From an uncultured Prevotellaceae bacterium (GTDB lineage Bacteria; Bacteroidota; Bacteroidia; Bacteroidales; Muribaculaceae): 64,000 nucleotides of DNA. The DNA lies in contig ONGE01000008.1 in NCBI GenBank assembly GCA_900317325.1, positions 124,001-188,000 on the forward strand, written 5' to 3'. How positions within the stretch are numbered: position 1 is the stretch's first letter; the number at the start of each line of letters is the position of its first letter. A model generated the notes under the pieces. That model saw only the letters and a list, made by a program, of their open reading frames with translations. It was not told the DNA's origin and did not search any database. Both the position numbers and the translations under genes were made by a program. Shown here piece after piece: positions 1 to 64,000 of this stretch.

Positions 1-108
1 GGCATTTTGACCGCAAAATGACACAAAATTGCATCATTCATTCATTATCAAGTATCATTATACATTATCTATTGCACGCAACAGAATCGCCGCAGCAAGG
101 GGACCTGG

Positions 109-153
109 CAGCAAAAGAAAACCGCCAACCGGTCATTATCAACCAGTTAGCGG
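109..153 (-). terminator. Rho-independent terminator after tRNA-Cys
   Basis: On the minus strand, just past the tRNA 3' end, arms at 146-153 and 122-129 pair over 7 of 8 bases with a short AT-rich loop. A T-rich run (GGTTTTCTTTTGC) follows. It would end the tRNA transcript and any read-through from the topB operon. Nothing else is visible in bases 1-121. Confidence 0.6.
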
Positions 154-161
154 AATTTCTG

Positions 162-236
162 TGGAGGTCACTAGCGGATTCGAACCGCTGTACCCGGTTT
201 TGCAGACCGGTGACTAAACCACTCATCCAAGCGACC
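162..236 (-). tRNA. tRNA-Cys (GCA)
   Basis: Read on the minus strand this folds as a cloverleaf. The acceptor stem GGTCGCT pairs with AGTGACC (one G-U), the discriminator is U, and CCA is encoded. The anticodon stem CCGGT/ACCGG encloses the loop CTGCAAA, giving anticodon GCA. The T arm has GCGG-TTCGAAT-CCGC. A U discriminator with a GCA anticodon is the identity set for cysteine. A TAAATTTG promoter box lies about 19 nt upstream. Confidence 0.95.
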
Positions 237-254
237 CTTTGTGATTTTGCGCTG

Positions 255-285
255 CAAATTTACTGCTGTTTTTTGACCTGTGCAA
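255..285 (-). promoter_or_regulatory. Promoter of tRNA-Cys
   Basis: The minus strand reads TAAATTTG at 262-255 with TTG (285-283) exactly 20 nt upstream, matching the Bacteroidetes TTTG-N19-21-TAnnTTTG promoter. Predicted transcription would start about 12 nt before the mature tRNA end. The box overlaps the stop codon of the small upstream ORF. Confidence 0.6.
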
Positions 286-475
286 CTTTATCGGCACATT
301 TTTTCGCAGAATTTTTCTCAGGCTTCCTGCAAACGTCCTGCAATTTGCAACCGGCACAGGCAGTTAGCGTCGTTTTACGGTCATTCATGGCCCTCACTAT
401 TGAACGCGCTGCGGCAAACACAGCTGCCGCCACGATCAGCCCCGCCAGAATCCATTGCACTATATCATATGTCAT
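260..475 (-). CDS. Small Cys-rich membrane protein, FeoB-associated type
   Basis: This 71-residue protein has one N-terminal membrane helix (about residues 5-25) and a basic linker. A short Cys cluster follows (CAGCKLQDVC, about residues 40-49, and a later KKCADK), and the tail is Lys-rich. This is the layout of the small FeoB-associated Cys-rich membrane proteins of Bacteroidetes, which are thought to help Fe2+ transport or bind metal. No feoB or feoA is nearby. The gene begins 6 bases after the topB stop, so it is almost certainly co-transcribed with topB. The family assignment rests on size and layout; its function is inferred. Confidence 0.6.
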   Translation of the reverse strand: MTYDIVQWILAGLIVAAAVFAAARSIVRAMNDRKTTLTACAGCKLQDVCRKPEKNSAKKCADKVAQVKKQQ

Positions 476-481
476 AAAGCC

Positions 482-2563
482 CTACTTGGTTTTGAAGTTC
501 TTTTTCACCATCGAGGACAAGCGGCCAGGAGTCAGGTCGGCTGGATACTCGGTGAACGGGAGCACCGTGTGACAACCGTTATTATACTCGCTGCACCCAT
601 ACCCCGTATTGCCTTTGATCAGATGCCCCCTGCCGCACACAGGGCACGGGATCTCCTCGATGCGTTTCAAGCGGGGAGCGCGCGGCTTCTTTGGCTTGCC
701 CTCGCCTCCCGCTGCAGCGGGCGATTTGGGCTTTGAAGGCTTAGCCTGCTCAACGGCAATGCTGCCGCTGCTGTTGTCGCGCAGCACGTTGAGCACGATT
801 TCGCCGATCATCTGCTTGAGTTCGCCGATGAACTGAGCGGCACTGTACTCACCTCGCTCTATCTCACGCAATTTCTTCTCCCACAACCCAGTGAGCGTTG
901 CACTTTTAAGTAATGGTTCATGGATTGTGTCTATGAGTTGAATGCCTGCCATAGTGGGCGAAATGCTCTTGCGCTCCTTGCGGATATAGCGCCGCTTGAA
1001 CAACGTCTCGATGATGGCGGCTCGCGTTGACGGACGGCCGATGCCGTTCTCCTTCATGGCATCACGCAGTTCCTCGTCATCAACAGTTTTACCAGCAGTC
1101 TCCATCGCACGCAGCAGGGTGCCCTCGGTGTAAGGCTTAGGGGGCTGTGTGGTGCGCTTGAGCACCGACGGCTCATGGGGGCCGCTCTCCCCTTTCTCGA
1201 AATGCGGCATCACGCCATTGTCCTCATCTTCAGCCTTTTCGTTACCCTCGTCGGCCTCTTTGTCGCTGGGCTTGTTATAAAGTTCACGCCAACCGGCCTT
1301 GAGGATTTCTTTACCTGTCGCCTTGAAACCATAGTCTCCCACCTGGGCCATCACTGTTGTCGTATTGAACTCGCAATCAGGATAAAAGGCAGCGATAAAA
1401 CGGATGGCGATAAGGTGATAGACGCGTTTCTCCTCGGGCGTCATCGCCACCGTAGCCGGATTGACGTTGGTAGGGATGATCGCATGGTGGTCGGTCACCT
1501 TGCTGTTGTCGAACACCTTCTTGCTCTTGGGCAATTTGTTCAGCGCCAGCACCGGAGCCGTCAGGTTGGCATAGGGCACCATAGCCTGCAAGATGCCAGG
1601 CACCTGGGGGTAGATGTCGTCGCTCAGGTAGGTCGTATCGACACGGGGATAGGTCGTCGCCTTTTTCTCATAGAGGGACTGAATGGTCTTGAGCGCATCA
1701 TCGGCCGACATGCCGAATTTCTTGTTGCACTCCACTTGCAAGCTCGTCAAGTCAAAAAGTCGAGGCGGCGCCTCACGACCCTTTTTCGTCTCCACCGAGG
1801 TGACTTCAAGAGGCAACTTCCTGATAATCGCCACGATATCATTGGCCTCGCCCTCGGTCTTGAAGCGGCCTCGCGTGCTGTTGAACGTGACGCCACGGTA
1901 TTTGGTCTTGAGTTCCCAATAATTCTCGGGAACGAAATTGTCGATTTCGCGCTGGCGGGCAACAATCATGGCCAGCGTGGGCGTCTGCACACGCCCTACC
2001 GACAACACGTCGCGCGAGCGCGAATACTTTAATGTATAGAGGCGCGTGGCGTTCATTCCCAGCACCCAGTCACCGATGGCGCGCGAGAGGCCCGCATAAT
2101 ACAGGTTATCAAATTCCTTGGCATCCTTGAGCTGCTCAAATCCCTTGCGGATGCTCTCGTCGGTCAACGACGAAATCCACAGCCGTTTCACAGGCTTGTC
2201 ACAACCGGCTTTCTGATACACCCAGCGCTGAATCAACTCTCCTTCCTGGCCGGCATCACCGCAGTTGATCACCTCGTCGGCCTGCGCGATCAGGTTCTTG
2301 ATAACATTAAACTGTTGCTCGATACCTTTATCGTTTTTAAGCTTAATACCAAAACGTTGCGGTATCATAGGAAGTTGTCCAAGACTCCACCATTTCCATT
2401 GGTCGGTGTAGTCGTTAGGCTCCTTGAGTTCGCACAGGTGACCGAAAGTCCACGTCACTTGATAGCCATTGCCCTCGAAGTAGCCGTCGTGCCTGTCATT
2501 GGCACCCAGCAATCGGGCAATGTCACGTGCCACACTAGGTTTCTCGGTAACGCAGACTTTCAT
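482..2563 (-). CDS. topB: DNA topoisomerase III (type IA)
   Basis: This 693-residue type IA topoisomerase cuts one DNA strand through a 5'-phosphotyrosine and decatenates or relaxes DNA. The N-terminal Toprim domain starts at residue 1 (VTEKPSVARDIA) and has the acidic motif DAGQEGE at 103-109. The catalytic Tyr is Y305 in TTYPRVD. A Lys/Pro-rich linker (about 610-635) leads to one C4 zinc finger (C640, C643, C657, C664). The length matches TopB. The start is the ATG beginning MKVCVTEKPS, since the Toprim fold begins at once. mazG lies 98 bp upstream and a small membrane protein 6 bp downstream. No TAnnTTTG box was found in the 98-bp gap, so transcription may come from mazG. Confidence 0.93.
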   Translation of the reverse strand: MKVCVTEKPSVARDIARLLGANDRHDGYFEGNGYQVTWTFGHLCELKEPNDYTDQWKWWSLGQLPMIPQRFGIKLKNDKGIEQQFNVIKNLIAQADEVINCGDAGQEGELIQRWVYQKAGCDKPVKRLWISSLTDESIRKGFEQLKDAKEFDNLYYAGLSRAIGDWVLGMNATRLYTLKYSRSRDVLSVGRVQTPTLAMIVARQREIDNFVPENYWELKTKYRGVTFNSTRGRFKTEGEANDIVAIIRKLPLEVTSVETKKGREAPPRLFDLTSLQVECNKKFGMSADDALKTIQSLYEKKATTYPRVDTTYLSDDIYPQVPGILQAMVPYANLTAPVLALNKLPKSKKVFDNSKVTDHHAIIPTNVNPATVAMTPEEKRVYHLIAIRFIAAFYPDCEFNTTTVMAQVGDYGFKATGKEILKAGWRELYNKPSDKEADEGNEKAEDEDNGVMPHFEKGESGPHEPSVLKRTTQPPKPYTEGTLLRAMETAGKTVDDEELRDAMKENGIGRPSTRAAIIETLFKRRYIRKERKSISPTMAGIQLIDTIHEPLLKSATLTGLWEKKLREIERGEYSAAQFIGELKQMIGEIVLNVLRDNSSGSIAVEQAKPSKPKSPAAAGGEGKPKKPRAPRLKRIEEIPCPVCGRGHLIKGNTGYGCSEYNNGCHTVLPFTEYPADLTPGRLSSMVKKNFKTK

Positions 2564-2661
2564 TGAGTGAACAGTTAATAGTGAACAATTGTTAGATAAT
2601 CAATTTTATTATCTGATATTTAGTTTGTTGTTCGGTTGAACTTAAAGTGATTATTCAATGA

Positions 2662-3459
2662 TTATTCGCCAAGGTGTTGGGCTTTGGCCTCGTTCCAGAG
2701 TTCATCCATCTCGGCAAGGGTCAGCTCGTTGACGTGGCGGCCCTGCTCGTTGGCCCGTTGCTCAATGTAGTTGAAGCGGGCAATGAACTTGCGGTTAGTG
2801 CGTTCCAGTGCGTTATCGGGTCGCACCTCGTAGAGGCGGGCCGCATTGATCAACGAGAAGAACAGGTCACCGAATTCCTTTTCACGGTCCTCGACACTAC
2901 CCTTCTTCAACTCGGCCTCAACCTCGTTGAACTCCTCACGCACCTTGTCCCAAACATCCTCGCGCTGCTGCCAGTCGAAGCCCACGTTAGCGGCCTTTTC
3001 CTGGACACGCTCGGCCTTGATGAGCGACGGAAGGCTGCGGGGCACACCGCTGAGCACCATCTTGTTGCCGCCCTTCTCGCTCATCTTGAGGACCTCCCAA
3101 TTCTGCAGCACCTGTGCAGCCGATTCGGCCTTTTCCTCGCCGAAGACGTGCGGGTGGCGGTAAACCAACTTATCACACAGGGCATCGCAGACATCGGCGA
3201 TGTCAAACTTGCCTTTCTCGTCACCGATTTTAGCATAAAACACGATGTGCAACAGCACGTCGCCCAGTTCTTTGCGGATCGTATCGTCGTCATCAGCCAT
3301 GATTGCGTCGGCGAGTTCCATGGTTTCCTCGATGGTATTGGGACGCAGGCTTTCGTTGGTCTGTTTGCGGTCCCACGGGCACTTCACGCGCAGCTCGTCC
3401 AGGATGTCGAGCAGTCGCCCAAATGCTTCCAGCTTTTTCTCTCTGCTATTGTTTGGCAT
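2662..3459 (-). CDS. mazG: Nucleoside triphosphate pyrophosphohydrolase MazG
   Basis: This 265-residue protein has the usual MazG length and two MazG folds. MazG hydrolyses NTPs and dNTPs to NMP and PPi and helps clean the nucleotide pool. The N-terminal half has CPWDRKQT and the metal-binding EExxE helix (IEETMELADA, about 43-52). The C-terminal half repeats it (EEFNEVEAEL) and ends with a conserved NRKFIARFNYIE stretch. A TATTTTTG box lies 33 bp upstream of the ATG. It is the first gene of the mazG-topB run. Confidence 0.93.
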   Translation of the reverse strand: MPNNSREKKLEAFGRLLDILDELRVKCPWDRKQTNESLRPNTIEETMELADAIMADDDDTIRKELGDVLLHIVFYAKIGDEKGKFDIADVCDALCDKLVYRHPHVFGEEKAESAAQVLQNWEVLKMSEKGGNKMVLSGVPRSLPSLIKAERVQEKAANVGFDWQQREDVWDKVREEFNEVEAELKKGSVEDREKEFGDLFFSLINAARLYEVRPDNALERTNRKFIARFNYIEQRANEQGRHVNELTLAEMDELWNEAKAQHLGE

Positions 3460-3491
3460 TGTCTTTATTGATGAAATGTTGAAATAATGTG

Positions 3492-3499
3492 CAAAAATA
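3492..3499 (-). promoter_or_regulatory. -7 promoter box of mazG
   Basis: The minus strand reads TATTTTTG, a match to TAnnTTTG, about 33 nt before the mazG ATG. No clear TTTG was seen at the expected upstream distance. Confidence 0.45.
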
Positions 3500-3542
3500 A
3501 GAAAAAGATTTCAAACACCATATTAAAAACAGGAGCGAATTG

Positions 3543-3574
3543 TTTGGTGGCGGGGCGGTTTATGTGTAATTTTG
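3543..3574 (+). promoter_or_regulatory. Promoter of the B3/4-domain gene
   Basis: TTTG at 3543-3546, a 20-nt spacer and TAATTTTG at 3567-3574 form a canonical Bacteroidetes promoter. Transcription should start near 3581. The box decides the downstream start codon: a possible TTG start at 3572 lies inside it, so the ATG at 3599 is used. Confidence 0.65.
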
Positions 3575-3598
3575 CAGCAAATTCGGCAAAAGACAGCA

Positions 3599-4276
3599 AT
3601 GATCAACATCCACATTGACCCAAGGATACTGGAGGCATGCCCTGAGACCCGCATCGGACTCATCAGCGCAACCGTCGTGAACGCGCCGACGAGTGATGAA
3701 TTGTGGGCCGAGATTGAGGGTGCCGCCGAGTATATCAAGCAACACTACGAGCTGCTGGAAATCAACCAGCGCCCGGCCATTGCAGCCACCCGGCATCTGT
3801 ACCGAGCCCTCGGTAAAGACCCAAGTCGTTATCGCGTGTCGAGCGAGGCCTTGTGCCGCCGCATCATCCGTGGGTTGGGCATTTACCGCTTGACCACGCT
3901 GATCGATGTCGTGAATCTGGTGTCCATCAAGAGCGGATACGCCATCAGCGGACTTGACGGCGACCGCATCGAGGGTGACACGCTCACAATGAGCGTAGGC
4001 ACTGCCGACGATGTGTATAACGGCATCGGGCGCGGGCTGCTCAACATCGAGGGAATGCCCGTTTATCGTGACGCCAAGGGACCAATCGCCACCCCCACGA
4101 GTGACGAAGAGCGCACCAAATTCACCGAGCAGACCGTCAGGGCGCAGATCAACATCAACGCCTTTGCTCCCGAGATGCCACTTGAGGAATCCGTGCTCTG
4201 GATGGCCGAATTATTGAAGAAATATGCCAACGCCACCGATGTGGAAACGGCAATCCACACGCCAAACGGCAAATAA
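3599..4276 (+). CDS. B3/B4 tRNA-binding domain protein (COG3382-like)
   Basis: This 225-residue stand-alone protein resembles the B3/4 domain of phenylalanyl-tRNA synthetase beta, the fold that carries editing activity in the synthetase. Visible family features are RPAIAATRHLYRALGKDPSRYR (residues about 57-78) and the stretch from LIDVVNLVSIKSGYAISG to LTMSVG. There is no signal peptide. A frame opening exists from TTG 3572, but that codon is inside the -7 box, so ATG 3599 is chosen. The gene leads a likely three-gene run with the Sua5-type and thioredoxin genes (gaps 16 and 39 bp). The neighbour modifies tRNA, so a role in tRNA quality control is plausible but inferred. Confidence 0.75.
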   Translation: MINIHIDPRILEACPETRIGLISATVVNAPTSDELWAEIEGAAEYIKQHYELLEINQRPAIAATRHLYRALGKDPSRYRVSSEALCRRIIRGLGIYRLTTLIDVVNLVSIKSGYAISGLDGDRIEGDTLTMSVGTADDVYNGIGRGLLNIEGMPVYRDAKGPIATPTSDEERTKFTEQTVRAQININAFAPEMPLEESVLWMAELLKKYANATDVETAIHTPNGK

Positions 4277-4292
4277 AACAAACTAACATAAA

Positions 4293-4898
4293 ATGGAAAT
4301 ACTCGAGATTCTAGAACGAAACATCAACCAGCGCCACATCGACCAGGTGGTCGAGACGCTGAAGGACGGCGGCCTCATCATTTACCCGACCGACACGGTT
4401 TACGCACTGGGTTGTGACGCCCTCAACAACCAAGCCATCGAGCGCATCTGCTCCATCAAGGAAATGAAGTCGGCCAAGACCAACCTGTCCATCATCTGTG
4501 ACGACATTTCGCAAGTGGCGCAATACGCCAAGTTCGACAACACGCAGTTCAGGATGATGAAGGCCAATCTGCCCGGTCCGTTCACATTCATCTTCCCTGC
4601 CCTGTCCAAACTGCCGAAGGCCTTTAAGGGCCGCCGCACCGTGGGCATCCGTATTCCCGACAACGAGATTGCCCTGGCCATCGTGCGCACCCTGGGAGGA
4701 CCCATCTTGACCACGTCGGTGCCCGGTGACGACGAGGATTACCGCTGCGAACCCGGTCTGATGGCCGAAGCATTCGAATCACAGGTCGACATCGTCATCG
4801 ATGCCGGCCGTGGCCAACTCATTCCCTCAACCATCGTGGATTGCAGCAACGGCGACCCCGAAATCACACGTCAAGGCAAAGGTGAACTGGTAATTTAG
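4293..4898 (+). CDS. L-threonylcarbamoyladenylate synthase (Sua5/YciO/YrdC family)
   Basis: At 201 residues this is one YrdC-type domain. The family makes threonylcarbamoyl-AMP from threonine, bicarbonate and ATP for t6A at position 37 of ANN-decoding tRNAs. Conserved stretches are YPTDTVYALGCDA (about 31-43), the basic K/S/N site SAKTNLSIICDD, PGPFTF, LTTSVPGDDEDY and PSTIVDCS near the C-terminus. It lacks the C-terminal Sua5 domain, so it is YrdC- or YciO-like. It lies 16 bp behind the B3/4-domain gene. YciO-type proteins are close relatives with uncertain function, so the exact subgroup is open. Confidence 0.85.
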   Translation: MEILEILERNINQRHIDQVVETLKDGGLIIYPTDTVYALGCDALNNQAIERICSIKEMKSAKTNLSIICDDISQVAQYAKFDNTQFRMMKANLPGPFTFIFPALSKLPKAFKGRRTVGIRIPDNEIALAIVRTLGGPILTTSVPGDDEDYRCEPGLMAEAFESQVDIVIDAGRGQLIPSTIVDCSNGDPEITRQGKGELVI

Positions 4899-4937
4899 AA
4901 ATCAACAATTTATCGAAGCAATAAGCATACAACAAAA

Positions 4938-5402
4938 ATGAGAAAGATTATCTTCTGCTTGACGGCACTGCTCATGCTTGCCGCTTGCAACAACAAGACC
5001 GAAAACCAAGACAACAATACCGCAGGTGGCAACGAAGAGGCCACACGCAGCGAAATGCCTGTCGCCAGTCCCGATGACGAAGGCCAGACAGAGTGGATCA
5101 AGCAGACCACCATCATGGGATCCAAACCCATGGTCATCGATTTCTTTGCCGAATGGTGCGGTCCCTGCAAACAGTTGAGTCCCATCCTTGACGAGATCGA
5201 GAAGAATCACAAGAATGAGGTCATCTTCAAGCGCATCGACATCGATCAGGAACCCGACATGGCTACGATGTTCAACATCCAGGCCATCCCCCTGTTGATG
5301 TTCGTCACCCCCAAGGGTGAATACCAGACGCTCATGGGCCTGCAAGACCCCGAGGTCATCGAGGCTAAAATCAGCGAATTGCTCAAGCGCAGCGGCAAAT
5401 AA
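4938..5402 (+). CDS. Thioredoxin-fold lipoprotein
   Basis: This 154-residue protein has a lipoprotein signal (lipobox LAAC, Cys17). A low-complexity Asn/Glu-rich linker leads to a thioredoxin domain (about 50-150) with the redox motif WCGPC (C74, C77) and a cis-proline in IQAIPLLMF. It should sit in the periplasm, anchored to a membrane, and reduce or exchange disulfides, perhaps for cytochrome or envelope protein maturation. It is the third gene of a probable operon with the B3/4 and Sua5 genes. TlpA-like roles are possible, but no extra TlpA insert is visible. Confidence 0.85.
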   Translation: MRKIIFCLTALLMLAACNNKTENQDNNTAGGNEEATRSEMPVASPDDEGQTEWIKQTTIMGSKPMVIDFFAEWCGPCKQLSPILDEIEKNHKNEVIFKRIDIDQEPDMATMFNIQAIPLLMFVTPKGEYQTLMGLQDPEVIEAKISELLKRSGK

Positions 5403-5403
5403 A

Positions 5404-5475
5404 TGCCTGTTGAGGTTGTGATTTTGTTTTTTACGGCCCTTGCATTGGGGCCAAGATGAGCTGAGCCTCAACAAA
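5404..5475 (+). terminator. Hairpin after the thioredoxin gene
   Basis: TGTTGAGG (starting about 5408) and CCTCAACA (about 5466) form the outer arms. An inner hairpin GGCCC/GGGCC lies at 5435-5439 and 5448-5452. The outer arms are far apart and no strong T-run follows, so this may be a weak terminator or an mRNA end structure. Confidence 0.35.
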
Positions 5476-5487
5476 ATCCAAATAAAT

Positions 5488-5519
5488 TTTGCTTTTGTGT
5501 TCGGCTTGCACTATCTTTG
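5488..5519 (+). promoter_or_regulatory. Promoter of the lpx cluster
   Basis: TTTG (5488-5491), a 20-nt spacer and TATCTTTG (5512-5519) match the Bacteroidetes consensus. Transcription should begin near 5526, giving a leader of about 40 nt to the lpxD ATG at 5565. This rules out the in-frame ATG at 5517, which lies in the box. Confidence 0.65.
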
Positions 5520-5564
5520 CGCCCGATTTCAGAAAAAGAGTTTAAGTCAATATATAACTACATC

Positions 5565-6587
5565 ATGGAGATTACTGCACAACAACTTGCAGCAATGGTT
5601 AACGGCACGGTTGATGGCGATGCCTCGACCGTGATTAACAATTATGCTAAGATTGAAGAGGCCACGGCAGGTTGCCTGACTTTCCTGGCCAATCCCAAAT
5701 ACACGCACTTCGTTTACACAACGCAGGCTTCGGCAATTCTTGTCAGCAAGGATTTTGAGCCTGAGCAGGAAGTGAAAGCGACCCTCATCCGCGTTGAGGA
5801 CCCCTACAAGACACTTGCCGACCTGTTGAACTTTGTCAACAGCCAGCGTCCCGAGAAACGCGGCGTTGAGCAGCCGATACATGTGGGCCAGGGCACTACC
5901 CTGCCCGATGACGTGTATGTCGGCGCATTCGCCTACATCGGCGACGGCGTGACCATCGGCAAGAACGTCAAGATTTATCCTCAGGTGTATGTCGGCGACG
6001 GCGTGACCCTGGGCGACAATGTCATTCTGTATCCCGGTGTGAAGATTTACCACGGTTGCCGCATCGGTAACCGCTGCATCGTTCAAGGCGGCGCCATCAT
6101 CGGTGGTGACGGCTTTGGCTTTGCTCCTAAAGAGGACGGCACCTACGAGAAAATCTCTCAGGTGGGTATCGTCATCCTGGAGGATGATGTGGAAATCGGT
6201 GCCAACACCACCATCGACCGTGCCACGATGGGTGCCACGGTGGTCAAGCAGGGTGCCAAACTCGACAACCTCATCCAGATCGCCCATAACGTCGAAGTGG
6301 GCGAATGCACTGTCATGGCAGCCCAAGTGGGTGTCGCCGGATCGACCAAGATCGGAAAATACAACATGGTGGGCGGTCAAGTGGGCTTCGCCGGCCATAT
6401 CACCGTGGGTGACAAGAACGGCATCGGCGCACAGACCGGCGTTGACAACAGCATCGGCAGCAACGGCAAGTGGCTGGGTGCTCCCGTGCAGCCCGCGATG
6501 GAGTTTGCCCGTCAAGTCGTTTACCTGAAGCGCCTTGGCGACATGTACAGCGACATCAAGGATCTGAAAAAGAAAATCAACAATTAA
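5565..6587 (+). CDS. lpxD: UDP-3-O-(3-hydroxyacyl)glucosamine N-acyltransferase
   Basis: This 340-residue enzyme adds the N-linked 3-hydroxyacyl chain to UDP-3-O-acylglucosamine, the third step of lipid A synthesis. An N-terminal uridine-binding domain (about 1-100) is followed by hexapeptide repeats forming a left-handed beta helix (about 105-315). The presumed catalytic His is H241 in [11 protein letters not shown]-terminal helix ends the protein. The start is set at MEITAQQL because the promoter -7 box lies over the earlier ATG at 5517. It heads lpxD, lpxC-fabZ, lpxA. Confidence 0.95.
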
Positions 6588-6681
6588 AGCTATCAGTTTT
6601 TAGCCGTTAGCTATTAGCGGGCGACCGCCAACATGTTGACTGCTAATTGCTATATGCTAAAAGCTAAATGCTCTAGAAATA
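6588..6681 (+). repeat. Degenerate GCTA/TTAGC word-repeat spacer
   Basis: The gap between lpxD and lpxC holds overlapping variants of one short word (AGCTAT, TAGCCGTTAGC, TATTAGC, GCTAATTGCTATATGCTAAAAGC). A similar spacer lies between tatA and tatC at 35944-36006. No promoter box or coding potential was seen. Confidence 0.5.
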
Positions 6682-8076
6682 ATGAAACAGAAAACACTGA
6701 AGAACGCCTTCACCGTTAGCGGCAAGGGTTTGCACACGGGGCAGATGTCAACCGCCACCTTCAAGCCCGCCGATGTGAACACCGGCTATGTATTCAAGCG
6801 CATCGACATGGAGGGTCAACCGACCATCCAGGCACTCGCCGAGCACGTCATCGAGACCACTCGCGGCACGGTCATTGCCAGCAAGAGCAACAAAGAGGCC
6901 CGCGTCAGCACCATCGAGCACGCCATGGCAGCCTTGTATGCCGCCGGCATCGACAACTGCCTGATTGAGGTGAACTGCGGCGAGGTGCCCATCCTGGACG
7001 GCAGTGCCATCATTTGGTGCAAGGAGATTGAGAAAGCCGGCATCGTCGAGCAGGAAGCCGAAAAAGAATACTATGTCGTGAAGCAGCGCATCAAGGTCGT
7101 GGACAAGGAGACAGGCTCATCGCTCATCGTACTGCCTGATGATGATTTCTCGATCGACTGCATGGTTGAGTATGATTCTCCCGTACTGGGCAACCAGTTC
7201 GCGTCATTGACCGACATCCGCCAGTTCAAGGAACAGATAGCCGGCAGCCGCACGTTTGTGTTCGTTCGCGAGGTGCAGCCGCTCATCCAACTGGGCCTCA
7301 TCAAGGGCGGCGACCTGGACAACGCCATCGTCATCTATGACTCGCCCATGAAGCAGGAAGACCTGGACCACATGGCCGACGTGATGAAGGTGCCGCATAA
7401 GAATGCCAATGAATTGGGCTACCTTAACAATAAGCCGCTGGCCTTCAAGAACGAACCTGCCCGCCACAAGTTGCTCGATGTGCTGGGCGACCTGGCGCTC
7501 ATCGGCCGCCCCTTGAAGGGCCGCATCGTAGCCACCCGTCCTGGACACACCATCAACACCCAGTTGTCCAAGAAAATCCGTCAGGAGCTGCGCTACCAGA
7601 ATGTTCAGGCACCCGAATATGACCCGAACAAGGAACCGCTCTACGACATCAACCAGATACGCAAGATGCTTCCTCACCGCTACCCGATGCTGCTTGTCGA
7701 CAAGATCATCGAGAAGGGCAAGAAGCATGTGGTCGGCATCAAGAACGTCACTGCCAATGAGCCCTACTTCCAGGGACACTTCCCGCATGAGCCCATCATG
7801 CCTGGCGTGCTTCAAGTCGAGGCCATGGCCCAAGTGGGCGGCATTCTCGTGCTGAGCAGTGTCGAGGATCCCGAGAACTACTCGACCTACTTCCTGAAAA
7901 TTGACAATGTGAAGTTCCGCAGCAAGGTAGTCCCCGGCGACACGCTGATTTTCCACTTGTCGCTGATGACGCCCATCCGCCGCGGCACCGCCATCATGAA
8001 AGGCTATGCCTTTGTGGGCGAAAAAATCGTCACCGAAGCCGAGTTCATGGCACAAATCGTCAAGAATCCCGAGTAA
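6682..8076 (+). CDS. lpxC/fabZ: Bifunctional LpxC deacetylase / FabZ dehydratase
   Basis: This 464-residue fusion is characteristic of Bacteroidetes. Residues 1 to about 300 are LpxC, the zinc deacetylase that commits UDP-3-O-acyl-GlcNAc to lipid A. Its zinc ligands are expected at H80 (STIEHAM), H262 and D266 (RHKLLD). Residues about 315-464 are FabZ, which dehydrates 3-hydroxyacyl-ACP. It has LPHRYPMLLVD, GHFPHEPIMPG (catalytic H366) and E380 in VLQVEAMAQ. Both halves compete for the same 3-hydroxyacyl-ACP pool, so fusing them links lipid A and fatty acid synthesis. It is preceded by a word-repeat spacer and followed by lpxA. Confidence 0.97.
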   Translation: MKQKTLKNAFTVSGKGLHTGQMSTATFKPADVNTGYVFKRIDMEGQPTIQALAEHVIETTRGTVIASKSNKEARVSTIEHAMAALYAAGIDNCLIEVNCGEVPILDGSAIIWCKEIEKAGIVEQEAEKEYYVVKQRIKVVDKETGSSLIVLPDDDFSIDCMVEYDSPVLGNQFASLTDIRQFKEQIAGSRTFVFVREVQPLIQLGLIKGGDLDNAIVIYDSPMKQEDLDHMADVMKVPHKNANELGYLNNKPLAFKNEPARHKLLDVLGDLALIGRPLKGRIVATRPGHTINTQLSKKIRQELRYQNVQAPEYDPNKEPLYDINQIRKMLPHRYPMLLVDKIIEKGKKHVVGIKNVTANEPYFQGHFPHEPIMPGVLQVEAMAQVGGILVLSSVEDPENYSTYFLKIDNVKFRSKVVPGDTLIFHLSLMTPIRRGTAIMKGYAFVGEKIVTEAEFMAQIVKNPE

Positions 8077-8177
8077 TCAAAGAGTTGCAAGTTGTGAGTG
8101 CGATTACTGTCGCCTGAGAAATGAAGCGGCGAAAGAAATAATGCTCTCAGCTGAAAACCAAAAACTATAAGAATAAT

Positions 8178-8951
8178 ATGGATATCCATCAGTTTGCCGT
8201 CGTCCACCCTGACGCTAAAATTGGGAAAAATGTGAAAATCGGTCCTTTTGTGACCATCGATGCCAATGTTGAGATCGGTGACGGCACCGTTATCGACAGT
8301 GGAGCCGTTGTACGCAGTGGTGCGCGCATCGGCAAGAACTGCCACATCCATGCCAACGCTGTTGTGGGCGACATTCCGCAAGACCTTAAATTCCAGGGCG
8401 AAGACACCCTGGCCATCATAGGCGACAATACCGTCATCCGCGAGTTCGTCACTATCCACCGCGGCACTGCCTCCAAGGGCAAGACCGTTGTTGGCGACAA
8501 CTGCCTGATCATGGCCTATTGCCATGTAGCACACGACTGCGTGGTGGGCAATCACGTCATCATGTCCAACTCGGCACAGCTTGCCGGCGAGGTTGTTGCC
8601 GGTGACTGGGCCATCATCGGCGGCGGTGCTCTGGTACATCAGTTCACCCAGATTGGCTGCCACGTGATGATTCAAGGCGGTGCCCTGGTCAACAAGGACA
8701 TCCCGCCCTACTGCATGGCTGCTCGCTACCCCATTGCCTATGAGGGCGTGAACAAGGTGGGCCTGCATCGTCGCGGCTACACCAGCGAACAAATCGACGC
8801 CATTGCCGATGTTTACCGCACCATCTATGACTCGGGCCTGAACGTGACCCAATCGCTTGCCGAGGCCGAGAAACTGCCCGCCTCCCCCGAGCGCGATGTC
8901 ATCATCGAGTTTGTGCGCGCCAGCAAGCGTGGCATTGTCCGCAAACCGTGA
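8178..8951 (+). CDS. lpxA: Acyl-ACP--UDP-N-acetylglucosamine O-acyltransferase
   Basis: This 257-residue cytoplasmic enzyme carries out the first lipid A step, moving a 3-hydroxyacyl chain from ACP to UDP-GlcNAc. Hexapeptide repeats run from residue 1 to about 185. The catalytic His is expected at H119 in HVAHDCVVGN. The IPPYCMA segment and a helical C-terminal domain follow, as in the family. It is the last gene of lpxD, lpxC-fabZ, lpxA. A strong hairpin lies about 85 bp past the stop. Confidence 0.96.
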   Translation: MDIHQFAVVHPDAKIGKNVKIGPFVTIDANVEIGDGTVIDSGAVVRSGARIGKNCHIHANAVVGDIPQDLKFQGEDTLAIIGDNTVIREFVTIHRGTASKGKTVVGDNCLIMAYCHVAHDCVVGNHVIMSNSAQLAGEVVAGDWAIIGGGALVHQFTQIGCHVMIQGGALVNKDIPPYCMAARYPIAYEGVNKVGLHRRGYTSEQIDAIADVYRTIYDSGLNVTQSLAEAEKLPASPERDVIIEFVRASKRGIVRKP

Positions 8952-9006
8952 TTTTCAATTTCTTGCAAGCAAGAAATTGAAGGTTAATGGTTAGAGGTTA
9001 AAGAGT

Positions 9007-9053
9007 CATCCGCACTCCTTTTCAGAAGTTATAGAGCATCCGCACTCCTTTTC
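9007..9053. repeat. Short direct repeat (two copies)
   Basis: CATCCGCACTCCTTTTC occurs at 9007-9023 and again at 9037-9053. The second copy forms the left arm of the terminator hairpin that follows. This looks like a partial duplication of the terminator arm. Confidence 0.6.
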
Positions 9054-9075
9054 CACAGGGAAGGAATGCGGATGC
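9036..9075. terminator. Bidirectional terminator between lpxA and a TPR gene
   Basis: Arms at 9036-9050 and 9061-9075 pair over 15 bases with one G-U type mismatch around a 10-nt loop. It sits between two converging genes, so it can end both transcripts. Confidence 0.7.
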
Positions 9076-9103
9076 TTGTTCTACAGTTATGAATTGTTGC
9101 TGA

Positions 9104-10345
9104 TTACTGGGCTGATTCGATGGACTGGAGCTTGTCGGCTTCGCCGAGCTTGTAGTAGATGTCGCGCAAGGCGTTTACCAGCTCGGGGTTGTTGGGGTTG
9201 ATGGCATAGGATTTTTCCAGATAGGGCAAAGCCTCACGATAGATGGGGTTGACCAGGTCGGCAAGTTTCTTGCCATACAAGCGGCTGTTTTGGCGGGTCT
9301 CCATCGCCTTGTTATAGAAATAGCGCCCCACGTTGAACAATCCGCTGGCATTACTGTCATTCAACTCGATGCAACGCTGGTAATAAGGAAACGCCTCATA
9401 GATGCTCTCCTTGCTCTCGATCACCAGTCCCTTGAGGTTGAGCAACTCATCGTCGTTGGGAGTGGCTTCCAAGGCGTCGTCAAGCAAGTCATTAGCACCC
9501 GAGAAATCCTCACGGCTCAGGTAGCTGTTGATCAAGATGCGGATGTATTGCGGGTCACTGGTGCCGAACTTGAGAAAAGCCTCCCAAGCCAATTTCACCA
9601 CTTCCTCTTCATTGCCCAGGTCACTCAGGCACACCAGCGCGTAGTCATAGACCTCCTTGTGGTTATAGCCCGAATGGCGGGCAATGCTGAACAGGCGCAC
9701 GGCATCGATGGTATCGGTCATTTGCCATGCTGCAATGCCTTGGTAGTAACGCACCTCGGCCACGACAGTGTCGGCCTTGGCCCAGCGCGGGTCATCGGTT
9801 CTCGCCGCCATTTGGCAGTAGTAGTCCCAAGCCTTGTAGGCACCGTCCCAGTCCTTGACATTATACAATTCGCTGCCGGCGATACGATAGTTGTCGTGAT
9901 GCTCGACAAGGCGATTGACCACATCCTTGCTGTATTTAGTCCTCACTTTGGGTCGCTTGGTCTTCTTGTCAATTACGGGCTGGCCTTTCTTGTCCAAAAC
10001 GTGAATCGTGTCGAGATGGAGTGCATTGATGCTGTAATCATAGGCATCGATGAGCGAATGCCCCATCGCCTTCACGTCAATGTTCTTACCCACACGACGG
10101 TTATCCATGTATTTGTCGTAAAGTTCAATCTTGATGCGGTTGGCCAGCGCCCATGTCTCGGCACGGTTGCGCGTCTCGTCGTTGGTCAAGGCGGGTTTGA
10201 ACTTATTGAATGCCTTGTTATAACTGTCGACTGTCATCGTCAAGCCACTGATATCTTTCTTGGCCTGTGCCAACAGCTGATGCTGGGCCGTGACATGAAA
10301 AGCCACAGCCACAACCGTGATCAATATGATAGCTATCTTTTTCAC
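9104..10345 (-). CDS. Secreted TPR-repeat protein (second copy)
   Basis: This 413-residue protein has a Sec signal peptide (residues 1 to about 20, ending HVTAQ) and helical tetratricopeptide repeats through most of its length. One clear TPR motif is near the C-terminus (ALPYLEKSYAINPNNPELVNAL). It is a paralog of the next gene upstream (10503-11645): both share the N-terminal KPALTN/QPALTN block, the SxDxIxxVDKK-like central block and the YRE/YDRALPFLEK-type end. It has its own promoter, because a terminator separates the two genes. Periplasmic location is expected; its partner is unknown. Confidence 0.8.
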   Translation of the reverse strand: MKKIAIILITVVAVAFHVTAQHQLLAQAKKDISGLTMTVDSYNKAFNKFKPALTNDETRNRAETWALANRIKIELYDKYMDNRRVGKNIDVKAMGHSLIDAYDYSINALHLDTIHVLDKKGQPVIDKKTKRPKVRTKYSKDVVNRLVEHHDNYRIAGSELYNVKDWDGAYKAWDYYCQMAARTDDPRWAKADTVVAEVRYYQGIAAWQMTDTIDAVRLFSIARHSGYNHKEVYDYALVCLSDLGNEEEVVKLAWEAFLKFGTSDPQYIRILINSYLSREDFSGANDLLDDALEATPNDDELLNLKGLVIESKESIYEAFPYYQRCIELNDSNASGLFNVGRYFYNKAMETRQNSRLYGKKLADLVNPIYREALPYLEKSYAINPNNPELVNALRDIYYKLGEADKLQSIESAQ

Positions 10346-10373
10346 AATCGTCTTTTACCTTTGAAATCGGCTG

Positions 10374-10404
10374 CAAAAGTACAGTTTTTTCCAATCCTGT
10401 GCAA
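10374..10404 (-). promoter_or_regulatory. Promoter of the 413-residue TPR gene
   Basis: The minus strand reads TACTTTTG at 10381-10374 with TTG at 10404-10402, a 20-nt spacer. Leader length to the ATG is about 22 nt. Confidence 0.6.
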
Positions 10405-10437
10405 CAATACTGACGAATAGCGATGCCGGCATCATCA

Positions 10438-10472
10438 AAACGGGTGTTGAAGACTCGCTCCAACACCCGTTT
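10438..10472 (-). terminator. Terminator of the gyrA-TPR transcript
   Basis: A perfect 12-base inverted repeat (AAACGGGTGTTG at 10438-10449 and its complement at 10461-10472) lies 30 bp past the TPR stop and ends in TTTT on the minus strand. Confidence 0.75.
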
Positions 10473-10502
10473 CTATTGTCTGATAATTAATTCTTTACCT
10501 TA

Positions 10503-11645
10503 TTAATTCACGCCCAAGACCTCAAACTTGTAGAGGATGTCATCAAGCACTTTCTTGGCCTTGGTGTCATCGGGATTGGTATTGAGATCAATAGCCTTCT
10601 GCAAGAAAGGAATGGCCCTGTCATAGATGGGTTTGATCTTGGGAACCAGGTCCTTGTTGGTGGCAGTGGGATTATCATCGATAATCTTCTGAGCCTGCAG
10701 ATAGAGGCAACGGCCAACATCAAAGAATGCGTTAGGATAGTTGGGATCAACCTCGGTAGCCTTGATGTAGAAAGGCAGGGCAGCGTCGATACCGCTCATC
10801 AGCTCGGTGGTGAAGCCCTTGATGTCATGCAGGGTACCATTCATGGGATCATTACTCAAAGCATTGTCGATGAAAGCGTTAGCCTTGTCGTACTCATTCT
10901 TGTCGAGCATACTCTGAACCATGTTGGCCAGTGCTGAGGTCTGGAAATCGACGATGTTGTTCTCGGTGTAACCCAACTTGCGGGCCTTGGAGAAGCTGTC
11001 ATAAGCCTCGGCAAACTTCTGGATCTGATACTCGGAATAGCCCTGGAAGAAGCGCACCTGGCTCAATGTGCTGTCGGCAGCAGCAACACCGTTCTTCACG
11101 GCGAAGTCCGACGAAGCGATGTCGGCAAAGTTACCGAAAGCCTCAGCAGCATTAGCCCAATCGCTGTTCTGCAGATAAACGTTGCCGGCATTGGCAATGT
11201 CACCCATGTGAGCGGTGAGCATACCGATGATATCCTTGCTGAATTTGGTCTTTACCTTCTTGGTTCCGTCGCTGTTCAGCTTGGGCATACCGGTTTTCTT
11301 GTCCACCTCAACGATGCTGTCCAAAGGCAGAGCCTTGAAGAAGTAAGCATAACCAGTGCTCAGCATCTGGTTCATCAGATTCTCGTCAACAGGCTGACCC
11401 ATTGACTTGGCACCAAACATGTTGTCAAAGGCAGTAAAGGCTGCTTTACCAGCAGTGTACCATGTGAGTACGTCGTTAGCGCTCTCAGGATTGGTAAGGG
11501 CGGGTTGAATCTGCTCAATCACCTCCATGAGTTCTTGAGTTTTACCCGATCCAACCTTCTTAGAGAGGTCCTTCACGAGGCTCATTTGAGCCGATGCGCC
11601 GAGCGCCATGATGGCAGCTGCGGCGAAAAGAATCATCTTTTTCAT
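10503..11645 (-). CDS. Secreted TPR-repeat protein (first copy)
   Basis: With the start at MKKMILF this is a 380-residue protein. A signal peptide (about 1-19, ending GASAQ) precedes TPR-like helical repeats, with one clear unit near the C-terminus (DRAIPFLQKAIDLNTNPDDTKA). The frame opens four codons earlier, but MKKMILF gives a normal signal peptide. The gene starts about 31 bp after the gyrA stop with no promoter box between, so it probably shares the gyrA transcript. The downstream gene is its paralog. The function is unknown. Confidence 0.78.
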   Translation of the reverse strand: MKKMILFAAAAIMALGASAQMSLVKDLSKKVGSGKTQELMEVIEQIQPALTNPESANDVLTWYTAGKAAFTAFDNMFGAKSMGQPVDENLMNQMLSTGYAYFFKALPLDSIVEVDKKTGMPKLNSDGTKKVKTKFSKDIIGMLTAHMGDIANAGNVYLQNSDWANAAEAFGNFADIASSDFAVKNGVAAADSTLSQVRFFQGYSEYQIQKFAEAYDSFSKARKLGYTENNIVDFQTSALANMVQSMLDKNEYDKANAFIDNALSNDPMNGTLHDIKGFTTELMSGIDAALPFYIKATEVDPNYPNAFFDVGRCLYLQAQKIIDDNPTATNKDLVPKIKPIYDRAIPFLQKAIDLNTNPDDTKAKKVLDDILYKFEVLGVN

Positions 11646-11676
11646 TTTTCTTAACAATTAAAGCTGTTTATAATGT

Positions 11677-14238
11677 TTATTCGTTCTCGTTTTGTGGGGT
11701 CTCGGAGTTCTCGGAGCTTTCAGTGTTCTCGTTGTTCTCAGGGACTTCGGAGACATTCTCCTGGAAGGCGTCGCGAACGCTCTCCTCGTCGGTGACCTCG
11801 GGCTCGGTATCCACCTTGCAAACGCTTGCTATCTCGTCGTTTTTCTTCTCAAGGTTGATGAGCCTTACACCCTGGGTTGCGCGTCCCACGATGCGCAGTG
11901 AGCTAACTCGTAGCCTGATGGCGATGCCGCTCTTGTTGATGATGACAAGGTCGTTATCGTCGTTCACATTCTTAATTGCAATAAGCTTGCCAGTCTTGGG
12001 GGTAATGTTAATGGTTTTAACACCCTTGCCGCCACGGTTGGTCACGCGATAGTCCTCGAGCGCGCTGCGCTTGCCCATGCCCTGCTCCGAAACGACGAGC
12101 ACGTCGTCACGGGTGCCGGCACGCATGCAGATCATGCCGATGACCTCATCGCCCTCGCTCAAGGTCATACCCTTGACACCGGTAGCGGTGCGGCCCATGG
12201 CACGAACTTTGGTTTCGGGGAAGCGGATGGCGTAGCCCTTGCTGTTGGCCAGGATCACCTCGCTGTTACCCTCGGTGAGGATAGCGCCCACGAGCTGATC
12301 ATCCTCGGCGATATTGAGGGCGCGCACACCGTTGGCACGGGGACGAGAGTAAGCACTCAGGCTCGTGCGCTTAACGATACCGTTCTTGGTGGCAAATACA
12401 ATGAAATGTGACTGGTTGTACTCGGGATCGGTGAGCGCCGTTGCACGGACGAAGGCCATGATGCGGTTCTCGGCATCCAGGTTCAACAGGTTCTGGATAG
12501 CACGTCCCTTGCTGTTCTTGGTGCCCTCGGGAATCTCGAACACGCGCAGCCAGAAGCAGCGTCCCGTGGCGGTGAAGAACAGCATGTAATTATGGTTGGT
12601 GGCTTCGTAAACATACTCGATGAAGTCTTCATCGCGCGTGTCACTGCCCTTGGCACCCACACCGCCGCGTGCCTGAGCACGGTACTCCTTGAGCGGGGTG
12701 CGCTTGATATAACCGAAATGGGAAATGGTGATGATCATGGGATCATCGCTGTAGAAGTCCTCAGCATTCATCTCCTCACTGGAATAAACGATTTGGGTGC
12801 GGCGCTCGTCGCCGAATTTTTCCTTGACCTCGATGAGTTCCTGCTCGATGACCTTGCGGCACTCGGCGGGGTCGTCGAGGACGGCCTGCAGGTGCTCGAT
12901 GGTCTTGCGCACCTCGGCCAACTCGTTGTGGAGCTTCTCCTGCTCCAGTCCGGTGAGCTGACGCAGTCGCATCTCGACGATGGCACGCGCCTGAACCTCC
13001 GAGAGGCTGAAGCGCTCGCACAAGCGCTGGATGGCATGGTCGGTCGAATCGCTGCTCTTGATGATGGCGATCACCTCGTCAATGTTGTCGCTGGCGATGA
13101 TGAGTCCCTCCAGGATGTGGGCACGTTCCTTGGCCTTCTTGAGGTCAAACTCGGTGCGACGGATTACCACCTCGTGGCGGTGCTCCAGGAAGTAATGCAG
13201 CAGTTCCTTGAGGTTGAGCAGCATGGGCCTGCCATTAACCAGGCACACGTTGTTCACGCTGAACGACGACTGCAACTCGGTCATCTTGTACAGCTTGTTG
13301 AGCAGCACATTGGGGTTAAAGTCCTTCTTTACATCGATGACGATGCGCATACCGTGACGGTCGCTCTCGTCGTTGATGTCGGCAATGCCTTCGATTTTCT
13401 TCTCCTCGACCAGGCGTGCGATATTCTCAATGAGGTCTTTCTTGTTGACGTTGTAGGGAATCTCATTGACCACGATGCGCTCGTGATTGTGCTCGGTCTC
13501 GATCTCGGCCTTGGCACGAACGACAATGCGTCCGCGGCCCGTCTCGAAGGCGTCTCTCACGCCCTGATAGCCGTAGATGATACCACCCGTGGGGAAGTCG
13601 GGAGCCTTGATGTAGTTCATCAGGTCGCTCACCTCCATCTCGGGATCCTCGAGCAGGGCCAGGCATCCATCGATGCACTCGCCCAGGTTGTGCGGAGCCA
13701 TGTTGGTCGCCATACCCACAGCAATACCCGTGGCACCGTTCACCAGCAGGTTGGGGATGCGTGTAGGCAGTACCGAAGGCTCGTCGAGCGTGTTGTCGAA
13801 GTTGGGCACGAAGTCAACGGTGTCCTTGTCCATGTCTTCCATCATGCTCTCGCCCATCTTGTCGAGACGCACCTCGGTGTAACGCATAGCAGCGGGGCTG
13901 TCACCGTCCACCGAACCGAAGTTACCCTGTCCATCTACCAGCGGATATCGCATTGCCCAGTCCTGGGCCAGACGAACCATGGCAAGGTAAACCGAGCTAT
14001 CGCCGTGGGGATGGTACTTACCAAGCACGTCACCCACGATACGAGCCGACTTCTTGTAGGGGGCATTGGAGTAGTTGCGCAACTTGTCCATGCCGTAGAG
14101 TACCCTGCGGTGCACCGGCTTGAAGCCGTCACGCACATCGGGTAGCGCGCGCGAAACGATGACCGACATCGAATAATCGATGTAACTGGTCTTCATCTCG
14201 TTCTCAATGTTGATCTCTAGAATTCGATCGTTGTCCAT
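11677..14238 (-). CDS. gyrA: DNA gyrase subunit A
   Basis: This 853-residue subunit breaks and rejoins DNA in the gyrase tetramer. The winged-helix/tower region includes [12 protein letters not shown] (about 73-84) and the catalytic Y120 in [10 protein letters not shown]. The C-terminal beta-pinwheel carries a degenerate GyrA box (NRGGKGVKT). The tail is long and acidic, rich in Glu, Asn and Ser, as in many Bacteroidetes. At the quinolone-determining positions it has Ser81 (E. coli Ser83) and Leu85 (E. coli Asp87). A promoter box lies 98 bp upstream, next to a small palindrome. Confidence 0.97.
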
Positions 14239-14322
14239 TTGTATTTTTTACTTTTTAAATCTGTTTCGGGCACCGCACTGCAGACTCACTTCAGTCCCAG
14301 GCTAGCACGCGTGCCACGACAT

Positions 14323-14365
14323 TAGGTTTAACCTACAAAAATACTCATTATTTCTTATACGGCAA
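14323..14365 (-). promoter_or_regulatory. gyrA promoter with palindrome at the start site
   Basis: The minus strand reads TATTTTTG (14343-14336) with TTG (14365-14363) 19 nt upstream. Directly downstream, at the expected start site, is the palindrome TAGGTTTAACCTA (14323-14335), which could be an operator. The leader to the ATG is about 90 nt and also holds GCACGCGTGC near 14306. Confidence 0.55.
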
Positions 14366-14460
14366 TCCGTTTTGCGCCACTTTTTGACTGAATTGAAGAT
14401 AAAATGTTTAAAACGGGTGTATTTTTTCTACGAGGAGCGCGATTTGTACCATTATTGTAG

Positions 14461-14468
14461 TATTTTTG
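14461..14468 (+). promoter_or_regulatory. -7 box of the exonuclease gene
   Basis: TATTTTTG matches TAnnTTTG and lies 26 nt before the ATG at 14494. It shares the 255-bp gap with the divergent gyrA promoter. Confidence 0.5.
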
Positions 14469-14493
14469 CCCATGAATATTGAAAGACAATCCC

Positions 14494-14985
14494 ATGCAGA
14501 ACTTTGCTGCCATCGACTTTGAGACCGCCAACGCCGAGCGCACCAGCGTGTGTGCCGTGGGCGTGGTTGTCGTGCGCGACGGTCAAGTCACCGACACGTT
14601 CTACTCGCTCATCCAACCCGAGCCCAACTACTACAGCTACTGGTGCCAGCAGGTCCATGGCCTGGGGCACAGCGACACCGACAACGCTCCCGTTTTTCCT
14701 GAGGTGTGGGCACAGATTGAACCGCTCATCGAGGGCCTGCCACTGGTTGCCCACAACAAGAGTTTCGACGAGAGTTGCCTGAAAGCCGTCTTTCGTTGTT
14801 ACCAGATGGACTACCCTGACTATGAATTTCATTGCACCTGCCGGGCAGCCAAACGCCAGCTCAAGCAGTTACCCAACCACAAACTCGACACTGTAGCCGC
14901 CTACTGCGGCTATGACCTGCGCCGTCACCACCACGCCCTGGCCGATGCCGAGGCATGCGCCCACATCGCCCTGCAACTGCTGTAA
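14494..14985 (+). CDS. DnaQ-like 3'-5' exonuclease
   Basis: This 163-residue protein is one RNase-T/DEDD exonuclease domain. It has FAAIDFETAN (Exo I, DxE, about residues 4-12), the Exo II stretch VAHNKSFDESCL and the HHALADAEACAH Exo III motif (HxxxxD type, DEDDh). It resembles the epsilon-subunit-like proteins of Bacteroidetes that contain no polymerase partner. Repair or RNA trimming are both possible. A TTG at 14479 opens the frame, but ATG 14494 sits at a normal distance from the promoter box and begins right at the Exo I strand. Confidence 0.85.
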   Translation: MQNFAAIDFETANAERTSVCAVGVVVVRDGQVTDTFYSLIQPEPNYYSYWCQQVHGLGHSDTDNAPVFPEVWAQIEPLIEGLPLVAHNKSFDESCLKAVFRCYQMDYPDYEFHCTCRAAKRQLKQLPNHKLDTVAAYCGYDLRRHHHALADAEACAHIALQLL

Positions 14986-15009
14986 CCATTCTTGAAAGGG
15001 CACAAGAAA

Positions 15010-15042
15010 GAGGATGAACCAGCTATATGCCGGTTCACCCTC
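15010..15042. terminator. Bidirectional terminator, exonuclease / dnaA
   Basis: Arms GAGGATGAACC (15010-15020) and GGTTCACCCTC (15032-15042) pair with one G-U. It lies between converging genes. Confidence 0.65.
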
Positions 15043-15064
15043 ATGATGCTTTACGTTAAGGGAT

Positions 15065-16471
15065 TTACTGCGTCAGGCTTGCAGTGATAGCCTGTACCTC
15101 GCGTGAAAAATCCTTCTCGATCGACATGCGCTGCTCAATCTGTATGCAGGCATGCAGTACGGTGGCATGGGTGCGATCGAGCTTGGCACCGATGCTTGTC
15201 GATGACATCTGCGCTTCCTTCTTGGCCAGGTACATCACCAGCTGACGGGCATCGCTGATCTCGCGCTTGCGCGACTTGCCGTAGAGCACGTCGGTGGGCA
15301 GGTTGTAGTAATCGGCCACGGTCTCGGCAATAGACTCAAAGGTCAACTGCTTGGGCGTCACCTTGACGGTGTTGCCGATGACGCTGCGCGCCAGATCGAT
15401 AGTAATGTCCTGTCCCAGCATGGTGGCATGGGCCAGCAGTGCGACCATCACGCCCTCGAGCTCACGCACGCTGTCCGAGACATTAGTGGCGATGAAATCG
15501 AGCACATCGTCGGCAATTTTAAGACCATCCTGAGCCGCCTTCATGGCGAGGAACTTGCGACGCAACTCAAAGTCGGGCTTCTCCAGCTCAACAGTCATGC
15601 CCCACTTGAAGCGCGAGAGGAGCCTGGGTTCCATACCGTCGAGTTCACTGGGACGGCAGTCACAGGACATCACCAACTGGCGCTGATGCAGGTGAAGGTG
15701 GCTGAAGATGTGGAAGAAGGTATTCTGCGTCTTCTCTTTGCCCGCCAAGAATTGGATATCATCGAGCAAGAGGACGTCGATACTCAGGTAAAAGTTGATG
15801 AAGTCGTTGACTTTCTTCTGAATCACGGCAGTCGTGTACTGGCTCTCAAACACTCGGGATGAGACATAGAGCACCCTCATGCGGGGATAGTTCTCCTTGA
15901 GCTTGATGCCGATGGCCTGCAGCAAGTGGGTCTTGCCGACGCCCGTCGAGCCGAAGACAAACATGGGGTTGTAGGTCTTCACTTCGGGGTGCTCGGCAAT
16001 AGCCTGACCGATGCTCACAGCGAGCTTATTGCTCATGCTGCTGCAGTAGTTCTCGAAGGTGTAGCGCGGATTGAGCTGCGGGTCGATCTCGTCGAGGGCA
16101 TCGTCCTGGGCGAACGGGTTGGTTGCGACACGCGGCTTGCGTATTTTGAGCTCCTGCTTGAGCTTGTTGCTCGAGTTGTCCTCGGTCTGCTCGACAGCAC
16201 TGGCATCGTCACCGCCCACCACATTATATTTATAGCGGAGCTTGACGTCATCGCCGAAAGCCATCTTCAGGGCCGAAGAAAGGATGTTGATATAGCGTTC
16301 CTCGATTTGTTCCACAAAGAACTGCGAGGGCACCTTGAGCGTCACACGATTGTTTTCCTGGTCATAGTCAACGGCAACAATGGGAGCGAACCAAACATCA
16401 AATTGTTCGGCCGGGAGGTTAGCCTTGATGGCGTCAAGGCAGCGGTTCCACTGTTGTGCAACGTTAAACAT
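15065..16471 (-). CDS. dnaA: Chromosomal replication initiator protein DnaA
   Basis: This 468-residue protein is the initiator ATPase that opens oriC. Domain I (about 1-90) is followed by a variable linker. The AAA+ core has Walker A GSTGVGKT (174-181) and Walker B LLLDDIQF (D237, D238). Domain IV ends with the DnaA-box-binding signature (GAKLDRTHATVLHA). The length is normal. No TAnnTTTG box was found in the AT-rich upstream gap, so its promoter is not identified. Confidence 0.97.
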   Translation of the reverse strand: MFNVAQQWNRCLDAIKANLPAEQFDVWFAPIVAVDYDQENNRVTLKVPSQFFVEQIEERYINILSSALKMAFGDDVKLRYKYNVVGGDDASAVEQTEDNSSNKLKQELKIRKPRVATNPFAQDDALDEIDPQLNPRYTFENYCSSMSNKLAVSIGQAIAEHPEVKTYNPMFVFGSTGVGKTHLLQAIGIKLKENYPRMRVLYVSSRVFESQYTTAVIQKKVNDFINFYLSIDVLLLDDIQFLAGKEKTQNTFFHIFSHLHLHQRQLVMSCDCRPSELDGMEPRLLSRFKWGMTVELEKPDFELRRKFLAMKAAQDGLKIADDVLDFIATNVSDSVRELEGVMVALLAHATMLGQDITIDLARSVIGNTVKVTPKQLTFESIAETVADYYNLPTDVLYGKSRKREISDARQLVMYLAKKEAQMSSTSIGAKLDRTHATVLHACIQIEQRMSIEKDFSREVQAITASLTQ

Positions 16472-16783
16472 TTTACAAAAATTTCTTAGTAACGGTTAGT
16501 TTTTTCTAGTGCTTTTAGCAGTACAAATTTCGGCCAATATTTTCTATAAAAAAAGTGCTCAAAAAATTTGCAAATCTCATTTTGAACATAACAATATTGA
16601 AAAACAAAGAGTTACATCTCATTTCACATTTTTTTGTTTTTTGAGGCACTTGACAAATCATAAGCATCTATAAATCAACACTATAACTTTATTGTAATAA
16701 ATTTCCAACTATTTATGCAGAAGCGCAAATCGCTGTCATTACACGGTTTCAAAAATCCAAAAACCGAAAACAGTAATTTTCAA
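16472..16783. other. AT-rich gap upstream of dnaA
   Basis: About 310 bp of AT-rich DNA lies between dnaA and the terminator of the MCE gene. It has many A and T runs but no exact DnaA box (TTATCCACA or close) and no iteron set, so there is no good support for oriC here. No coding potential was seen. Confidence 0.5.
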
Positions 16784-16822
16784 AAAAAACTCTATTTGGA
16801 TTGAGTCCAAATAGAGTTTTTT
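16784..16822 (-). terminator. Strong terminator of the MCE gene
   Basis: A 17-base perfect inverted repeat (core ACTCTATTTGGA) has a 5-nt loop (16801-16805) and T-runs on both strands. It lies past the MCE stop and before the dnaA promoter region. Confidence 0.85.
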
Positions 16823-16844
16823 GACTGATTTTTTTGACTGTTTC

Positions 16845-16884
16845 AACCTGTCCGGGACAGTGCATCACTGTATGTGAACAGGTT
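16845..16884 (-). repeat. Branched inverted repeat past the MCE stop
   Basis: AACCTGT (from 16845) pairs with ACAGGTT (16878-16884), and inside it ACAGT pairs with ACTGT. It lies just after the MCE stop and before the main terminator. It may stabilise the 3' end of the mRNA. Confidence 0.4.
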
Positions 16885-16892
16885 ATCATTTG

Positions 16893-17795
16893 TCAGAATA
16901 CTTTCACGTTAATATACCTCTTAGGATTGGCCTTGATATCGGTCAACAATGAGTCGAGACTCGCGATAGCATGGTTGGCGTTATCATAGAGTTCGCGGTC
17001 ATTCAAAATCTTGCCCAGGCTCGAGTTTTTGTCATTCAGCTGCTCGCTCAGGGCCTGCAGGTTGGCCAGTGTCGCGTTCAACGAGTTGATGGTCGAGTCA
17101 AGCGGCATCTGCTTGAGCGAGGCCGAGAAATCGGTCAGGTTGCCGGATGCGCCAGTCAGATTATTAGTGATGCCGTTCACATTATTCATCACGCCAGGCA
17201 CACTGCGGTTCAGGTTGTTCAAGAGCTGGGTGAGCTGCAAAGCACTGAGCTGCAACTGACGGGTGATGGCGTCCACCCTGGTCAAGGCGGCAGCCAGCGC
17301 AGGATCGCCGGTCAGGCCGTTGACATTGCTGATGATGGAGTCCACCTTGGGCAGCATGCCGGTCACCTGTGGCAGGACATGGTCGGTCATCTTGTCCATG
17401 ATGCCAGGCACATCGGTCGTGGGAATATAGCTGCCCGCCTTCATGGCAGGCCCGGAACCCAAGTTGAGCACCATCGAAGCGCCGCCCATGAGCCCCGACA
17501 CCATATTAATGGTACTGCCCTCGGGCACTTTCATGTCGGGCACCATAGCCAGCATGATCGTGAGCTTGTTCTTTTCGTAATCATACTTGATTTCTCTCAC
17601 CTGACCCACCTGGAAGCCGTTCACAGTGATGGGGGCCGCTTCGAGCAAGCCATCCACATTCTCCACCTCGGTGTAGAAATAGTTAGCAGGTTTCAACAGG
17701 TTAATACCTTTCAGGTAGTTAATGCCCCAATAGAGCAAAACAAGTCCCAAGAGCACAGTGAGCGCTATCTTGACATTCTTATTGAAAAACTTCAT
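16893..17795 (-). CDS. MCE-domain lipid transport protein (MlaD-like)
   Basis: This 300-residue protein has an N-terminal membrane anchor (about 9-27) and one MCE domain (about 38-115) with the typical PITVNGFQVGQVREI stretch. A long helical part rich in Asn and Leu follows, which in family members forms a periplasmic tunnel or coil. MCE proteins carry phospholipids between membranes with an MlaE permease and MlaF ATPase. Neither partner is adjacent, so here it is an orphan; the partners may be encoded elsewhere. Confidence 0.88.
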   Translation of the reverse strand: MKFFNKNVKIALTVLLGLVLLYWGINYLKGINLLKPANYFYTEVENVDGLLEAAPITVNGFQVGQVREIKYDYEKNKLTIMLAMVPDMKVPEGSTINMVSGLMGGASMVLNLGSGPAMKAGSYIPTTDVPGIMDKMTDHVLPQVTGMLPKVDSIISNVNGLTGDPALAAALTRVDAITRQLQLSALQLTQLLNNLNRSVPGVMNNVNGITNNLTGASGNLTDFSASLKQMPLDSTINSLNATLANLQALSEQLNDKNSSLGKILNDRELYDNANHAIASLDSLLTDIKANPKRYINVKVF

Positions 17796-17827
17796 ATTCG
17801 ATGTATATGTTTTATCAGTTCAAATGG

Positions 17828-17835
17828 CAAAATTA
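17828..17835 (-). promoter_or_regulatory. -7 box of the MCE gene
   Basis: The minus strand reads TAATTTTG, 32 nt before the ATG. No clear upstream TTTG was seen. Confidence 0.45.
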
Positions 17836-17984
17836 CAAATTTGTTCTATAAACAGTACTTAATTTTAGTGAAATTAACTGATTTTTATTTGCACCGAGGG
17901 TAGATTGGGGGCCAATTTGGCAAAAAAACACCCTTTTTGGATAAAAAAAACTACATTTTCGGTAATAATTACAAGTTTTGTCAC

Positions 17985-17992
17985 TATTTTTG
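17985..17992 (+). promoter_or_regulatory. -7 box of aroE
   Basis: TATTTTTG gives a predicted start near 17999, so the ATG at 18014 is the start codon. The earlier frame opening at 17978 cannot be transcribed from it. Confidence 0.5.
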
Positions 17993-18013
17993 CAACCAAT
18001 AAACAAAACGCTT

Positions 18014-18796
18014 ATGAAATCTCCACTCGATTGTAAATACCTGTATGGCCTGATGGGTTATCCGCTGGTGCACTCGTTCTCGCAGGACTACTTCAACCAG
18101 AAGTTCAGCGCCGAGGACATCGATGCCCAGTACATCAACTTTGAAATCGAAGACCTGGGCCTGTTGATGGAAATCATCGCCGAATATCCTAACTTGAATG
18201 GCCTGAACGTGACAGCACCTTATAAAGAAGCAGTCATCGCCTATCTTGACTCGCTTGACGGCGACGCTCAAGAGGTGGGCGCTGTCAACGTCATCCGGTT
18301 GATAAGGGACAAAAAGACCGGCAGTCTGCTCGAACTGCGCGGGTACAACAGCGACGTCGTGGGTTTTGGCAACACGCTGGACAGCATTTTGACACCCGAG
18401 CGCACTCATGCAATGGTTCTGGGAACGGGCGGTGCCGCCAAGGCCGTGAGAACAGCGTTGGAACGTCGCGGAGTTGAGGTGCAGCTGGTATCACGCCGCA
18501 AAACCGAGCACACGGTGGTCTATGAGGAAATCACGCGTGCCATGGTCAACAGCTATCAACTCATTATCAATGCCACACCACTGGGCAAATACCCTGACGA
18601 CAACCAGTGCCCCGATTTCCCATACCGTTTCTTGAGCAAGGACCATCTGTGCTATGACCTGATCTACAACCCGGAGGAGACGCTGTTCATGAAAAATTCC
18701 GCCAAATACGGCGCTCAAACCAAGAACGGCATCGAGATGCTGCTGTTGCAAGCGTTTGACTCCTACAGGATTTGGACCGAAGAGGACGACCTCTAA
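18014..18796 (+). CDS. aroE: Shikimate dehydrogenase
   Basis: This 260-residue enzyme reduces 3-dehydroshikimate to shikimate with NADPH in aromatic amino acid synthesis. The N-terminal substrate domain has GYPLVHSFSQ, the catalytic K71 (VTAPYKE) and D114 (GYNSDVVGF). A Rossmann NADP domain begins near residue 136 (GTGGAAKAV). The start at MKSPLDCKYLYG is chosen from the promoter position and family length. The comEC-like gene follows 17 bp later. Confidence 0.95.
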   Translation: MKSPLDCKYLYGLMGYPLVHSFSQDYFNQKFSAEDIDAQYINFEIEDLGLLMEIIAEYPNLNGLNVTAPYKEAVIAYLDSLDGDAQEVGAVNVIRLIRDKKTGSLLELRGYNSDVVGFGNTLDSILTPERTHAMVLGTGGAAKAVRTALERRGVEVQLVSRRKTEHTVVYEEITRAMVNSYQLIINATPLGKYPDDNQCPDFPYRFLSKDHLCYDLIYNPEETLFMKNSAKYGAQTKNGIEMLLLQAFDSYRIWTEEDDL

Positions 18797-18813
18797 CCCA
18801 TAATCACATTTTC

Positions 18814-20865
18814 ATGCCCTCCCCATCGGTTCTCTCCAGGATTCCAGTGGTGCGCATCCTCGTGCCATTCATCCTGGGCATTGCCGTTCACAAGCTGTGG
18901 CACTGCTGGTGGGCTCCCCTGCTGCTGATTCTTGCTGCAGCGGTTTGCTATTGGAGACTCTCGGCAAGTTCCCGCACGCCACAAGGTAGTCTGCGCTGGC
19001 GGGCCTGGTTCATTCTGCCACTGGCGATTTGTGGCCTCGCGCTGGGATGGTTGGCTGCTGATATTCACTGCCCTGCTCGCCTGGCCGACAGCCAGCGCAT
19101 CGGCAGGAACCTCACGGGACGAGTTTCAAAGCTGGATTACACCGATTTCTCGATGCGGCTCATCATCGACGTGCTTGATCAAGACTTGCCACCATGCAAG
19201 GTACTTGTCTCGACCCGTGGTTGTGACTACACCATGCGGGCAGGCGACCTCGTGGTGTGGCCGGCTGAACTTCATGAGGTGGGCAATGCCGGTAATCCCG
19301 ACGAGATGGACTATGCCGGCTATCTGCTTGACAGTGAGGGAATCCGCTACCAGCAGCACCTGACCGTGGGGCAGGTTGTGAAAGCAGGTCACCACCCCAC
19401 CCTGCTCACCCGCTTGGCCAACATCAGGCGAGACTTGCAACTCAAGGTGTTCAATTCACGGTTATCACCTGCTGCGCAGCAGTTTGTCGTGGCATTGCTG
19501 CTGGGCGAAAGCGACATGATTGACAAGGGGACCCGACAAGAGTTTGCATCGGCAGGAGTGGCTCATGTCCTGGCCCTGAGCGGTCTGCATGTGGGCTTTA
19601 TCGCACTCATCATCTGGTGGATGCTGTTCCCGCTGGATTACTTGAGGCTGAAGAAAGTGCGCTTGGTCGTCACGCTTGCTGCCATCGCCTTGTTTGCGGT
19701 CTTTACCGGTTTGTCGCCCAGCGTGTTGCGAGCCACAATAATGATCGGCTTCGTTTTTGCCTCACTCATCTTCCATCGGCGTTCGGCCTCACTGAACGCC
19801 CTGGCCATGGCCGCTCTGGTCATCCTGGTATTCAATCCGTCGGCCATCTACAGTGTGGGCTTCCAGCTGAGTTTCATCACCGTGGGAGCTGTGCTGATGT
19901 TTGCCCGTGTGCCCCAGGCGCTTGAAAGCCGTTACAAGATCATTAACTACATCACCGCTACCGCCATCACTTCGCTTGTGGCCATGCTGGCGACCGTGGC
20001 ATTGAGTGCTCATTATTTCCATACAATCTCGTTCATGTCGGTGCTGGCCAACCTGCTCATCCTGCCCGTGCTGCCCTTATTCATGGTAGTGGGCGCCCTC
20101 TTCCTGCTCGTGACTGCAGCCGGGATGGAATGGAACCTGCTCGACTGGACGCTGGACGCCATCTACCGCAACATCCATTGGGCAACAACAGCCGTCAACA
20201 GCCTGCCGTTGTCTCACGTGAGCGGCGTTTGGGTGAGCACGACCGGAGTGGTCCTCTGGTTCGTGTTAATGGCCCTGGTCTTGTTGTGGCTCTACCGTCG
20301 TGAATACCGTTACCTGCTGTGCGCCGGGATTGCCCTGATTGTGCTGCTGGCCCATTCCCTGTGGATCGATGCCCACACGCCACGCCGCGGTGCAGTGATT
20401 TTCAACGCTTTCACGTCCACACCCATCCTGTATTATGACCACGGAACGGCAACAGTGTGGATTCCCGATGACGAGGAACCCGACTCGGCAGCTTTCACGC
20501 GCTATCATGCCGGTTTCCTGGCACGCCACAGCATTGACAAGTTGCTATTTGTGACCAACGGTGACACATTGAGGCTTGACGGCGCCCTGTTCAAGCCACC
20601 CTACGCCTTCGTGATGGGACGCCGCATCATGGCGGCGGGCAGCGGCCGGTGGAAAAGCATGGCCCCCACGAGTCGACTGGAGCTTGATGACCTCATCGTT
20701 ACCAAGCGCTTCCACGGGAATGCCGCCAAATTGCAGGAGCTGTATCGATTTGACCGCTTGGTCATCTCAGGAGCATCACACGACACACGGCCGTTGCAGC
20801 ACGAGTGCGACTCCCTGCACATCACGGTTCACGACCTTTCGTCACAGGGAGCAATCATCTATTGA
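18814..20865 (+). CDS. ComEC/Rec2-family membrane protein
   Basis: This 683-residue protein has many membrane helices. The N-terminal part (about 1-200) is a DUF4131-like domain. The competence core begins near 225 with LLGES...GVAHVLALSGLHVGFIAL, the hallmark of ComEC channels that pass single-stranded DNA into the cytoplasm. The C-terminal soluble tail lacks the metallo-beta-lactamase metal motif HxHxDH, as in other Bacteroidetes versions. The frame is open from 18772, inside aroE, but the ATG at 18814 avoids the overlap and starts at the hydrophobic region. Whether the strain is naturally competent is unknown. Confidence 0.85.
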   Translation: MPSPSVLSRIPVVRILVPFILGIAVHKLWHCWWAPLLLILAAAVCYWRLSASSRTPQGSLRWRAWFILPLAICGLALGWLAADIHCPARLADSQRIGRNLTGRVSKLDYTDFSMRLIIDVLDQDLPPCKVLVSTRGCDYTMRAGDLVVWPAELHEVGNAGNPDEMDYAGYLLDSEGIRYQQHLTVGQVVKAGHHPTLLTRLANIRRDLQLKVFNSRLSPAAQQFVVALLLGESDMIDKGTRQEFASAGVAHVLALSGLHVGFIALIIWWMLFPLDYLRLKKVRLVVTLAAIALFAVFTGLSPSVLRATIMIGFVFASLIFHRRSASLNALAMAALVILVFNPSAIYSVGFQLSFITVGAVLMFARVPQALESRYKIINYITATAITSLVAMLATVALSAHYFHTISFMSVLANLLILPVLPLFMVVGALFLLVTAAGMEWNLLDWTLDAIYRNIHWATTAVNSLPLSHVSGVWVSTTGVVLWFVLMALVLLWLYRREYRYLLCAGIALIVLLAHSLWIDAHTPRRGAVIFNAFTSTPILYYDHGTATVWIPDDEEPDSAAFTRYHAGFLARHSIDKLLFVTNGDTLRLDGALFKPPYAFVMGRRIMAAGSGRWKSMAPTSRLELDDLIVTKRFHGNAAKLQELYRFDRLVISGASHDTRPLQHECDSLHITVHDLSSQGAIIY

Positions 20866-20893
20866 CCTTACAACATATAACTGCCGTCAGAGG

Positions 20894-21793
20894 CTAATTC
20901 CATTTCTTGGGAGACACACCGACGGCTTCCTTGAAGTATTTGCCGAAAAAAGACTGGTTGGGGAAATTCAATTCCTCGGCCACCTGTTGAACGGTGTAGC
21001 GAGTGCTGCGCAACATCGTCTTGGCATCCAGGATGACGTAATCCTTGATCCACTGCGAGGGGTGACGCCCGGTCTGCTCATGGACAATATGGGACATGTA
21101 CTTGAGCGAGAGGCCCAACTGAGCAGCGTAGAACGACAGTTCGCGATGCTCGCGGTAATTATCGGCGACACATCGCAGGAAACGCGCCACAATCTCGTCA
21201 CGGCGCGTGGTCTTAGCTCCCAACTCTTGCTGACTCTCGGAATTCTGCATCACGATGTTTGCAATCAGGTTCAAGCAATTATTGGCCGTCGCTTCACGGT
21301 TGGCGGCAAAGGACGGATCGCTCAGGATGGTCCTCAACATCTCGTAAACGGTTTTCATCATCTCTAAGTGAGACGGTTGCAGATGAACAAGCATCACCTG
21401 CAAGGCATAGAGCCGGTTCAGGTTGCGCTGATTCTTTGAAAACGGCGACAACAGTCCATTCTGAGAATAAGACAGAATCATGACCCGCGCATCATCGACA
21501 TAGACAACCTTCTCGACAATGGTGCCCTCGGTGATGATGATACAGGTATTCTCGGCAGCAACATAATCACGGAAGTTCACAGTGAACGTCACAGATCCCT
21601 TATAGACAATCACCATGCAAGTCGTCGTTATTTTCAAAGGAAAGCGCTTGGAGTAACGTTCCATCAAATAGTCCGATATCTTGAAAGGCATGGCAAGATT
21701 ATCGTTTACCAGCAGGGTGTCGTTCATTACCAGCGCCCGGCCGTTGCTGTCCATCATAGACAAATCCATAGTTTGAATTGTGTTCTCTTTCAT
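20894..21793 (-). CDS. AraC-family transcriptional regulator
   Basis: This 299-residue protein has an N-terminal cupin-like sensor part (about 1-150) and a C-terminal AraC double helix-turn-helix (about 200-299). The latter includes ELSFYAAQLGLSLKYMSHIV and the closing FPNQSFFGKYFKEAVGVSPKKW. Many Bacteroidales AraC proteins of this type respond to small ligands or stress; the target here is not known. The start is MKENTIQ, because the promoter box (21818-21825) overlaps the earlier in-frame codon at 21820. The gene faces away from the DUF486 gene, so a shared regulatory gap is possible. Confidence 0.88.
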   Translation of the reverse strand: MKENTIQTMDLSMMDSNGRALVMNDTLLVNDNLAMPFKISDYLMERYSKRFPLKITTTCMVIVYKGSVTFTVNFRDYVAAENTCIIITEGTIVEKVVYVDDARVMILSYSQNGLLSPFSKNQRNLNRLYALQVMLVHLQPSHLEMMKTVYEMLRTILSDPSFAANREATANNCLNLIANIVMQNSESQQELGAKTTRRDEIVARFLRCVADNYREHRELSFYAAQLGLSLKYMSHIVHEQTGRHPSQWIKDYVILDAKTMLRSTRYTVQQVAEELNFPNQSFFGKYFKEAVGVSPKKWN

Positions 21794-21817
21794 AAGGATA
21801 GGGGTATTTAGGCACTG

Positions 21818-21849
21818 CAAAATTAGCTAATTTGGACAAAATATTCAAA
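21818..21849 (-). promoter_or_regulatory. Promoter of the AraC gene
   Basis: The minus strand reads TAATTTTG (21825-21818) and TTTG (21849-21846) with a 20-nt spacer. The leader is about 18 nt. Confidence 0.65.
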
Positions 21850-21965
21850 TTTTTCTCATAATTAATTTGAATTTATGGAGAATAAGACCATTTTTCTGCT
21901 CTTCGACAAGAAGCATCATGAGAAATATATGTGCCCCATTATGACCTCAGTAACGATTAATTGAG

Positions 21966-21973
21966 TAATTTTG
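21966..21973 (+). promoter_or_regulatory. -7 box of the DUF486 gene
   Basis: TAATTTTG lies 41 nt before the ATG at 22014. No TTTG was seen at the expected upstream spacing. Confidence 0.45.
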
Positions 21974-22013
21974 CAGCGAAAAATGGAAACTGAAAACTGA
22001 ATACGAAAAAGAT

Positions 22014-22397
22014 ATGGCTCACCTGCAACAATTCTACGCTATCGGACTGCTCATTGTGTCCAACATCTTTATGACGTTTGCCTGGTACGGGCATTTGAAG
22101 CTGCAACAAATCAAGGTCTTCACCGACAACACTCCACTCTATGTCATCATCTTGCTGTCGTGGCTGCTTGCCCTGCCTGAGTATTCGTGCCAAGTGCCCG
22201 CCAACCGCATCGGCTTTGAAGGCAACGGAGGACCATTCTCGCTCATGCAGCTCAAGGTGATTCAGGAAGTGATCTCACTGACGGTGTTCACGGTGTTTGT
22301 CACGGTATTCTTCCAGGGAGAAACACTGCGCTGGAACCACCTGGCAGGATTCATCTGCCTGGTGATGGCCGTGTTCTTTGTCTTCCACAAGTGGTAG
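22014..22397 (+). CDS. DUF486 / DMT-superfamily membrane protein
   Basis: This 127-residue protein has about four membrane helices. It carries the family stretch MTFAWYGHLK near the N-terminus and the block LLALPEYSCQVPANRIG. DUF486 proteins belong to the drug/metabolite transporter superfamily; their substrate is not known. It is a single-gene unit with its own -7 box, divergent from the AraC regulator. Confidence 0.88.
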   Translation: MAHLQQFYAIGLLIVSNIFMTFAWYGHLKLQQIKVFTDNTPLYVIILLSWLLALPEYSCQVPANRIGFEGNGGPFSLMQLKVIQEVISLTVFTVFVTVFFQGETLRWNHLAGFICLVMAVFFVFHKW

Positions 22398-22441
22398 GTC
22401 TCAGGTTAAAGGTTAAAGGTTAGAGGTTAAAGAGAGGGGGG
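22398..22441 (+). repeat. AGGTTAA word-repeat spacer
   Basis: Four near-identical tandem words (AGGTTAA, AGGTTAA, AGGTTAG, AGGTTAA) follow the DUF486 stop. A shorter set with the same word lies after lpxA at about 8981-9000. Confidence 0.6.
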
Positions 22442-22447
22442 CTTCTC

Positions 22448-22999
22448 TTAACTGAAGAGGGCGGTGACCAGGGTGATGTGCTTGGGCAGAGAGCCGTCGG
22501 TGCTCCATTCAAGTTCGATACCCAGCAGGTCACGCGTCATGGCCACGATGTCGAAGCCCACCGACTCCAACGAGTGGCGCAAGCGTTCGGGATGGCGACA
22601 CGGTTTCCCCTCGGGGCGCGTGCACCCCTCGGGACACAAGACACACCTAAAGGTGAAACAGCGACTGCCCGGCATCTCCCGTTCCATCTCATACAGTTGC
22701 GGCAACCAGGTTTTCCACACTTCTTCCATCGCCTCACGCCCCATTGCTGCCGACTGCTCGGCGTTCTTGCAGGTGGCGCGCGTTGCCTCGTCAAACTCAA
22801 TTATCGTGCCCATCAATTTCACCGACTCAAAGCCGTCGCTGACGGTGCATGGGTCGAAATCAAAGGGCGGACAGCCCCATGACGTGCCATAGCCGGGGCA
22901 TTGCAAGCAATACTCCCTGATGCGCTCCACATCGCGATACCGTGCTATAAACTCGGCAGCGCCTATCGTTGCCTCTTTTTGTGTCACCGAATACTTCAT
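22448..22999 (-). CDS. DUF2284 predicted metal-binding protein
   Basis: This 183-residue soluble protein is Cys-rich. Two Cys groups are conserved in the family: CLQCPGYGTSWGCPPF (about residues 32-47) and CVLCPEGCTRPEGKPCRHPE (about 121-140). These are likely metal or Fe-S ligands. The biological role of DUF2284 is not established. Converging neighbours and a word-repeat spacer suggest it is its own unit. Confidence 0.88.
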   Translation of the reverse strand: MKYSVTQKEATIGAAEFIARYRDVERIREYCLQCPGYGTSWGCPPFDFDPCTVSDGFESVKLMGTIIEFDEATRATCKNAEQSAAMGREAMEEVWKTWLPQLYEMEREMPGSRCFTFRCVLCPEGCTRPEGKPCRHPERLRHSLESVGFDIVAMTRDLLGIELEWSTDGSLPKHITLVTALFS

Positions 23000-23024
23000 G
23001 TCGCAAAGTTACTATAAAAAAACC

Positions 23025-23351
23025 ATTAGTGTCCGGTAAAATGCGATAAAGTTTTACAAGCAGCTGAATAACAAGGCCATAATGGAGGTTTCACACGAAG
23101 AGGCTTGCCTTTAAGCCCGTAGGGCTGTCAGGTTATAGGCAGGAGTGGAGCGAGGCGGAACTCCTGTAAATGAGCGACACATACGATTAATAGCCCCATT
23201 GGGGCGACAGACTATTGGTCAATGATTTACTGCCGCCCCAATGGGGCTTAAATGGGAGTGTGTTCTATTACAGGGGCTGCACTCGGCTTCGCCTCGTTAC
23301 ACCCCTGCCTATGCTCTGACCGCTCCTAACGGAGCTTTACCGGACATTAAT
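23025..23351. repeat. Palindromic intergenic element with terminal inverted repeats
   Basis: A 327-bp non-coding element has imperfect ends ATTAGTGTCCGGTAAA (23025-23040) and its complement (23336-23351; 15 of 16 match). Inside are two copies of a palindromic box (GCCCCATTGGGGC at 23194-23206; GCCCCAATGGGGC at 23236-23248). Two hairpins are built on CAGGAGT/ACTCCTG and CAGGGG/CCCCTG, with GGCAGG and CCTGCC as outer pairing. No transposase ORF is present. It looks like a mobile or BIME-like repeat. Confidence 0.65.
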
Positions 23352-23365
23352 TAAAAAAACGAGAA

Positions 23366-23400
23366 AAGCGAGGATAGCCCATGACGGACCACCCTCGCTT
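23366..23400 (-). terminator. Terminator of the S9 peptidase gene
   Basis: AAGCGAGG (23366-23373) pairs with CCTCGCTT (23393-23400). On the minus strand it is followed by CTTTTCTCG and a run of seven T. Confidence 0.75.
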
Positions 23401-23420
23401 CATCATTGACATGGAATTAA

Positions 23421-25631
23421 TCAGTTCTTTTTCTCTTCAGCAACAGGTGCAGGATTCACAGCTGCCTTGGCAGCGGCAATGGAGTCCTGCTGGGCTTTGT
23501 AAGCCTTGGCAGCCTCGCTGTCGGGTTTCAGCCACGTGTCGAGCCACTTGAAGAACTCGCGCTGCCACAGGATGCTGTTCTGCGGCTTGAGGATCCAGTG
23601 GTTCTCGTCGGGGAAGAGCAGCAAGCGTGCGGGCAGACCCTTGATCTTGGCGGCATTGAATGCCTGGCAAGCCTGGGTGAAGACGATGCGGTAATCCAGT
23701 TCACCGGCAGTGCACATGATGGGGGTATCCCAGTTCTGCACATAGTTCTTGGGGTTGGCCTGGGTATAGGAACGCTGAGCGGTCGCGTTGTTCTTGTCCC
23801 AGTACGGGCCACCCAGATCCCACTGCACGAACCACATCTCCTCGGTCTCAAGGTACTGGGCCTCGAGGTTGAAGATACCGGCATGAGCCAGGAAGCAGGC
23901 AAAGCGCTTGTTGTGGTTACCGGCCAGGAAGTAAACCGAATAGCCACCGTAGCTGGCACCGACAGCACCGATGTGGTCACCGTCGATATAAGGCTCCTTC
24001 TTCATGTAGTCCACAGCGCTGAGGTAGTCACGCATGTTCTGACCACCGTAATCGCCACTGATCTGGGCATTCCACTCGGTGCCGAAGCCCGGCAGACCGC
24101 GGCGGTTGGGCAGAATCACGATGTAGCCGTTGCTGGCCATGATGCGCATGTTCCAGCGATAGCTCCAGAACTGGCTCACGGGCGACTGCGGTCCACCCTC
24201 GCAGAAGAGGATGGCGGGATACTTCTTGTTGGGGTCGAAGTTGGGCGGGTAGCAAACCCAAGTGGTCATCAGCTTGCCATCGGTGGTGGGCACCATGCGC
24301 TTCTCGATGCCGATGGGATCAACCTGGGCGAGAGCCTCGTCGTTGACATGGGTAAGCTGAACGGGCTCCTTGCCCATCTGGATGCTGCAGATCTCGTTGG
24401 GAGTCTGGTAGCTCTGGCGGCAAGCGATAACGGTCTCGTTGTCGGGGAATGCCATGCTGTTGAAGTCACACACGCCCATGGCGATGGTGTCCACCTTCTG
24501 GGTAGCGACATCCATGCGGAAGATGGGTTGCGTGCCCTGGAACGGGCAGATGAAATAGATGGCCTTCTCGTCGGGCGACCAGGCGATGTCATCCACGCTG
24601 TAGTCCCAATTCTCGGTCAGGTCTTTCTTGTTGCCGGCAGCATCCATGAAGAAGATGCGGTTCTTGTCGGCCTCGTAACCGTCGTGCTCCATCGAGAGCC
24701 AAGCCATCTCGCCCTTGCTGTTGATGATGGGATAAGTGTCATAGCCCATCATGCCCTGGGTGAGGTTCTCGGTCTTGCCGGTCTCCAGGTTATACTTGTA
24801 GAGGTCGCTGTTGGTCGAGAAGGCATAGTCCTTGCCCGTCTTCTTGCGGCACACGTACACCAGGCTCTTGCTGTCGGGCGTCCAGGCCAGCGACTCGATG
24901 CCACCCCACGGCTTCATCGGCGACTCGTAGGGCTCACCCTCGAGCACGTCCTTCACGTTGCCGGCCTTGCTGCCGTCGAAGTCGGCGACAAAGGGATGAG
25001 GAATGGTGGTCACCCACTCGTCCCAGTGCTTGTACATCATGTCGTCATAGAGTTTGCCAGTGGTTTTATCCAGGTCGGGATAGATGTCTTGAGCCGTCTG
25101 GCCATATTTCACTTGCGAAATCATGACCACGCGCTTCTCGTCGGGCGAGAAGACAAAGCCCTCGATGCCGTCCTCAACATCGCTGACGCAGTTGCGGCCA
25201 CCGCCGTCGGCGTTCATGGTCCACAGTTGGGGCGTCTTGCCCTCGCCTTCATCCTTATAGATGAACGCGATCTTCTTGCCACCGTCGATCCACACATAGT
25301 TGCTCTCGCTGTTGGGCGTGTTGGTAATCTGGCGGGCATTCTGTCCGTCAACATCCATCACCCACAGGTCGCAGTTGCCCTTGTTGGTTGCGATGTCATA
25401 ATAGGTCACGCCATAGAGGATCTTCTTGCCGTCGGGTGAAACCTGCGGACCGCCCACGCGACCCAACTGATTGAGGAATTCAGGAGTGAACTCTTTCTTT
25501 TCCATTGTAGCGGAAGTTTTCTCGGTGGCGGGAGCCTGTCCTGGAGCCGCAGCCTCCTGCTTGGAGCAGGTCGATGAGCTCAAGAATGCCAATGCCGCAA
25601 CCGACATTACTGTTAACTTTGCTAATTTCAT
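23421..25631 (-). CDS. Secreted S9-family peptidase (prolyl oligopeptidase type)
   Basis: This 736-residue protein has a lipoprotein-type signal (lipobox near SSTC, about residues 20-23). An N-terminal TolB/WD-like beta-propeller (about 50-420) includes repeated SPDxK blades. The C-terminal alpha/beta hydrolase has the triad S560 (GASYGGYS), D646 (GELDYR) and H678 (DENHW). Such enzymes clip dipeptides or oligopeptides, often after Pro or Ala. An Ala-rich C-terminal tail ends the protein. It is a single gene with its own promoter and terminator, and may help use host or dietary peptides. Confidence 0.92.
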   Translation of the reverse strand: MKLAKLTVMSVAALAFLSSSTCSKQEAAAPGQAPATEKTSATMEKKEFTPEFLNQLGRVGGPQVSPDGKKILYGVTYYDIATNKGNCDLWVMDVDGQNARQITNTPNSESNYVWIDGGKKIAFIYKDEGEGKTPQLWTMNADGGGRNCVSDVEDGIEGFVFSPDEKRVVMISQVKYGQTAQDIYPDLDKTTGKLYDDMMYKHWDEWVTTIPHPFVADFDGSKAGNVKDVLEGEPYESPMKPWGGIESLAWTPDSKSLVYVCRKKTGKDYAFSTNSDLYKYNLETGKTENLTQGMMGYDTYPIINSKGEMAWLSMEHDGYEADKNRIFFMDAAGNKKDLTENWDYSVDDIAWSPDEKAIYFICPFQGTQPIFRMDVATQKVDTIAMGVCDFNSMAFPDNETVIACRQSYQTPNEICSIQMGKEPVQLTHVNDEALAQVDPIGIEKRMVPTTDGKLMTTWVCYPPNFDPNKKYPAILFCEGGPQSPVSQFWSYRWNMRIMASNGYIVILPNRRGLPGFGTEWNAQISGDYGGQNMRDYLSAVDYMKKEPYIDGDHIGAVGASYGGYSVYFLAGNHNKRFACFLAHAGIFNLEAQYLETEEMWFVQWDLGGPYWDKNNATAQRSYTQANPKNYVQNWDTPIMCTAGELDYRIVFTQACQAFNAAKIKGLPARLLLFPDENHWILKPQNSILWQREFFKWLDTWLKPDSEAAKAYKAQQDSIAAAKAAVNPAPVAEEKKN

Positions 25632-25691
25632 AATGATTACTGTTAATGATGTATTATTGCGTTAAATTTGGTTTCCCGTTGTTTCAACCCG

Positions 25692-25725
25692 CAAATTTAG
25701 TCATTTATTGCCAACAAGCGACAAA
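25692..25725 (-). promoter_or_regulatory. Promoter of the S9 peptidase gene
   Basis: The minus strand reads TAAATTTG (25699-25692), with TTTG at 25725-25722, a 22-nt spacer, slightly longer than usual. Confidence 0.5.
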
Positions 25726-25753
25726 CAATGCGTGTTTTTTAGCAATTAAACAC

Positions 25754-25761
25754 TATATTTG
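25754..25761 (+). promoter_or_regulatory. -7 box of the first GH92 gene
   Basis: TATATTTG lies 27 nt before the ATG at 25788. The upstream element is only a T-rich stretch. Confidence 0.5.
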
Positions 25762-25787
25762 CAACCACTAACCAATAACAGACATCA

Positions 25788-27995
25788 ATGAAACTGAAGG
25801 ATCTTATCGTTTTGATGGCCATTATGGGCTGTCTTTCCATCACTGCAAGTGCGCAATGTGGCATGTCGAGGCCAGTGAAGCGGCCTGTAATAGACAGCAA
25901 ATGGGTGAATCCGCGAATCGGCACCGGCGGGCACGGCCATGTGTTCCTGGGGGCCAACGTGCCGTTTGGTTATGTGCAGCTGGGCCCAACCGAGCACACG
26001 CGCGGCTGGGACTGGTGCTCGGGCTACCACGACAGCGATTCGATACTCATCGGGTTCGGGCATCAGCACCTGAGCGGCACGGGTATCGGCGACCTGGGCG
26101 ACATCGCCTTGCTGCCCGTGACCAGTCGCGACCAGCGCGAGGTGGTGTTCAGCCATGATGACGAAACGGTAAAACCCGGCTATTATTCCATCACGCTACG
26201 CGATAACGGCAAGCCCTATGTCAACGTGGAGCTCACCGCCACCAAGCGCACCGGCATGCACCGCTATGTGTTCACAGCCGACCATGATACCATCCTGCTG
26301 CGGCTTGATCTGGGGCAAGGCATCGGTTGGGACTCTCCCAAACAAATGATGATGGAGCAACGCTCCCCTCGCAGGATTGCAGGATATCGCTTCTCACAGG
26401 GCTGGGCTCGAGACCAGAAGGTCTTCTTTGTCATGGATTTCCAGCAAGATGTGTCATTAGAGAAACTGAATGGCGACACCACCGGCATTATCTCAGCGCA
26501 AAACTTTCCTTCTACGCCGCTCCTCGTCAAGGTGGGCTTATCGGCCGTGAGCATCGACAATGCCATCGCGAACCTGGAAGCCGAGAATCCCGACTGGCTG
26601 TTCAGTCAGGTGGTCAACAATGCTTGGCTTGCATGGGAAGACGAACTGGGGAAAATCAGCATCAAGACCGATAACGAGGATGACCGCGCGGTGTTCTACA
26701 CGGCGCTATATCACACGATGGTGGCGCCGTCGGTCTTCAGTGACGTGAACGGCGAATATCGGGGTGCCGACGGCCAGGTGCACAAGGGCGACTTCACCAA
26801 CTACACTACCCTGTCATTGTGGGACACCTATCGTGCAGCCCACCCCTTGCAGACGCTTATCCACCGCGAGAAACAAGCAGACATCGCCCAGACTTTCCTG
26901 CACATCGCCGAGCAGCAGGGCAAACTGCCCGTGTGGCACCTGATGGGCAACGAGACCGACTGCATGGTGGGCAACCCCGGTGTGCCCGTGCTGGCCGACC
27001 TGGTGCTGAAAGGCTTTGATGTGGACAAGGACAAAGCCCTCAAGGCGATGGTTACCAGTGCCATGCTCGATGAGCGCTCCATGGGACTGCTCAAGCAGTA
27101 TGGCTACATCCCCTATGACCTGGAGCCCGATAAAGAGACCGTGGCACGCGGCCTGGAATATGCCCTTGCCGACTGGTGCATTGCCCAGGTGGCCAAAGCG
27201 GCTGGAGACCGAGATAACTACAACTACTTCAACGAGCGCAGCAAGTCCTACCGTCACTATTTTGACAAGCAGAGCCGCTTCATGCGTGGCAAGGATTCAC
27301 AAGGTCATTTCCGCGATTTGGCCGAGTTTGATCCGTTATCCACCAAGCACCGCAACGATGACTACTGCGAGGGCAACGCTTGGCAATATACCTGGCTCGT
27401 GCCGCATGATGTACACGGGCTGGTGGACTTGTTCGGCAGTGAGAAGGCTTTTATCGCCAAACTCGACTCCCTGTTCACTGTCGAGGGAGACCTGGGCGAG
27501 GAGGCATCGCCCGACGTGAGTGGCCTCATCGGCCAGTATGCCCACGGCAACGAGCCCAGCCATCACATCATCTATATGTATAACTACATGGGGCAGCCCT
27601 GGAAGGCAGCAAAGCTCATCCGTCGCGTGTTGCGCGAGTTGTACCGCAATGGTCTTGACGGGCTGAGCGGCAACGAGGACGTGGGCCAGATGTCGGCATG
27701 GTATGTCCTGTCGTCCATCGGTCTATATCAGGAGGAGCCTGCCGGTGGCAAGTACATCATCGGCTCGCCGCTGTTCAGCGAAGCCACCCTCAATGTGGGT
27801 GACGGCAAAACCTTTACCGTCAAGGCTGTGAACAACAGCGACGAGAACATTTACGTCCAAAGCGCCACACTCAACGGCAAGCGCTACAACAAGAGCTGGA
27901 TCGACTACCGCGACATCATCGCCGGCGGCACGCTGCAACTGGTTATGGGTCCCAAGCCCTCGAAATGGGGCACGAGCAAGAAGGCCCGCCCCTGA
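25788..27995 (+). CDS. GH92 alpha-mannosidase (first)
   Basis: This 735-residue secreted glycoside hydrolase has a signal peptide (about 1-22, ending ASAQ). GH92 enzymes are calcium-dependent exo-mannosidases that trim alpha-linked mannose from N-glycans. Family features are an N-terminal beta-sandwich with VNPRIGTGGHGH, VPFGYVQLGP and GFGHQHLSGTG. The (alpha/alpha)6 domain has GNETDCMVGNPG, EGNAWQYTW, GNEPSHHIIYMYNYMGQPWK and GNEDVGQMSAWY. The catalytic acids lie in the EGNAWQ and NED blocks by family analogy. A second, diverged GH92 lies 2.9 kb downstream. No SusC/SusD genes are near. Confidence 0.94.
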   Translation: MKLKDLIVLMAIMGCLSITASAQCGMSRPVKRPVIDSKWVNPRIGTGGHGHVFLGANVPFGYVQLGPTEHTRGWDWCSGYHDSDSILIGFGHQHLSGTGIGDLGDIALLPVTSRDQREVVFSHDDETVKPGYYSITLRDNGKPYVNVELTATKRTGMHRYVFTADHDTILLRLDLGQGIGWDSPKQMMMEQRSPRRIAGYRFSQGWARDQKVFFVMDFQQDVSLEKLNGDTTGIISAQNFPSTPLLVKVGLSAVSIDNAIANLEAENPDWLFSQVVNNAWLAWEDELGKISIKTDNEDDRAVFYTALYHTMVAPSVFSDVNGEYRGADGQVHKGDFTNYTTLSLWDTYRAAHPLQTLIHREKQADIAQTFLHIAEQQGKLPVWHLMGNETDCMVGNPGVPVLADLVLKGFDVDKDKALKAMVTSAMLDERSMGLLKQYGYIPYDLEPDKETVARGLEYALADWCIAQVAKAAGDRDNYNYFNERSKSYRHYFDKQSRFMRGKDSQGHFRDLAEFDPLSTKHRNDDYCEGNAWQYTWLVPHDVHGLVDLFGSEKAFIAKLDSLFTVEGDLGEEASPDVSGLIGQYAHGNEPSHHIIYMYNYMGQPWKAAKLIRRVLRELYRNGLDGLSGNEDVGQMSAWYVLSSIGLYQEEPAGGKYIIGSPLFSEATLNVGDGKTFTVKAVNNSDENIYVQSATLNGKRYNKSWIDYRDIIAGGTLQLVMGPKPSKWGTSKKARP

Positions 27996-28066
27996 GCACG
28001 AGAGAAGCAACAGTGGGTATGTCATTGAATTTTGACACATCCCGTCTAATTATGGTAATGTCGCGG

Positions 28067-28227
28067 TTTGTGGCCCCATTCAGGGCCCAAGTGACGTAGC
28101 GCACCTGCTCCCCAGGCCACACAGATCCTTCGGCCTGTGCGCCCTGGGGTTATACCCATTCAAGGCCTCTGGCCTTGTGCAGGTCTTCGACCTGCTTAGA
28201 CGTGCCACTTGCACTGATGACCACAAA
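28067..28227. repeat. Second palindromic intergenic element
   Basis: About 160 bp of non-coding DNA has outer inverted TTTGTGG (28067-28073) and CCACAAA (28221-28227), with a nearby CAAGTG/CACTTG pair. A row of small hairpins lies inside: GGCCTGTGC with an opposite arm, AGGCCTCTGGCCT, and CAGGTCTTCGACCTG. No ORF fits. Its composition resembles other Bacteroidales repeat elements. Confidence 0.5.
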
Positions 28228-28260
28228 GTGTCCCAATGCAGAAAACAGAAGCCAAGCAAC

Positions 28261-28296
28261 AAAAAAAAGAGGGAGTGTGAAACTCCCCCTTTTTTA
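28261..28296 (-). terminator. Terminator of the 666-residue dockerin-tailed gene
   Basis: GGGAGT and ACTCCC (28282-28287) form a short GC stem flanked by A and T runs, so it can act on both strands. It lies about 36 bp past the minus-strand stop. Confidence 0.65.
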
Positions 28297-28331
28297 GTTA
28301 CAGTGAGCTGTTGTCACTGATGATAGAATAA

Positions 28332-30332
28332 TTACTGCAGTGACATCACATAGTTGATCAGCATCGTAACGTCGGTGATCGTGATGCCATTGTCATCGTT
28401 CATATCAGAGTTGTAGAAGTTGATGATATCGAAGTTCTCGCTCATGATAGCGGAGATCAGGATAGTAACATCGGTGATGTTAACTACTTGGTCATCGTTC
28501 ACGTCACCCTTCAGGCCTACGGGAGGAACTTCAACCTTCTCGATCTTGAGCGTCATGTTCTCGAGGTTGAGGGTCATGTTATACTCACCAGCAGGAATCT
28601 TGAAGGCCTGACCGCCCTCATAGAAGGAGGTGAGGGAGATATCAATGTTGAGCGTTCCATCGTTAACCTCGAAGTCGCCCTCGGAAACAGCACCAAAGCG
28701 GAAGGGAGCAATGTAATTCCAGCCACCCTCGTCGTCGTTCTCGGCGAGTTCTTTGGTGAAGCCGAAGTAGTTGTAACCATCGTGACGGCCATCGAAGGTG
28801 AAGTTCAAGGTGTAGAGGGCAGTCTCCTCGTCATAGTTAAACTTCACACCATCGTTGGGAACCCAATTGTCCATATTGCCACCCAGCATGTATACATTGG
28901 GAATCGAAGCCAAGGTGGTGAACTCAACGATGTCGGTCCATTCAGAATCTGATGCCTTACCGTCAGCCTGTACCTGTACCTCATACTTGGTGTTGGGGGT
29001 CAAATTCTCGATTACGTAATCGGTAGCCTCGATGCCGTAAACGTAGTTCCAAGGCTCGGGCTCAATAACCTCACCAATCTGGATATTGTCGATGTAGAGA
29101 TAGTAGCAGTCATAGCTGTCGTAGTGACGGAAGACGAGGCGACCCACCTGACCGTTGAATTGGCTCAGATCGGCGGTAATCGTGATCTCATCCTGAGTGT
29201 CAGAGCAATAATAATCGCCAATGTAAACCAAGTCTTCCTCAGTGGGAGCATAGCCCGACTCAGAATCCCAACCGAATACAGCAAACACGCCCATGTGATC
29301 GGGGTAACGGTATACACCGCCCAGAGTGAATGACAGCGTACCATTAAGGGCCACTTCGGGCGAGATCAGCCAGTTGTCAGGGTCTAAGGATTCATAATTA
29401 GAAGTGTAGGACTCTGAGTACCAAATAACATTGGTATGTTCTGAGTCAAAGTATGTGGGTGACCAATTATTTTCGTCACCATCCTTATCTACCGTATACC
29501 AATCAGAAAGCCAGCTCAGGTCATCAACAGGGAAGTCCCAGAAGACGCCACCGCCAGCCTCGGTATCGGTCCAAGGACGCCAGCGCAGGTTCCAAGCCAC
29601 GTCGTCGTTGTCATCCCAAGCCACGTTAGCAAAGACGTCACCAGGATTAACCGTCAGGTTCTCGGGAACGGTGATTGCTCTGTCAGGCTCAATAGCGGTG
29701 AGAGTAACAAAGTCATGGCCATCATCACCAAGTGCTAATGTGAATCTGTAGTCAACACCCTCATAGAATGTAAAGTCATCCTCACGGCCACCTACATTAC
29801 CATTTTGAGAAGCAATCCAGAGCCTGTCGCCAGGAGTGGGGTTAACAATAACATAGTCATAGGTTCCTGCGGGAAGCAGAATTGTCACGCTGCCATCGGC
29901 AACAATGTTCTCTGTATCCAGATTCTGGTCAGCATTTTCAGGAATCTTGAACTCAAAATTGTCATAACTTCCAGAGAAGGTGCCATTACCACCTGCAGGC
30001 TCAAATTCTACACCATAGGCGGTAGCATCGGCATCTAACAGCATCTGGTATCCAGAGTGATCGGGATACTCTTCTGAATCCCATACATAATGGGCTTCAA
30101 GGGTAACTGCACAATAACCAGCGGGAATGTCCACCTTGGCAGGAGCCCTGAATGCTGTTGTGGGCGTTGCAAAAGGATTCACGAATTTGGTGTGTTTTGC
30201 GTTCTGCACCATCACACCGTTCTTGTCCAGAGCCTTAGGAAGAACTGACCTGACTCTACGGGATTGATCAATACCAGCTGAAGCAGAAACTGCTACAGTC
30301 AGTGTCAACAATAAGAATAATAATTTTTTCAT
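28332..30332 (-). CDS. Secreted multidomain protein with dockerin-like C-terminus
   Basis: Read from MKKLLFLLL this is 666 residues with a signal peptide (about 1-20). A CBM/cleaved-adhesin-like part and an Fn3-like strand set lead to a choice-of-anchor J (cleaved adhesin) domain with WSPTYFDSE, DPDNWLISPEV and FRHYDSYDCYYLYIDNI. A second Fn3 unit follows (LTPNTKYEVQVQA), then a SusE/SusF-like beta domain with VYMLGGNMDNW. The last about 60 residues have two EF-hand-like loops (DVNDDQVVNITD; DMNDDNGITITD), as in type I dockerins. There is no T9SS C-terminal signal. The location is probably the surface or secreted; ligands are unknown. Confidence 0.8.
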   Translation of the reverse strand: MKKLLFLLLTLTVAVSASAGIDQSRRVRSVLPKALDKNGVMVQNAKHTKFVNPFATPTTAFRAPAKVDIPAGYCAVTLEAHYVWDSEEYPDHSGYQMLLDADATAYGVEFEPAGGNGTFSGSYDNFEFKIPENADQNLDTENIVADGSVTILLPAGTYDYVIVNPTPGDRLWIASQNGNVGGREDDFTFYEGVDYRFTLALGDDGHDFVTLTAIEPDRAITVPENLTVNPGDVFANVAWDDNDDVAWNLRWRPWTDTEAGGGVFWDFPVDDLSWLSDWYTVDKDGDENNWSPTYFDSEHTNVIWYSESYTSNYESLDPDNWLISPEVALNGTLSFTLGGVYRYPDHMGVFAVFGWDSESGYAPTEEDLVYIGDYYCSDTQDEITITADLSQFNGQVGRLVFRHYDSYDCYYLYIDNIQIGEVIEPEPWNYVYGIEATDYVIENLTPNTKYEVQVQADGKASDSEWTDIVEFTTLASIPNVYMLGGNMDNWVPNDGVKFNYDEETALYTLNFTFDGRHDGYNYFGFTKELAENDDEGGWNYIAPFRFGAVSEGDFEVNDGTLNIDISLTSFYEGGQAFKIPAGEYNMTLNLENMTLKIEKVEVPPVGLKGDVNDDQVVNITDVTILISAIMSENFDIINFYNSDMNDDNGITITDVTMLINYVMSLQ

Positions 30333-30470
30333 AAAAAAAAACCAGTTAAAGTTAATAGAATATGAATAAATACTATAAAAATACATTTGGGTTAAATCAC
30401 AAATTCATCCAAGAAGGAAATACTTGCAGTAAACACCATACTTGAATAAGGTTTTTTTGTAATTTGTTCG

Positions 30471-30501
30471 CAAAAATACATAGTTTTCAAAAATAAACAA
30501 A
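30471..30501 (-). promoter_or_regulatory. Promoter of the dockerin-tailed gene
   Basis: The minus strand reads TATTTTTG (30478-30471) and TTTG (30501-30498) with a 19-nt spacer, a textbook match. The leader is about 130 nt, and the in-frame ATG at 30386 is less likely than 30332, which starts the signal peptide. Confidence 0.7.
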
Positions 30502-30838
30502 CTATTGTAATAATTTTTTATTATCAGTTGCAGAAATTGACCATTTTTAGTAGTCTTGTTTTTGTATTAAAAATCCTCCAATCTATCAAGAAATCCTTTA
30601 CCTGCTTGTAGACAGGCTCGATGGGGGAAAGTATAATAACTTGATATCGAAGCTTTTTTCAGGTCGGTGGATATTACAGATCATCATGAGGAATCGGCAA
30701 TCATCTTCGGTCAGGGATAAGGTAAAAACCATTCAACTTTTTTTAGGGTACTACATTCAGTTTTCTCGTCGATTTGTCCAAATGGACAGATGGATGTGAT
30801 TTTCTGGTATTTATCCAATGATTTATCGAGATTTGTGT
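30502..30838. other. Gap between divergent genes with a small palindrome
   Basis: About 340 bp without coding potential. TGTCCAAATGGACA (30775-30788) is an inverted repeat about 50 bp upstream of the GH92 -7 box and could be a regulator site. Nothing else was recognised. Confidence 0.4.
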
Positions 30839-30846
30839 TATCTTTG
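30839..30846 (+). promoter_or_regulatory. -7 box of the second GH92 gene
   Basis: TATCTTTG lies 49 nt before the ATG at 30896. A second match, TACATTTG, is at 30850-30857. Either could be used; both exclude the earlier frame opening at 30818. Confidence 0.45.
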
Positions 30847-30895
30847 GCTTACATTTGTAGGGCAACAAGCGAACAATAAATATAATACACTGACT

Positions 30896-33154
30896 ATGAG
30901 ACATATACTGCTCATTATTGCTATAGCTTTAGGAATCACGGCAGCTGGCGGAGAACTGCAGCCTGTGGATTATGTCAATACGCTGGTTGGGTCACAGTCC
31001 AGCTTCCAGCTATCGACAGGCAATACCTATCCTGCCATCGCCTTGCCGTGGGGCATGAACTGCTGGGTGCCGCAAACAGGGAAAAACGGCGATGGATGGC
31101 AATACACCTACACGGCTAACAAGATACGCGGTTTCAAGCAGACGCACCAGCCCAGCCCCTGGATCAACGACTACGGCCAGTTCTCGCTGATGCCCACCGT
31201 GGGTGACCCCGTGTGGGACGAGAACGAGCGCGCCAGCTGGTTCTCGCACAAGGCCGAAGTGGCAACGCCCTATTACTATAAGGTCTATCTTGCCGACTAT
31301 GACGTAATTGCCGAGGTAGCCCCCACTGAGCGGGCCGCCATCCTGCGTTTCACCTTCCCCGAAACTGATCAGGCCAACGTCGTGATAGACGCTTTTGACA
31401 AGGGCTCCGTTGTCAGAATCGACCCTGAACATCATGCGGTATATGGATACTCGACACGAAATAGCGGTGGCGTGACTGAGGGTTTCAAAAACTTCTTTAT
31501 CATTCAGTTTGACAAGCCTTTCTCATCGTTCAGCGTTGTCGAAGACAGTATCTTGCACTATGGTGAAAAAGGCATCGGGTGCAACCATGCAGGGGCAATC
31601 TTGACATTCAACACCCATCGTGGCGAGCAGGTCAATGCACGCGTCGCCTCATCGTTTATCAACCTTGACCAACCCCTGGTCAACTTGCGGGAATTGGGCG
31701 ATGATGACCTCGAAACCGTCAAGGAGAAAGGTCGCCAGCGCTGGAACGAGGTGTTGGGCCGCATCCAGGTCGAGGACGATGACATCGACCACCTGCGCAC
31801 GTTCTATTCGTGCCTGTACCGCTCTGTGCTGTTTCCCCGCAGTTTCTATGAAATCGATGCTAACAGGCAGCCGGTCCACTATAGTCCTTACAACGGTCAG
31901 GTGCTGCCAGGCAGGCTGTTCACCGACACAGGGTTCTGGGATACCTTCCGCGCCCTGATGCCGTTTGTTGACCTGATGTATCCCACAATGGGCACCTGGA
32001 TGCAGGAGGGGCTGGTAAACACATGGCTCGAAAGCGGCTTCCTGCCCGAATGGGCGAGCCCCGGACATCGCAACTGCATGGTGGGCAACAACAGTGCCTC
32101 GGTGGTTGCCGACGCCTACCTGAAGGGCTTGCGTGGATATGATGTCAATAAACTGTGGGAGGCCGTGGTGCATGGCACTACCGCCGTGCATCCCCAGGTG
32201 AAATCCACGGGGCGTTTAGGCCATGAGTATTACAACGAACTGGGTTATATCCCCTACGATGTCGGTATCAACGAGAGTGTGGCCAGGACGCTGGAGTATG
32301 CCTACGACGACTGGTGTATCTACCGCCTGGGCAAGGCACTGGGCAAGCCCGAGAGTGAAATCAAGGTCTATGCCGAGCGGGCGATGAACTACCGCAACGT
32401 GTTTGATGCCGAAACCAAACTCATGCGCGGCCGGCTCAAGGACGGGTCTTTCCAGTCGCCCTTCAGCCCGTTGAAATGGGGTGACGCCTTCACCGAGGGC
32501 AACAGCTGGCATTACACCTGGAGCGTGTTCCACGATCCTCAGGGCTTGATTGACCTGATGGGCGGAAAGCAGACTTTCTGCCAGATGCTGGACTCGGTAT
32601 TTGCTGTGCCTCCTGTTTTTGACGACAGCTATTACGGCTATACCATCCACGAGATACGCGAGATGCAGATCATGAACATGGGTAACTATGCCCACGGCAA
32701 TCAGCCCATCCAGCACATGATCTACCTATATAATTATGCGGGACAGCCATGGAAGGCGCAGTACTGGGTGCGCCAAGTGATGGACCGCATGTACAGCGCA
32801 ACGCCTGACGGCTATTGCGGCGACGAGGACAACGGGCAGACCTCGGCGTGGTATGTGTTCTCGGCTCTGGGATTCTATCCCGTGTGCCCCGGCAGCAACC
32901 AGTATGTCATCGGGGCGCCCTATCTCGACAAGATGACCTTGAATCTCGAGAACGGAAAGCAGGTGACCATCACTCGCGAGGGCAAGGGCTGCTACATCCA
33001 GTCGATGACCATCGACGGCAAACCCTATAGCCGCAATTACCTGGACCACGACCAGCTGATGAAGGGGTGTCACATCCATTATATCATGAGCGACAAGCCC
33101 AACTACAGCCGCGGCACCGGCAAGGGAGACCTCCCCTACTCCTTCTCCCGTTGA
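30896..33154 (+). CDS. GH92 alpha-mannosidase (second)
   Basis: This 752-residue secreted protein has a signal peptide (about 1-18). It has the GH92 blocks VDYVNTLVGSQS, YPAIALPWGMNCW, GHRNCMVGNNSA, EGNSWHYTWSVFHDPQGL, GNQPIQHMIYLYNYAGQPWKA and GDEDNGQTSAWYVF. It differs clearly from the first GH92 (for example WGMN against FGYV at the sugar-binding loop), so it may prefer another linkage. The start MRHILLII is set by signal peptide and promoter position. Together the two suggest stepwise removal of mannose from N-glycans. Confidence 0.94.
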   Translation: MRHILLIIAIALGITAAGGELQPVDYVNTLVGSQSSFQLSTGNTYPAIALPWGMNCWVPQTGKNGDGWQYTYTANKIRGFKQTHQPSPWINDYGQFSLMPTVGDPVWDENERASWFSHKAEVATPYYYKVYLADYDVIAEVAPTERAAILRFTFPETDQANVVIDAFDKGSVVRIDPEHHAVYGYSTRNSGGVTEGFKNFFIIQFDKPFSSFSVVEDSILHYGEKGIGCNHAGAILTFNTHRGEQVNARVASSFINLDQPLVNLRELGDDDLETVKEKGRQRWNEVLGRIQVEDDDIDHLRTFYSCLYRSVLFPRSFYEIDANRQPVHYSPYNGQVLPGRLFTDTGFWDTFRALMPFVDLMYPTMGTWMQEGLVNTWLESGFLPEWASPGHRNCMVGNNSASVVADAYLKGLRGYDVNKLWEAVVHGTTAVHPQVKSTGRLGHEYYNELGYIPYDVGINESVARTLEYAYDDWCIYRLGKALGKPESEIKVYAERAMNYRNVFDAETKLMRGRLKDGSFQSPFSPLKWGDAFTEGNSWHYTWSVFHDPQGLIDLMGGKQTFCQMLDSVFAVPPVFDDSYYGYTIHEIREMQIMNMGNYAHGNQPIQHMIYLYNYAGQPWKAQYWVRQVMDRMYSATPDGYCGDEDNGQTSAWYVFSALGFYPVCPGSNQYVIGAPYLDKMTLNLENGKQVTITREGKGCYIQSMTIDGKPYSRNYLDHDQLMKGCHIHYIMSDKPNYSRGTGKGDLPYSFSR

Positions 33155-33189
33155 TTATCTCCACTCGCCAGAAGATCACTATCGCCTGC

Positions 33190-33255
33190 ACGGGCGGATG
33201 CAACGGACGGAACGGATGAAACGGAAATAACGGACATTACGGATGAGACGGATGT
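33190..33255 (+). repeat. ACGGA-rich degenerate short repeat
   Basis: About seven copies of CGGA (variants CGGATG, CGGACG, CGGAAA, CGGACA) occur within 65 bp after the GH92 stop. It looks like a short sequence that has grown by slippage. No other feature was seen in 33155-33276. Confidence 0.5.
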
Positions 33256-33276
33256 TGCCGAATCATTCTCAAAAAC

Positions 33277-33307
33277 TTTGACATTTCAAATAATTGTTGT
33301 AATTTTG
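33277..33307 (+). promoter_or_regulatory. Promoter of the 524-residue dockerin-tailed gene
   Basis: TTTG (33277-33280), a 19-nt spacer and TAATTTTG (33300-33307) match the consensus exactly. The leader is about 145 nt, long enough for a 5' control element, but no known riboswitch was recognised. Confidence 0.7.
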
Positions 33308-33457
33308 TCCACACTTTGTGCATAAAATCAATATTCATACATTCTGCACCCCAACCGCATCAATGAAAACCCAATCGGTCCAGTGTGTTGAACAACGATT
33401 GATTATAGCCATTAAACCAACCATTTAATAATTAACTATTATCTTAAAGCATCTTTT

Positions 33458-35032
33458 ATGAACAAAAGAACCAGACTCTTATTGACTGCATTCATGATGC
33501 TGTCGATATTCACAACGGTACAGGCCAACAACACGTTGACCTTATACGATGATGGAGAGTCGAGCACCAGTGCTCCCATCAACAATGCCTACCTAGATGA
33601 AGTGGGCACCCGCACTCAAGTGATTTACCCCGCCCAGGACATTACCGCCATGTATGGCGAGCTCATCAATTCGATGACATTCTACACCTATGACCCCATC
33701 TCGGTAGACGGCGGCGAGATAGAGGTATCGGTAGGTGAAACTAGCCAAACCCAGTTCAGCGGCGCCGGCTCCTATGTCGAGGGATTGACCCATGTGGCGA
33801 CCATCTCGATGACAAGCGGTGCGACCAAAATCGAGATTGTCTTTGACACGCCCATTCGATACCATGGCGGCAACTTTGTGATCGAGACCCTGGTGACCGA
33901 AGCCACCGATTTCTGCTACGTCACCTTCATGGGCAGCAGACCACAAATCTACACAGCCATGACACGCAACGAAGTCGAAAGATTCTTGCCCAAGACTACA
34001 TTCAACTACGGCATCACGGCCGATTATAACGCCAAGGTCATGCCCGATGAGCTGACGTTCAACACCATTCGCGCCGAGCGCACCGACATCATGTCGATCA
34101 CGCTCATCAACAATGGCCTGATGGAGTTTGCGCCCACGTTCAGCGTCGAAGCACCTTTCATCGTCAACATGCCCGATACCGTCCTCCTCGCCGGAGCATC
34201 GATGGAGGTTCCCGTGACCTTTGCACCTCAAGCCGAGGGCACCTATACCGCCACGCTCAGCATCAACTGCGGTGAGGCAGGCATTGTCGAAGCCACGCTC
34301 CACGGTACCGCCATTGCAGCAGCCGAGGATCTTCTTGTCGGCGACGAGACCGATTATGCCAGCTTCGTGCCTATCTACGGTAATGACATCGACATCGTGG
34401 ATACCCGTAGCCAGATGATTTACAATGCCAATCTGCTCACCGACATGGCAGGTGGTGACATCGTGGCCCTGCAGTTCCATGTCAAGGACAAGGTGAAGAT
34501 GGAGGGCGGCGTCATTCAGCTGTCGCTCAAGGAAGTGGAAGACAGCGTGTTCAAGTCGCGCAAGATCGTCACCGACCTCACCGCTGTAGCTACCATGACC
34601 CCTGTATATGACGGCACCGAGTTTGCATTCACCTTCGATGAGCCCTTCAAGTACAATGGCGGTCACCTGCTTGTCGAGTGCCTTGTGATTGAAGCCGGCA
34701 CCACCCACTACAGGCAGACGTTCTTCTGGGGCACCCCCATGAACAGTAACGTTTCCATTTACACCTCAATGGATTATGGCAGCATGTACACCGATTATGT
34801 GCCCTTCATGCCCGAAATCACCTTCTCCTACCAGAAGAAGCAGGCCGAGGTAATGCACGGCGATGTCAATGATGATGGTATTGTGAACATCAGCGACGTG
34901 ACCGCACTCATCAACTTCGTCCTCAGCGGCAATAGCGACATCAACACTGTCAATGCCGACGTCAACGACGATGGGGCCGTCAACATCAGCGATGTGACTA
35001 TGCTCATCAACATGGTCATGACCAGCTATTAA
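33458..35032 (+). CDS. Secreted two-repeat protein with dockerin-like C-terminus
   Basis: This 524-residue protein has a signal peptide (about 1-23). Two copies of the same beta domain are visible (about 25-190 and 290-455). Shared landmarks are RTQVIY/RSQMIY, INSMTFY/IVALQFH, FDTPIRYHGGNFVIETLV/FDEPFKYNGGHLLVECLV and IYTAM/IYTSM. Between them is an ASH/choice-of-anchor D-like immunoglobulin fold (about 195-285). The last 60 residues are two dockerin-like loops (DVNDDGIVNISD; DVNDDGAVNISD). The function is unknown; a surface or secreted binding role is likely. Confidence 0.8.
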   Translation: MNKRTRLLLTAFMMLSIFTTVQANNTLTLYDDGESSTSAPINNAYLDEVGTRTQVIYPAQDITAMYGELINSMTFYTYDPISVDGGEIEVSVGETSQTQFSGAGSYVEGLTHVATISMTSGATKIEIVFDTPIRYHGGNFVIETLVTEATDFCYVTFMGSRPQIYTAMTRNEVERFLPKTTFNYGITADYNAKVMPDELTFNTIRAERTDIMSITLINNGLMEFAPTFSVEAPFIVNMPDTVLLAGASMEVPVTFAPQAEGTYTATLSINCGEAGIVEATLHGTAIAAAEDLLVGDETDYASFVPIYGNDIDIVDTRSQMIYNANLLTDMAGGDIVALQFHVKDKVKMEGGVIQLSLKEVEDSVFKSRKIVTDLTAVATMTPVYDGTEFAFTFDEPFKYNGGHLLVECLVIEAGTTHYRQTFFWGTPMNSNVSIYTSMDYGSMYTDYVPFMPEITFSYQKKQAEVMHGDVNDDGIVNISDVTALINFVLSGNSDINTVNADVNDDGAVNISDVTMLINMVMTSY

Positions 35033-35063
35033 AGCCCGTCAAGGAAACAACAAGCCTGAAAAA

Positions 35064-35095
35064 ACAAGGGCAGGTCGCACATGGCCTGCCCTTGT
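35064..35095. terminator. Bidirectional terminator
   Basis: ACAAGGGCAGG (35064-35074) pairs perfectly with CCTGCCCTTGT (35085-35095), with A and T runs outside. It ends the dockerin-tailed gene and tatC. Confidence 0.85.
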
Positions 35096-35115
35096 CTTTT
35101 TATCATTTATAGGAT

Positions 35116-35943
35116 TTAATCGTCATCAGCCGACACGTCGTCGGTAACAGGGGGTGTCTTGGGGACGAGATAGGCACTCACCTCATAGAGCAGATAGATA
35201 GGCATGAAGACCACCATCAGCGTGAACGGGTCGCCCGTGGGAGTAATGATTGCTGAAAGCACCAGCAGCACGACAATGGCGTGGCGACGGTAAGTCCTGA
35301 AGAAACCGCGATGCAGCACGCCCAGGTTGCCCAGCAGCCAGGCCACAAGGGGCAACTCGAAGATGATACCCATCACAAAGATGAGCATCAGGAAGGTGTC
35401 CATATAGCTGTCGAGAGAAATCTGATTGGGCACCATCTGGCTCACATGGTAATCGGCCAGGAAGCGCAACGTGACCGGAAACACGATGTAATAGCCCACT
35501 GCCACCCCCAGGAAAAACATCAGGCAGCCAATCAGAAAGGCCGTCTTGACACCGCGCTTCTCGCCCGGATATAGGGCCGGTGCAATGAATGTCCACACCA
35601 GATAGAGCATGATGGGAAACGTGAGCACCAGGGCCAGCCAGAACGAGGTGGACATGTGGATGAAAAACTGGGAAGCCAGTTTGATGTTGATCAGCTCGAC
35701 TTCAAAGCCCTGGGTCGTGAACTGGGGCAACCAGGCCACCGACGAGGTCATATTCTCGAACAAGCGGTACAACACGAAATCGCCATGGCACGGCGCCAAG
35801 ATAAACTTGTCGAACAGCGTGGGCATCACACAGAACAAGCCGATGGTCATCGCCACAAGGATGACAACCATGCGAATCAGCACCGAACGCAACGCGTCGA
35901 TGTGATCCCAAAACGACATTTCCTGCAACTTGTCCTCGCCCAT
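35116..35943 (-). CDS. tatC: Sec-independent translocase subunit TatC
   Basis: This 275-residue membrane protein has six helices and is the twin-arginine receptor. The N-terminus has MSFWDHIDALRSVLIR, the family's cytoplasmic signal-binding region. The periplasmic loop between the first two helices is long (about 45-105), as in Bacteroidetes. FPIMLYLVWTFIAPALYPGEKR and the late FELPLVAWLLGNLG blocks are conserved. tatA lies just upstream, so both would move folded, cofactor-containing proteins across the membrane. The tail is Asp-rich. Confidence 0.95.
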   Translation of the reverse strand: MGEDKLQEMSFWDHIDALRSVLIRMVVILVAMTIGLFCVMPTLFDKFILAPCHGDFVLYRLFENMTSSVAWLPQFTTQGFEVELINIKLASQFFIHMSTSFWLALVLTFPIMLYLVWTFIAPALYPGEKRGVKTAFLIGCLMFFLGVAVGYYIVFPVTLRFLADYHVSQMVPNQISLDSYMDTFLMLIFVMGIIFELPLVAWLLGNLGVLHRGFFRTYRRHAIVVLLVLSAIITPTGDPFTLMVVFMPIYLLYEVSAYLVPKTPPVTDDVSADDD

Positions 35944-36006
35944 GCTCAGCCAACAGCCAAAGGCTAACGCCTGATGGCCAATCGCTAACAGCTAATAGCT
36001 AACAGC
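35944..36006 (-). repeat. GCTAA/TTAGC word-repeat spacer
   Basis: The tatA-tatC gap is made of overlapping variants of one word (AGCCAACAGCC, GGCTAACGCC, CGCTAACAGC, TAATAGC, TAACAGC). It is like the lpxD-lpxC spacer. Confidence 0.55.
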
Positions 36007-36225
36007 TTAATTCTCCTTCTCTTTCTTGTCAAGGTCGTCAAAGGGCTTCTTGATCTCTTCCTCGACCTCGTTCATGCCCTGCTTGAAGCTTTTCACACCC
36101 TTGCCCAGGCCACGCATGAGTTCAGGAATCTTCCTGCCGCCGAAGAGCAGCAGAATAATGAGCACGATAGCGATAATCTCTCCTGTTCCCAGGTTGAAGA
36201 ACATCAGTAAAACGTTCTGTGTCAT
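36007..36225 (-). CDS. tatA: Twin-arginine translocase subunit TatA
   Basis: This 72-residue protein has one membrane helix (about 12-28), the [21 protein letters not shown] amphipathic helix and an acidic/basic tail, the TatA/E layout. The frame opens earlier (36333), but the promoter box at 36260-36267 lies inside that extension. The start is therefore MTQNVLLMF. tatC follows. Confidence 0.93.
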
Positions 36226-36259
36226 CTTTCTATAATCATTAAAGTTTTGATACTGAATG

Positions 36260-36267
36260 CAAATGTA
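36260..36267 (-). promoter_or_regulatory. -7 box of tatAC
   Basis: The minus strand reads TACATTTG, 34 nt before the tatA ATG. Confidence 0.5.
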
Positions 36268-36296
36268 GTCATTTTTTTCAAGTTGTTGAAAAAAAA

Positions 36297-36328
36297 TTGT
36301 GGTATATTCTAAAAATGTAGTAATTTTG
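36297..36328 (+). promoter_or_regulatory. Promoter of ptb
   Basis: TTG (36297-36299), a 21-nt spacer and TAATTTTG (36321-36328) match the consensus. The leader is about 32 nt. Confidence 0.6.
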
Positions 36329-36366
36329 GGCATCGAAAACCATTAACTTCTTTATACTTTTTATTA

Positions 36367-37278
36367 ATGAATACCATTAAGAATTTTGATGAGTTACTTG
36401 CTCATCTCAAAGAGAACAATGTGAAGAAACGCGTGGCTGTAGTTTGGGCTGCCGACGAGAAGACTCCCGCCGCTTGTGCCCAAGCACTTGAAGCCGGATT
36501 TATCGAAGCCATCTTTGTGGGTTGTGAAGAGAAGCTCAAAGCCAACGAGGCCTTGAAGCCCTTTGCCGCAAGCATGAGTTTTGTCGATGCCAGCGATGCC
36601 GATGACGCTGCTGCCAAGGCCGTAGCCCTGGTGCGCGAGGACAAGGCCGACGTGCTGATGAAAGGTCTGATCAACACCGACAACCTGCTGCGCGCCGTCC
36701 TGAACAAGGAAACCGGCATTCTGCCCAAGGGCAACGTGCTGACCCACGCCGCCGTGGCTTCAATCCCCAGCTACCACAAATTCCTCATCTTCACCGATGC
36801 CGCTGTAATTCCCTACCCCAACCAGGCTCAACGCGTGGAGATGGTGAAATATATGGCCAACGTGGCACGCAACTTCGGCGTCGAGGAGCCCAAGGTGGCC
36901 CTGATCCACTGCACCGAGAAGGTGAACGGCAAGCATTTCCCCTTCACCGAGGACTATCCCGTGATCATCGAGATGGCCAAGAACGGCGAGCTGGGCAAGT
37001 GCATCGTTGACGGTCCCCTGGATGCCAAGTGCGCATGCAGCATGCACGCCATGGAGGCTAAGGGCCTGACCTCTCCCCTGATGGGCGACAGTGACGTGCT
37101 CATCATGCCCGACATCGAGGCCGGTAACGTATTCTACAAAGCCATCACGCTGTTTGCCGGTGCCAGCACCGCCGGTCTGCTGCTGGGTGCCAAGTGCCCC
37201 GCCGTGGTTCCCTCGCGTGCCGACAGCGCCCAGTCCAAGTTCTACAGCCTGGCTGTAGCCACGATGGCCGCCGAGTAA
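36367..37278 (+). CDS. ptb: Phosphate butyryltransferase (Ptb-like)
   Basis: This 303-residue enzyme of the phosphate acyltransferase family swaps CoA and phosphate on acyl groups. Family blocks are DVLMKGLINTDNLLRAVLNKETG, LTHAAVASIPSYHKFL, DAAVIPYPN, VDGPLDAKCA and GDSDVLIMPDIEAGN. Its length fits Ptb rather than the longer Pta, and the next gene is a butyrate kinase. Together they can turn butyryl-CoA, or branched acyl-CoA from amino acids, into acid with ATP made. The true substrate cannot be told from sequence alone. Confidence 0.88.
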   Translation: MNTIKNFDELLAHLKENNVKKRVAVVWAADEKTPAACAQALEAGFIEAIFVGCEEKLKANEALKPFAASMSFVDASDADDAAAKAVALVREDKADVLMKGLINTDNLLRAVLNKETGILPKGNVLTHAAVASIPSYHKFLIFTDAAVIPYPNQAQRVEMVKYMANVARNFGVEEPKVALIHCTEKVNGKHFPFTEDYPVIIEMAKNGELGKCIVDGPLDAKCACSMHAMEAKGLTSPLMGDSDVLIMPDIEAGNVFYKAITLFAGASTAGLLLGAKCPAVVPSRADSAQSKFYSLAVATMAAE

Positions 37279-37334
37279 TAATCAATTACCAATTACACAT
37301 TACACTAAACCAAGTCTATTAAACACGATAAACA

Positions 37335-38390
37335 ATGAAAGTATTAGTCATCAATCCGGGTTCCACTTCCACCAAGATGGCAGTCGTTGAGGACGGCGAA
37401 CCCCGCCTGATTAAAGTCATCCGTCATGCCGCCGAAGAGCTGGCTCCGTTTGCCAAGATTACCGACCAGTTCGACTTCCGTCGCAAAATGATTCTCAACG
37501 AGCTTGAGAATGCTGGAATTCCCGTTGAGTTTGATGCCATTGTCGCTCGCGGCAGCTTGACCAAGCCGCTTCCCGGCGGTGTGTATGCCGTTGACGAGAA
37601 CATGATCCAGGCCACCTATGCCAGCGAGCACCAGCACGCCTGCGACCTGGGTTGCGTCATCGCCCGCGAGATTGCCAAGGGCCTGGGATGCCCCTGCTAT
37701 ATCGCCGACCCTGTTGTGACCGACGAGCTGAACGACTATGCCCGCGTGTGCGGTTTGGCTATGTTCAAGCGCGAGAGCATCTGGCACGCCCTTAACCAGC
37801 GCGCCATCGCACGTCGCTTTGCCAGGGAGAACGGCAAGCGTTACGAGGACCTGAACCTCATCGTTGCCCACCTGGGTGGCGGCATCTCGGTAGCAGCCCA
37901 CGATCATGGTCGCGCCGTTGACGTGAACAACGCCCTGGACGGCGAAGGTCCGTTCTCGCCCGAACGCGCCGGCAGCCTGCCCGCTAAAGCGCTGGTAAAC
38001 CTGTGCTTCAGCGGTGAATACACCAAGGACGAGATTCTCAAGATGATCTCGGGCAAGGGTGGCGTATTCTCACACCTGGGCACGACCGACATGATTGAGG
38101 CCGAGAAGATGATGAACAATGGCGACGAGCATGCTAAGCTCGTCATCAACGCCATGATTTATCACATTGCCAAGGCTATCGCCGAGAAGGGCGCTGTGCT
38201 GTGCGGCAAGATCGATGCCATCCTCATCACCGGCGGTATCGCTTACTGGCAGTACATGGTTGACGAGCTCAAGAAACGCGTCGACTGGATGGCTCCCGTT
38301 CACGTATATCCCGGCGAGGACGAGATGTCGGCCCTGGCCGAGAACGCCTTCGGCGCTCTCAATGGTGACATCAAGGTGATGAAGTACTAA
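37335..38390 (+). CDS. buk: Butyrate kinase (acetokinase family)
   Basis: This 351-residue member of the ASKHA kinases uses acyl phosphate to make ATP. The N-terminal phosphate loop is INPGSTSTKMAV (about 6-17). Later blocks are GGIYAVD-like GGVYAVDENM, RRFARENGKRYEDLN, VAHLGGGISVAAH, GEGPFSPERAGSLP and LITGGIAYW. It lies 56 bp behind ptb, in a gap with short TTAC words (CAATTACC, AATTACAC, ATTACAC). Branched-chain fatty acid kinase is the main alternative. Confidence 0.92.
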   Translation: MKVLVINPGSTSTKMAVVEDGEPRLIKVIRHAAEELAPFAKITDQFDFRRKMILNELENAGIPVEFDAIVARGSLTKPLPGGVYAVDENMIQATYASEHQHACDLGCVIAREIAKGLGCPCYIADPVVTDELNDYARVCGLAMFKRESIWHALNQRAIARRFARENGKRYEDLNLIVAHLGGGISVAAHDHGRAVDVNNALDGEGPFSPERAGSLPAKALVNLCFSGEYTKDEILKMISGKGGVFSHLGTTDMIEAEKMMNNGDEHAKLVINAMIYHIAKAIAEKGAVLCGKIDAILITGGIAYWQYMVDELKKRVDWMAPVHVYPGEDEMSALAENAFGALNGDIKVMKY

Positions 38391-38419
38391 GCCTGACAAC
38401 AAGTCTAGCACATCATAAC

Positions 38420-38450
38420 AGGAGGGCAACCCGAAATGAGTTGCCCTCCT
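38420..38450. terminator. Bidirectional terminator, buk / LysE gene
   Basis: AGGAGGGCAAC (38420-38430) and GTTGCCCTCCT (38440-38450) pair perfectly and are followed by a T-run. Confidence 0.85.
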
Positions 38451-38477
38451 TATTTTTTATCCATTTATAGTTATTGG

Positions 38478-39134
38478 TCAGATGATGTTGAGTTCTCCCA
38501 GATAGGCATAGATGCCTGTGGCCAAACCGTAGACCGAAAGCACCAGGACGATGATACCGATGATGCGGTTGATGAGCCACATGGAGCGGATGTTGAAGTG
38601 GGTGCGCACCTTGTCCACAAAGAAGGTGATGACCGACCACCACAAGAGGGCGCCCAGCACAATCGAGGCATAGCCGATGATGATGTGGTAAAACCTGTAC
38701 TCTGGCAAGGGGAAACTGAATCGGGCGAACAACGGGATGATCAGGAACATAATCAGGGGGTTGCTCACCGTGAACAGGAAGCCCGTGACAATGTCCCTCA
38801 CCCGGTCGTCGCGCTGGTCGATGTTTTCCTTAATCTGGCTCACAGGGTTATGGACTATCATGTACAAGGCATAGACGATCAGGATGATGCTGCCCACAAT
38901 CTGCAAGATGTTGACGTGGTCGGCAATGAAATCGGTGACCAGTGAGATGCCAAGTCCTACCAGCAAGCAATAGAACAAGTCGCTGACGGCAGCGCCCACA
39001 CCGGTAAAGAAACCGGAATTGCGGCCACTGTTCAGCGTGCGTTGCACACACAGAATGCCTATAGGTCCCATGGGCGCCGACAGGAAAATTCCAATCGACA
39101 CACAACCGATGATTATGGATATAATCGTACCCAC
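38478..39134 (-). CDS. LysE/RhtB-family exporter
   Basis: This 218-residue protein has about six membrane helices and the LysE-family N-terminus (SAPMGPIGILCVQRTLNSGRNSG with AAVSDLFYC). A middle block has NPLIMFLIIPLF. LysE-type carriers export amino acids or their analogues. No neighbouring amino acid pathway points to a substrate. It has its own -7 box and converges on buk. Confidence 0.85.
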   Translation of the reverse strand: MGTIISIIIGCVSIGIFLSAPMGPIGILCVQRTLNSGRNSGFFTGVGAAVSDLFYCLLVGLGISLVTDFIADHVNILQIVGSIILIVYALYMIVHNPVSQIKENIDQRDDRVRDIVTGFLFTVSNPLIMFLIIPLFARFSFPLPEYRFYHIIIGYASIVLGALLWWSVITFFVDKVRTHFNIRSMWLINRIIGIIVLVLSVYGLATGIYAYLGELNII

Positions 39135-39161
39135 TGCAGGAGGTTATTCACTAAAAACCTA

Positions 39162-39169
39162 CAAAAGTA
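39162..39169 (-). promoter_or_regulatory. -7 box of the LysE-family gene
   Basis: The minus strand reads TACTTTTG, 27 nt before the ATG. Confidence 0.45.
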
Positions 39170-39222
39170 ATAAAAAGAATTGAGTTGACGGTAATCAGCG
39201 TGAAGTTTTTTTAGTCACTGAT

Positions 39223-39849
39223 TCACGGCTTGATACTTAAGGCCACAATTGAGACCTGGGGACGACGGGACAATTCCCCGGGATTGGTGCCTGGAGCGCC
39301 CTCGGGAACAGTCATTCCCCGCTCGGCATAAAACTCCAGCCAATAGTCGGTCACCTGTCCTGTTGCATCGTGGAAAGACATCGGCACCGGCTCAAAGATT
39401 AGGCTGCCCATACTGTTGACATAGTTCAATTGCACCAACTCACTGCAGTAGATGGCACTGTCGCCCGGCAGGTACAGGTCATCATAGGGTTTTCCCACCT
39501 GCATGAGGCATCGCCTGATTGACTTGTGGAAATCCACATCGGCCTCCACCCTGCCGACAAGCACATGGGGATTCTCGCGGCAGAATGCATCGATGGGCGT
39601 GAGACAGACAGCGGGTTTCTTAGCCTCGATGACAAACAGCGGCCCCCCGTCGCCGCCGATGCGGTGCACGATGGCCACATGGTCGATGCTCATGCCGTTG
39701 GCCCCCTGCGTGACATCGGTGATGGCATTGGGCTCATCGGTACAACAAAAAAGCAGGTCACCCTCGTGCAAGACTTGACCTGACAGTGAAATGGCAGAAA
39801 AGACCGCCAACAACAGCATTGCAAGGATTTTTTTACCAGGTGACGCCAT
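39223..39849 (-). CDS. YiiX-type papain-like amidase/peptidase (permuted NlpC/P60)
   Basis: This 208-residue protein has a signal peptide (about 1-25) and the permuted papain fold. His comes first (H57 in IDHVAIVHR), then E75 (VIEA), and Cys last (C135 in IYCSELV), the reverse of normal NlpC/P60 order. Related proteins cleave cell-wall peptides, acyl or amide bonds in the envelope. The start at 39849 lies 17 bp inside the end of lptD, which suggests coupled translation. An earlier codon at 39873 gives a longer overlap and no better signal. The substrate is unknown. Confidence 0.8.
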   Translation of the reverse strand: MASPGKKILAMLLLAVFSAISLSGQVLHEGDLLFCCTDEPNAITDVTQGANGMSIDHVAIVHRIGGDGGPLFVIEAKKPAVCLTPIDAFCRENPHVLVGRVEADVDFHKSIRRCLMQVGKPYDDLYLPGDSAIYCSELVQLNYVNSMGSLIFEPVPMSFHDATGQVTDYWLEFYAERGMTVPEGAPGTNPGELSRRPQVSIVALSIKP

Positions 39850-42556
39850 TGTTGAAACTGGAGTGCTTGTCATACTTCACATCCTGCAGGATGGACGACT
39901 TGACAGCGATATGGAAGTTATAGCTTTTGTAGGGGCCCACCGGAACGAAGCTGGCGCTCATCTCGAAGCAGTGCATCTGACGCGAGATCGAGCAGTTCAT
40001 ATAGGCAATCTTGTGTGTGTCGAAATTGTAGCTTGCCGAAGCCGTGAAGGACCAGTTCTTGGTGGGACGGATGTTGGCGTTCATGCTCAGGTTCTGGGTC
40101 CAGCGGCCGTTGTACTCTAATTTCTTGTAGTTGAACGAGCCGTAGCCGTAGGAAAGGGAGTAATTGACCGTCAAGCTCCACGGGCAATCCCACTTGGCAT
40201 AGCCGTCGATGAGCTCCAGGTCGGTTGTGGTACCACCCCTACGATTGTCATCTTCCTGCTGCTCCTCCTCACCTCTGTTGGACTGATTCTGGGTGGACTT
40301 GTTGTCCTGAGTCTTGCTCTTGTCGCGCTTGCGCTTGAAAGTGTCGTTGTTGAAGGTGTAGGAGAACGAGGTGCCGGTGCTGGAAAGTCGTCCCCAACCA
40401 CCGCCGTTGAACAAGCGCAACTTGTTGATGCGGACAGGAGTTCCGGCCTCGTTGACGGCATATTTATAGACGTCCCAGGTAGCGCTCAAGTTGAGGTTGA
40501 AACCCTTGACCAATCGCAGCAGGATGCTCGTGTTGAGGTTACTCCACTTGAGCGAGTCGGCAGCCAAGTTACACGACTGGCTCAGGGTCAAGTTCTCGAT
40601 AAGTGAAATCTTCTTGAAACCCGTGCTGTCATTGTCACTCTTGATCTTGGCCTCCAGATTGTTGGCGATATTGAACATGATGGTTCCCGACTTGCCGTTG
40701 GGCGCGCCGCCGTACAAGCCGTGCTGGAAGTAACTGTACCTGTTGTTGTGATGAACGCCCTTGGCATCGACATAGTCAAGATTGCCGTAGTATCCCCAGA
40801 AGGGGTCTCCGAAATCGGGAGCTGCCGAGAACGAGATGGTCGGTGTCATCACATGGCGCACCATCTGCAATTTCTCACTCAGCTTGCCCAGGAACTTCAG
40901 CGGCTTGAAGAAGCCATAGACCTTGGTACTCATCGAGACACCGAAGCTGAAGTCGAAGATATTGTAGAAACTGTAGGTGGTATCCCTGACGATCGCACTG
41001 GAGTTAGGATCCCATTGTTGTCGTATCTTGCTGGTGTACATGCGGTCATTCAAGGTGATGCTGGGCGTGATGTTGAAGTACTTCATCACATTGAAGGTTG
41101 CCTGAATAGGCACCGTGTGGCTGATGCCGTTACGCCAGTCCTTGACCAGGTTCTTGTGCAGGAACTCGTCCTGCTTGGCGGTCAACGAGTTCTGGAATTT
41201 TCCTGTGTAGCTGACCTTGATTTTCTCATACCAGCGCTCGTCACCCACAGCGCGCTTGCGCTTGAAGGGGGCGTTCTGGCTCATGGTGACGGTCAGGTTG
41301 GGGAACGAGACGGTGATGGTCGAGTCGGCCGTGCGCTGCGAGACGTTTGCTGTTGTCGAGATGGTCCACTTGCTGTTGGGAATCTTGTAGGTCAGATTCA
41401 CGGTACTGCTCTTGGTGTTCTCGGTAAAGGAGTTGGTGTAATAGGTATTCAGGCTGTTGCGGGCATAGCCGGTGGTGGCGAAGTTGACGCTGGCCGAGAA
41501 GGTCAAGTAGGGGTTGGCCTTCTGGCTCTGGCTGTGATTCCACAATACCTGGAAGTTGTGCATCTTGTTGTAGTCGGGGTCACCCTTCTCGCCCGTCACC
41601 GTGGTCAGGTAATTGACACTGAACGAACCCGAGTGCTTGTAGCGCCAGGAATAAGAGGACTGGGCCGACAAGCCCCACGAACCGCGCGTGTAGATTTCGC
41701 CCGTGATGGCCAGGTCGGCATGTTGTCCCAGCGCCAGGTAGTAGCCGCCATTACGCAGGTAGAAACCCCTGTTATAGTCCTCACCGAAGGTGGGCATCAG
41801 GATACCGCTCTGGTATTTCTCGCTGAAGGGGAAATAGCCAAAGGGCACCGCAATGGGCAACGGCAAGTCCTCGAGCACCATATAGGCCGGGCCGGTAACC
41901 ACATTATGTTTGGGCTTCACCTTGGCCTTGGTCAACTGGAAATAGAAGTGAGGATGCTCGTGGTCGTCACAGGTGGTGTAGCGACCATCCTTAATATAAT
42001 AGTAGTCGTCCTCGGTCTTCTTGGTGACGCCGCCGGTAAGGTAGCCCTCGCCCTGCTCGGTGACGATGTCGGTGATGTAACCACGCTTGGTCTTGAAGTT
42101 GTATTTCATCACCCGCGACTCGTACTCGCCGCTCTGGTCCCTGAACACAGGATTACCGTTGAGATCGCCGATGCTGTCGAGCACACCCACAGCCTGCACT
42201 TGGCTACTGTCCATGTCCATGCTGATCTGTGAAGCGCTCATGTCGATGTCACCATAGAGGATTTTGCTGCCGCCATACATCACCGCATGGTTGCGCCCGA
42301 ACAAGATGATACTGTCCTTGGCATTGAACTCGACCACATGGTCCAGATCGACACGCTCCCGCACAAAGCGGCTCGTGCTGTCGCGACCAGGTGTCGTATT
42401 CTGCAGCTTTACCGAGTCCACCTCGGCCTTGACAATGGAATCCACCGCCTGGTTCAAGTTGAGTGAGTTTCCAGTCACTACTTGACCATGCGACAACAGC
42501 GGCAGCAGTATCAGCACTGCCACCAGACTGAAGATGATATGCAGACTCCTCGTCAT
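39833..42556 (-). CDS. lptD: LPS-assembly outer-membrane protein LptD
   Basis: This 907-residue protein has a signal peptide (about 1-25, ending LLSHGQ). An N-terminal OstA/jelly-roll part (about 60-210; DSIILFGRNHAVMYGGSKILYGD, GGVTKKTEDDYYYIKDGRYTTCDD) precedes a large beta barrel. The barrel blocks start with PLPIAVPFGYFPF and many WKY/YSW strands follow. It is the Bacteroidetes type, which inserts lipopolysaccharide in the outer leaflet. The start MTRSLHII is chosen because a TATCTTTG box (42575-42582) overlaps the earlier codon at 42577. The amidase gene overlaps its 3' end. Confidence 0.92.
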   Translation of the reverse strand: MTRSLHIIFSLVAVLILLPLLSHGQVVTGNSLNLNQAVDSIVKAEVDSVKLQNTTPGRDSTSRFVRERVDLDHVVEFNAKDSIILFGRNHAVMYGGSKILYGDIDMSASQISMDMDSSQVQAVGVLDSIGDLNGNPVFRDQSGEYESRVMKYNFKTKRGYITDIVTEQGEGYLTGGVTKKTEDDYYYIKDGRYTTCDDHEHPHFYFQLTKAKVKPKHNVVTGPAYMVLEDLPLPIAVPFGYFPFSEKYQSGILMPTFGEDYNRGFYLRNGGYYLALGQHADLAITGEIYTRGSWGLSAQSSYSWRYKHSGSFSVNYLTTVTGEKGDPDYNKMHNFQVLWNHSQSQKANPYLTFSASVNFATTGYARNSLNTYYTNSFTENTKSSTVNLTYKIPNSKWTISTTANVSQRTADSTITVSFPNLTVTMSQNAPFKRKRAVGDERWYEKIKVSYTGKFQNSLTAKQDEFLHKNLVKDWRNGISHTVPIQATFNVMKYFNITPSITLNDRMYTSKIRQQWDPNSSAIVRDTTYSFYNIFDFSFGVSMSTKVYGFFKPLKFLGKLSEKLQMVRHVMTPTISFSAAPDFGDPFWGYYGNLDYVDAKGVHHNNRYSYFQHGLYGGAPNGKSGTIMFNIANNLEAKIKSDNDSTGFKKISLIENLTLSQSCNLAADSLKWSNLNTSILLRLVKGFNLNLSATWDVYKYAVNEAGTPVRINKLRLFNGGGWGRLSSTGTSFSYTFNNDTFKRKRDKSKTQDNKSTQNQSNRGEEEQQEDDNRRGGTTTDLELIDGYAKWDCPWSLTVNYSLSYGYGSFNYKKLEYNGRWTQNLSMNANIRPTKNWSFTASASYNFDTHKIAYMNCSISRQMHCFEMSASFVPVGPYKSYNFHIAVKSSILQDVKYDKHSSFNNGVTW

Positions 42557-42574
42557 TATTCGCCTATTAAACGG

Positions 42575-42604
42575 CAAAGATAGTGCAAATTGGTAGCACT
42601 ACAA
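42575..42604 (-). promoter_or_regulatory. Promoter of lptD
   Basis: The minus strand reads TATCTTTG (42582-42575) with TTG (42604-42602), a 19-nt spacer. Confidence 0.65.
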
Positions 42605-42666
42605 GCAAGTTTTAATTTTATTATCTTTTTTTAGCATCACGAGGACAACAAGTGGTTTCTTTTTGT

Positions 42667-42674
42667 TATCTTTG
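42667..42674 (+). promoter_or_regulatory. -7 box of hydG
   Basis: TATCTTTG lies 37 nt before the ATG at 42711, which rules out the in-frame opening at 42663. Confidence 0.55.
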
Positions 42675-42710
42675 CAGGTTGTAAAGAAATCAACTAATAA
42701 CAGTAATATC

Positions 42711-44126
42711 ATGTATAACGTCAAATCAAACCATGCCGATGAGTTCATCGACGACAGTGAGATACTGGAAACACTATCATACGCTGAAAAGAACAAGAGC
42801 AATCGTGCTCTGATTGAGAAAATCATCAATAAGGCAGCCTTGTGTAAAGGCTTGACACACCGCGAGGCAGCGGTGCTGCTCGATTGTGACCAGCCCGACC
42901 TGATCGAGCGCTACGAGCAGCTGGCCAAGGACGTGAAACGTCGCTTCTACGGCAATCGCATCGTGATGTTTGCACCGCTTTACCTGTCGAACTATTGCAT
43001 CAACGGGTGCGTTTATTGCCCCTACCATGCCAAGAACAAGACCATTCCGCGCAAGAAACTGTCGCAGGACGAAATCCGCGCCGAGGTCGAGGCCCTGGTC
43101 AAGATGGGTCACAAGCGCATTGCCCTGGAGGCCGGTGAGCACCCCGTGATGAATCCGCTGGAGTATATCCTGGAGTCAATCCACACCATCTATGACACCA
43201 AGGTGGGCAACGGAGAAATCCGCCGCCTGAACGTGAACATCGCCGCTACCGAGGTCGAGGCCTACGAGAAACTCAAGGCCGCCGGCATCGGTACCTATAT
43301 CCTGTTCCAGGAGACTTATAACCGCAAGAACTACGAGGCCCTGCATCCCACGGGCCCCAAGAGCAACTACTGCTACCACACCGAGGCCATGGACCGCGCT
43401 CAGATGGGCGGCTGTGACGATGTGGGCATCGGCGTGCTCTACGGCTTGACGACCTACCGCTACGATTTCGTGGGCCTGCTCATGCATGCCGAGCACTTGG
43501 AGGCCAAGTTCGGCGTCGGCCCGCACACCATCAGCGTGCCGCGCATCTGCCCCGCCGAGGACATCACCCTCGACGAGTTCCCCGACGTGCTGCCCGATGA
43601 TATCTTCTGCCGCATCATTGCCGTGATTCGTCTGGCAGTGCCTTACACCGGCATGATCATCTCGACACGCGAGAGCCAGAGTGTACGTACCAAGGTCCTT
43701 GACCTGGGTGTTTCTCAGATCAGCGGCGGCAGCCGTACCAGCGTGGGTGGTTACACCACCGTCGAACGCCACGACGAGACGGCACAATTCGACGTGAGCG
43801 ACACGCGCAGCCTCGACGAGGTCATCAACTGGCTGTTGTCGATCGGTTACCTGCCCAGCTTCTGCACCGCCTGCTACCGTTCGGGCCGCACCGGCGACCG
43901 CTTCATGGAACTGTGCAAGGCCGGCAAGATCGGCGATATCTGCACGCCTAACGCGCTGATGACGCTCAAGGAGTACCTCATGGACTTCGCCAGCGAGGAC
44001 ACGGTTGCCAAGGGCAACATCCTCATCGAACAGGAACTGGCCAAGATCAAGAATGCACGCGTGCGCGAAATCGCCGCCCAGCACATCGGCGAGATTGCTG
44101 CCGGCAAGCGTGACTTCTACTTCTAA
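42711..44126 (+). CDS. hydG: [FeFe]-hydrogenase maturase HydG (radical SAM tyrosine lyase)
   Basis: This 471-residue enzyme splits tyrosine to supply CO and cyanide for the H-cluster. The radical SAM motif CX3CX2C is C96, C100 and C103 (NYCINGCVYC). The C-terminal auxiliary-cluster motif CX2CX22C is C385, C388 and C411, which separates HydG from the similar ThiH. It comes before hydF, with a hairpin in the gap. hydE, the third maturase, is not in this window. A thiamine role (ThiH) is unlikely given the C-terminal Cys set and its neighbours. Confidence 0.95.
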   Translation: MYNVKSNHADEFIDDSEILETLSYAEKNKSNRALIEKIINKAALCKGLTHREAAVLLDCDQPDLIERYEQLAKDVKRRFYGNRIVMFAPLYLSNYCINGCVYCPYHAKNKTIPRKKLSQDEIRAEVEALVKMGHKRIALEAGEHPVMNPLEYILESIHTIYDTKVGNGEIRRLNVNIAATEVEAYEKLKAAGIGTYILFQETYNRKNYEALHPTGPKSNYCYHTEAMDRAQMGGCDDVGIGVLYGLTTYRYDFVGLLMHAEHLEAKFGVGPHTISVPRICPAEDITLDEFPDVLPDDIFCRIIAVIRLAVPYTGMIISTRESQSVRTKVLDLGVSQISGGSRTSVGGYTTVERHDETAQFDVSDTRSLDEVINWLLSIGYLPSFCTACYRSGRTGDRFMELCKAGKIGDICTPNALMTLKEYLMDFASEDTVAKGNILIEQELAKIKNARVREIAAQHIGEIAAGKRDFYF

Positions 44127-44150
44127 ACGAACAAAAAGAAAACAATAAGT

Positions 44151-44204
44151 ACAATAAATACAAATCGATGATATTCAATCAATTGTAATTATTGTATTTA
44201 TTGT
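44151..44204 (+). terminator. AT-rich inverted repeat between hydG and hydF
   Basis: ACAATAAATACAA (44151-44163) and its perfect complement (44192-44204) flank a 28-nt loop. It could lower read-through into hydF or stabilise the hydG mRNA end. Confidence 0.4.
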
Positions 44205-44229
44205 TTTCCGTTTAAAAATCTGTCATTTT

Positions 44230-45432
44230 ATGGTAGATAATAATTTTAACAGGGCACCACGGAGCGAAAGGTTGCACATTGCGCTGTTCGGACGACGCAA
44301 TGCGGGCAAATCGTCGCTAATCAACGCGCTCACAGGTCAACAGACCGCTCTGGTGAGCGATGTGCCCGGCACGACAACCGATCCGGTGATGAAATCGATG
44401 GAGATACTGCCGTTGGGCCCATGTGTACTTATCGACACGGCGGGCTTTGACGACAGCGGCAAGGTGGGTGACCTGCGCACCGAACGCACCCGTGAGGTCA
44501 TCAAGCAGACCGATATCGCCATCCTCGTTACCGACGGCAGTTCACTTGATGACGAGGCGACATGGGCCACGTTGCTCAAGCAAGCCAACGTGCCCTTTAT
44601 CACAGTATTGAACAAGGTGGACCTGCTGGAAGAGGTGCCCTCTACCCTACTTGAGGACATGGCCAAGCGACTGGGCTGCGATGTCGTTCCCGTCAGCGCC
44701 ATCAACGGCACTGGGCTGGACACGCTGAGGAACACTTTAGCCGGGCTCATGCCCGAAAGCGAGAAACAGTCGCTCACAGGCGACCTTGCCCATCCCGGCG
44801 ATACAGTGCTGCTGGTCATGCCGCAAGACCCGCAAGCCCCCAAAGGCCGCCTGATCCTGCCTCAAGTGCAGACCCTGCGCGACCTGATGGACAAACGGTG
44901 CATCGCCATCTGCTGCACCACCGATGATATCGACAGCACCCTTGCCGCCTTAAAAGAGCCGCCCCGATTGATCATCACCGATTCCCAGGTGTTTGACATC
45001 GTCGAGAAGAAAAAACCTGAGGGAAGCCTACTCACCTCGTTCTCGGTGCTGATGGCGGCCCATAAGGGCGACATCCGTTTCTTTGTCAGGAGCGCCATGG
45101 CCATTGACCGCATGACCGAGCAATCGCGCGTGCTCATTGCCGAAGCCTGCACCCATGCCCCGCTGGCCGAGGACATCGGCCGCGAGAAGATTCCCCGCAT
45201 GCTGCGTCAACGCGTGGGACAAGGATTGACCGTGGACATTGTAGCCGGCAAAGATTTCCCTGAAGATGTAACAAGTTATGACCTCGTGATCCATTGTGGC
45301 GGCTGCATGTTCAACCGCAAGTTCATGCTCTCGCGCGTGGACCAATGCCGCCGTCAAGGCACACCCATGACCAACTACGGCATCACCATCGCACATCTCA
45401 AAGGCATCCTGGGCAAGGTGTCCCTGCCTTGA
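44230..45432 (+). CDS. hydF: [FeFe]-hydrogenase maturation GTPase HydF
   Basis: This 400-residue protein is the scaffold that carries the [2Fe] part of the H-cluster to HydA. The N-terminal GTPase has G1 GRRNAGKS (21-28), PGTTTDPV, DTAG and LNKVDL. The C-terminal cluster-binding domain has CTH (EACTHAPL) and later HCGGC. It follows hydG on the same strand and faces the 603-residue hydrogenase. Confidence 0.95.
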   Translation: MVDNNFNRAPRSERLHIALFGRRNAGKSSLINALTGQQTALVSDVPGTTTDPVMKSMEILPLGPCVLIDTAGFDDSGKVGDLRTERTREVIKQTDIAILVTDGSSLDDEATWATLLKQANVPFITVLNKVDLLEEVPSTLLEDMAKRLGCDVVPVSAINGTGLDTLRNTLAGLMPESEKQSLTGDLAHPGDTVLLVMPQDPQAPKGRLILPQVQTLRDLMDKRCIAICCTTDDIDSTLAALKEPPRLIITDSQVFDIVEKKKPEGSLLTSFSVLMAAHKGDIRFFVRSAMAIDRMTEQSRVLIAEACTHAPLAEDIGREKIPRMLRQRVGQGLTVDIVAGKDFPEDVTSYDLVIHCGGCMFNRKFMLSRVDQCRRQGTPMTNYGITIAHLKGILGKVSLP

Positions 45433-45441
45433 ACAAGAGTT

Positions 45442-45458
45442 GCGAGCCAAAGGCTCGC
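45442..45458. repeat. Short hairpin after hydF
   Basis: GCGAGCC and GGCTCGC (7-base arms, 3-nt loop), just after the hydF stop. It precedes the larger terminator. Confidence 0.5.
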
Positions 45459-45497
45459 ACTACGGGACACGACGAACGGCAAAGGACAATACTTGAC

Positions 45498-45525
45498 GAG
45501 GCGCTGGCTAAAAAGCTGGCGCCTC
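45498..45525. terminator. Bidirectional terminator, hydF / hydrogenase
   Basis: GAGGCGC (45498-45504) and GCGCCTC (45519-45525) pair around a partly paired loop. It lies between converging genes. Confidence 0.65.
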
Positions 45526-45568
45526 TCATTATAAATCAAAATTCAATTCTTATTGTTTAACCCTGGGG

Positions 45569-47380
45569 TTAGAGGATTGACTTGTCGCGATACTTGGTGT
45601 GGAGTATTTCGTGAGCCTTGCCATGAAGCGGCTCGCCGAGGAACTCGCGATAAAGACGCTGAATAACAGGGTTTTCATGGCTCTTGCGCAACCGCTTGCC
45701 CACATCCTCACTGTAGATGGCACGCTGGCGGGCTTTGATGACCTCGATATCGCCATGGTGGTAAGGTTGACCCGTACCGCCGATGCAACCACCGGGACAT
45801 GCCATCACCTCGATAACATGATAATCCATTTCACCTGCACGCAGTTTGTCCATAACAATGCGGGCATTGGCCAACGTATTGACCACGCAAACCTTCAATT
45901 CAAAGCCGTTGAGGTCGATGACGGCCTCATGGATACCGTCCAGGCCGCGCACTTGTTCAAACTCGACATAGGACAGCTCCTGTCCGGTGAATTCCTCATA
46001 CACCGTTCGCAACACTGCCTCCATGACACCGCCAGTCGTACCGAAGATGGCTCCGGCGCCACTGGAGTCTCCCAGCGGTGAATCAAACTCGCCGTCCAGC
46101 AAGGAGTCGAAGTCGAGATTCATGCGCTTGATCAGCTCAGCCAGCTCGATAGTGGTGACCGAGTAGTCCACATCGGGGTTGCCGTCGGTGATGAACTCGT
46201 CGCGTGCACATTCATACTTCTTGGACAAGCAAGGCATCACTGATACTACAACCAGTTTATCGCGAGGGATGCCCATGCGTTGGGCCCAGAAGGTCTTGAG
46301 TACAGCACCCAGCATCTGGGCGGGTGACTTGCAGGTCGAGGGATACTCCCTCAAGTCGGGATAGTCGTTTTCAAAGAAGTTGACCCATGCCGGGCAGCAC
46401 GAGGTAGTGATGGGAATACGCACGGTTTTGTCCCCGGCAATGAATTTGCGCAGGCGGTCAACAATCTCGGCAGCCTCCTCCATAATGGTGATGTCGGCAC
46501 CGAAGTCGGTATCGAACACATAGTCCACGCCCACCTTGCGCAGGGCCGTAATCATCTTGCCTGTCACGATGCTGCCGGGAGGCATGCCGAACTCCTCGCC
46601 CAGCGCATAGCGCACCGCCGGAGCTGTTTGAGCCACGACGATCTTGTCGGGGTCGGCGACATCAACCAGCAGATCCTCGACATAGTTGCGCTCGCTGAGT
46701 GCGCCCACGGGGCCGTGGATGGCGTCGAACTTGCACTTGGTCGTGCAATGACCGCAGCATGTGCATTTATAAGGATTGACCACATGGGGGTGGCGCAAAT
46801 CGCCCACAATGGCTTGGCTGGAGCAACCACGCTTGCAGGCGCCACAACCCTTGCACTTGTCGGCATCAATCTTGTAGGACATTACCGACAAGAATCTCTT
46901 GCCGCCAATCTCGTAGATGTAGTCATGCAACATGGCATCCATCGAGAGCTGCTTGGGATAGGAACTCCAGTGCTTGGAGTCATCCATCAACTGATGGGCT
47001 GTGAAGTCAACATACTGCAAGCGCTCGAGCAGACGTCCATCGATGATGTGCGTTTTGACGATATCTTCAACGTCTTCAGGGTGCACCTGGACGTAGGTCG
47101 TGTTGTCAGGCATAATCCTGACGATGGGTCCCTTGGCACAGAAGCCAAAGCAACCCGTTGCCACTACATCCACACGGCTGCCTAAACCATAGGCGGCGAT
47201 GACACGGATAAAATTGTCAATGATTTTCAAGCTGCCCGATTCATAGCATGACGAACCACAGCAGCACAGGACCTGGACATGTTGGTTACCGATCAGACCG
47301 TATGCCTCCGAGGCATTGTCTGATTGCACTTCACCATTCGCCTTTTTCGACGTTTCGTTGAGTTGAGAATCCATTGACAA
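45569..47380 (-). CDS. [FeFe] hydrogenase with N-terminal Trx-like [2Fe-2S] domain
   Basis: This 603-residue enzyme should make or oxidise H2. In order: a Trx-like [2Fe-2S] domain (C40, C45, C77, C81), a linker, two [4Fe-4S] clusters (C176, C179, C182, C186; C206, C209, C212, C216) and the H-cluster domain with L1 TSCCPAW (C328, C329), L2 MPCLSKK (C384) and L3 MACPGGC (C528, C532). A small-subunit-like tail ends it. It lacks the NuoF-type FMN/NADH part and the [2Fe-2S]/His-cluster part found in the larger HydBA. Each piece matches HydBA residues (about 43-170, 577-633, 862-1226). It may take electrons from ferredoxin or from the diaphorase. Confidence 0.9.
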   Translation of the reverse strand: MSMDSQLNETSKKANGEVQSDNASEAYGLIGNQHVQVLCCCGSSCYESGSLKIIDNFIRVIAAYGLGSRVDVVATGCFGFCAKGPIVRIMPDNTTYVQVHPEDVEDIVKTHIIDGRLLERLQYVDFTAHQLMDDSKHWSSYPKQLSMDAMLHDYIYEIGGKRFLSVMSYKIDADKCKGCGACKRGCSSQAIVGDLRHPHVVNPYKCTCCGHCTTKCKFDAIHGPVGALSERNYVEDLLVDVADPDKIVVAQTAPAVRYALGEEFGMPPGSIVTGKMITALRKVGVDYVFDTDFGADITIMEEAAEIVDRLRKFIAGDKTVRIPITTSCCPAWVNFFENDYPDLREYPSTCKSPAQMLGAVLKTFWAQRMGIPRDKLVVVSVMPCLSKKYECARDEFITDGNPDVDYSVTTIELAELIKRMNLDFDSLLDGEFDSPLGDSSGAGAIFGTTGGVMEAVLRTVYEEFTGQELSYVEFEQVRGLDGIHEAVIDLNGFELKVCVVNTLANARIVMDKLRAGEMDYHVIEVMACPGGCIGGTGQPYHHGDIEVIKARQRAIYSEDVGKRLRKSHENPVIQRLYREFLGEPLHGKAHEILHTKYRDKSIL

Positions 47381-47439
47381 TTAATTGGTTAATAATTTAA
47401 GGGTTTTGACAGATGTGGATATCTATCCAATTTCACTTA

Positions 47440-47470
47440 CAAAATTACAGATTTTCTTCCAATCCGACAA
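47440..47470 (-). promoter_or_regulatory. Promoter of the 603-residue hydrogenase
   Basis: The minus strand reads TAATTTTG (47447-47440) with TTG (47470-47468), a 20-nt spacer. The leader is about 52 nt. Confidence 0.6.
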
Positions 47471-47598
47471 TAAAAGGTATCAAGAATCTTCTAATCTATG
47501 AAATAAAAAAGAGAACGAGCGCACCAGCGATGTCGTTTTGTATCCCAAGAGCGGCCTCGAGACAATAATCCTTCCCAATAGACTGAATGCAGAAATCA

Positions 47599-47640
47599 TT
47601 TTCCCAAAAGTGTCTAATAATTGTACACTTTTCTGGAAAA
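47599..47640 (+). promoter_or_regulatory. Inverted repeat upstream of the S41 peptidase gene
   Basis: TTTTCC, then AAAAGTGT (47606-47613) faces ACACTTTT (47625-47632), then GGAAAA. The 8-base core arms are perfect. It lies about 58 bp upstream of the -7 box and could be an operator. The rest of 47471-47697 shows nothing further. Confidence 0.4.
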
Positions 47641-47697
47641 TATTGATAATTCTGCGAATAATCCACTCAATTCTAATAATAGGTGAAAAATGTTAAT

Positions 47698-47705
47698 TAT
47701 TTTTG
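47698..47705 (+). promoter_or_regulatory. -7 box of the S41 peptidase gene
   Basis: TATTTTTG lies 42 nt before the ATG at 47747 and excludes the earlier frame opening at 47690. Confidence 0.5.
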
Positions 47706-47746
47706 CAATAATTAGCACCGTAAAAAACCATAGACTATTGCAACTC

Positions 47747-49414
47747 ATGAAAATGAATTATCATCTCACTAGAGCCTCTTTGCTCATTATGTTGGCCCTT
47801 TTACTTGGGGCCAGCAAGGCGTGGGCGCAAGTGCCCACCGACTCGATTGTCGCCGACTTCAAATATTTTGTCAAACTCCTTGAAGAGCGGCATCCCGACC
47901 CCTACAGCGGTTATGGAGGCAAACCATACTTCCGCATGGCCGCAAGCGATGCCCGCAACGCGCTTCTCAAAGACAAGGTCACCGACGTCAGGGAGTTTGC
48001 TTATCGCATCAATGAATTCCTGGCACCGCTGAAAGACGGCCATACCGTCGCAATGCCTGACGGTCATGATGTCCCAGGCCACTTCCCTGTTCAATATACC
48101 GATCCGGCGACGCTCATCACCCTCGAGGCCATCAACGACGGCATCATTGTCAAGGCACTGCCCGAGGAGTACAAGGGTCTGGTGGGCAGCCGCCTTGTCG
48201 CTATCGAGAATGTGGCGGTCAACGACCTGGCCAGCGGCATGGCAAAATACTTCATCGCCGAGAACGAGATTGGACGCATGATGAATCTGGCGCATTACGC
48301 GATGCAACCCAAAGCCCTGCGTAAAGTGATCCCCACCCTGGGCGATGCCACAATCACCTATCAGTTGAAGACCCCTAAAGGGAAGAAAGCCGAAGTGACC
48401 TTACCCGTTGTACCGTTCAATCAGGTGCTGCAATTCCAGGCCCAATCGGCAAGGCCGAGCAGTTTCCCTGCCAAACCATTCAGCTATGATTTCCTCGGTA
48501 TGCTCCAATATGGCTTTGCTGACGAGGGGAACAACACGATGTACTTCCATGTGGCACACATGATCGCAAGAGATGTGCTGGAATACGATAAGGAACATGG
48601 TTATGACTATAAAAGCTTGCTACAAGGCATCTACAGTATTGCCGGCATGCCTGTACCCGACAATGAGGATTTCGCCATTGCCATGATACCATCGCTGAAT
48701 GAAGAATTCGAGAAGATGCTGCAGCTGATGAAGCAAAACGGCAGCAAGGACCTGATCATCGACCTGCGCGGCAATGGTGGAGGCACAACAAATATCATTT
48801 ATCCGCTGGTTTATCAATTATATGGCGACAGGTACCTGAAAGAGTGTTACCGTGATGAGAAAGGCCTCTATCTGCTTACTCCCCATTCAATGAGTGAAGC
48901 CGATCTCGAACAAATGAATGCCACAAATGAGTACAAGCTGGAATATGGCGACTATCTGGACCTTTCAGAGGTTAGCTACCATAATACAAGCATCGAAAAT
49001 ATGCGTAAAAGCTTCATTGACGGCAGCATGTGCAGCATCAAGGACAAACTGCGTGCACAAAACGGCCAACCCGCCTATAATCCCGAGCACGTATATGTAG
49101 TCACTGACCCATTGACATTCAGTGCCGCATTCCACATGGCTTACTACCTGTGGAAGATGGGTGCGACAGTTGTCGGCGTTTCCAGCAGCCAGGCGCCCAA
49201 CACCTTCATGGGCAATCAGGCGTTTTACCTGCCTCGCACCGGTCTAACCGGGGATATCTGTGGAACGATTCAGATTTTCTTCCCCGACAATGACCCGCGT
49301 GCCAAACAGTTCACGCCCGACCTGATGACGACCTATGAGGACTACAAGCGTTACAACTTCGATGACAACACCCCCATCCTCTACCTACTGGACATCATCA
49401 AGAATAAGAAATAA
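47747..49414 (+). CDS. Secreted S41-family peptidase-like protein
   Basis: This 555-residue protein has a signal peptide (about 1-28, ending KAWAQ). An N-terminal helical part contains LEERHPDPYSGYGG. The core is tail-specific-protease-like, with LIIDLRGNGGGTTN and the presumed nucleophile Ser in DPLTFSAAFHMAYYL. No clear PDZ domain is visible. The family degrades periplasmic or exported proteins. Its base (Lys or other) cannot be named from sequence alone. It sits between the two hydrogenase units, but its link to them is not obvious. Confidence 0.8.
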   Translation: MKMNYHLTRASLLIMLALLLGASKAWAQVPTDSIVADFKYFVKLLEERHPDPYSGYGGKPYFRMAASDARNALLKDKVTDVREFAYRINEFLAPLKDGHTVAMPDGHDVPGHFPVQYTDPATLITLEAINDGIIVKALPEEYKGLVGSRLVAIENVAVNDLASGMAKYFIAENEIGRMMNLAHYAMQPKALRKVIPTLGDATITYQLKTPKGKKAEVTLPVVPFNQVLQFQAQSARPSSFPAKPFSYDFLGMLQYGFADEGNNTMYFHVAHMIARDVLEYDKEHGYDYKSLLQGIYSIAGMPVPDNEDFAIAMIPSLNEEFEKMLQLMKQNGSKDLIIDLRGNGGGTTNIIYPLVYQLYGDRYLKECYRDEKGLYLLTPHSMSEADLEQMNATNEYKLEYGDYLDLSEVSYHNTSIENMRKSFIDGSMCSIKDKLRAQNGQPAYNPEHVYVVTDPLTFSAAFHMAYYLWKMGATVVGVSSSQAPNTFMGNQAFYLPRTGLTGDICGTIQIFFPDNDPRAKQFTPDLMTTYEDYKRYNFDDNTPILYLLDIIKNKK

Positions 49415-49434
49415 GGCTCACTTTTTACAAAATT

Positions 49435-49471
49435 AAAGCAGGATGCCCCACTTGTTGAGGCATCCTGCTTT
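49435..49471. terminator. Bidirectional terminator, S41 gene / hydC
   Basis: AAAGCAGGATGCC (49435-49447) and GGCATCCTGCTTT (49459-49471) pair perfectly around an 11-nt loop. Confidence 0.85.
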
Positions 49472-49493
49472 ATAATTGATGAGTTATGGACGA

Positions 49494-49988
49494 TTAATCC
49501 TGTGCAGCGGTGGTCTCGAGAATCTGGCGGATGTCCTTGACGTCGAGACGGCCATAAACGTGCTCACCGATCATGACAACGGGAGCAAGACCGCAGGCAC
49601 CCACGCAACGCAGGCAATCGAGCGAGAACTTGCCGTCGGGGGTCGTCTCACCCACCTCAATGTTGAGGATGCGCTTGATTTCCTCGAGCAGGCGCTCGGA
49701 ACCGCGCACGTAGCAGGCGGTACCCAGGCAGACCGAAATCGGGTGCTTGCCCTTGGGGGTCATGGTGAAGAACGAGTAGAACGTCACAACACCATAAACC
49801 TTGGATGCGGGCACGCCCAGCTTACGGGCAATGATGCGCTGCATCTCCTCGGGGAGATAGCCGTGCAATGCCTGGCACTCGTGCAGCACATTGATCAATT
49901 CACCGGGCTTGTTGCCGTGCTTGTCGCAGATCTCCTCGACCTGTTGAACTACGGTACACGCCAGTTTGATTTCTTCTTTCTTCTTCAT
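49494..49988 (-). CDS. hydC: Hydrogenase NuoE-like subunit HydC
   Basis: This 164-residue thioredoxin-like [2Fe-2S] subunit has a helical N-terminus (about 1-60) and the CxxxxC...CxxxC ligands (C87, C92, C128, C132). It is equivalent to NuoE and HydC. It follows the HydBA fusion by 28 bp on the same strand, so the two are one unit. In known HydABC enzymes this subunit passes electrons next to the FMN site. Confidence 0.94.
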   Translation of the reverse strand: MKKKEEIKLACTVVQQVEEICDKHGNKPGELINVLHECQALHGYLPEEMQRIIARKLGVPASKVYGVVTFYSFFTMTPKGKHPISVCLGTACYVRGSERLLEEIKRILNIEVGETTPDGKFSLDCLRCVGACGLAPVVMIGEHVYGRLDVKDIRQILETTAAQD

Positions 49989-50016
49989 ATCTCGTTATTG
50001 ATGTTTTGATTCGAAA

Positions 50017-53000
50017 TTAGTGAATGGATTTATCAAAATAGTGCGTGTGAAGCAGGTGATGTGCCTTCTCGCCACAAGGCTCGCCCAGGAAGTCCTTGTA
50101 GAGCTTCTGGATGTCGGGATTCTCGTGGCTCTTGCGCAATGCCTTGCCCTCGTCCTCGCGGTAAACGGCAGCGGCACGTGCCTTGAGAATCTCGATGTTG
50201 CCATGGTGGTAGGGCTGACCAGCGCCACCGATGCAACCGCCGGGACATGCCATCACCTCAACCACATGGTAGTTGAGCTTGCCGGCACGCAGCAGATCCA
50301 TGACCTTGCGGGCATTGCTCAGGGTGTGAGCGATGCAGACCTTCAGCTCAAAGCCGTTGAGGTCGATCGTAGCCTCCCTGATGCCTTCCAGACCGCGCAC
50401 CTCGTTGAACTCGAGGTGAGGCAGGGTCTTGCCGGTGTGCACCTCATAGACGGTGCGCAATGCGGCCTCCATCACACCACCGGTGTTGGCGAAGATAGCG
50501 CCTGCACCCGTGGACTCGCCCAGAGGAGAATCAAAGTCGCCCTCGGGCAGGTTGGTGAAGTCAATATTAGCACGCTTGATCAGGCGACCCAGCTCGCGGG
50601 TCGAGATGCTGTAGTCCACGTCGGGATTGCCATCCACCTTGAACTCATCACGGCCGCACTCATACTTCTTGGCCAAGCAGGGCATGATCGAAACGACAAC
50701 GAGTTTCTCGCGGGGGATACCCATCTTCTCGGCCCAGTAGGTCTTGGCAACAGCGCCAAACATCTGAGCAGGCGACTTGGCAGTCGAGGGATATTCCAGC
50801 AGATCGGGATACTCGTGCTCAAAGAAGTTGACCCAAGCGGGGCAGCACGAAGTCATCACGGGCAGTTTCACGTCTTTATCGCCAGCAAGGAACTTGTTGA
50901 GGCGACCCAGGATCTCGGTACCCTCCTCCATGATGGTGAGGTCGGCAGCGAAGTCGGTGTCGAACACATAGTCGAAGCCGAGGTCGCGCAAGGCGGTAGC
51001 CATCTTGCCAGTAACGATGGTGCCGGGCTTCATGCCGAACTCCTCGCCCAGAGCAACGCGCACTGCAGGTGCGGGCTGAGCAACAACCACCTTGTCGGGG
51101 TTGGTGAGGTCGTCCATGAGCTGGTTGGTATAGTCATGCTCGGTAAGGGCACCGGTGGGACATACGGCGACGCACTGGCCGCAGTAGGTACAGTTGGTGT
51201 CCACGAACATCTTGTCGAAGGTGGGAGCGATGGTGGTGTTGAAACCACGACGGATAGCGCTCAGCACGCCAACAGACTGCACGTTGTTGCAGACGCTCTC
51301 GCAACGGCGGCAGTAAACGCACTTCTCCATGTTGCGGGAGATGGCGGGGGTGAGCTCTTGCTTGCGCTCGCTCTGTTCGCCACCGTTATAGGGCATTTGG
51401 CGGATGTTGAAGCGCATAACCAGGCGCTGCAGTTCACAGTCGCTGCACTTGGGGCAGGTCAAGCAATCGTTGGGGTGGTCGCTAAGCATGAGCTCGGCAA
51501 CGGTCTTGCGGGCACGGATAACGCGGGCGCTATTGGTGTGAACCACCATACCCGGAGTGACGCGGGTGGCGCAAGCGGGAGCCAGATTGCGACGGCCTTC
51601 GATCTCAACAACACAAATGCGGCACGAGGCGGGCATGTTCTGTACACAAGTGCCCTCCAAATCAATGTGGCACAGGGTGGGAATGCTGATGCCGACGGTC
51701 TTGGCGGCGTCGAGCAGCATGGTCCCTGCGGGAACAGTAACCTCGTGTTTATCAATCGTCAAAGTGATCATATTCTTTTCTTCCATGATGCTATCGAATT
51801 TTAATAAACCGAAGCGGCAATTAGACTTACACATACCGCAGCGGATGCACTCGAAGGGGTTAATAATGTGAGGTTTGCGAATGTCGCCCATGATGGCGTT
51901 GGCGGGGCACTTGCGGGCGCAGGCGCCGCAACCCTTACACTTGGAGGCTTCAATGCTGTAGGTCACAAGGGCCTTGCACTGCTTAGCGCGGCAGGTGTGC
52001 TGTTTCACGTGCTCCACATATTCGTCCCAGAAGTTGTTGATAGTCGATAACACAGGATTGGGAGAGGTCTGACCCAGACCGCACAGAGCGGTATCCTTGA
52101 TGATCTCGCCCAGCTCTTTCAGACGGTCAAGGTCTTCCATGGTACCCTTGCCCTCGGTGATGCGGGTGAGGATCTCCAGCATGCGCTTGTTGCCGATACG
52201 GCACGGGGTGCACTTACCGCAGCTCTCATCGCAGGTGAACTCGAGGTAGAACTTAGCCACGCTGACCATACAGTCATCCTCGTCCATGACGATCATACCG
52301 CCAGAACCCATCATCGAACCCGAAGCAGCGAGGTGCTCATAGTCGATGGGGGTGTCGAGGTGCTTCTGCGTCAAGCAGCCACCCGAGGGGCCACCAGTCT
52401 GCACAGCCTTGAACTCCTTACCGTTCTTCACGCCACCACCGATGTCGTAGATGATCTCGCGCAGGGTGGTACCCATGGGAACCTCGATAAGGCCCACGTT
52501 ATTGATCTTACCGGCCAAAGCGAACACCTTGGTACCCTTGCTCTTCTCGGTACCAATCGAGGAGAACCAGTCGGCGCCCTTGGTCAGGATGATGGGCACG
52601 TTGGCGAGGGTCTCGACGTTGTTCACGTTGGTGGGCTTCATGTTGTAACCAGCCTCGGCGGGGAACGGCGGCTTCAGGGTGGGCTCACCACGCTTACCCT
52701 CCATCGAGTGGATAAGGGCGGTCTCCTCACCGCAAACGAATGCGCCAGCACCGTAGCGGATCTCGATATCGAAGTCAAAATCGGTACCCAGGATCTTCTT
52801 GCCCAGCAAACCGTACTCACGAGCCTGCTGGATAGCAATCTTCAGGCGATGAACGGCCAGGGGATACTCGGCACGGATGTAGATCAGACCCTTGTGGGAG
52901 TTGATGCAGTAACCGCAGACGGTCATTGCCTCAATCACCGAGTTGGGGTCACCCTCCATGATGGAGCGGTCCATGAATGCACCGGGGTCGCCCTCATCAG

Positions 53001-53697
53001 CATTGCAGACCACATACTTCTCGTCGGCATCATAGCCACGGGCAAAGCCCCACTTCATACCGGTGGGGAAGCCAGCGCCACCACGTCCACGCAGACCCGA
53101 GGCCTTGATGATCTCAATCACCTCTTCGGGGGTCTGGTTCAGCAGAGCGTTAGCAATACCCTGGTAACCGTCACGAGCGATGTACTCCTCGATGTTCTCG
53201 GGGTCGATCAGACCGCAGTTGCGCAATGCGATACGCATCTGCTTACGGTAGAAGTCCATGTGCTTGCTGTCGCTTACCGTCTGGTTGGTCTTGGGGTCAA
53301 CATAGAGCAGACGCTCCACGCGACGACCGCCAATGATGTGCTCCTTCACGATTTCGGCAGCATCCTCGGGCTTCACCTGGGTGTAGAAGGTGTTGTCGGG
53401 GATAACTTTCACGATCGGGCCCTTCTCACAGAAACCGAAACAGCCGGTGGTGATAACCTCGACCTTGTCGGCAATGCCATTCTCCTCAATGGCAGCCTTG
53501 AGGTTATCAACAATTTTGTGGCTGTTGGATGCCTTACATCCAGTACCGCCGCAGCACAAGAGCTGCAAGTGGTCGGCTCCTGAAGCAAGACCACAACACT
53601 GCTCTGACGTGGAGTCAGAACTTTCCTCGCGCAGCGCTAATGCCTGTTGCGCACGCTTCCTCAAGTTGTTGAGGTCGTTAATAGAAAGTATTTTCAC
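50017..53697 (-). CDS. hydBA: HydB-HydA fusion: NADH-linked [FeFe] hydrogenase
   Basis: This 1226-residue protein joins two full subunits. Residues 1-637 are HydB/NuoF: Trx-like [2Fe-2S] (C49, C54, C86, C90), FMN/NADH sites (GLRGRGGAGFP at 201-211, NADEGDPGAF, GAGAFVCGEET), a [4Fe-4S] set (C493, C496, C499, C539) and two more clusters (587-597, 617-627). Residues 638-1226 are HydA: a [2Fe-2S] domain, a His-ligated cluster (H741, C745, C748, C754), two [4Fe-4S] (793-803, 836-846) and the H-cluster L1 TSCCPAW (C951, C952), L2 MPCLAKK (C1007) and L3 MACPGGC (C1151, C1155). The seam is at M638, with no stop or gap. hydC follows. NADH-dependent or bifurcating H2 production is inferred. Confidence 0.95.
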   Translation of the reverse strand: MKILSINDLNNLRKRAQQALALREESSDSTSEQCCGLASGADHLQLLCCGGTGCKASNSHKIVDNLKAAIEENGIADKVEVITTGCFGFCEKGPIVKVIPDNTFYTQVKPEDAAEIVKEHIIGGRRVERLLYVDPKTNQTVSDSKHMDFYRKQMRIALRNCGLIDPENIEEYIARDGYQGIANALLNQTPEEVIEIIKASGLRGRGGAGFPTGMKWGFARGYDADEKYVVCNADEGDPGAFMDRSIMEGDPNSVIEAMTVCGYCINSHKGLIYIRAEYPLAVHRLKIAIQQAREYGLLGKKILGTDFDFDIEIRYGAGAFVCGEETALIHSMEGKRGEPTLKPPFPAEAGYNMKPTNVNNVETLANVPIILTKGADWFSSIGTEKSKGTKVFALAGKINNVGLIEVPMGTTLREIIYDIGGGVKNGKEFKAVQTGGPSGGCLTQKHLDTPIDYEHLAASGSMMGSGGMIVMDEDDCMVSVAKFYLEFTCDESCGKCTPCRIGNKRMLEILTRITEGKGTMEDLDRLKELGEIIKDTALCGLGQTSPNPVLSTINNFWDEYVEHVKQHTCRAKQCKALVTYSIEASKCKGCGACARKCPANAIMGDIRKPHIINPFECIRCGMCKSNCRFGLLKFDSIMEEKNMITLTIDKHEVTVPAGTMLLDAAKTVGISIPTLCHIDLEGTCVQNMPASCRICVVEIEGRRNLAPACATRVTPGMVVHTNSARVIRARKTVAELMLSDHPNDCLTCPKCSDCELQRLVMRFNIRQMPYNGGEQSERKQELTPAISRNMEKCVYCRRCESVCNNVQSVGVLSAIRRGFNTTIAPTFDKMFVDTNCTYCGQCVAVCPTGALTEHDYTNQLMDDLTNPDKVVVAQPAPAVRVALGEEFGMKPGTIVTGKMATALRDLGFDYVFDTDFAADLTIMEEGTEILGRLNKFLAGDKDVKLPVMTSCCPAWVNFFEHEYPDLLEYPSTAKSPAQMFGAVAKTYWAEKMGIPREKLVVVSIMPCLAKKYECGRDEFKVDGNPDVDYSISTRELGRLIKRANIDFTNLPEGDFDSPLGESTGAGAIFANTGGVMEAALRTVYEVHTGKTLPHLEFNEVRGLEGIREATIDLNGFELKVCIAHTLSNARKVMDLLRAGKLNYHVVEVMACPGGCIGGAGQPYHHGNIEILKARAAAVYREDEGKALRKSHENPDIQKLYKDFLGEPCGEKAHHLLHTHYFDKSIH

Positions 53698-53759
53698 GTT
53701 GTAGAAATGAATTAGTTATTAGTTATATTTTATACTGTTTATGTCCGGTTTTCGAGGCC

Positions 53760-53767
53760 CAAAATTA
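53760..53767 (-). promoter_or_regulatory. -7 box of hydBA-hydC
   Basis: The minus strand reads TAATTTTG, about 62 nt before the ATG. Confidence 0.5.
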
Positions 53768-53917
53768 CTCCTTTTTTTTCAATTACGGAAATATTTCGGC
53801 AAATATTTATTCAAAAGGGCTATAACCTACTGAAATTCAATACATTCAATGCGATTAAGTCAACCATTATATTCAATAAAAAAACTGCCATTAACCATAG
53901 GTTGCATCAGAAATGCA

Positions 53918-53948
53918 TCGGGACCATGCCCACTGGGCACAGTCCCGA
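53918..53948 (-). terminator. Hairpin past the M3 peptidase gene
   Basis: TCGGGAC and GTCCCGA enclose TGCCCACTGGGCA, giving a compact stacked hairpin about 50 bp past the stop. No long T-run follows, so the terminator call is tentative. Confidence 0.45.
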
Positions 53949-53998
53949 CGTTATACAAGATAGAGATAAATCGGGTTTATCTCATCGGCATCGGTCAA

Positions 53999-56125
53999 TT
54001 ACTTCAAGCCACGGTTGCGCAGCAGGGCATCCACAGTGGGAGCCTGGCCACGGAAGCGCTTGTAGAGCACCATGGGATCCTCGGTGTCACCAGCCTCGAG
54101 GATGTTGGTGCGATAGCTGTCGGCTGTAGCCTTGTCGAAGCAACCGGCCTTCTCAAATGCGAGGTAGCCATCGGCCTCGAGCACCTGAGACCACAGGTAG
54201 GTGTAGTAACCGCAAGCATACTCGTCGCTGGCGAAGACATGCTTGAAGTAGGGGCTGCGATAGCGGAACTCGACGAGTGCGGGCATGTTGAGCTGGTTCT
54301 TCACATCCTGCTCAAAGGCCTTCACGTCGATGTTCTTCAGCTCTTCGGCCGTCCAAGCCTTCTTGTGCCAGTACAGATCCATCAGGGCGGCACCCACCAA
54401 CTCGGTGGTCATGAAGCCCATGTTGAACTGGGCGCTCTCGTTGAGCTTCTGCACAAGGCTGTCGGGGATTACCTCACCGGTCTTGTAGTGACGGGCATAG
54501 TTCTTAAGTACCTCAGGCTCAAATGCCCAGTGCTCGTTGATCTGCGAGGGCATCTCCACCAGGTCGCGGTCGGTGTTGGTACCGGCCAGGCCACGATACT
54601 GCACGCGGGTCAGCATGCCGTGGAGGGCATGGCCGAACTCGTGGAATACAGTCTGTACATCGTCCCAGGTGAGCAGCGAGGGGGTATCGCCCGAAGGCAA
54701 AGCCATATTACCCACATTATAGATAATGGGACGGATGTTCTTGCCGCCATAGTTGTAGGCCTCCTGCATGGCATTCATCCATGCGCCGGGGCTCTTGACG
54801 GGACGGGGCAGGTAGTCGGTCATGAAGACGGCGAGGTGCTTGCCCTCGGCATCCTTCACGTCATAAACCTTGACCTCGGGGTTGTACTTGGGTGCATCGG
54901 GCATCTCCTCGAAGGTGATGCCGTAGAGCTTGTTGGCTGCAAAGAAGATACCGTTCTTCACCACGCTGTCGAGAGCGAAATAGGGACGCACGTCATCCTC
55001 GCTGAAGTCGAATTTCTCCTTCTTCACCTTCTCGGCATAGTAGTAATAGTCGCAAGCCTCGATCTGGGCGGTGTCGCCATGGGCAGCAGCATACTTCTGC
55101 ATATCAGCAACCTCCTCATCCACCTTCTTGATGGCGGGGCGCCAGAGTTGCATCAGCAGATCCTCGGCAGCCTTGGGAGTCTTGGCCATGTAGGGGTCGG
55201 TAGCATAGTCGGCATAGGTGTTGAAGCCGAGCAGGTTAGCCTTCTGCTGACGCAGGAGCAGGATGGTGCGGATATTCTCGCTGTTGTCCCACTCGTCGCC
55301 ATGGCTGGCCGTGGTGGTGTAGGTCTCGTACATCTTGCGGCGCAGGTCGCGGCTGTCGGCGTAGGTCAGCACGGGGAGGCGGGTTGCAGCGATGGCGTTG
55401 AATGCCCACTGGCCCTTCTTGCCCTTGTCGGCAGCGAGCTTGGCAGCGTTCTCAACAATGGTTTCGGGAAGACCCTTGAGCTCATCCTTGTTGTCCACAA
55501 AGAAGACACACTCGCTCAGGTCATGCTGAATGTTGTTACCGAACTTAAGGTTGACCTCACCCAGCTTGCGGTTGATTTCCTTGAGGGAATCCTTCTGGGC
55601 AGGAGTCAAGAGGGCGCCATTGCGCACAAACCTCTTGTAGTACTTCTCGGTGAGACGCTTCTGGATGGGATCCATGCCCAACTTGTCGGCGTTGTCATAG
55701 ACGGCCTTCACCTTAGCGAACAGGCTGTCGTTCATGTACATACCATCGCTCTGAGCCGTCAGCTTGGGCATCAGAGTCTCGGTAATCTTCTGCATCTCGG
55801 GCGTGTTGTCGCTCTCGCTCAGTGCATACATCACACCAGACACCTTACTCAGGATCTCGCCACTGTTGTCCAGGGCCAGGATGGTGTTCTCGAAGTTGGG
55901 TTCGGCCGTGTTCTTGATGATTGAATCAATCTCGGCATTCTGCTGCTCGATACCGGCATCAACAGCGGGCGCGTAGTCAGCATAGGTAATCTTGTCAAAC
56001 GGCGGAATGCCGTACTCGTTAGCATACTCCGACATAAACGGATTGTTCTCGGTTGACTTCTTGCCATCGCAGCTCACAAGAAGCACAGCTGCAAGTGCAA
56101 GAACAGTAAATAAAACTTTCTTCAT
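53999..56125 (-). CDS. M3-family metallopeptidase (Dcp-like)
   Basis: This 708-residue zinc peptidase has a lipoprotein signal (about residues 1-19, lipobox VSC). The zinc motif HEFGH is H495-H499, with a downstream Glu ligand expected in the following helix (E near 520). Dcp-type enzymes cut dipeptides or oligopeptides from the C-terminus. The length and the FHEFGHALHG block fit this family. It follows an endonuclease-type gene by 42 bp and is probably the last gene of the rhomboid run. Confidence 0.93.
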   Translation of the reverse strand: MKKVLFTVLALAAVLLVSCDGKKSTENNPFMSEYANEYGIPPFDKITYADYAPAVDAGIEQQNAEIDSIIKNTAEPNFENTILALDNSGEILSKVSGVMYALSESDNTPEMQKITETLMPKLTAQSDGMYMNDSLFAKVKAVYDNADKLGMDPIQKRLTEKYYKRFVRNGALLTPAQKDSLKEINRKLGEVNLKFGNNIQHDLSECVFFVDNKDELKGLPETIVENAAKLAADKGKKGQWAFNAIAATRLPVLTYADSRDLRRKMYETYTTTASHGDEWDNSENIRTILLLRQQKANLLGFNTYADYATDPYMAKTPKAAEDLLMQLWRPAIKKVDEEVADMQKYAAAHGDTAQIEACDYYYYAEKVKKEKFDFSEDDVRPYFALDSVVKNGIFFAANKLYGITFEEMPDAPKYNPEVKVYDVKDAEGKHLAVFMTDYLPRPVKSPGAWMNAMQEAYNYGGKNIRPIIYNVGNMALPSGDTPSLLTWDDVQTVFHEFGHALHGMLTRVQYRGLAGTNTDRDLVEMPSQINEHWAFEPEVLKNYARHYKTGEVIPDSLVQKLNESAQFNMGFMTTELVGAALMDLYWHKKAWTAEELKNIDVKAFEQDVKNQLNMPALVEFRYRSPYFKHVFASDEYACGYYTYLWSQVLEADGYLAFEKAGCFDKATADSYRTNILEAGDTEDPMVLYKRFRGQAPTVDALLRNRGLK

Positions 56126-56167
56126 TGCTGATTGATGATTAAAAATGGTTATTTGGTTATTGCTTGT

Positions 56168-57328
56168 TTATTTAGTTTTATCCTTTGTCACATCGATATC
56201 GAAGGTGACCATCAAGGGATAATGGTCGCTGGAACCGCCCTCGAGGCGCTGAGCCGCCACTGCTTCCAAATCGCCGCGATACATGATATGGTCAATACGG
56301 TATGGCAGATTGTGACGGTTAAAGGTATAGGCATACCCCCTGCCTGTTTCACTCCAGGCGTCACGCATATCCTCGCCACGGACAACGCGATACACGTGAG
56401 ACGTGGGCACATCGTTCATGTCGCCGCACACGATGACATTGGCGGGCGACGCATCTATGGCCTTGCGCACAGTGAGCGCATCGTCGTTGCGCAGGCCGAA
56501 CGAGCGGCGCATGCGTTCGAGCGGAGCGGGCTTGGCATCGGGCGAGATGCGCACATTCTGGTTCTTGCCGAAGCTCAAGTGGTAGGACTGAAAACGGAAG
56601 TTGAGCAGCCTCAGCTGCTTGCCCGACGGCAACTGCAAGTCAAACGCCCTGGCCACATAGGCCGACTGGTTCCTGCTGAAACCGAGCACGGTGCGGGTGT
56701 ACTGCTCTTGGCCTATCGACCGGGCAGTGAACGGATACTTGGACATGATATTGAGTCCCTCCACGCCGTTGTAGCAATAAGGATAGCGCGCGTTCACCTG
56801 ATTGATATAGGGCTGGATGGCAGGAATCTCGTTCCAGCTGATGCCGCTGGGGTTGCCCTCCTGGATGAGCACCACATCAGGGTTGGCATCAAGGATGAGC
56901 TTCATCGTGGGCGAGGGAGCTGCTGCCTTATCAGGCTCGTTGTAATTGAACGACAGCACATTATAGGTCATCACCTTGAGCAGCAAAGTGGTGTCGGCAG
57001 GCATGGGAGGCAATTCCTCGGCATTGTTCAAGGGCACATACAACTTGAAGACAGGCAGTGTGGCCACAAATGCCACAATCACCGTGAGCACCGCTATCCA
57101 TCGGCGGCACAATGCCGAGATCAGAAAAACGATGGGGACGAGCAGGAGCATCGGCATATAAGCCAACGTCAAGAAGGGTGCCGCGAAGAAACTACTGGGA
57201 TTGATTTTCCCTGCATAGGCACAGATCACGAGAATCAGTGCAAACAAAGCCACCAATATCTCGAACAACCAATTGTGACGTTTCTTGCGGCGACGGCGCC
57301 TATTATAATCAAATGTACTACGTGCCAT
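56168..57328 (-). CDS. Membrane-anchored endonuclease/exonuclease/phosphatase family protein
   Basis: This 386-residue protein starts with a basic stretch (RRRRRKKR). Two or three membrane helices follow (about 20-100), then a catalytic EEP domain: KVMTYNVLSFN, VVLIQEGN, VVCGDMNDVPTSHVY, RIDHIMY and SDHYPLMVTF. These carry the Mg2+ and catalytic His/Asp set. The family includes DNases, sphingomyelinases and phosphatases; the substrate here is unknown. The start is the ATG at 57328, since the earlier codon is TTG. It lies between a rhomboid gene and the M3 peptidase. Confidence 0.83.
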   Translation of the reverse strand: MARSTFDYNRRRRRKKRHNWLFEILVALFALILVICAYAGKINPSSFFAAPFLTLAYMPMLLLVPIVFLISALCRRWIAVLTVIVAFVATLPVFKLYVPLNNAEELPPMPADTTLLLKVMTYNVLSFNYNEPDKAAAPSPTMKLILDANPDVVLIQEGNPSGISWNEIPAIQPYINQVNARYPYCYNGVEGLNIMSKYPFTARSIGQEQYTRTVLGFSRNQSAYVARAFDLQLPSGKQLRLLNFRFQSYHLSFGKNQNVRISPDAKPAPLERMRRSFGLRNDDALTVRKAIDASPANVIVCGDMNDVPTSHVYRVVRGEDMRDAWSETGRGYAYTFNRHNLPYRIDHIMYRGDLEAVAAQRLEGGSSDHYPLMVTFDIDVTKDKTK

Positions 57329-57382
57329 TTTCAATCTCTGGTTTTCAGGTCTATAGTTTATATTCAGGTTTATCAGTTATCG

Positions 57383-58327
57383 TCATGGCTCACGGCGACG
57401 CGAAGCCTTGGAGAGTTTGTCTCTCTCGGCATCGGTAAGGGCGTCGTAGCCAGCCACCTTTATTTTTTTCAATATCTCGTCCAGTTCCTGTTCACTCACG
57501 GTGTCGTCAGGACGACTGGCGCCAGGACGATCGGTCCCGGGACGGTTATTGCTTGTCTGCGCTGCCTTGCCCTGCCCTTTCTGGAACGAGGGCTTCTTGA
57601 ATTTGGGCAGCTTAAAGGAACGGCCGTTAAACAGGCCCACCACGGCATCGATACAGGCATTGAGCGGTCGTGTGATGTCATGCCCGTTCTTGATGCGCAA
57701 AGCGAACCATGCGCCCACAATGGCACCGCCGATGTGGGCCAGATTACCACCCATATTGCCGCCGCCATCAAGCCCCACTATAGAGATGAGCACGGTGACG
57801 ATGGCAATCCACTTGATGGACACTTCACCCAGGAGCAGAAGGACGATCTTGTAATCGGGGACAAAGACCGCAGTCGCCACCACAATGGCAACGACCGATG
57901 CCGAGGCCCCGAGCAGATAATGCACCACGCCCTGACTGGTGAAATAAGGCAACAAGTTGGCGGAGAGCAGGAACAGCAGCGCGCCACCCAGGCCACCCAA
58001 GAGGTAAAGTCCCGTGAGCTGTTTGGGTGAGAAGAATTCCATGAAAATCCTTCCCAACCAGTAAAGCCACAGCATATTGAACAAGATGTGGAAAAAGCCG
58101 TAGTGGGCGAACATATAGGTCACCAGCGTCCACGGCCTCCTGAGGAGCAACGACAGGTCGCTGGGCAATTCGGCCCACGTCACCATCAGATCAGAGGTGA
58201 CGTTGAACAGTACCGTCCCGATAGAGAGTAGTTTCAACAACACAAACATGCCGATGTTGATGAAGATGAGCCTCAACAACATCGACCCTTGCAGGTAACT
58301 GCGCTTGATGTCGTCAATAAAAGCCAT
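57383..58327 (-). CDS. Rhomboid-family intramembrane protease (with long tail)
   Basis: This 314-residue protein has about six helices. Nucleophile Ser S142 lies in LLGASASV and His H198 in NLAHIGG, with FHILFNMLWLYWLG near 79-92. A soluble tail (about 225-314) is rich in Lys, Pro and Arg and ends with a predicted helix (ELDEILKKIKVAGYDALTDAERDKL). Its start overlaps the end of the other rhomboid gene by 14 bp. The target is not known. GASA is used instead of the usual GASG, but the Ser is kept. Confidence 0.87.
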   Translation of the reverse strand: MAFIDDIKRSYLQGSMLLRLIFINIGMFVLLKLLSIGTVLFNVTSDLMVTWAELPSDLSLLLRRPWTLVTYMFAHYGFFHILFNMLWLYWLGRIFMEFFSPKQLTGLYLLGGLGGALLFLLSANLLPYFTSQGVVHYLLGASASVVAIVVATAVFVPDYKIVLLLLGEVSIKWIAIVTVLISIVGLDGGGNMGGNLAHIGGAIVGAWFALRIKNGHDITRPLNACIDAVVGLFNGRSFKLPKFKKPSFQKGQGKAAQTSNNRPGTDRPGASRPDDTVSEQELDEILKKIKVAGYDALTDAERDKLSKASRRREP

Positions 58328-59066
58328 TACCTCGCATTAGAGTGCCGTTGCGTTTCCAGTAAAGTATCATGATGATACCCGCGATCATGCCGCCCAGATG
58401 AGCAAAATGCGCCACACCGCTCATGGCTCCGGATATGCCGAAGAAGAGCTCGATCAAGCCATATCCCAGCACCATCCACTTAGCCTTGATGGGGAACGGG
58501 AACGGAATGATGTACATGGGCATATTGGGGAATATCATACCAAAGGCCAACAGGATGCCGAACACAGCCCCCGACGCACCCACCGTCAACAACGAATTGT
58601 AGAACTGGTTCAGCGTGAAGTCGGCTTGGCCGGCATTGATGGCATTGATGATCTCGTCGACCGATAACGTCGGAACCGTCACGAAGCTCCGCAATATATC
58701 CTGCCAGGTGAATTGCCATACCAGCTCTTGAACGAGCGCGGCTCCCACGCCACAGGATATATAGTAGAACAGATAGCGCTTGGAACCGAGCACACGTTCA
58801 AGCAAGCTACCGAACATCCACAGCGAGAACATATTAAAAAAGATGTGTGTGAAGCCGCGGGTGTCGTGCATGAACATATAGGTCAACAATTGGGCGGGAT
58901 TAAAACTACTGCCCTTCCAGAAATGAAGACCCAAAAAACGCTCCAGGTCGATTATCCCGGCACGCTGAAAAGCCATGGTCGCCAGCCAGACTATTATATT
59001 GATAACCAGCAGGTGCTTTGTTACCGGCATGATCGACGACCAGAATGAACGGTTATTGTATTGCAT
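58314..59066 (-). CDS. Rhomboid-family intramembrane serine protease
   Basis: This 250-residue protein has about six helices and the rhomboid signature. The FTHIFFNMFSLWMFG block (about 72-86), Ser S165 in GASGAVFG and His H223 in AHLGG form the catalytic pair. It cuts membrane proteins within the bilayer. It is the first gene of a run with a second rhomboid (14-bp overlap), the EEP protein and the M3 peptidase. Confidence 0.92.
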   Translation of the reverse strand: MQYNNRSFWSSIMPVTKHLLVINIIVWLATMAFQRAGIIDLERFLGLHFWKGSSFNPAQLLTYMFMHDTRGFTHIFFNMFSLWMFGSLLERVLGSKRYLFYYISCGVGAALVQELVWQFTWQDILRSFVTVPTLSVDEIINAINAGQADFTLNQFYNSLLTVGASGAVFGILLAFGMIFPNMPMYIIPFPFPIKAKWMVLGYGLIELFFGISGAMSGVAHFAHLGGMIAGIIMILYWKRNGTLMRGNGFY

Positions 59067-59089
59067 GATATATCTAACGAATTAGCGCA

Positions 59090-59097
59090 CAAAAATA
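59090..59097 (-). promoter_or_regulatory. -7 box of the rhomboid run
   Basis: The minus strand reads TATTTTTG, 23 nt before the first rhomboid ATG. Confidence 0.5.
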
Positions 59098-59189
59098 GCG
59101 AAAAACTGCCTAAACTCAGTGATTTTGAAGCGAAAAAAACCAAAAAACGTTATTTTTTGGCCTAAACAGGCAATTTTTCCCGCATTTTT

Positions 59190-59220
59190 TTTGGTAAAAC
59201 CGTTGTTTTACTTATATTTG
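59190..59220 (+). promoter_or_regulatory. Promoter of the HU gene
   Basis: TTTG (59190-59193), a 19-nt spacer and TATATTTG (59213-59220) are an exact consensus match, fitting a strongly expressed gene. The leader is about 53 nt and AT-rich. Confidence 0.75.
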
Positions 59221-59280
59221 CGGTACTCAAAAACAAAATTTTTTTTATTCACATAACAAATTTAATTAAAAACTTACACT

Positions 59281-59559
59281 ATGAACAAGACTGAATTAGT
59301 ACAAGCTATCGCTGAAAAAGCTGATCTCACCAAGGTACAAGCTAAGGCCGCTCTGGACGCTTCTCTGGGCGCTATCTCTGAAGCACTGATCAAAGGTGAC
59401 AAGGTCGCTCTGCTCGGCTTCGGCACTTTCCAGGTTATCAAGAAGGATGCTCGTGAGGGTATCAACCCCGCCACCAAGGCTAAGATCAAAATCCCCGCAA
59501 AGAAGGTCGTTAAGTTCAAAGCTGGTGCTGACCTGGCCCTCATGGTGAACAAGAAATAA
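59281..59559 (+). CDS. HU-family DNA-binding protein
   Basis: This 92-residue histone-like protein bends DNA and packs the nucleoid. Features are MNKTELVQAIAEKA at the start, KGDKVALLGFGTF (about 38-50) and the DNA-binding arm with NPATKAKIKIPAKK. The size is normal. It is a single-gene unit with a textbook promoter and terminator. Confidence 0.96.
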   Translation: MNKTELVQAIAEKADLTKVQAKAALDASLGAISEALIKGDKVALLGFGTFQVIKKDAREGINPATKAKIKIPAKKVVKFKAGADLALMVNKK

Positions 59560-59593
59560 AATAAGCAATCGCTTGTTCGAAATTTAGAAAAAA

Positions 59594-59631
59594 CAACCGT
59601 GACTCATGACGAGCCGCGGTTGATTTTTTTT
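59594..59631 (+). terminator. Terminator of the HU gene
   Basis: CAACCG (59594-59599) and CGGTTG (59617-59622) are followed by eight T (59624-59631). Confidence 0.85.
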
Positions 59632-59670
59632 ATCCTTTTCGACGGACAGTAAAAAAATGTGTCAATTGTC

Positions 59671-59700
59671 TTGGCCCTAATGTTTTTTTGCGTATATTTG
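59671..59700 (+). promoter_or_regulatory. Promoter of the BspA-like gene
   Basis: TTG (59671-59673), a 19-nt spacer and TATATTTG (59693-59700). The leader is about 80 nt. Confidence 0.65.
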
Positions 59701-59787
59701 TGGGTTAAAACAACACTTCTCATCGCTGCGAAGTGTTCCCATGACCGAATATTCAACGATTTAATAACTAAATAACACTTAAAGCTT

Positions 59788-62700
59788 ATGAAACAACTAC
59801 TTACGCATCGCACTTGGTTATGCCGCATGCTGCTGGCCACAGCTTGCTTGATGACTGCGGTCACGCTTCAAGCAGCCAGCATCACGGTCGACGGCATCAA
59901 CTACTCGACAGCCTCGGGCAACAAGGCCACAGTGGCTAAGTACACTATCGTGAAAGCGACAGCCACCACCCCGGCCGACACGCTCTTTTACACCGGTGAC
60001 ATCGTGATCCCCGAGAAGTTCACCTATGAAGGGACGGAATACACCGTGGTTGCCACGGCAGCCAACAGTTTCCTTGACTGCAAGGACGTGACATCAGTCA
60101 CGCTGCCCGCGACCTGTGTGACCATCGGTCGAAACAGCTTCAAGGGCTGTACCTCGCTTCGCGTCAGCCCTATTCCCGAGACAGCCACCAACGTCGGCAG
60201 CGGCGTGTTCAACGGCTGCACCAGCCTTGAGGAAGTCACCATTGTTCCCGGTTGGAGCAAGCCTGTGAGCGAGGAATTCGCCAACTGCCCCAACCTCAAG
60301 CGACTGATCATTGCCGAGGGCGAGGCTCCCGTGGTAATGAAGGTCAATGCCTTTGGTACCAATGCCGAGGCCCGCGCTGCCATCAACAGCATTGAGTATA
60401 TCTATATGGGCCGCAACGTTGACGCCAGCGCCTACCTGAACAACGAGCAGCCGTTCCACAACATGGGCGGGCTCAAGACCCTGGTTATCGGCGGCGAGAC
60501 CACGACCATTCAGGGCACTACCTTCCAGGGTTGCACGGCCTTGCAGACCGTAACCTTTGAGGAAGGCAACAAGGTGACCGGCATCGGCAACAGCGCCTTT
60601 GCCAGCTGCACCTCGCTGACCGGCATCGACATTCCCGCTGCCGTGACCGTGATTGAGCAGAGCACCTTCAACGGCTGCCGCAACCTCACTCATTTCACAA
60701 TGGGCGATGCAGTAACCAGCATTGGCATCACTGCGTTCTATAACACGGGTTTGACCAGTTTCAACTTCCCCAAGACTTTGACCTCTATTGGACAGAGCGC
60801 ATTCGAGAACAGTAAACTGAGTGGTGAAATCGTACTGACAGGTGACAAAATGACCACTGCGACAGCCTTGACGTCAATCGGAGCTCAGGCGTTTGCAGGA
60901 ACACAGATTACCAATGTCATTATTCCTGCCAGCGTGACCAGTATTGGCCAGGGTGCATTTGCACCAATTCCCACACTTGCCGTCATCATTCTTCCCTCGG
61001 AAAGCACCAACTTCAAGCTCGAGAATGGCGTGCTACTGAATACAGCCGGCAACCGCCTGCTAGTTACTGCACATGAGGGTGAAATGGCAACTACCTACAG
61101 CAATGCTACCGTGACCAGCATCGACAACTACGGCTTGGCTTATGCACCCTTCACCAGCGTTGACCTGCCCGCTCTGGCCTCCATCGGCAACTACGGCTTT
61201 GCCTACAGCGATATCGAGGCCTATACGCTCGAGAAGGACGTGACCGTCGGACAGAACGTGTTCGCCGGTTCAGCCTTGAAGACCATCGTCATTGCCGAAG
61301 GTCGCAACGAGATTCCTCAGGGCCTTTGCGGTCAGTGCACCAATCTGACCAGCGTAACCCTGCCCAGCAGTGCCACCAACATGATGCGCAACTGCTTTGA
61401 GGGTTGCACAGCACTCGCGATGATGGAGATTCCCGCCAATGTGAACTACATGGAGCCCGGTTCAGTTCCCGCCACCATCCAGGAGCTGCGCGTGCTCAAT
61501 GTCAACACGCCCGCCCTTGCTGCTGGCGTGTTCAACGAGAGCCAGCACAACGTCATCTGCAAGGTCGCTCCCGGCTCGGTTGACGCCTACAAGAACGCCA
61601 ACCAGTGGCGCTACCTGACCATCGTTGCCGATGAGACCATCTCGGGCGAAGGCTCGACGCTGGGTTGCCCCACGGGCCTGTACTACGCCACCACCAGCGG
61701 TGACCTGATGTACAAGGACGAGAACGGCAATATCGTCAACACCAACTTCAATGCCGGCAAGCACGCCTTCACGCTGCAGAGCTACAAGAACCGCGTGTAT
61801 GTCGCTGTTGCCGGTGATAAATTCACTTATCAGGACCCCAACCAACCTCTGGGCGACGGTGAACTGTTCTATGTGAACAACACCAACGGCATCTTCTATC
61901 GCGTGACCGTGCTCAACAACGTGGGCTACGCTCCCAGCGAGGACCCGTTCACCATGTTCATCGACGAGAACGAGAACAAGATCTACATCAGCGACCGCAA
62001 CGTGGGTATCCACGAGATGAATGCCGACACCACCGGCCTGTACGGCTCTCAGCCCTTCCTGCTGCAGAACCAGTGGCTGCCCTACTATAACGATGAGATC
62101 AGCTGGGGCTCCATCACCGGTGGCTTCACCCAGGACAAGCACGGCATCTTCTGGATGAGCAAGAAGTTCAACGGCCTGTGCCTGCTGCGCTTCAAGAAGA
62201 ACGACATCTATCCCGATGGTGGTCAGGGCAAGCCCAAACACTACAATGCCCTGTTTAAGGATGCCATCATCAAGACCTTCTACCTCGACGATGAGAACGG
62301 CTACCTGTACATGCAAGTGCAGACCGACCCCTACGGCTGCGTTCCTGGCATCTACCGCATCGCGCTCAACAAGATTGAGAACATAGAGACCGGCGCCGAC
62401 CTCGAGGGCAATGCCGACCTGCGTATCGCCGACTGCGAACTCATCGACGACTCACCCATCAAGGTGGAAGGTAACGCCGACAGCGGCGAGATCGCTTGCG
62501 TTGCCCAGATCAACAGCGACGGCGACTACATCTACTGGAGCTACATCGCACCGGCTTCCGACGAACAGGCCATCCACAACAGCGTGCCCCTGGATGTGAA
62601 CAATCCCTTGCACCACAGCGGTATCAAGTGCCTACCCGCCAAGCCCAACGAGGACGGCACGATGTCCAAGACCGTAACCTTCGCCATCGAGGGCGTCGAG

Positions 62701-62925
62701 GCCTACGGTGTATGCGGCGCCACCTACGTTGAAGAAGGCCCTGTAGGCCCCACCCCCGTCAAGGGTGACGTGAACGGTGACGGCGAGGTCAACATCGCCG
62801 ACGTCAACGCCGTGATCGACCTGATCCTGAGCGGCGGCACCAACAGCAATGCCGACGTGAACGGCGACGGTGAGGTCAACATCGCCGATGTCAATGCCCT
62901 CATCGACATGATCTTGACCGCATAA
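59788..62925 (+). CDS. BspA-like leucine-rich repeat protein with dockerin-like tail
   Basis: This 1045-residue secreted protein has a signal peptide (about 1-29). Residues about 80-600 hold BspA/LRR_5 repeats of the type SVTLPATCVTIGRNSFKGC, each with a beta strand and a GCTSL turn; some units are missing or irregular. Residues about 630-960 form a beta-propeller-like region without clear homology. The last 60 residues have two dockerin-like loops (DVNGDGEVNIAD twice). BspA proteins often bind host matrix or other microbes. The Asp/Asn spacing fits Ca2+ binding. Confidence 0.85.
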   Translation: MKQLLTHRTWLCRMLLATACLMTAVTLQAASITVDGINYSTASGNKATVAKYTIVKATATTPADTLFYTGDIVIPEKFTYEGTEYTVVATAANSFLDCKDVTSVTLPATCVTIGRNSFKGCTSLRVSPIPETATNVGSGVFNGCTSLEEVTIVPGWSKPVSEEFANCPNLKRLIIAEGEAPVVMKVNAFGTNAEARAAINSIEYIYMGRNVDASAYLNNEQPFHNMGGLKTLVIGGETTTIQGTTFQGCTALQTVTFEEGNKVTGIGNSAFASCTSLTGIDIPAAVTVIEQSTFNGCRNLTHFTMGDAVTSIGITAFYNTGLTSFNFPKTLTSIGQSAFENSKLSGEIVLTGDKMTTATALTSIGAQAFAGTQITNVIIPASVTSIGQGAFAPIPTLAVIILPSESTNFKLENGVLLNTAGNRLLVTAHEGEMATTYSNATVTSIDNYGLAYAPFTSVDLPALASIGNYGFAYSDIEAYTLEKDVTVGQNVFAGSALKTIVIAEGRNEIPQGLCGQCTNLTSVTLPSSATNMMRNCFEGCTALAMMEIPANVNYMEPGSVPATIQELRVLNVNTPALAAGVFNESQHNVICKVAPGSVDAYKNANQWRYLTIVADETISGEGSTLGCPTGLYYATTSGDLMYKDENGNIVNTNFNAGKHAFTLQSYKNRVYVAVAGDKFTYQDPNQPLGDGELFYVNNTNGIFYRVTVLNNVGYAPSEDPFTMFIDENENKIYISDRNVGIHEMNADTTGLYGSQPFLLQNQWLPYYNDEISWGSITGGFTQDKHGIFWMSKKFNGLCLLRFKKNDIYPDGGQGKPKHYNALFKDAIIKTFYLDDENGYLYMQVQTDPYGCVPGIYRIALNKIENIETGADLEGNADLRIADCELIDDSPIKVEGNADSGEIACVAQINSDGDYIYWSYIAPASDEQAIHNSVPLDVNNPLHHSGIKCLPAKPNEDGTMSKTVTFAIEGVEAYGVCGATYVEEGPVGPTPVKGDVNGDGEVNIADVNAVIDLILSGGTNSNADVNGDGEVNIADVNALIDMILTA

Positions 62926-63251
62926 GTCCATCCCACCACACAACAACAACTGAGTGCGGACCCAATCAGGCCCGCACTCCTTGTATAGTATATTTATATC
63001 TTACAAAACAACGTAAAAAAGGTGGATGTGGTGGGGGTATAAAAAAATGGATTAACCATTCTATCGTCTCGACAGTAAGTTAATCCGAAACTCTTTGATA
63101 AATCAAAATTGATTTTTCCCTTTTATGCGCTACAAAGTTAACATCATTTTCTCACATACAAAATTTTTTTTTGTTTTTTTTCTAAAAAACTTGACATAGA
63201 AAACAATATTTTGCTGAAATGTAGCGTTTTAGGGGCTAATATTTTTTTACA
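62926..63251. other. Gap between the BspA-like gene and the symporter
   Basis: A hairpin GAGTGCGG/CCGCACTC (62952-62979) may be the BspA terminator. GGATTAAC (63049-63056) and GTTAATCC (63079-63086) form another inverted repeat, possibly ending the symporter transcript. Between and around these is AT-rich DNA with no gene. Confidence 0.45.
62952..62979 (+). terminator. Hairpin past the BspA-like gene
   Basis: GAGTGCGG and CCGCACTC pair over 8 bases around a 12-nt loop, with a T/A-rich tail. It is likely a terminator, though the T-run is weak. Confidence 0.5.
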
Positions 63252-64000
63252 TCACTGCTGTTTGACGCTTCGTTTGGCATAGATGCGGTCAACGACCAGC
63301 GCGATTGCGCCGTCGCCCGTCACATTGCAGGCTGTGCCGAAACTGTCCATGGTGATGTAGAGAGCAATCATGACAGCCTGCTGCTCGGCAGTGAAGCCCA
63401 ACATCGACTGCAACACACCCAGGGCTGCCATGATGGCGCCGCCGGGAACACCGGGAGCCGCCACCATCATCACGCCCAGCATGAGGATGAAGCCCACGAA
63501 CGAGCCAAACTCAATCACCCCACCCTGCATCAGCAAGAGGGCCACTGCACAGGCCGTGATCTTCATCGCGCTGCCCGACAGATGGATCGTGGCACACAGC
63601 GGCACCACAAATCCGGCGATGCCGTCGCTCACGCCATTCTTCTTGGCCTGGGCCATGGTCACGGGAATCGTGGCCGCCGACGAGGAGGTGCCCAGGGCAG
63701 TGAAATAGGCCGGCATCATCGTGTAAAGAGCCTTGAACGGATTGTGCTGTGATATCAAGCCGGCAATGCAGTACTGGAAGACCAGCAGGAAGATGTGCAT
63801 CACAAAGATGACACCGATGATGGCGATGAACACGTTGATGATGCGCCAAGCCTGGCCCGAATAGGACATGTTCAGGAAAATCGAGAAGATGTAAACGGGC
63901 AGGATGGGAATCAGGGCCACCTCGATGGTCTTGACAATGATGTCGCGGAACTCATCGAAAGCCTTCTTGAGATTGGGCGACTCAAAGAACGAGATGCCCA
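63252..64000 (-). CDS. Dicarboxylate/amino acid:cation symporter (partial)
   Basis: Partial, running off the right edge; the first part of the protein is missing. The visible about 249 residues have helices and the re-entrant loop features of the sodium:dicarboxylate family: SSSAATIPVTMAQAKKNG (HP1) and, further on, GVPGGAIMAALGVL (HP2 region), MDSFGTACNVTGDGAIAL and a basic tail. Such carriers take up glutamate, aspartate, serine/threonine or C4-dicarboxylates with Na+ or H+. The substrate cannot be told from this part. A GTG within the frame (63920) is not the start. Confidence 0.9.
   Translation of the reverse strand, partial: GISFFESPNLKKAFDEFRDIIVKTIEVALIPILPVYIFSIFLNMSYSGQAWRIINVFIAIIGVIFVMHIFLLVFQYCIAGLISQHNPFKALYTMMPAYFTALGTSSSAATIPVTMAQAKKNGVSDGIAGFVVPLCATIHLSGSAMKITACAVALLLMQGGVIEFGSFVGFILMLGVMMVAAPGVPGGAIMAALGVLQSMLGFTAEQQAVMIALYITMDSFGTACNVTGDGAIALVVDRIYAKRSVKQQ

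Follow-up and report, generated by a model that had tools for sequence, protein, structure and literature searches.

The closest described systems are the trimeric HydABC hydrogenases of Acetobacterium woodii (7q4v, 8a5e) and T. maritima (7p5h), in which HydB and HydA are separate chains. In the T. maritima enzyme the C-terminal ferredoxin-like domain of HydB is mobile, and the bifurcation mechanism proposed for it requires this domain to swing, as set out in the accessible sections of PMC9499530. HydB proteins of the bifurcating (BF) type are characterized, in T. maritima numbering, by Ala/Glu232, Met234, Phe367, and a GGPSG motif, according to the accessible part of PMC7311640. A single-chain NADH-linked [FeFe]-hydrogenase is known from Nyctotherus ovalis (PMC2216082, in part); according to PMC2216082 and PMC7311640, this hydrogenosomal enzyme combines NADH-flavoprotein and H-cluster modules with a 24-kDa (HydC-like) module in one polypeptide and is classed as non-bifurcating. 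Here, we analyzed a 64,000-nucleotide stretch of DNA (the window) from a gut-type bacterium that encodes the same HydB and HydA domains, cluster motifs, and adjoining hydC gene as the trimeric enzymes, but with HydB and HydA in one reading frame. The window shares with N. ovalis the joining of NADH-flavoprotein and H-cluster modules, whereas its HydC remains a separate gene and its fusion, unlike that of N. ovalis, appears to have arisen by one small deletion.

The fused reading frame and its modules

The fused frame was listed as a single ORF with a GTG start and no internal stop (Table 1). Its HydB part comprises, in order, a thioredoxin-like [2Fe-2S] domain (Pfam 2Fe-2S_thioredx, residues 45-119), the FMN/NADH (NuoF) domain (Complex1_51K, 197-368), an SLBB domain (392-440), a [4Fe-4S] domain (NADH_4Fe-4S, 480-563), and a C-terminal 2[4Fe-4S] domain (Fer4, 581-628). 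In a PDB search, residues 44-632 aligned to residues 6-596 of the 599 in A. woodii HydB (7q4v_B). By domain order and this near full-length match, the HydB cluster set (N-terminal [2Fe-2S], FMN/NADH, [4Fe-4S], B3, and B4) is complete, with the B3 and B4 cysteines at 587-597 and 617-627. The HydA part carries a [2Fe-2S] domain (Fer2_4, 642-723), a His/Cys [4Fe-4S] domain (NADH-G_4Fe-4S_3, 730-767), a 2[4Fe-4S] domain (Fer4 families, ~784-854), the H-cluster domain (Fe_hyd_lg_C, 869-1159), and a small-subunit tail (Fe_hyd_SSU, 1169-1223); residues 644-1223 aligned to A. woodii HydA1 (7q4v_A, 4-579 of 583), and both Fe_hyd_lg_C and TIGR02512 scored above cut-off. The H-cluster motifs TSCCP, MPCxxKxxE, and ExMxCxGGC occur in this half as TSCCPAW at 949, MPCLAKKYE at 1005, and EVMACPGGC at 1147. 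The C-terminal [2Fe-2S] extension described for T. maritima HydA is lacking.

Table 1. Hydrogenase-related features of the window
Feature	Position	Strand	Remarks
HydG, H-cluster radical-SAM maturase	42663..44126	+	TIGR03955, 840 bits
HydF, H-cluster maturation GTPase	44230..45432	+	TIGR03918, 543 bits
Second [FeFe]-hydrogenase gene, X	45569..47380	-	603 aa
HydC, NuoE-like thioredoxin-fold [2Fe-2S] subunit	49494..49988	-	164 aa
Fused hydB-hydA ORF	50017..53697	-	1226 aa; ~135 kDa as estimated in the original prediction
HydA part, residues 638-1226	50020..51786	-	
Seam, from the 11-bp deletion site down to the kept hydA ATG	51784..51813	-	
HydB part and seam linker, residues 1-637	51787..53697	-	

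Full-length matches in congeners, at 76-96% protein identity, argue that the ORF is not a chance frame. The original prediction had described two complete halves in one frame, with intact Fe-S ligands and a HydC-type gene alongside. All of this was borne out: every cysteine, Fe-S, and H-cluster motif sought was present, and neither half, nor hydC, carries any other frame break.

The BF-type signatures that the trimeric enzymes share with the window, GGPSG and the Ala/Met residues, were found at 435 and within GDPGAFMDR at 236, respectively, in an alignment with HydB of A. woodii rather than of T. maritima. The counterpart of Phe367, as judged through A. woodii HydB, is Asn352; among 31 aligned rows including the window, this position holds Leu in 10, Asn in seven, Lys and Trp in four each, and Met and Phe in two each. 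The Asn counts against a bifurcating type, though relatives vary at this position. An alignment in which HydB and HydA were entered as separate rows placed much of most HydB rows on HydA columns and was replaced. In the group A3 type, HydA, HydB, and HydC are separate chains and activity requires both NADH and reduced ferredoxin, while here HydB and HydA share one frame, and the Nyctotherus type unites the 24-kDa, 51-kDa, and hydrogenase modules, while here HydC has its own gene. The best NCBIfam model for HydA was that of group A6, not A3 (NF040763, 'NADH-dependent [FeFe] hydrogenase, group A6'; the fused protein scored 877.8 bits against a cut-off of 765), which counts against a bifurcating A3 reading.

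The seam and the same junction in related genomes

The two halves are fused because a single 11-bp deletion shifts the hydB TAA out of frame. The deletion site lies at ~51809-51813, with its ends in a 3-bp TCG repeat. When the 11 bases were removed from the 12 congener loci tested, four (L067, L069, L070, and L077) reproduced exactly the 69 bases that precede the hydA ATG in the window, and the remaining eight showed one to two further base differences. Across the B-A coding region, the deletion is the sole indel relative to L066, L069, and L070. The last HydB residues of the nearest congeners, DAISVY, are missing, and a read-through stretch of 13 residues, GLLKFDSIMEEKN, leads into HydA; after the last HydB cysteine, the window reads F-G-L-L in place of F-D-A-I, while A. 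woodii HydB has F-G-S-I. The hydA ATG itself is kept at 51784-51786 (first base 51786) and encodes M638, which the original prediction had rightly placed where a free HydA would start: it equals the predicted first residue of congener HydA, which begins MEEKNMITLTID after a stop.

HydB and HydA were separate at all 172 other distinct junctions, a set that includes at least 64 from the genus itself, and no HydB-HydA fusion was seen among the matches listed for a 393-genome sample of the order. The genome samples comprise one genome per species, and the fusion is known from one genome; other phyla were covered through the best 80 loci, a handful of them titled Bacillota, Desulfovibrio-type, or Cetobacterium. 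In the phylum sample, five genomes gave open frames of 1641-1670 aa that suggested fusions, but these frames proved to run through stops, and in all five the DNA gave a HydB-containing ORF of 1046-1059 aa, a stop, and a separate HydA ORF. Several congeners also seemed fused (open frames of ~1235 aa), and those fetched carry a stop between the genes. The original prediction had named two unfused genes in all close relatives as a finding that would refute it, and this is what the relatives examined show; with the 11-bp deletion accounting for the fused frame, a layout shared by the group is not supported. Since these relatives keep two genes, the fusion seems to be a recent, isolated event and not a novel type of enzyme. 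Its rarity, despite a median of 18 nt from the hydB stop to the predicted hydA start (165 junctions) and a shared frame at 33 of 64 distinct congener junctions, suggests that separate chains may usually be preferred. We used this genus figure in preference to the share over all junctions (127/172), which is biased by locus ranking.

A probable tethered bridge domain and the competing explanations

We consider it likely that an ordinary hydB-hydA-hydC operon, encoding an NADH-linked and probably electron-bifurcating [FeFe]-hydrogenase, recently became 11 bp shorter at the 3' end of hydB in this genome. With the end residues of HydB gone and the TAA out of frame, the ribosome would continue into HydA, and the resulting long chain would assemble with HydC. 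Electrons would pass from NADH through FMN, [4Fe-4S], and the HydA clusters to the H-cluster, as in HydABC, with the C-terminal 2[4Fe-4S] domain of HydB tied by a flexible linker to the N-terminal [2Fe-2S] domain of HydA; the kept ATG may still yield some free HydA. The fused enzyme most likely works as a predicted bifurcating HydABC whose mobile HydB domain is tethered to HydA. An AlphaFold2 model of residues 165-1226 reached a pLDDT of at least 70 in 808 of 1062 residues and fell below 50 at residues 578-642, that is, at the bridge domain and seam. Since the tethered piece is this low-confidence domain, the counterpart of the one that moves in T. maritima HydABC, it is unlikely that the NADH site is locked beside the H-cluster, as had been proposed. 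If real and active, a natural chain in which the HydB ferredoxin domain is tied to HydA would directly test the need for the swing.

It is unlikely that the deletion stems from an error in the assembly or consensus, or is a variant carried by a minority of the population, with the organism making two normal subunits. Such an origin is conceivable because hydB or hydA is also damaged in other assemblies of the genus: G128 has hydB in two frames, G184 a frameshifted hydA, and G167 a deletion just past the hydA start. These lesions were found in a survey of 69 congener loci, some sharing a genome, by coarse length and piece criteria, under which two short HydA ORFs lying at the edges of contigs did not count as lesions. 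The deletion is present in a single genome, and when G169 was compared, 15 indel calls within ORFs were not multiples of three, one of them the seam and several bunched at 42370-42556. In the comparison with G133, however, which covered ~44 kb of ORFs in the window, we read the remaining non-triplet indels as paired with a neighbor or as lying at gene ends, in intergenic stretches, or in antisense ORFs, so that the local assembly looks clean. Moreover, 11 bp flanked by 3-bp repeats does not resemble a homopolymer-type error, and junction fusions exist elsewhere, including one in a named Parabacteroides record.

If the fused frame is genuine, initiation at the internal ATG (51786) could give free HydA in addition to the 1226-aa chain, a possibility that we regard as somewhat doubtful. 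The window and five of the 12 congeners tested have the same ATG and the same 26 bases ahead of it, with HydA beginning there after the hydB stop in those congeners, and the short median gap to that stop indicates that HydA translation usually starts locally or by coupling; ribosomes passing through the site may nonetheless suppress initiation. Because the start codon and these 26 bases are intact, the forced 1:1 HydB:HydA ratio of the original prediction cannot be taken as given. It appears improbable that the fusion is a weakened or loss-of-function allele heading to decay. The locus had no match at E<=1e-20 in 25 of 101 genomes of the genus, some genomes hold broken copies, and a second hydrogenase is at hand, but hydB, hydA, and hydC are otherwise unbroken and the F-G-L-L of the seam resembles the F-G-S-I of A. 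woodii HydB. The HydA half differs from that of its nearest congener in this comparison (L070) by 60 synonymous and seven non-synonymous codons, a pattern that does not point to decay, though the deletion may be younger than most of this divergence. Least probable is a selected, specialized single-chain HydBA enzyme, as the original prediction implied: a single chain would fix a 1:1 stoichiometry and N. ovalis offers a precedent (PMC2216082, in part), yet no second fusion was found at the other junctions read or among the matches listed for the order sample.

Other boundary losses and the second hydrogenase X

In the same operon, a gene boundary has been lost at the other junction in Parabacteroides sp. 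PF5-6 (L149) and in congener G183 (L060), both of which carry HydA-HydC fusions. The Parabacteroides protein retains the HydA tail through HTHYHD, while in G183 a ~90 bp deletion leaves this tail ~25 residues shorter.

In our judgment, the second hydrogenase gene, X, which the original prediction did not mention, is more interesting than the fusion. X is a chimera of the HydB thioredoxin-like [2Fe-2S] domain, the HydB-type 2[4Fe-4S] domain, and the HydA H-cluster domain, without NuoF and without the N-terminal clusters of HydA. Of 101 genomes of the genus, 55 carry it at near full length, and no genome outside the genus appeared among the matches listed for the 393-genome order sample. X scored 574.4 bits against NF040763, under the 765-bit cut-off, and its AlphaFold2 model (mean pLDDT 51 from 18 close sequences) was weak and left unused. 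Its best PDB match is CbA5H of Clostridium beijerinckii (9rkm, 30jk), which likewise has a ferredoxin domain of this kind attached directly to the H-cluster domain; CbA5H has an SLBB domain with a Zn site ahead of the ferredoxin domain, as described in the accessible part of PMC13397568, whereas Pfam gave no SLBB match in X at E<=0.001 and found 2Fe-2S_thioredx, the HydB thioredoxin-like [2Fe-2S] domain, instead. No description of this architecture was found in the literature searched, though it may have been published. We tentatively suggest that the genus forms single-chain HydB/HydA proteins by loss of operon boundaries, once in X, which would be an old, maintained protein working as a separate, flavin-free hydrogenase in which the bridge clusters of HydB are connected to the H-cluster, and anew in HydB-HydA, with the mobile bridge domain tethered to HydA. 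If so, the tethered domain in the window would test whether movement is needed for electron bifurcation. HydE, HydF, and HydG were all found in the genome.

A single HydB-HydA frame and its predicted working

As the original prediction had claimed, HydB and HydA were found to share a single open frame, in which residues 44–632 align with A. woodii HydB and residues 644–1223 with HydA1, both near full length. The Pfam domain order runs from a thioredoxin-like [2Fe-2S] domain through NuoF FMN, SLBB, NuoF [4Fe-4S] and ferredoxin-like 2[4Fe-4S] domains on the HydB side, and from [2Fe-2S] through His/Cys [4Fe-4S], 2[4Fe-4S], H-cluster and small-subunit domains on the HydA side. The further claims that the Fe-S ligands are kept and that a HydC gene follows were borne out, the former for the cysteine motifs searched for, all of which are present. 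The maturases HydG and HydF are encoded within the window, and HydE is encoded elsewhere in the same genome. Beneath the fusion, the enzyme is best described as ordinary.

Features of the hydrogenase locus and neighbouring genes
Feature	Position	Strand	Remark
Phosphate butyryltransferase-like and butyrate kinase genes	36367–38390	+	
X, second [FeFe]-hydrogenase	45569–47380	-	603 aa
S41-peptidase-family gene	47690–49414	+	between HydC and X
HydC	49494–49988	-	downstream of the fused gene
Fused hydB-hydA ORF	50017–53697	-	1226 codons, no interruption

The one-chain concept is already known from the ciliate Nyctotherus ovalis, where the NADH-linked [FeFe]-hydrogenase is a single chain (PMC2216082; PMC7311640, both in part). 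A bacterial HydB-HydA single polypeptide was not found among the matches listed in a literature search of titles and abstract openings.

Residues at three sites, one of them Phe367, are listed for bifurcating HydB (PMC7311640, in part). With correspondence drawn via A. woodii HydB and not T. maritima itself, the HydB part carries the bifurcating residues at two of these sites (GAFMDR and GGPSG), and joint use of NADH and ferredoxin is predicted for the fused enzyme on this basis; the Phe367 site, aligned by the same route, is Asn352, at a position that varies among relatives. The bridge domain of T. maritima HydABC, a 2[4Fe-4S] domain at the C-terminus of HydB, is mobile, and its clusters lie ~32–35 Å from the next clusters in the bridge-containing structure (PMC9499530, in part). 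Here, the fusion would tie this domain, via GLLKFDSIMEEKN, to the N-terminal [2Fe-2S] domain of HydA, which slightly increases its otherwise modest interest. An AlphaFold2 model of residues 165–1226, built on a 31-row alignment, had a mean pLDDT of 77, with values below 50 at residues 578–642 (bridge domain and seam), compatible with a flexible tether, but also with the shallowness of the alignment. Past the last cysteine, R-F-D-A-I-S-V-Y has become R-F-G-L-L-K-F in the window; since A. woodii HydB has a similar F-G-S-I, the ferredoxin fold of HydB is probably unharmed. Moreover, the hydA ATG and the preceding 26 bases are unaltered, so that free HydA may be made besides the fused chain.

Origin and distribution of the fusion

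In three loci of the same genus (L067, L069 and L070), the DNA past the last HydB cluster cysteine reads CGCTTC GACGCCATCTC GGTTTATTAAAATTCGATAGCATCATGG, and the middle 11 bases of this stretch are missing from the window. In these close congeners, hydB and hydA lie in different frames and the hydA frame is open upstream; the 11-base loss thus brings HydB into the HydA frame and takes the HydB TAA out of frame. When 11 bases are removed from 12 congener loci, four of them (the same three and L077) become identical to the window over the 69 bases ahead of the ATG, and one to two further differences are left in the other eight. A 3-base repeat, TCG, is common to both deletion ends. By blastn, the deletion is the sole indel within the hydB-hydA coding region against L066, L069 and L070, and is joined against L067 by a compensating pair of 1-base differences near 53490.

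Among the relatives examined, the fusion is not a group layout, a point on which the original prediction had called for an across-seam search of relatives. When the fetched loci were read in six frames for ORFs with NuoF and H-cluster domains together, the window ORF alone had both (counted twice, as window and as L001), while separate genes were found at 185 junctions, 172 of them distinct and at least 64 of these from the window's genus; all 172 other distinct junctions are split. Within the family sample (119 genomes), matches spanning both halves were confined to the window's genus (six of seven sampled genomes, its own included), the match being split into two pieces in two of the six. 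Of the 101 genomes of the genus, 76 have a match at E<=1e-20. Among the matches listed for X as query in the 393-genome order sample, no HydA frame beyond 744 aa was seen besides the window's. The fusion thus looks like a one-off, and probably a recent one. The phylum sample (296 genomes) also gave apparent long HydB+HydA frames, and those fetched proved to be interrupted by stops. HydB-type ORFs of 1046–1059 aa, extending ~450–480 residues past the NuoF/SLBB region, occur at six loci from genomes of the window's phylum but outside its class (L214–L218 and L221), and a separate HydA follows at L214–L218.

Real deletion or assembly artefact

The comparison with G133, a sampled genome aligned over ~44 kb of window ORFs, counts for a real fusion: there are 24 non-triplet indels within called ORFs, and those other than the seam either have a neighbour as partner or are located at the end of a gene, in intergenic DNA or within an antisense ORF, as judged from the list by eye. 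G169, which is more distant and was aligned over 15 kb, gave 15 non-triplet indel calls including the seam, many bunched at 42370–42556, near the start of one gene. Lesions in four other assemblies of the genus count against the fusion being real, namely a hydB split over two frames (G128, L101), a frameshifted hydA (G184, L098), a deletion directly past the hydA start (G167, L068) and an in-frame HydA-HydC of 734 aa (G183, L060, contig C23), where a ~90-bp deletion takes the ~25 last HydA residues and the stop. Three of the five events (window, G167 and G183) sit at gene junctions, a bias unlike a blind error process, although the point was noted post hoc and from five cases. Parabacteroides sp. 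PF5-6 (L149, NZ_JAQFIN010000003.1; ORF at 9776, + strand) carries a HydA-HydC fusion of 744 aa with the HydA tail kept, so junction-fused open frames exist beyond the window's genus. A 744-aa frame is also present in G415 of the order sample, perhaps the same organism.

The chimeric neighbour X and adjacent genes

X comprises a 2Fe-2S_thioredx domain (32–110), a 2[4Fe-4S] ferredoxin (~170–220) and an H-cluster domain (246–535) by Pfam. In piecewise BLAST, HydB accounts for its thioredoxin-like domain and its ferredoxin, and HydA for what remains, the ferredoxin part scoring a median of 81 bits against genus HydB, a group whose top matches stem from a few truncated X copies, and at best 49 bits against HydA. 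In an H-domain tree of 110 rows, for which 30 of 37 X sequences, 30 of 67 HydA of the genus, 45 of 103 other HydA and all 5 relatives were kept, X forms one clade (SH-aLRT 99), nested in a clade of genus HydA and a few relatives, some labelled rumen (SH-aLRT 100). X is near full length (match start at residue 24 or earlier) in 55 of 101 genus genomes, the window's included, and partial in two more; among the matches listed for the order sample, none beyond the window's genome begins before residue 147. X retains its H-cluster motifs as well as eight cysteines of the ferredoxin domain. These features mark X as an older, retained HydB/HydA chimera, and its presence slightly increases the otherwise modest interest of the locus. 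The best PDB match, CbA5H, likewise joins a ferredoxin domain of the same kind to the H domain, but carries SLBB and Zn where X has the thioredoxin-like domain (PMC13397568, in part). X is a putative hydrogenase, most likely ferredoxin-linked or partner-linked and without its own NADH site.

The S41-peptidase-family gene between HydC and X lies on the opposite strand, and this region aligns in G133 too. The phosphate butyryltransferase-like and butyrate kinase genes suggest butyrate formation beside the hydrogenase cluster.
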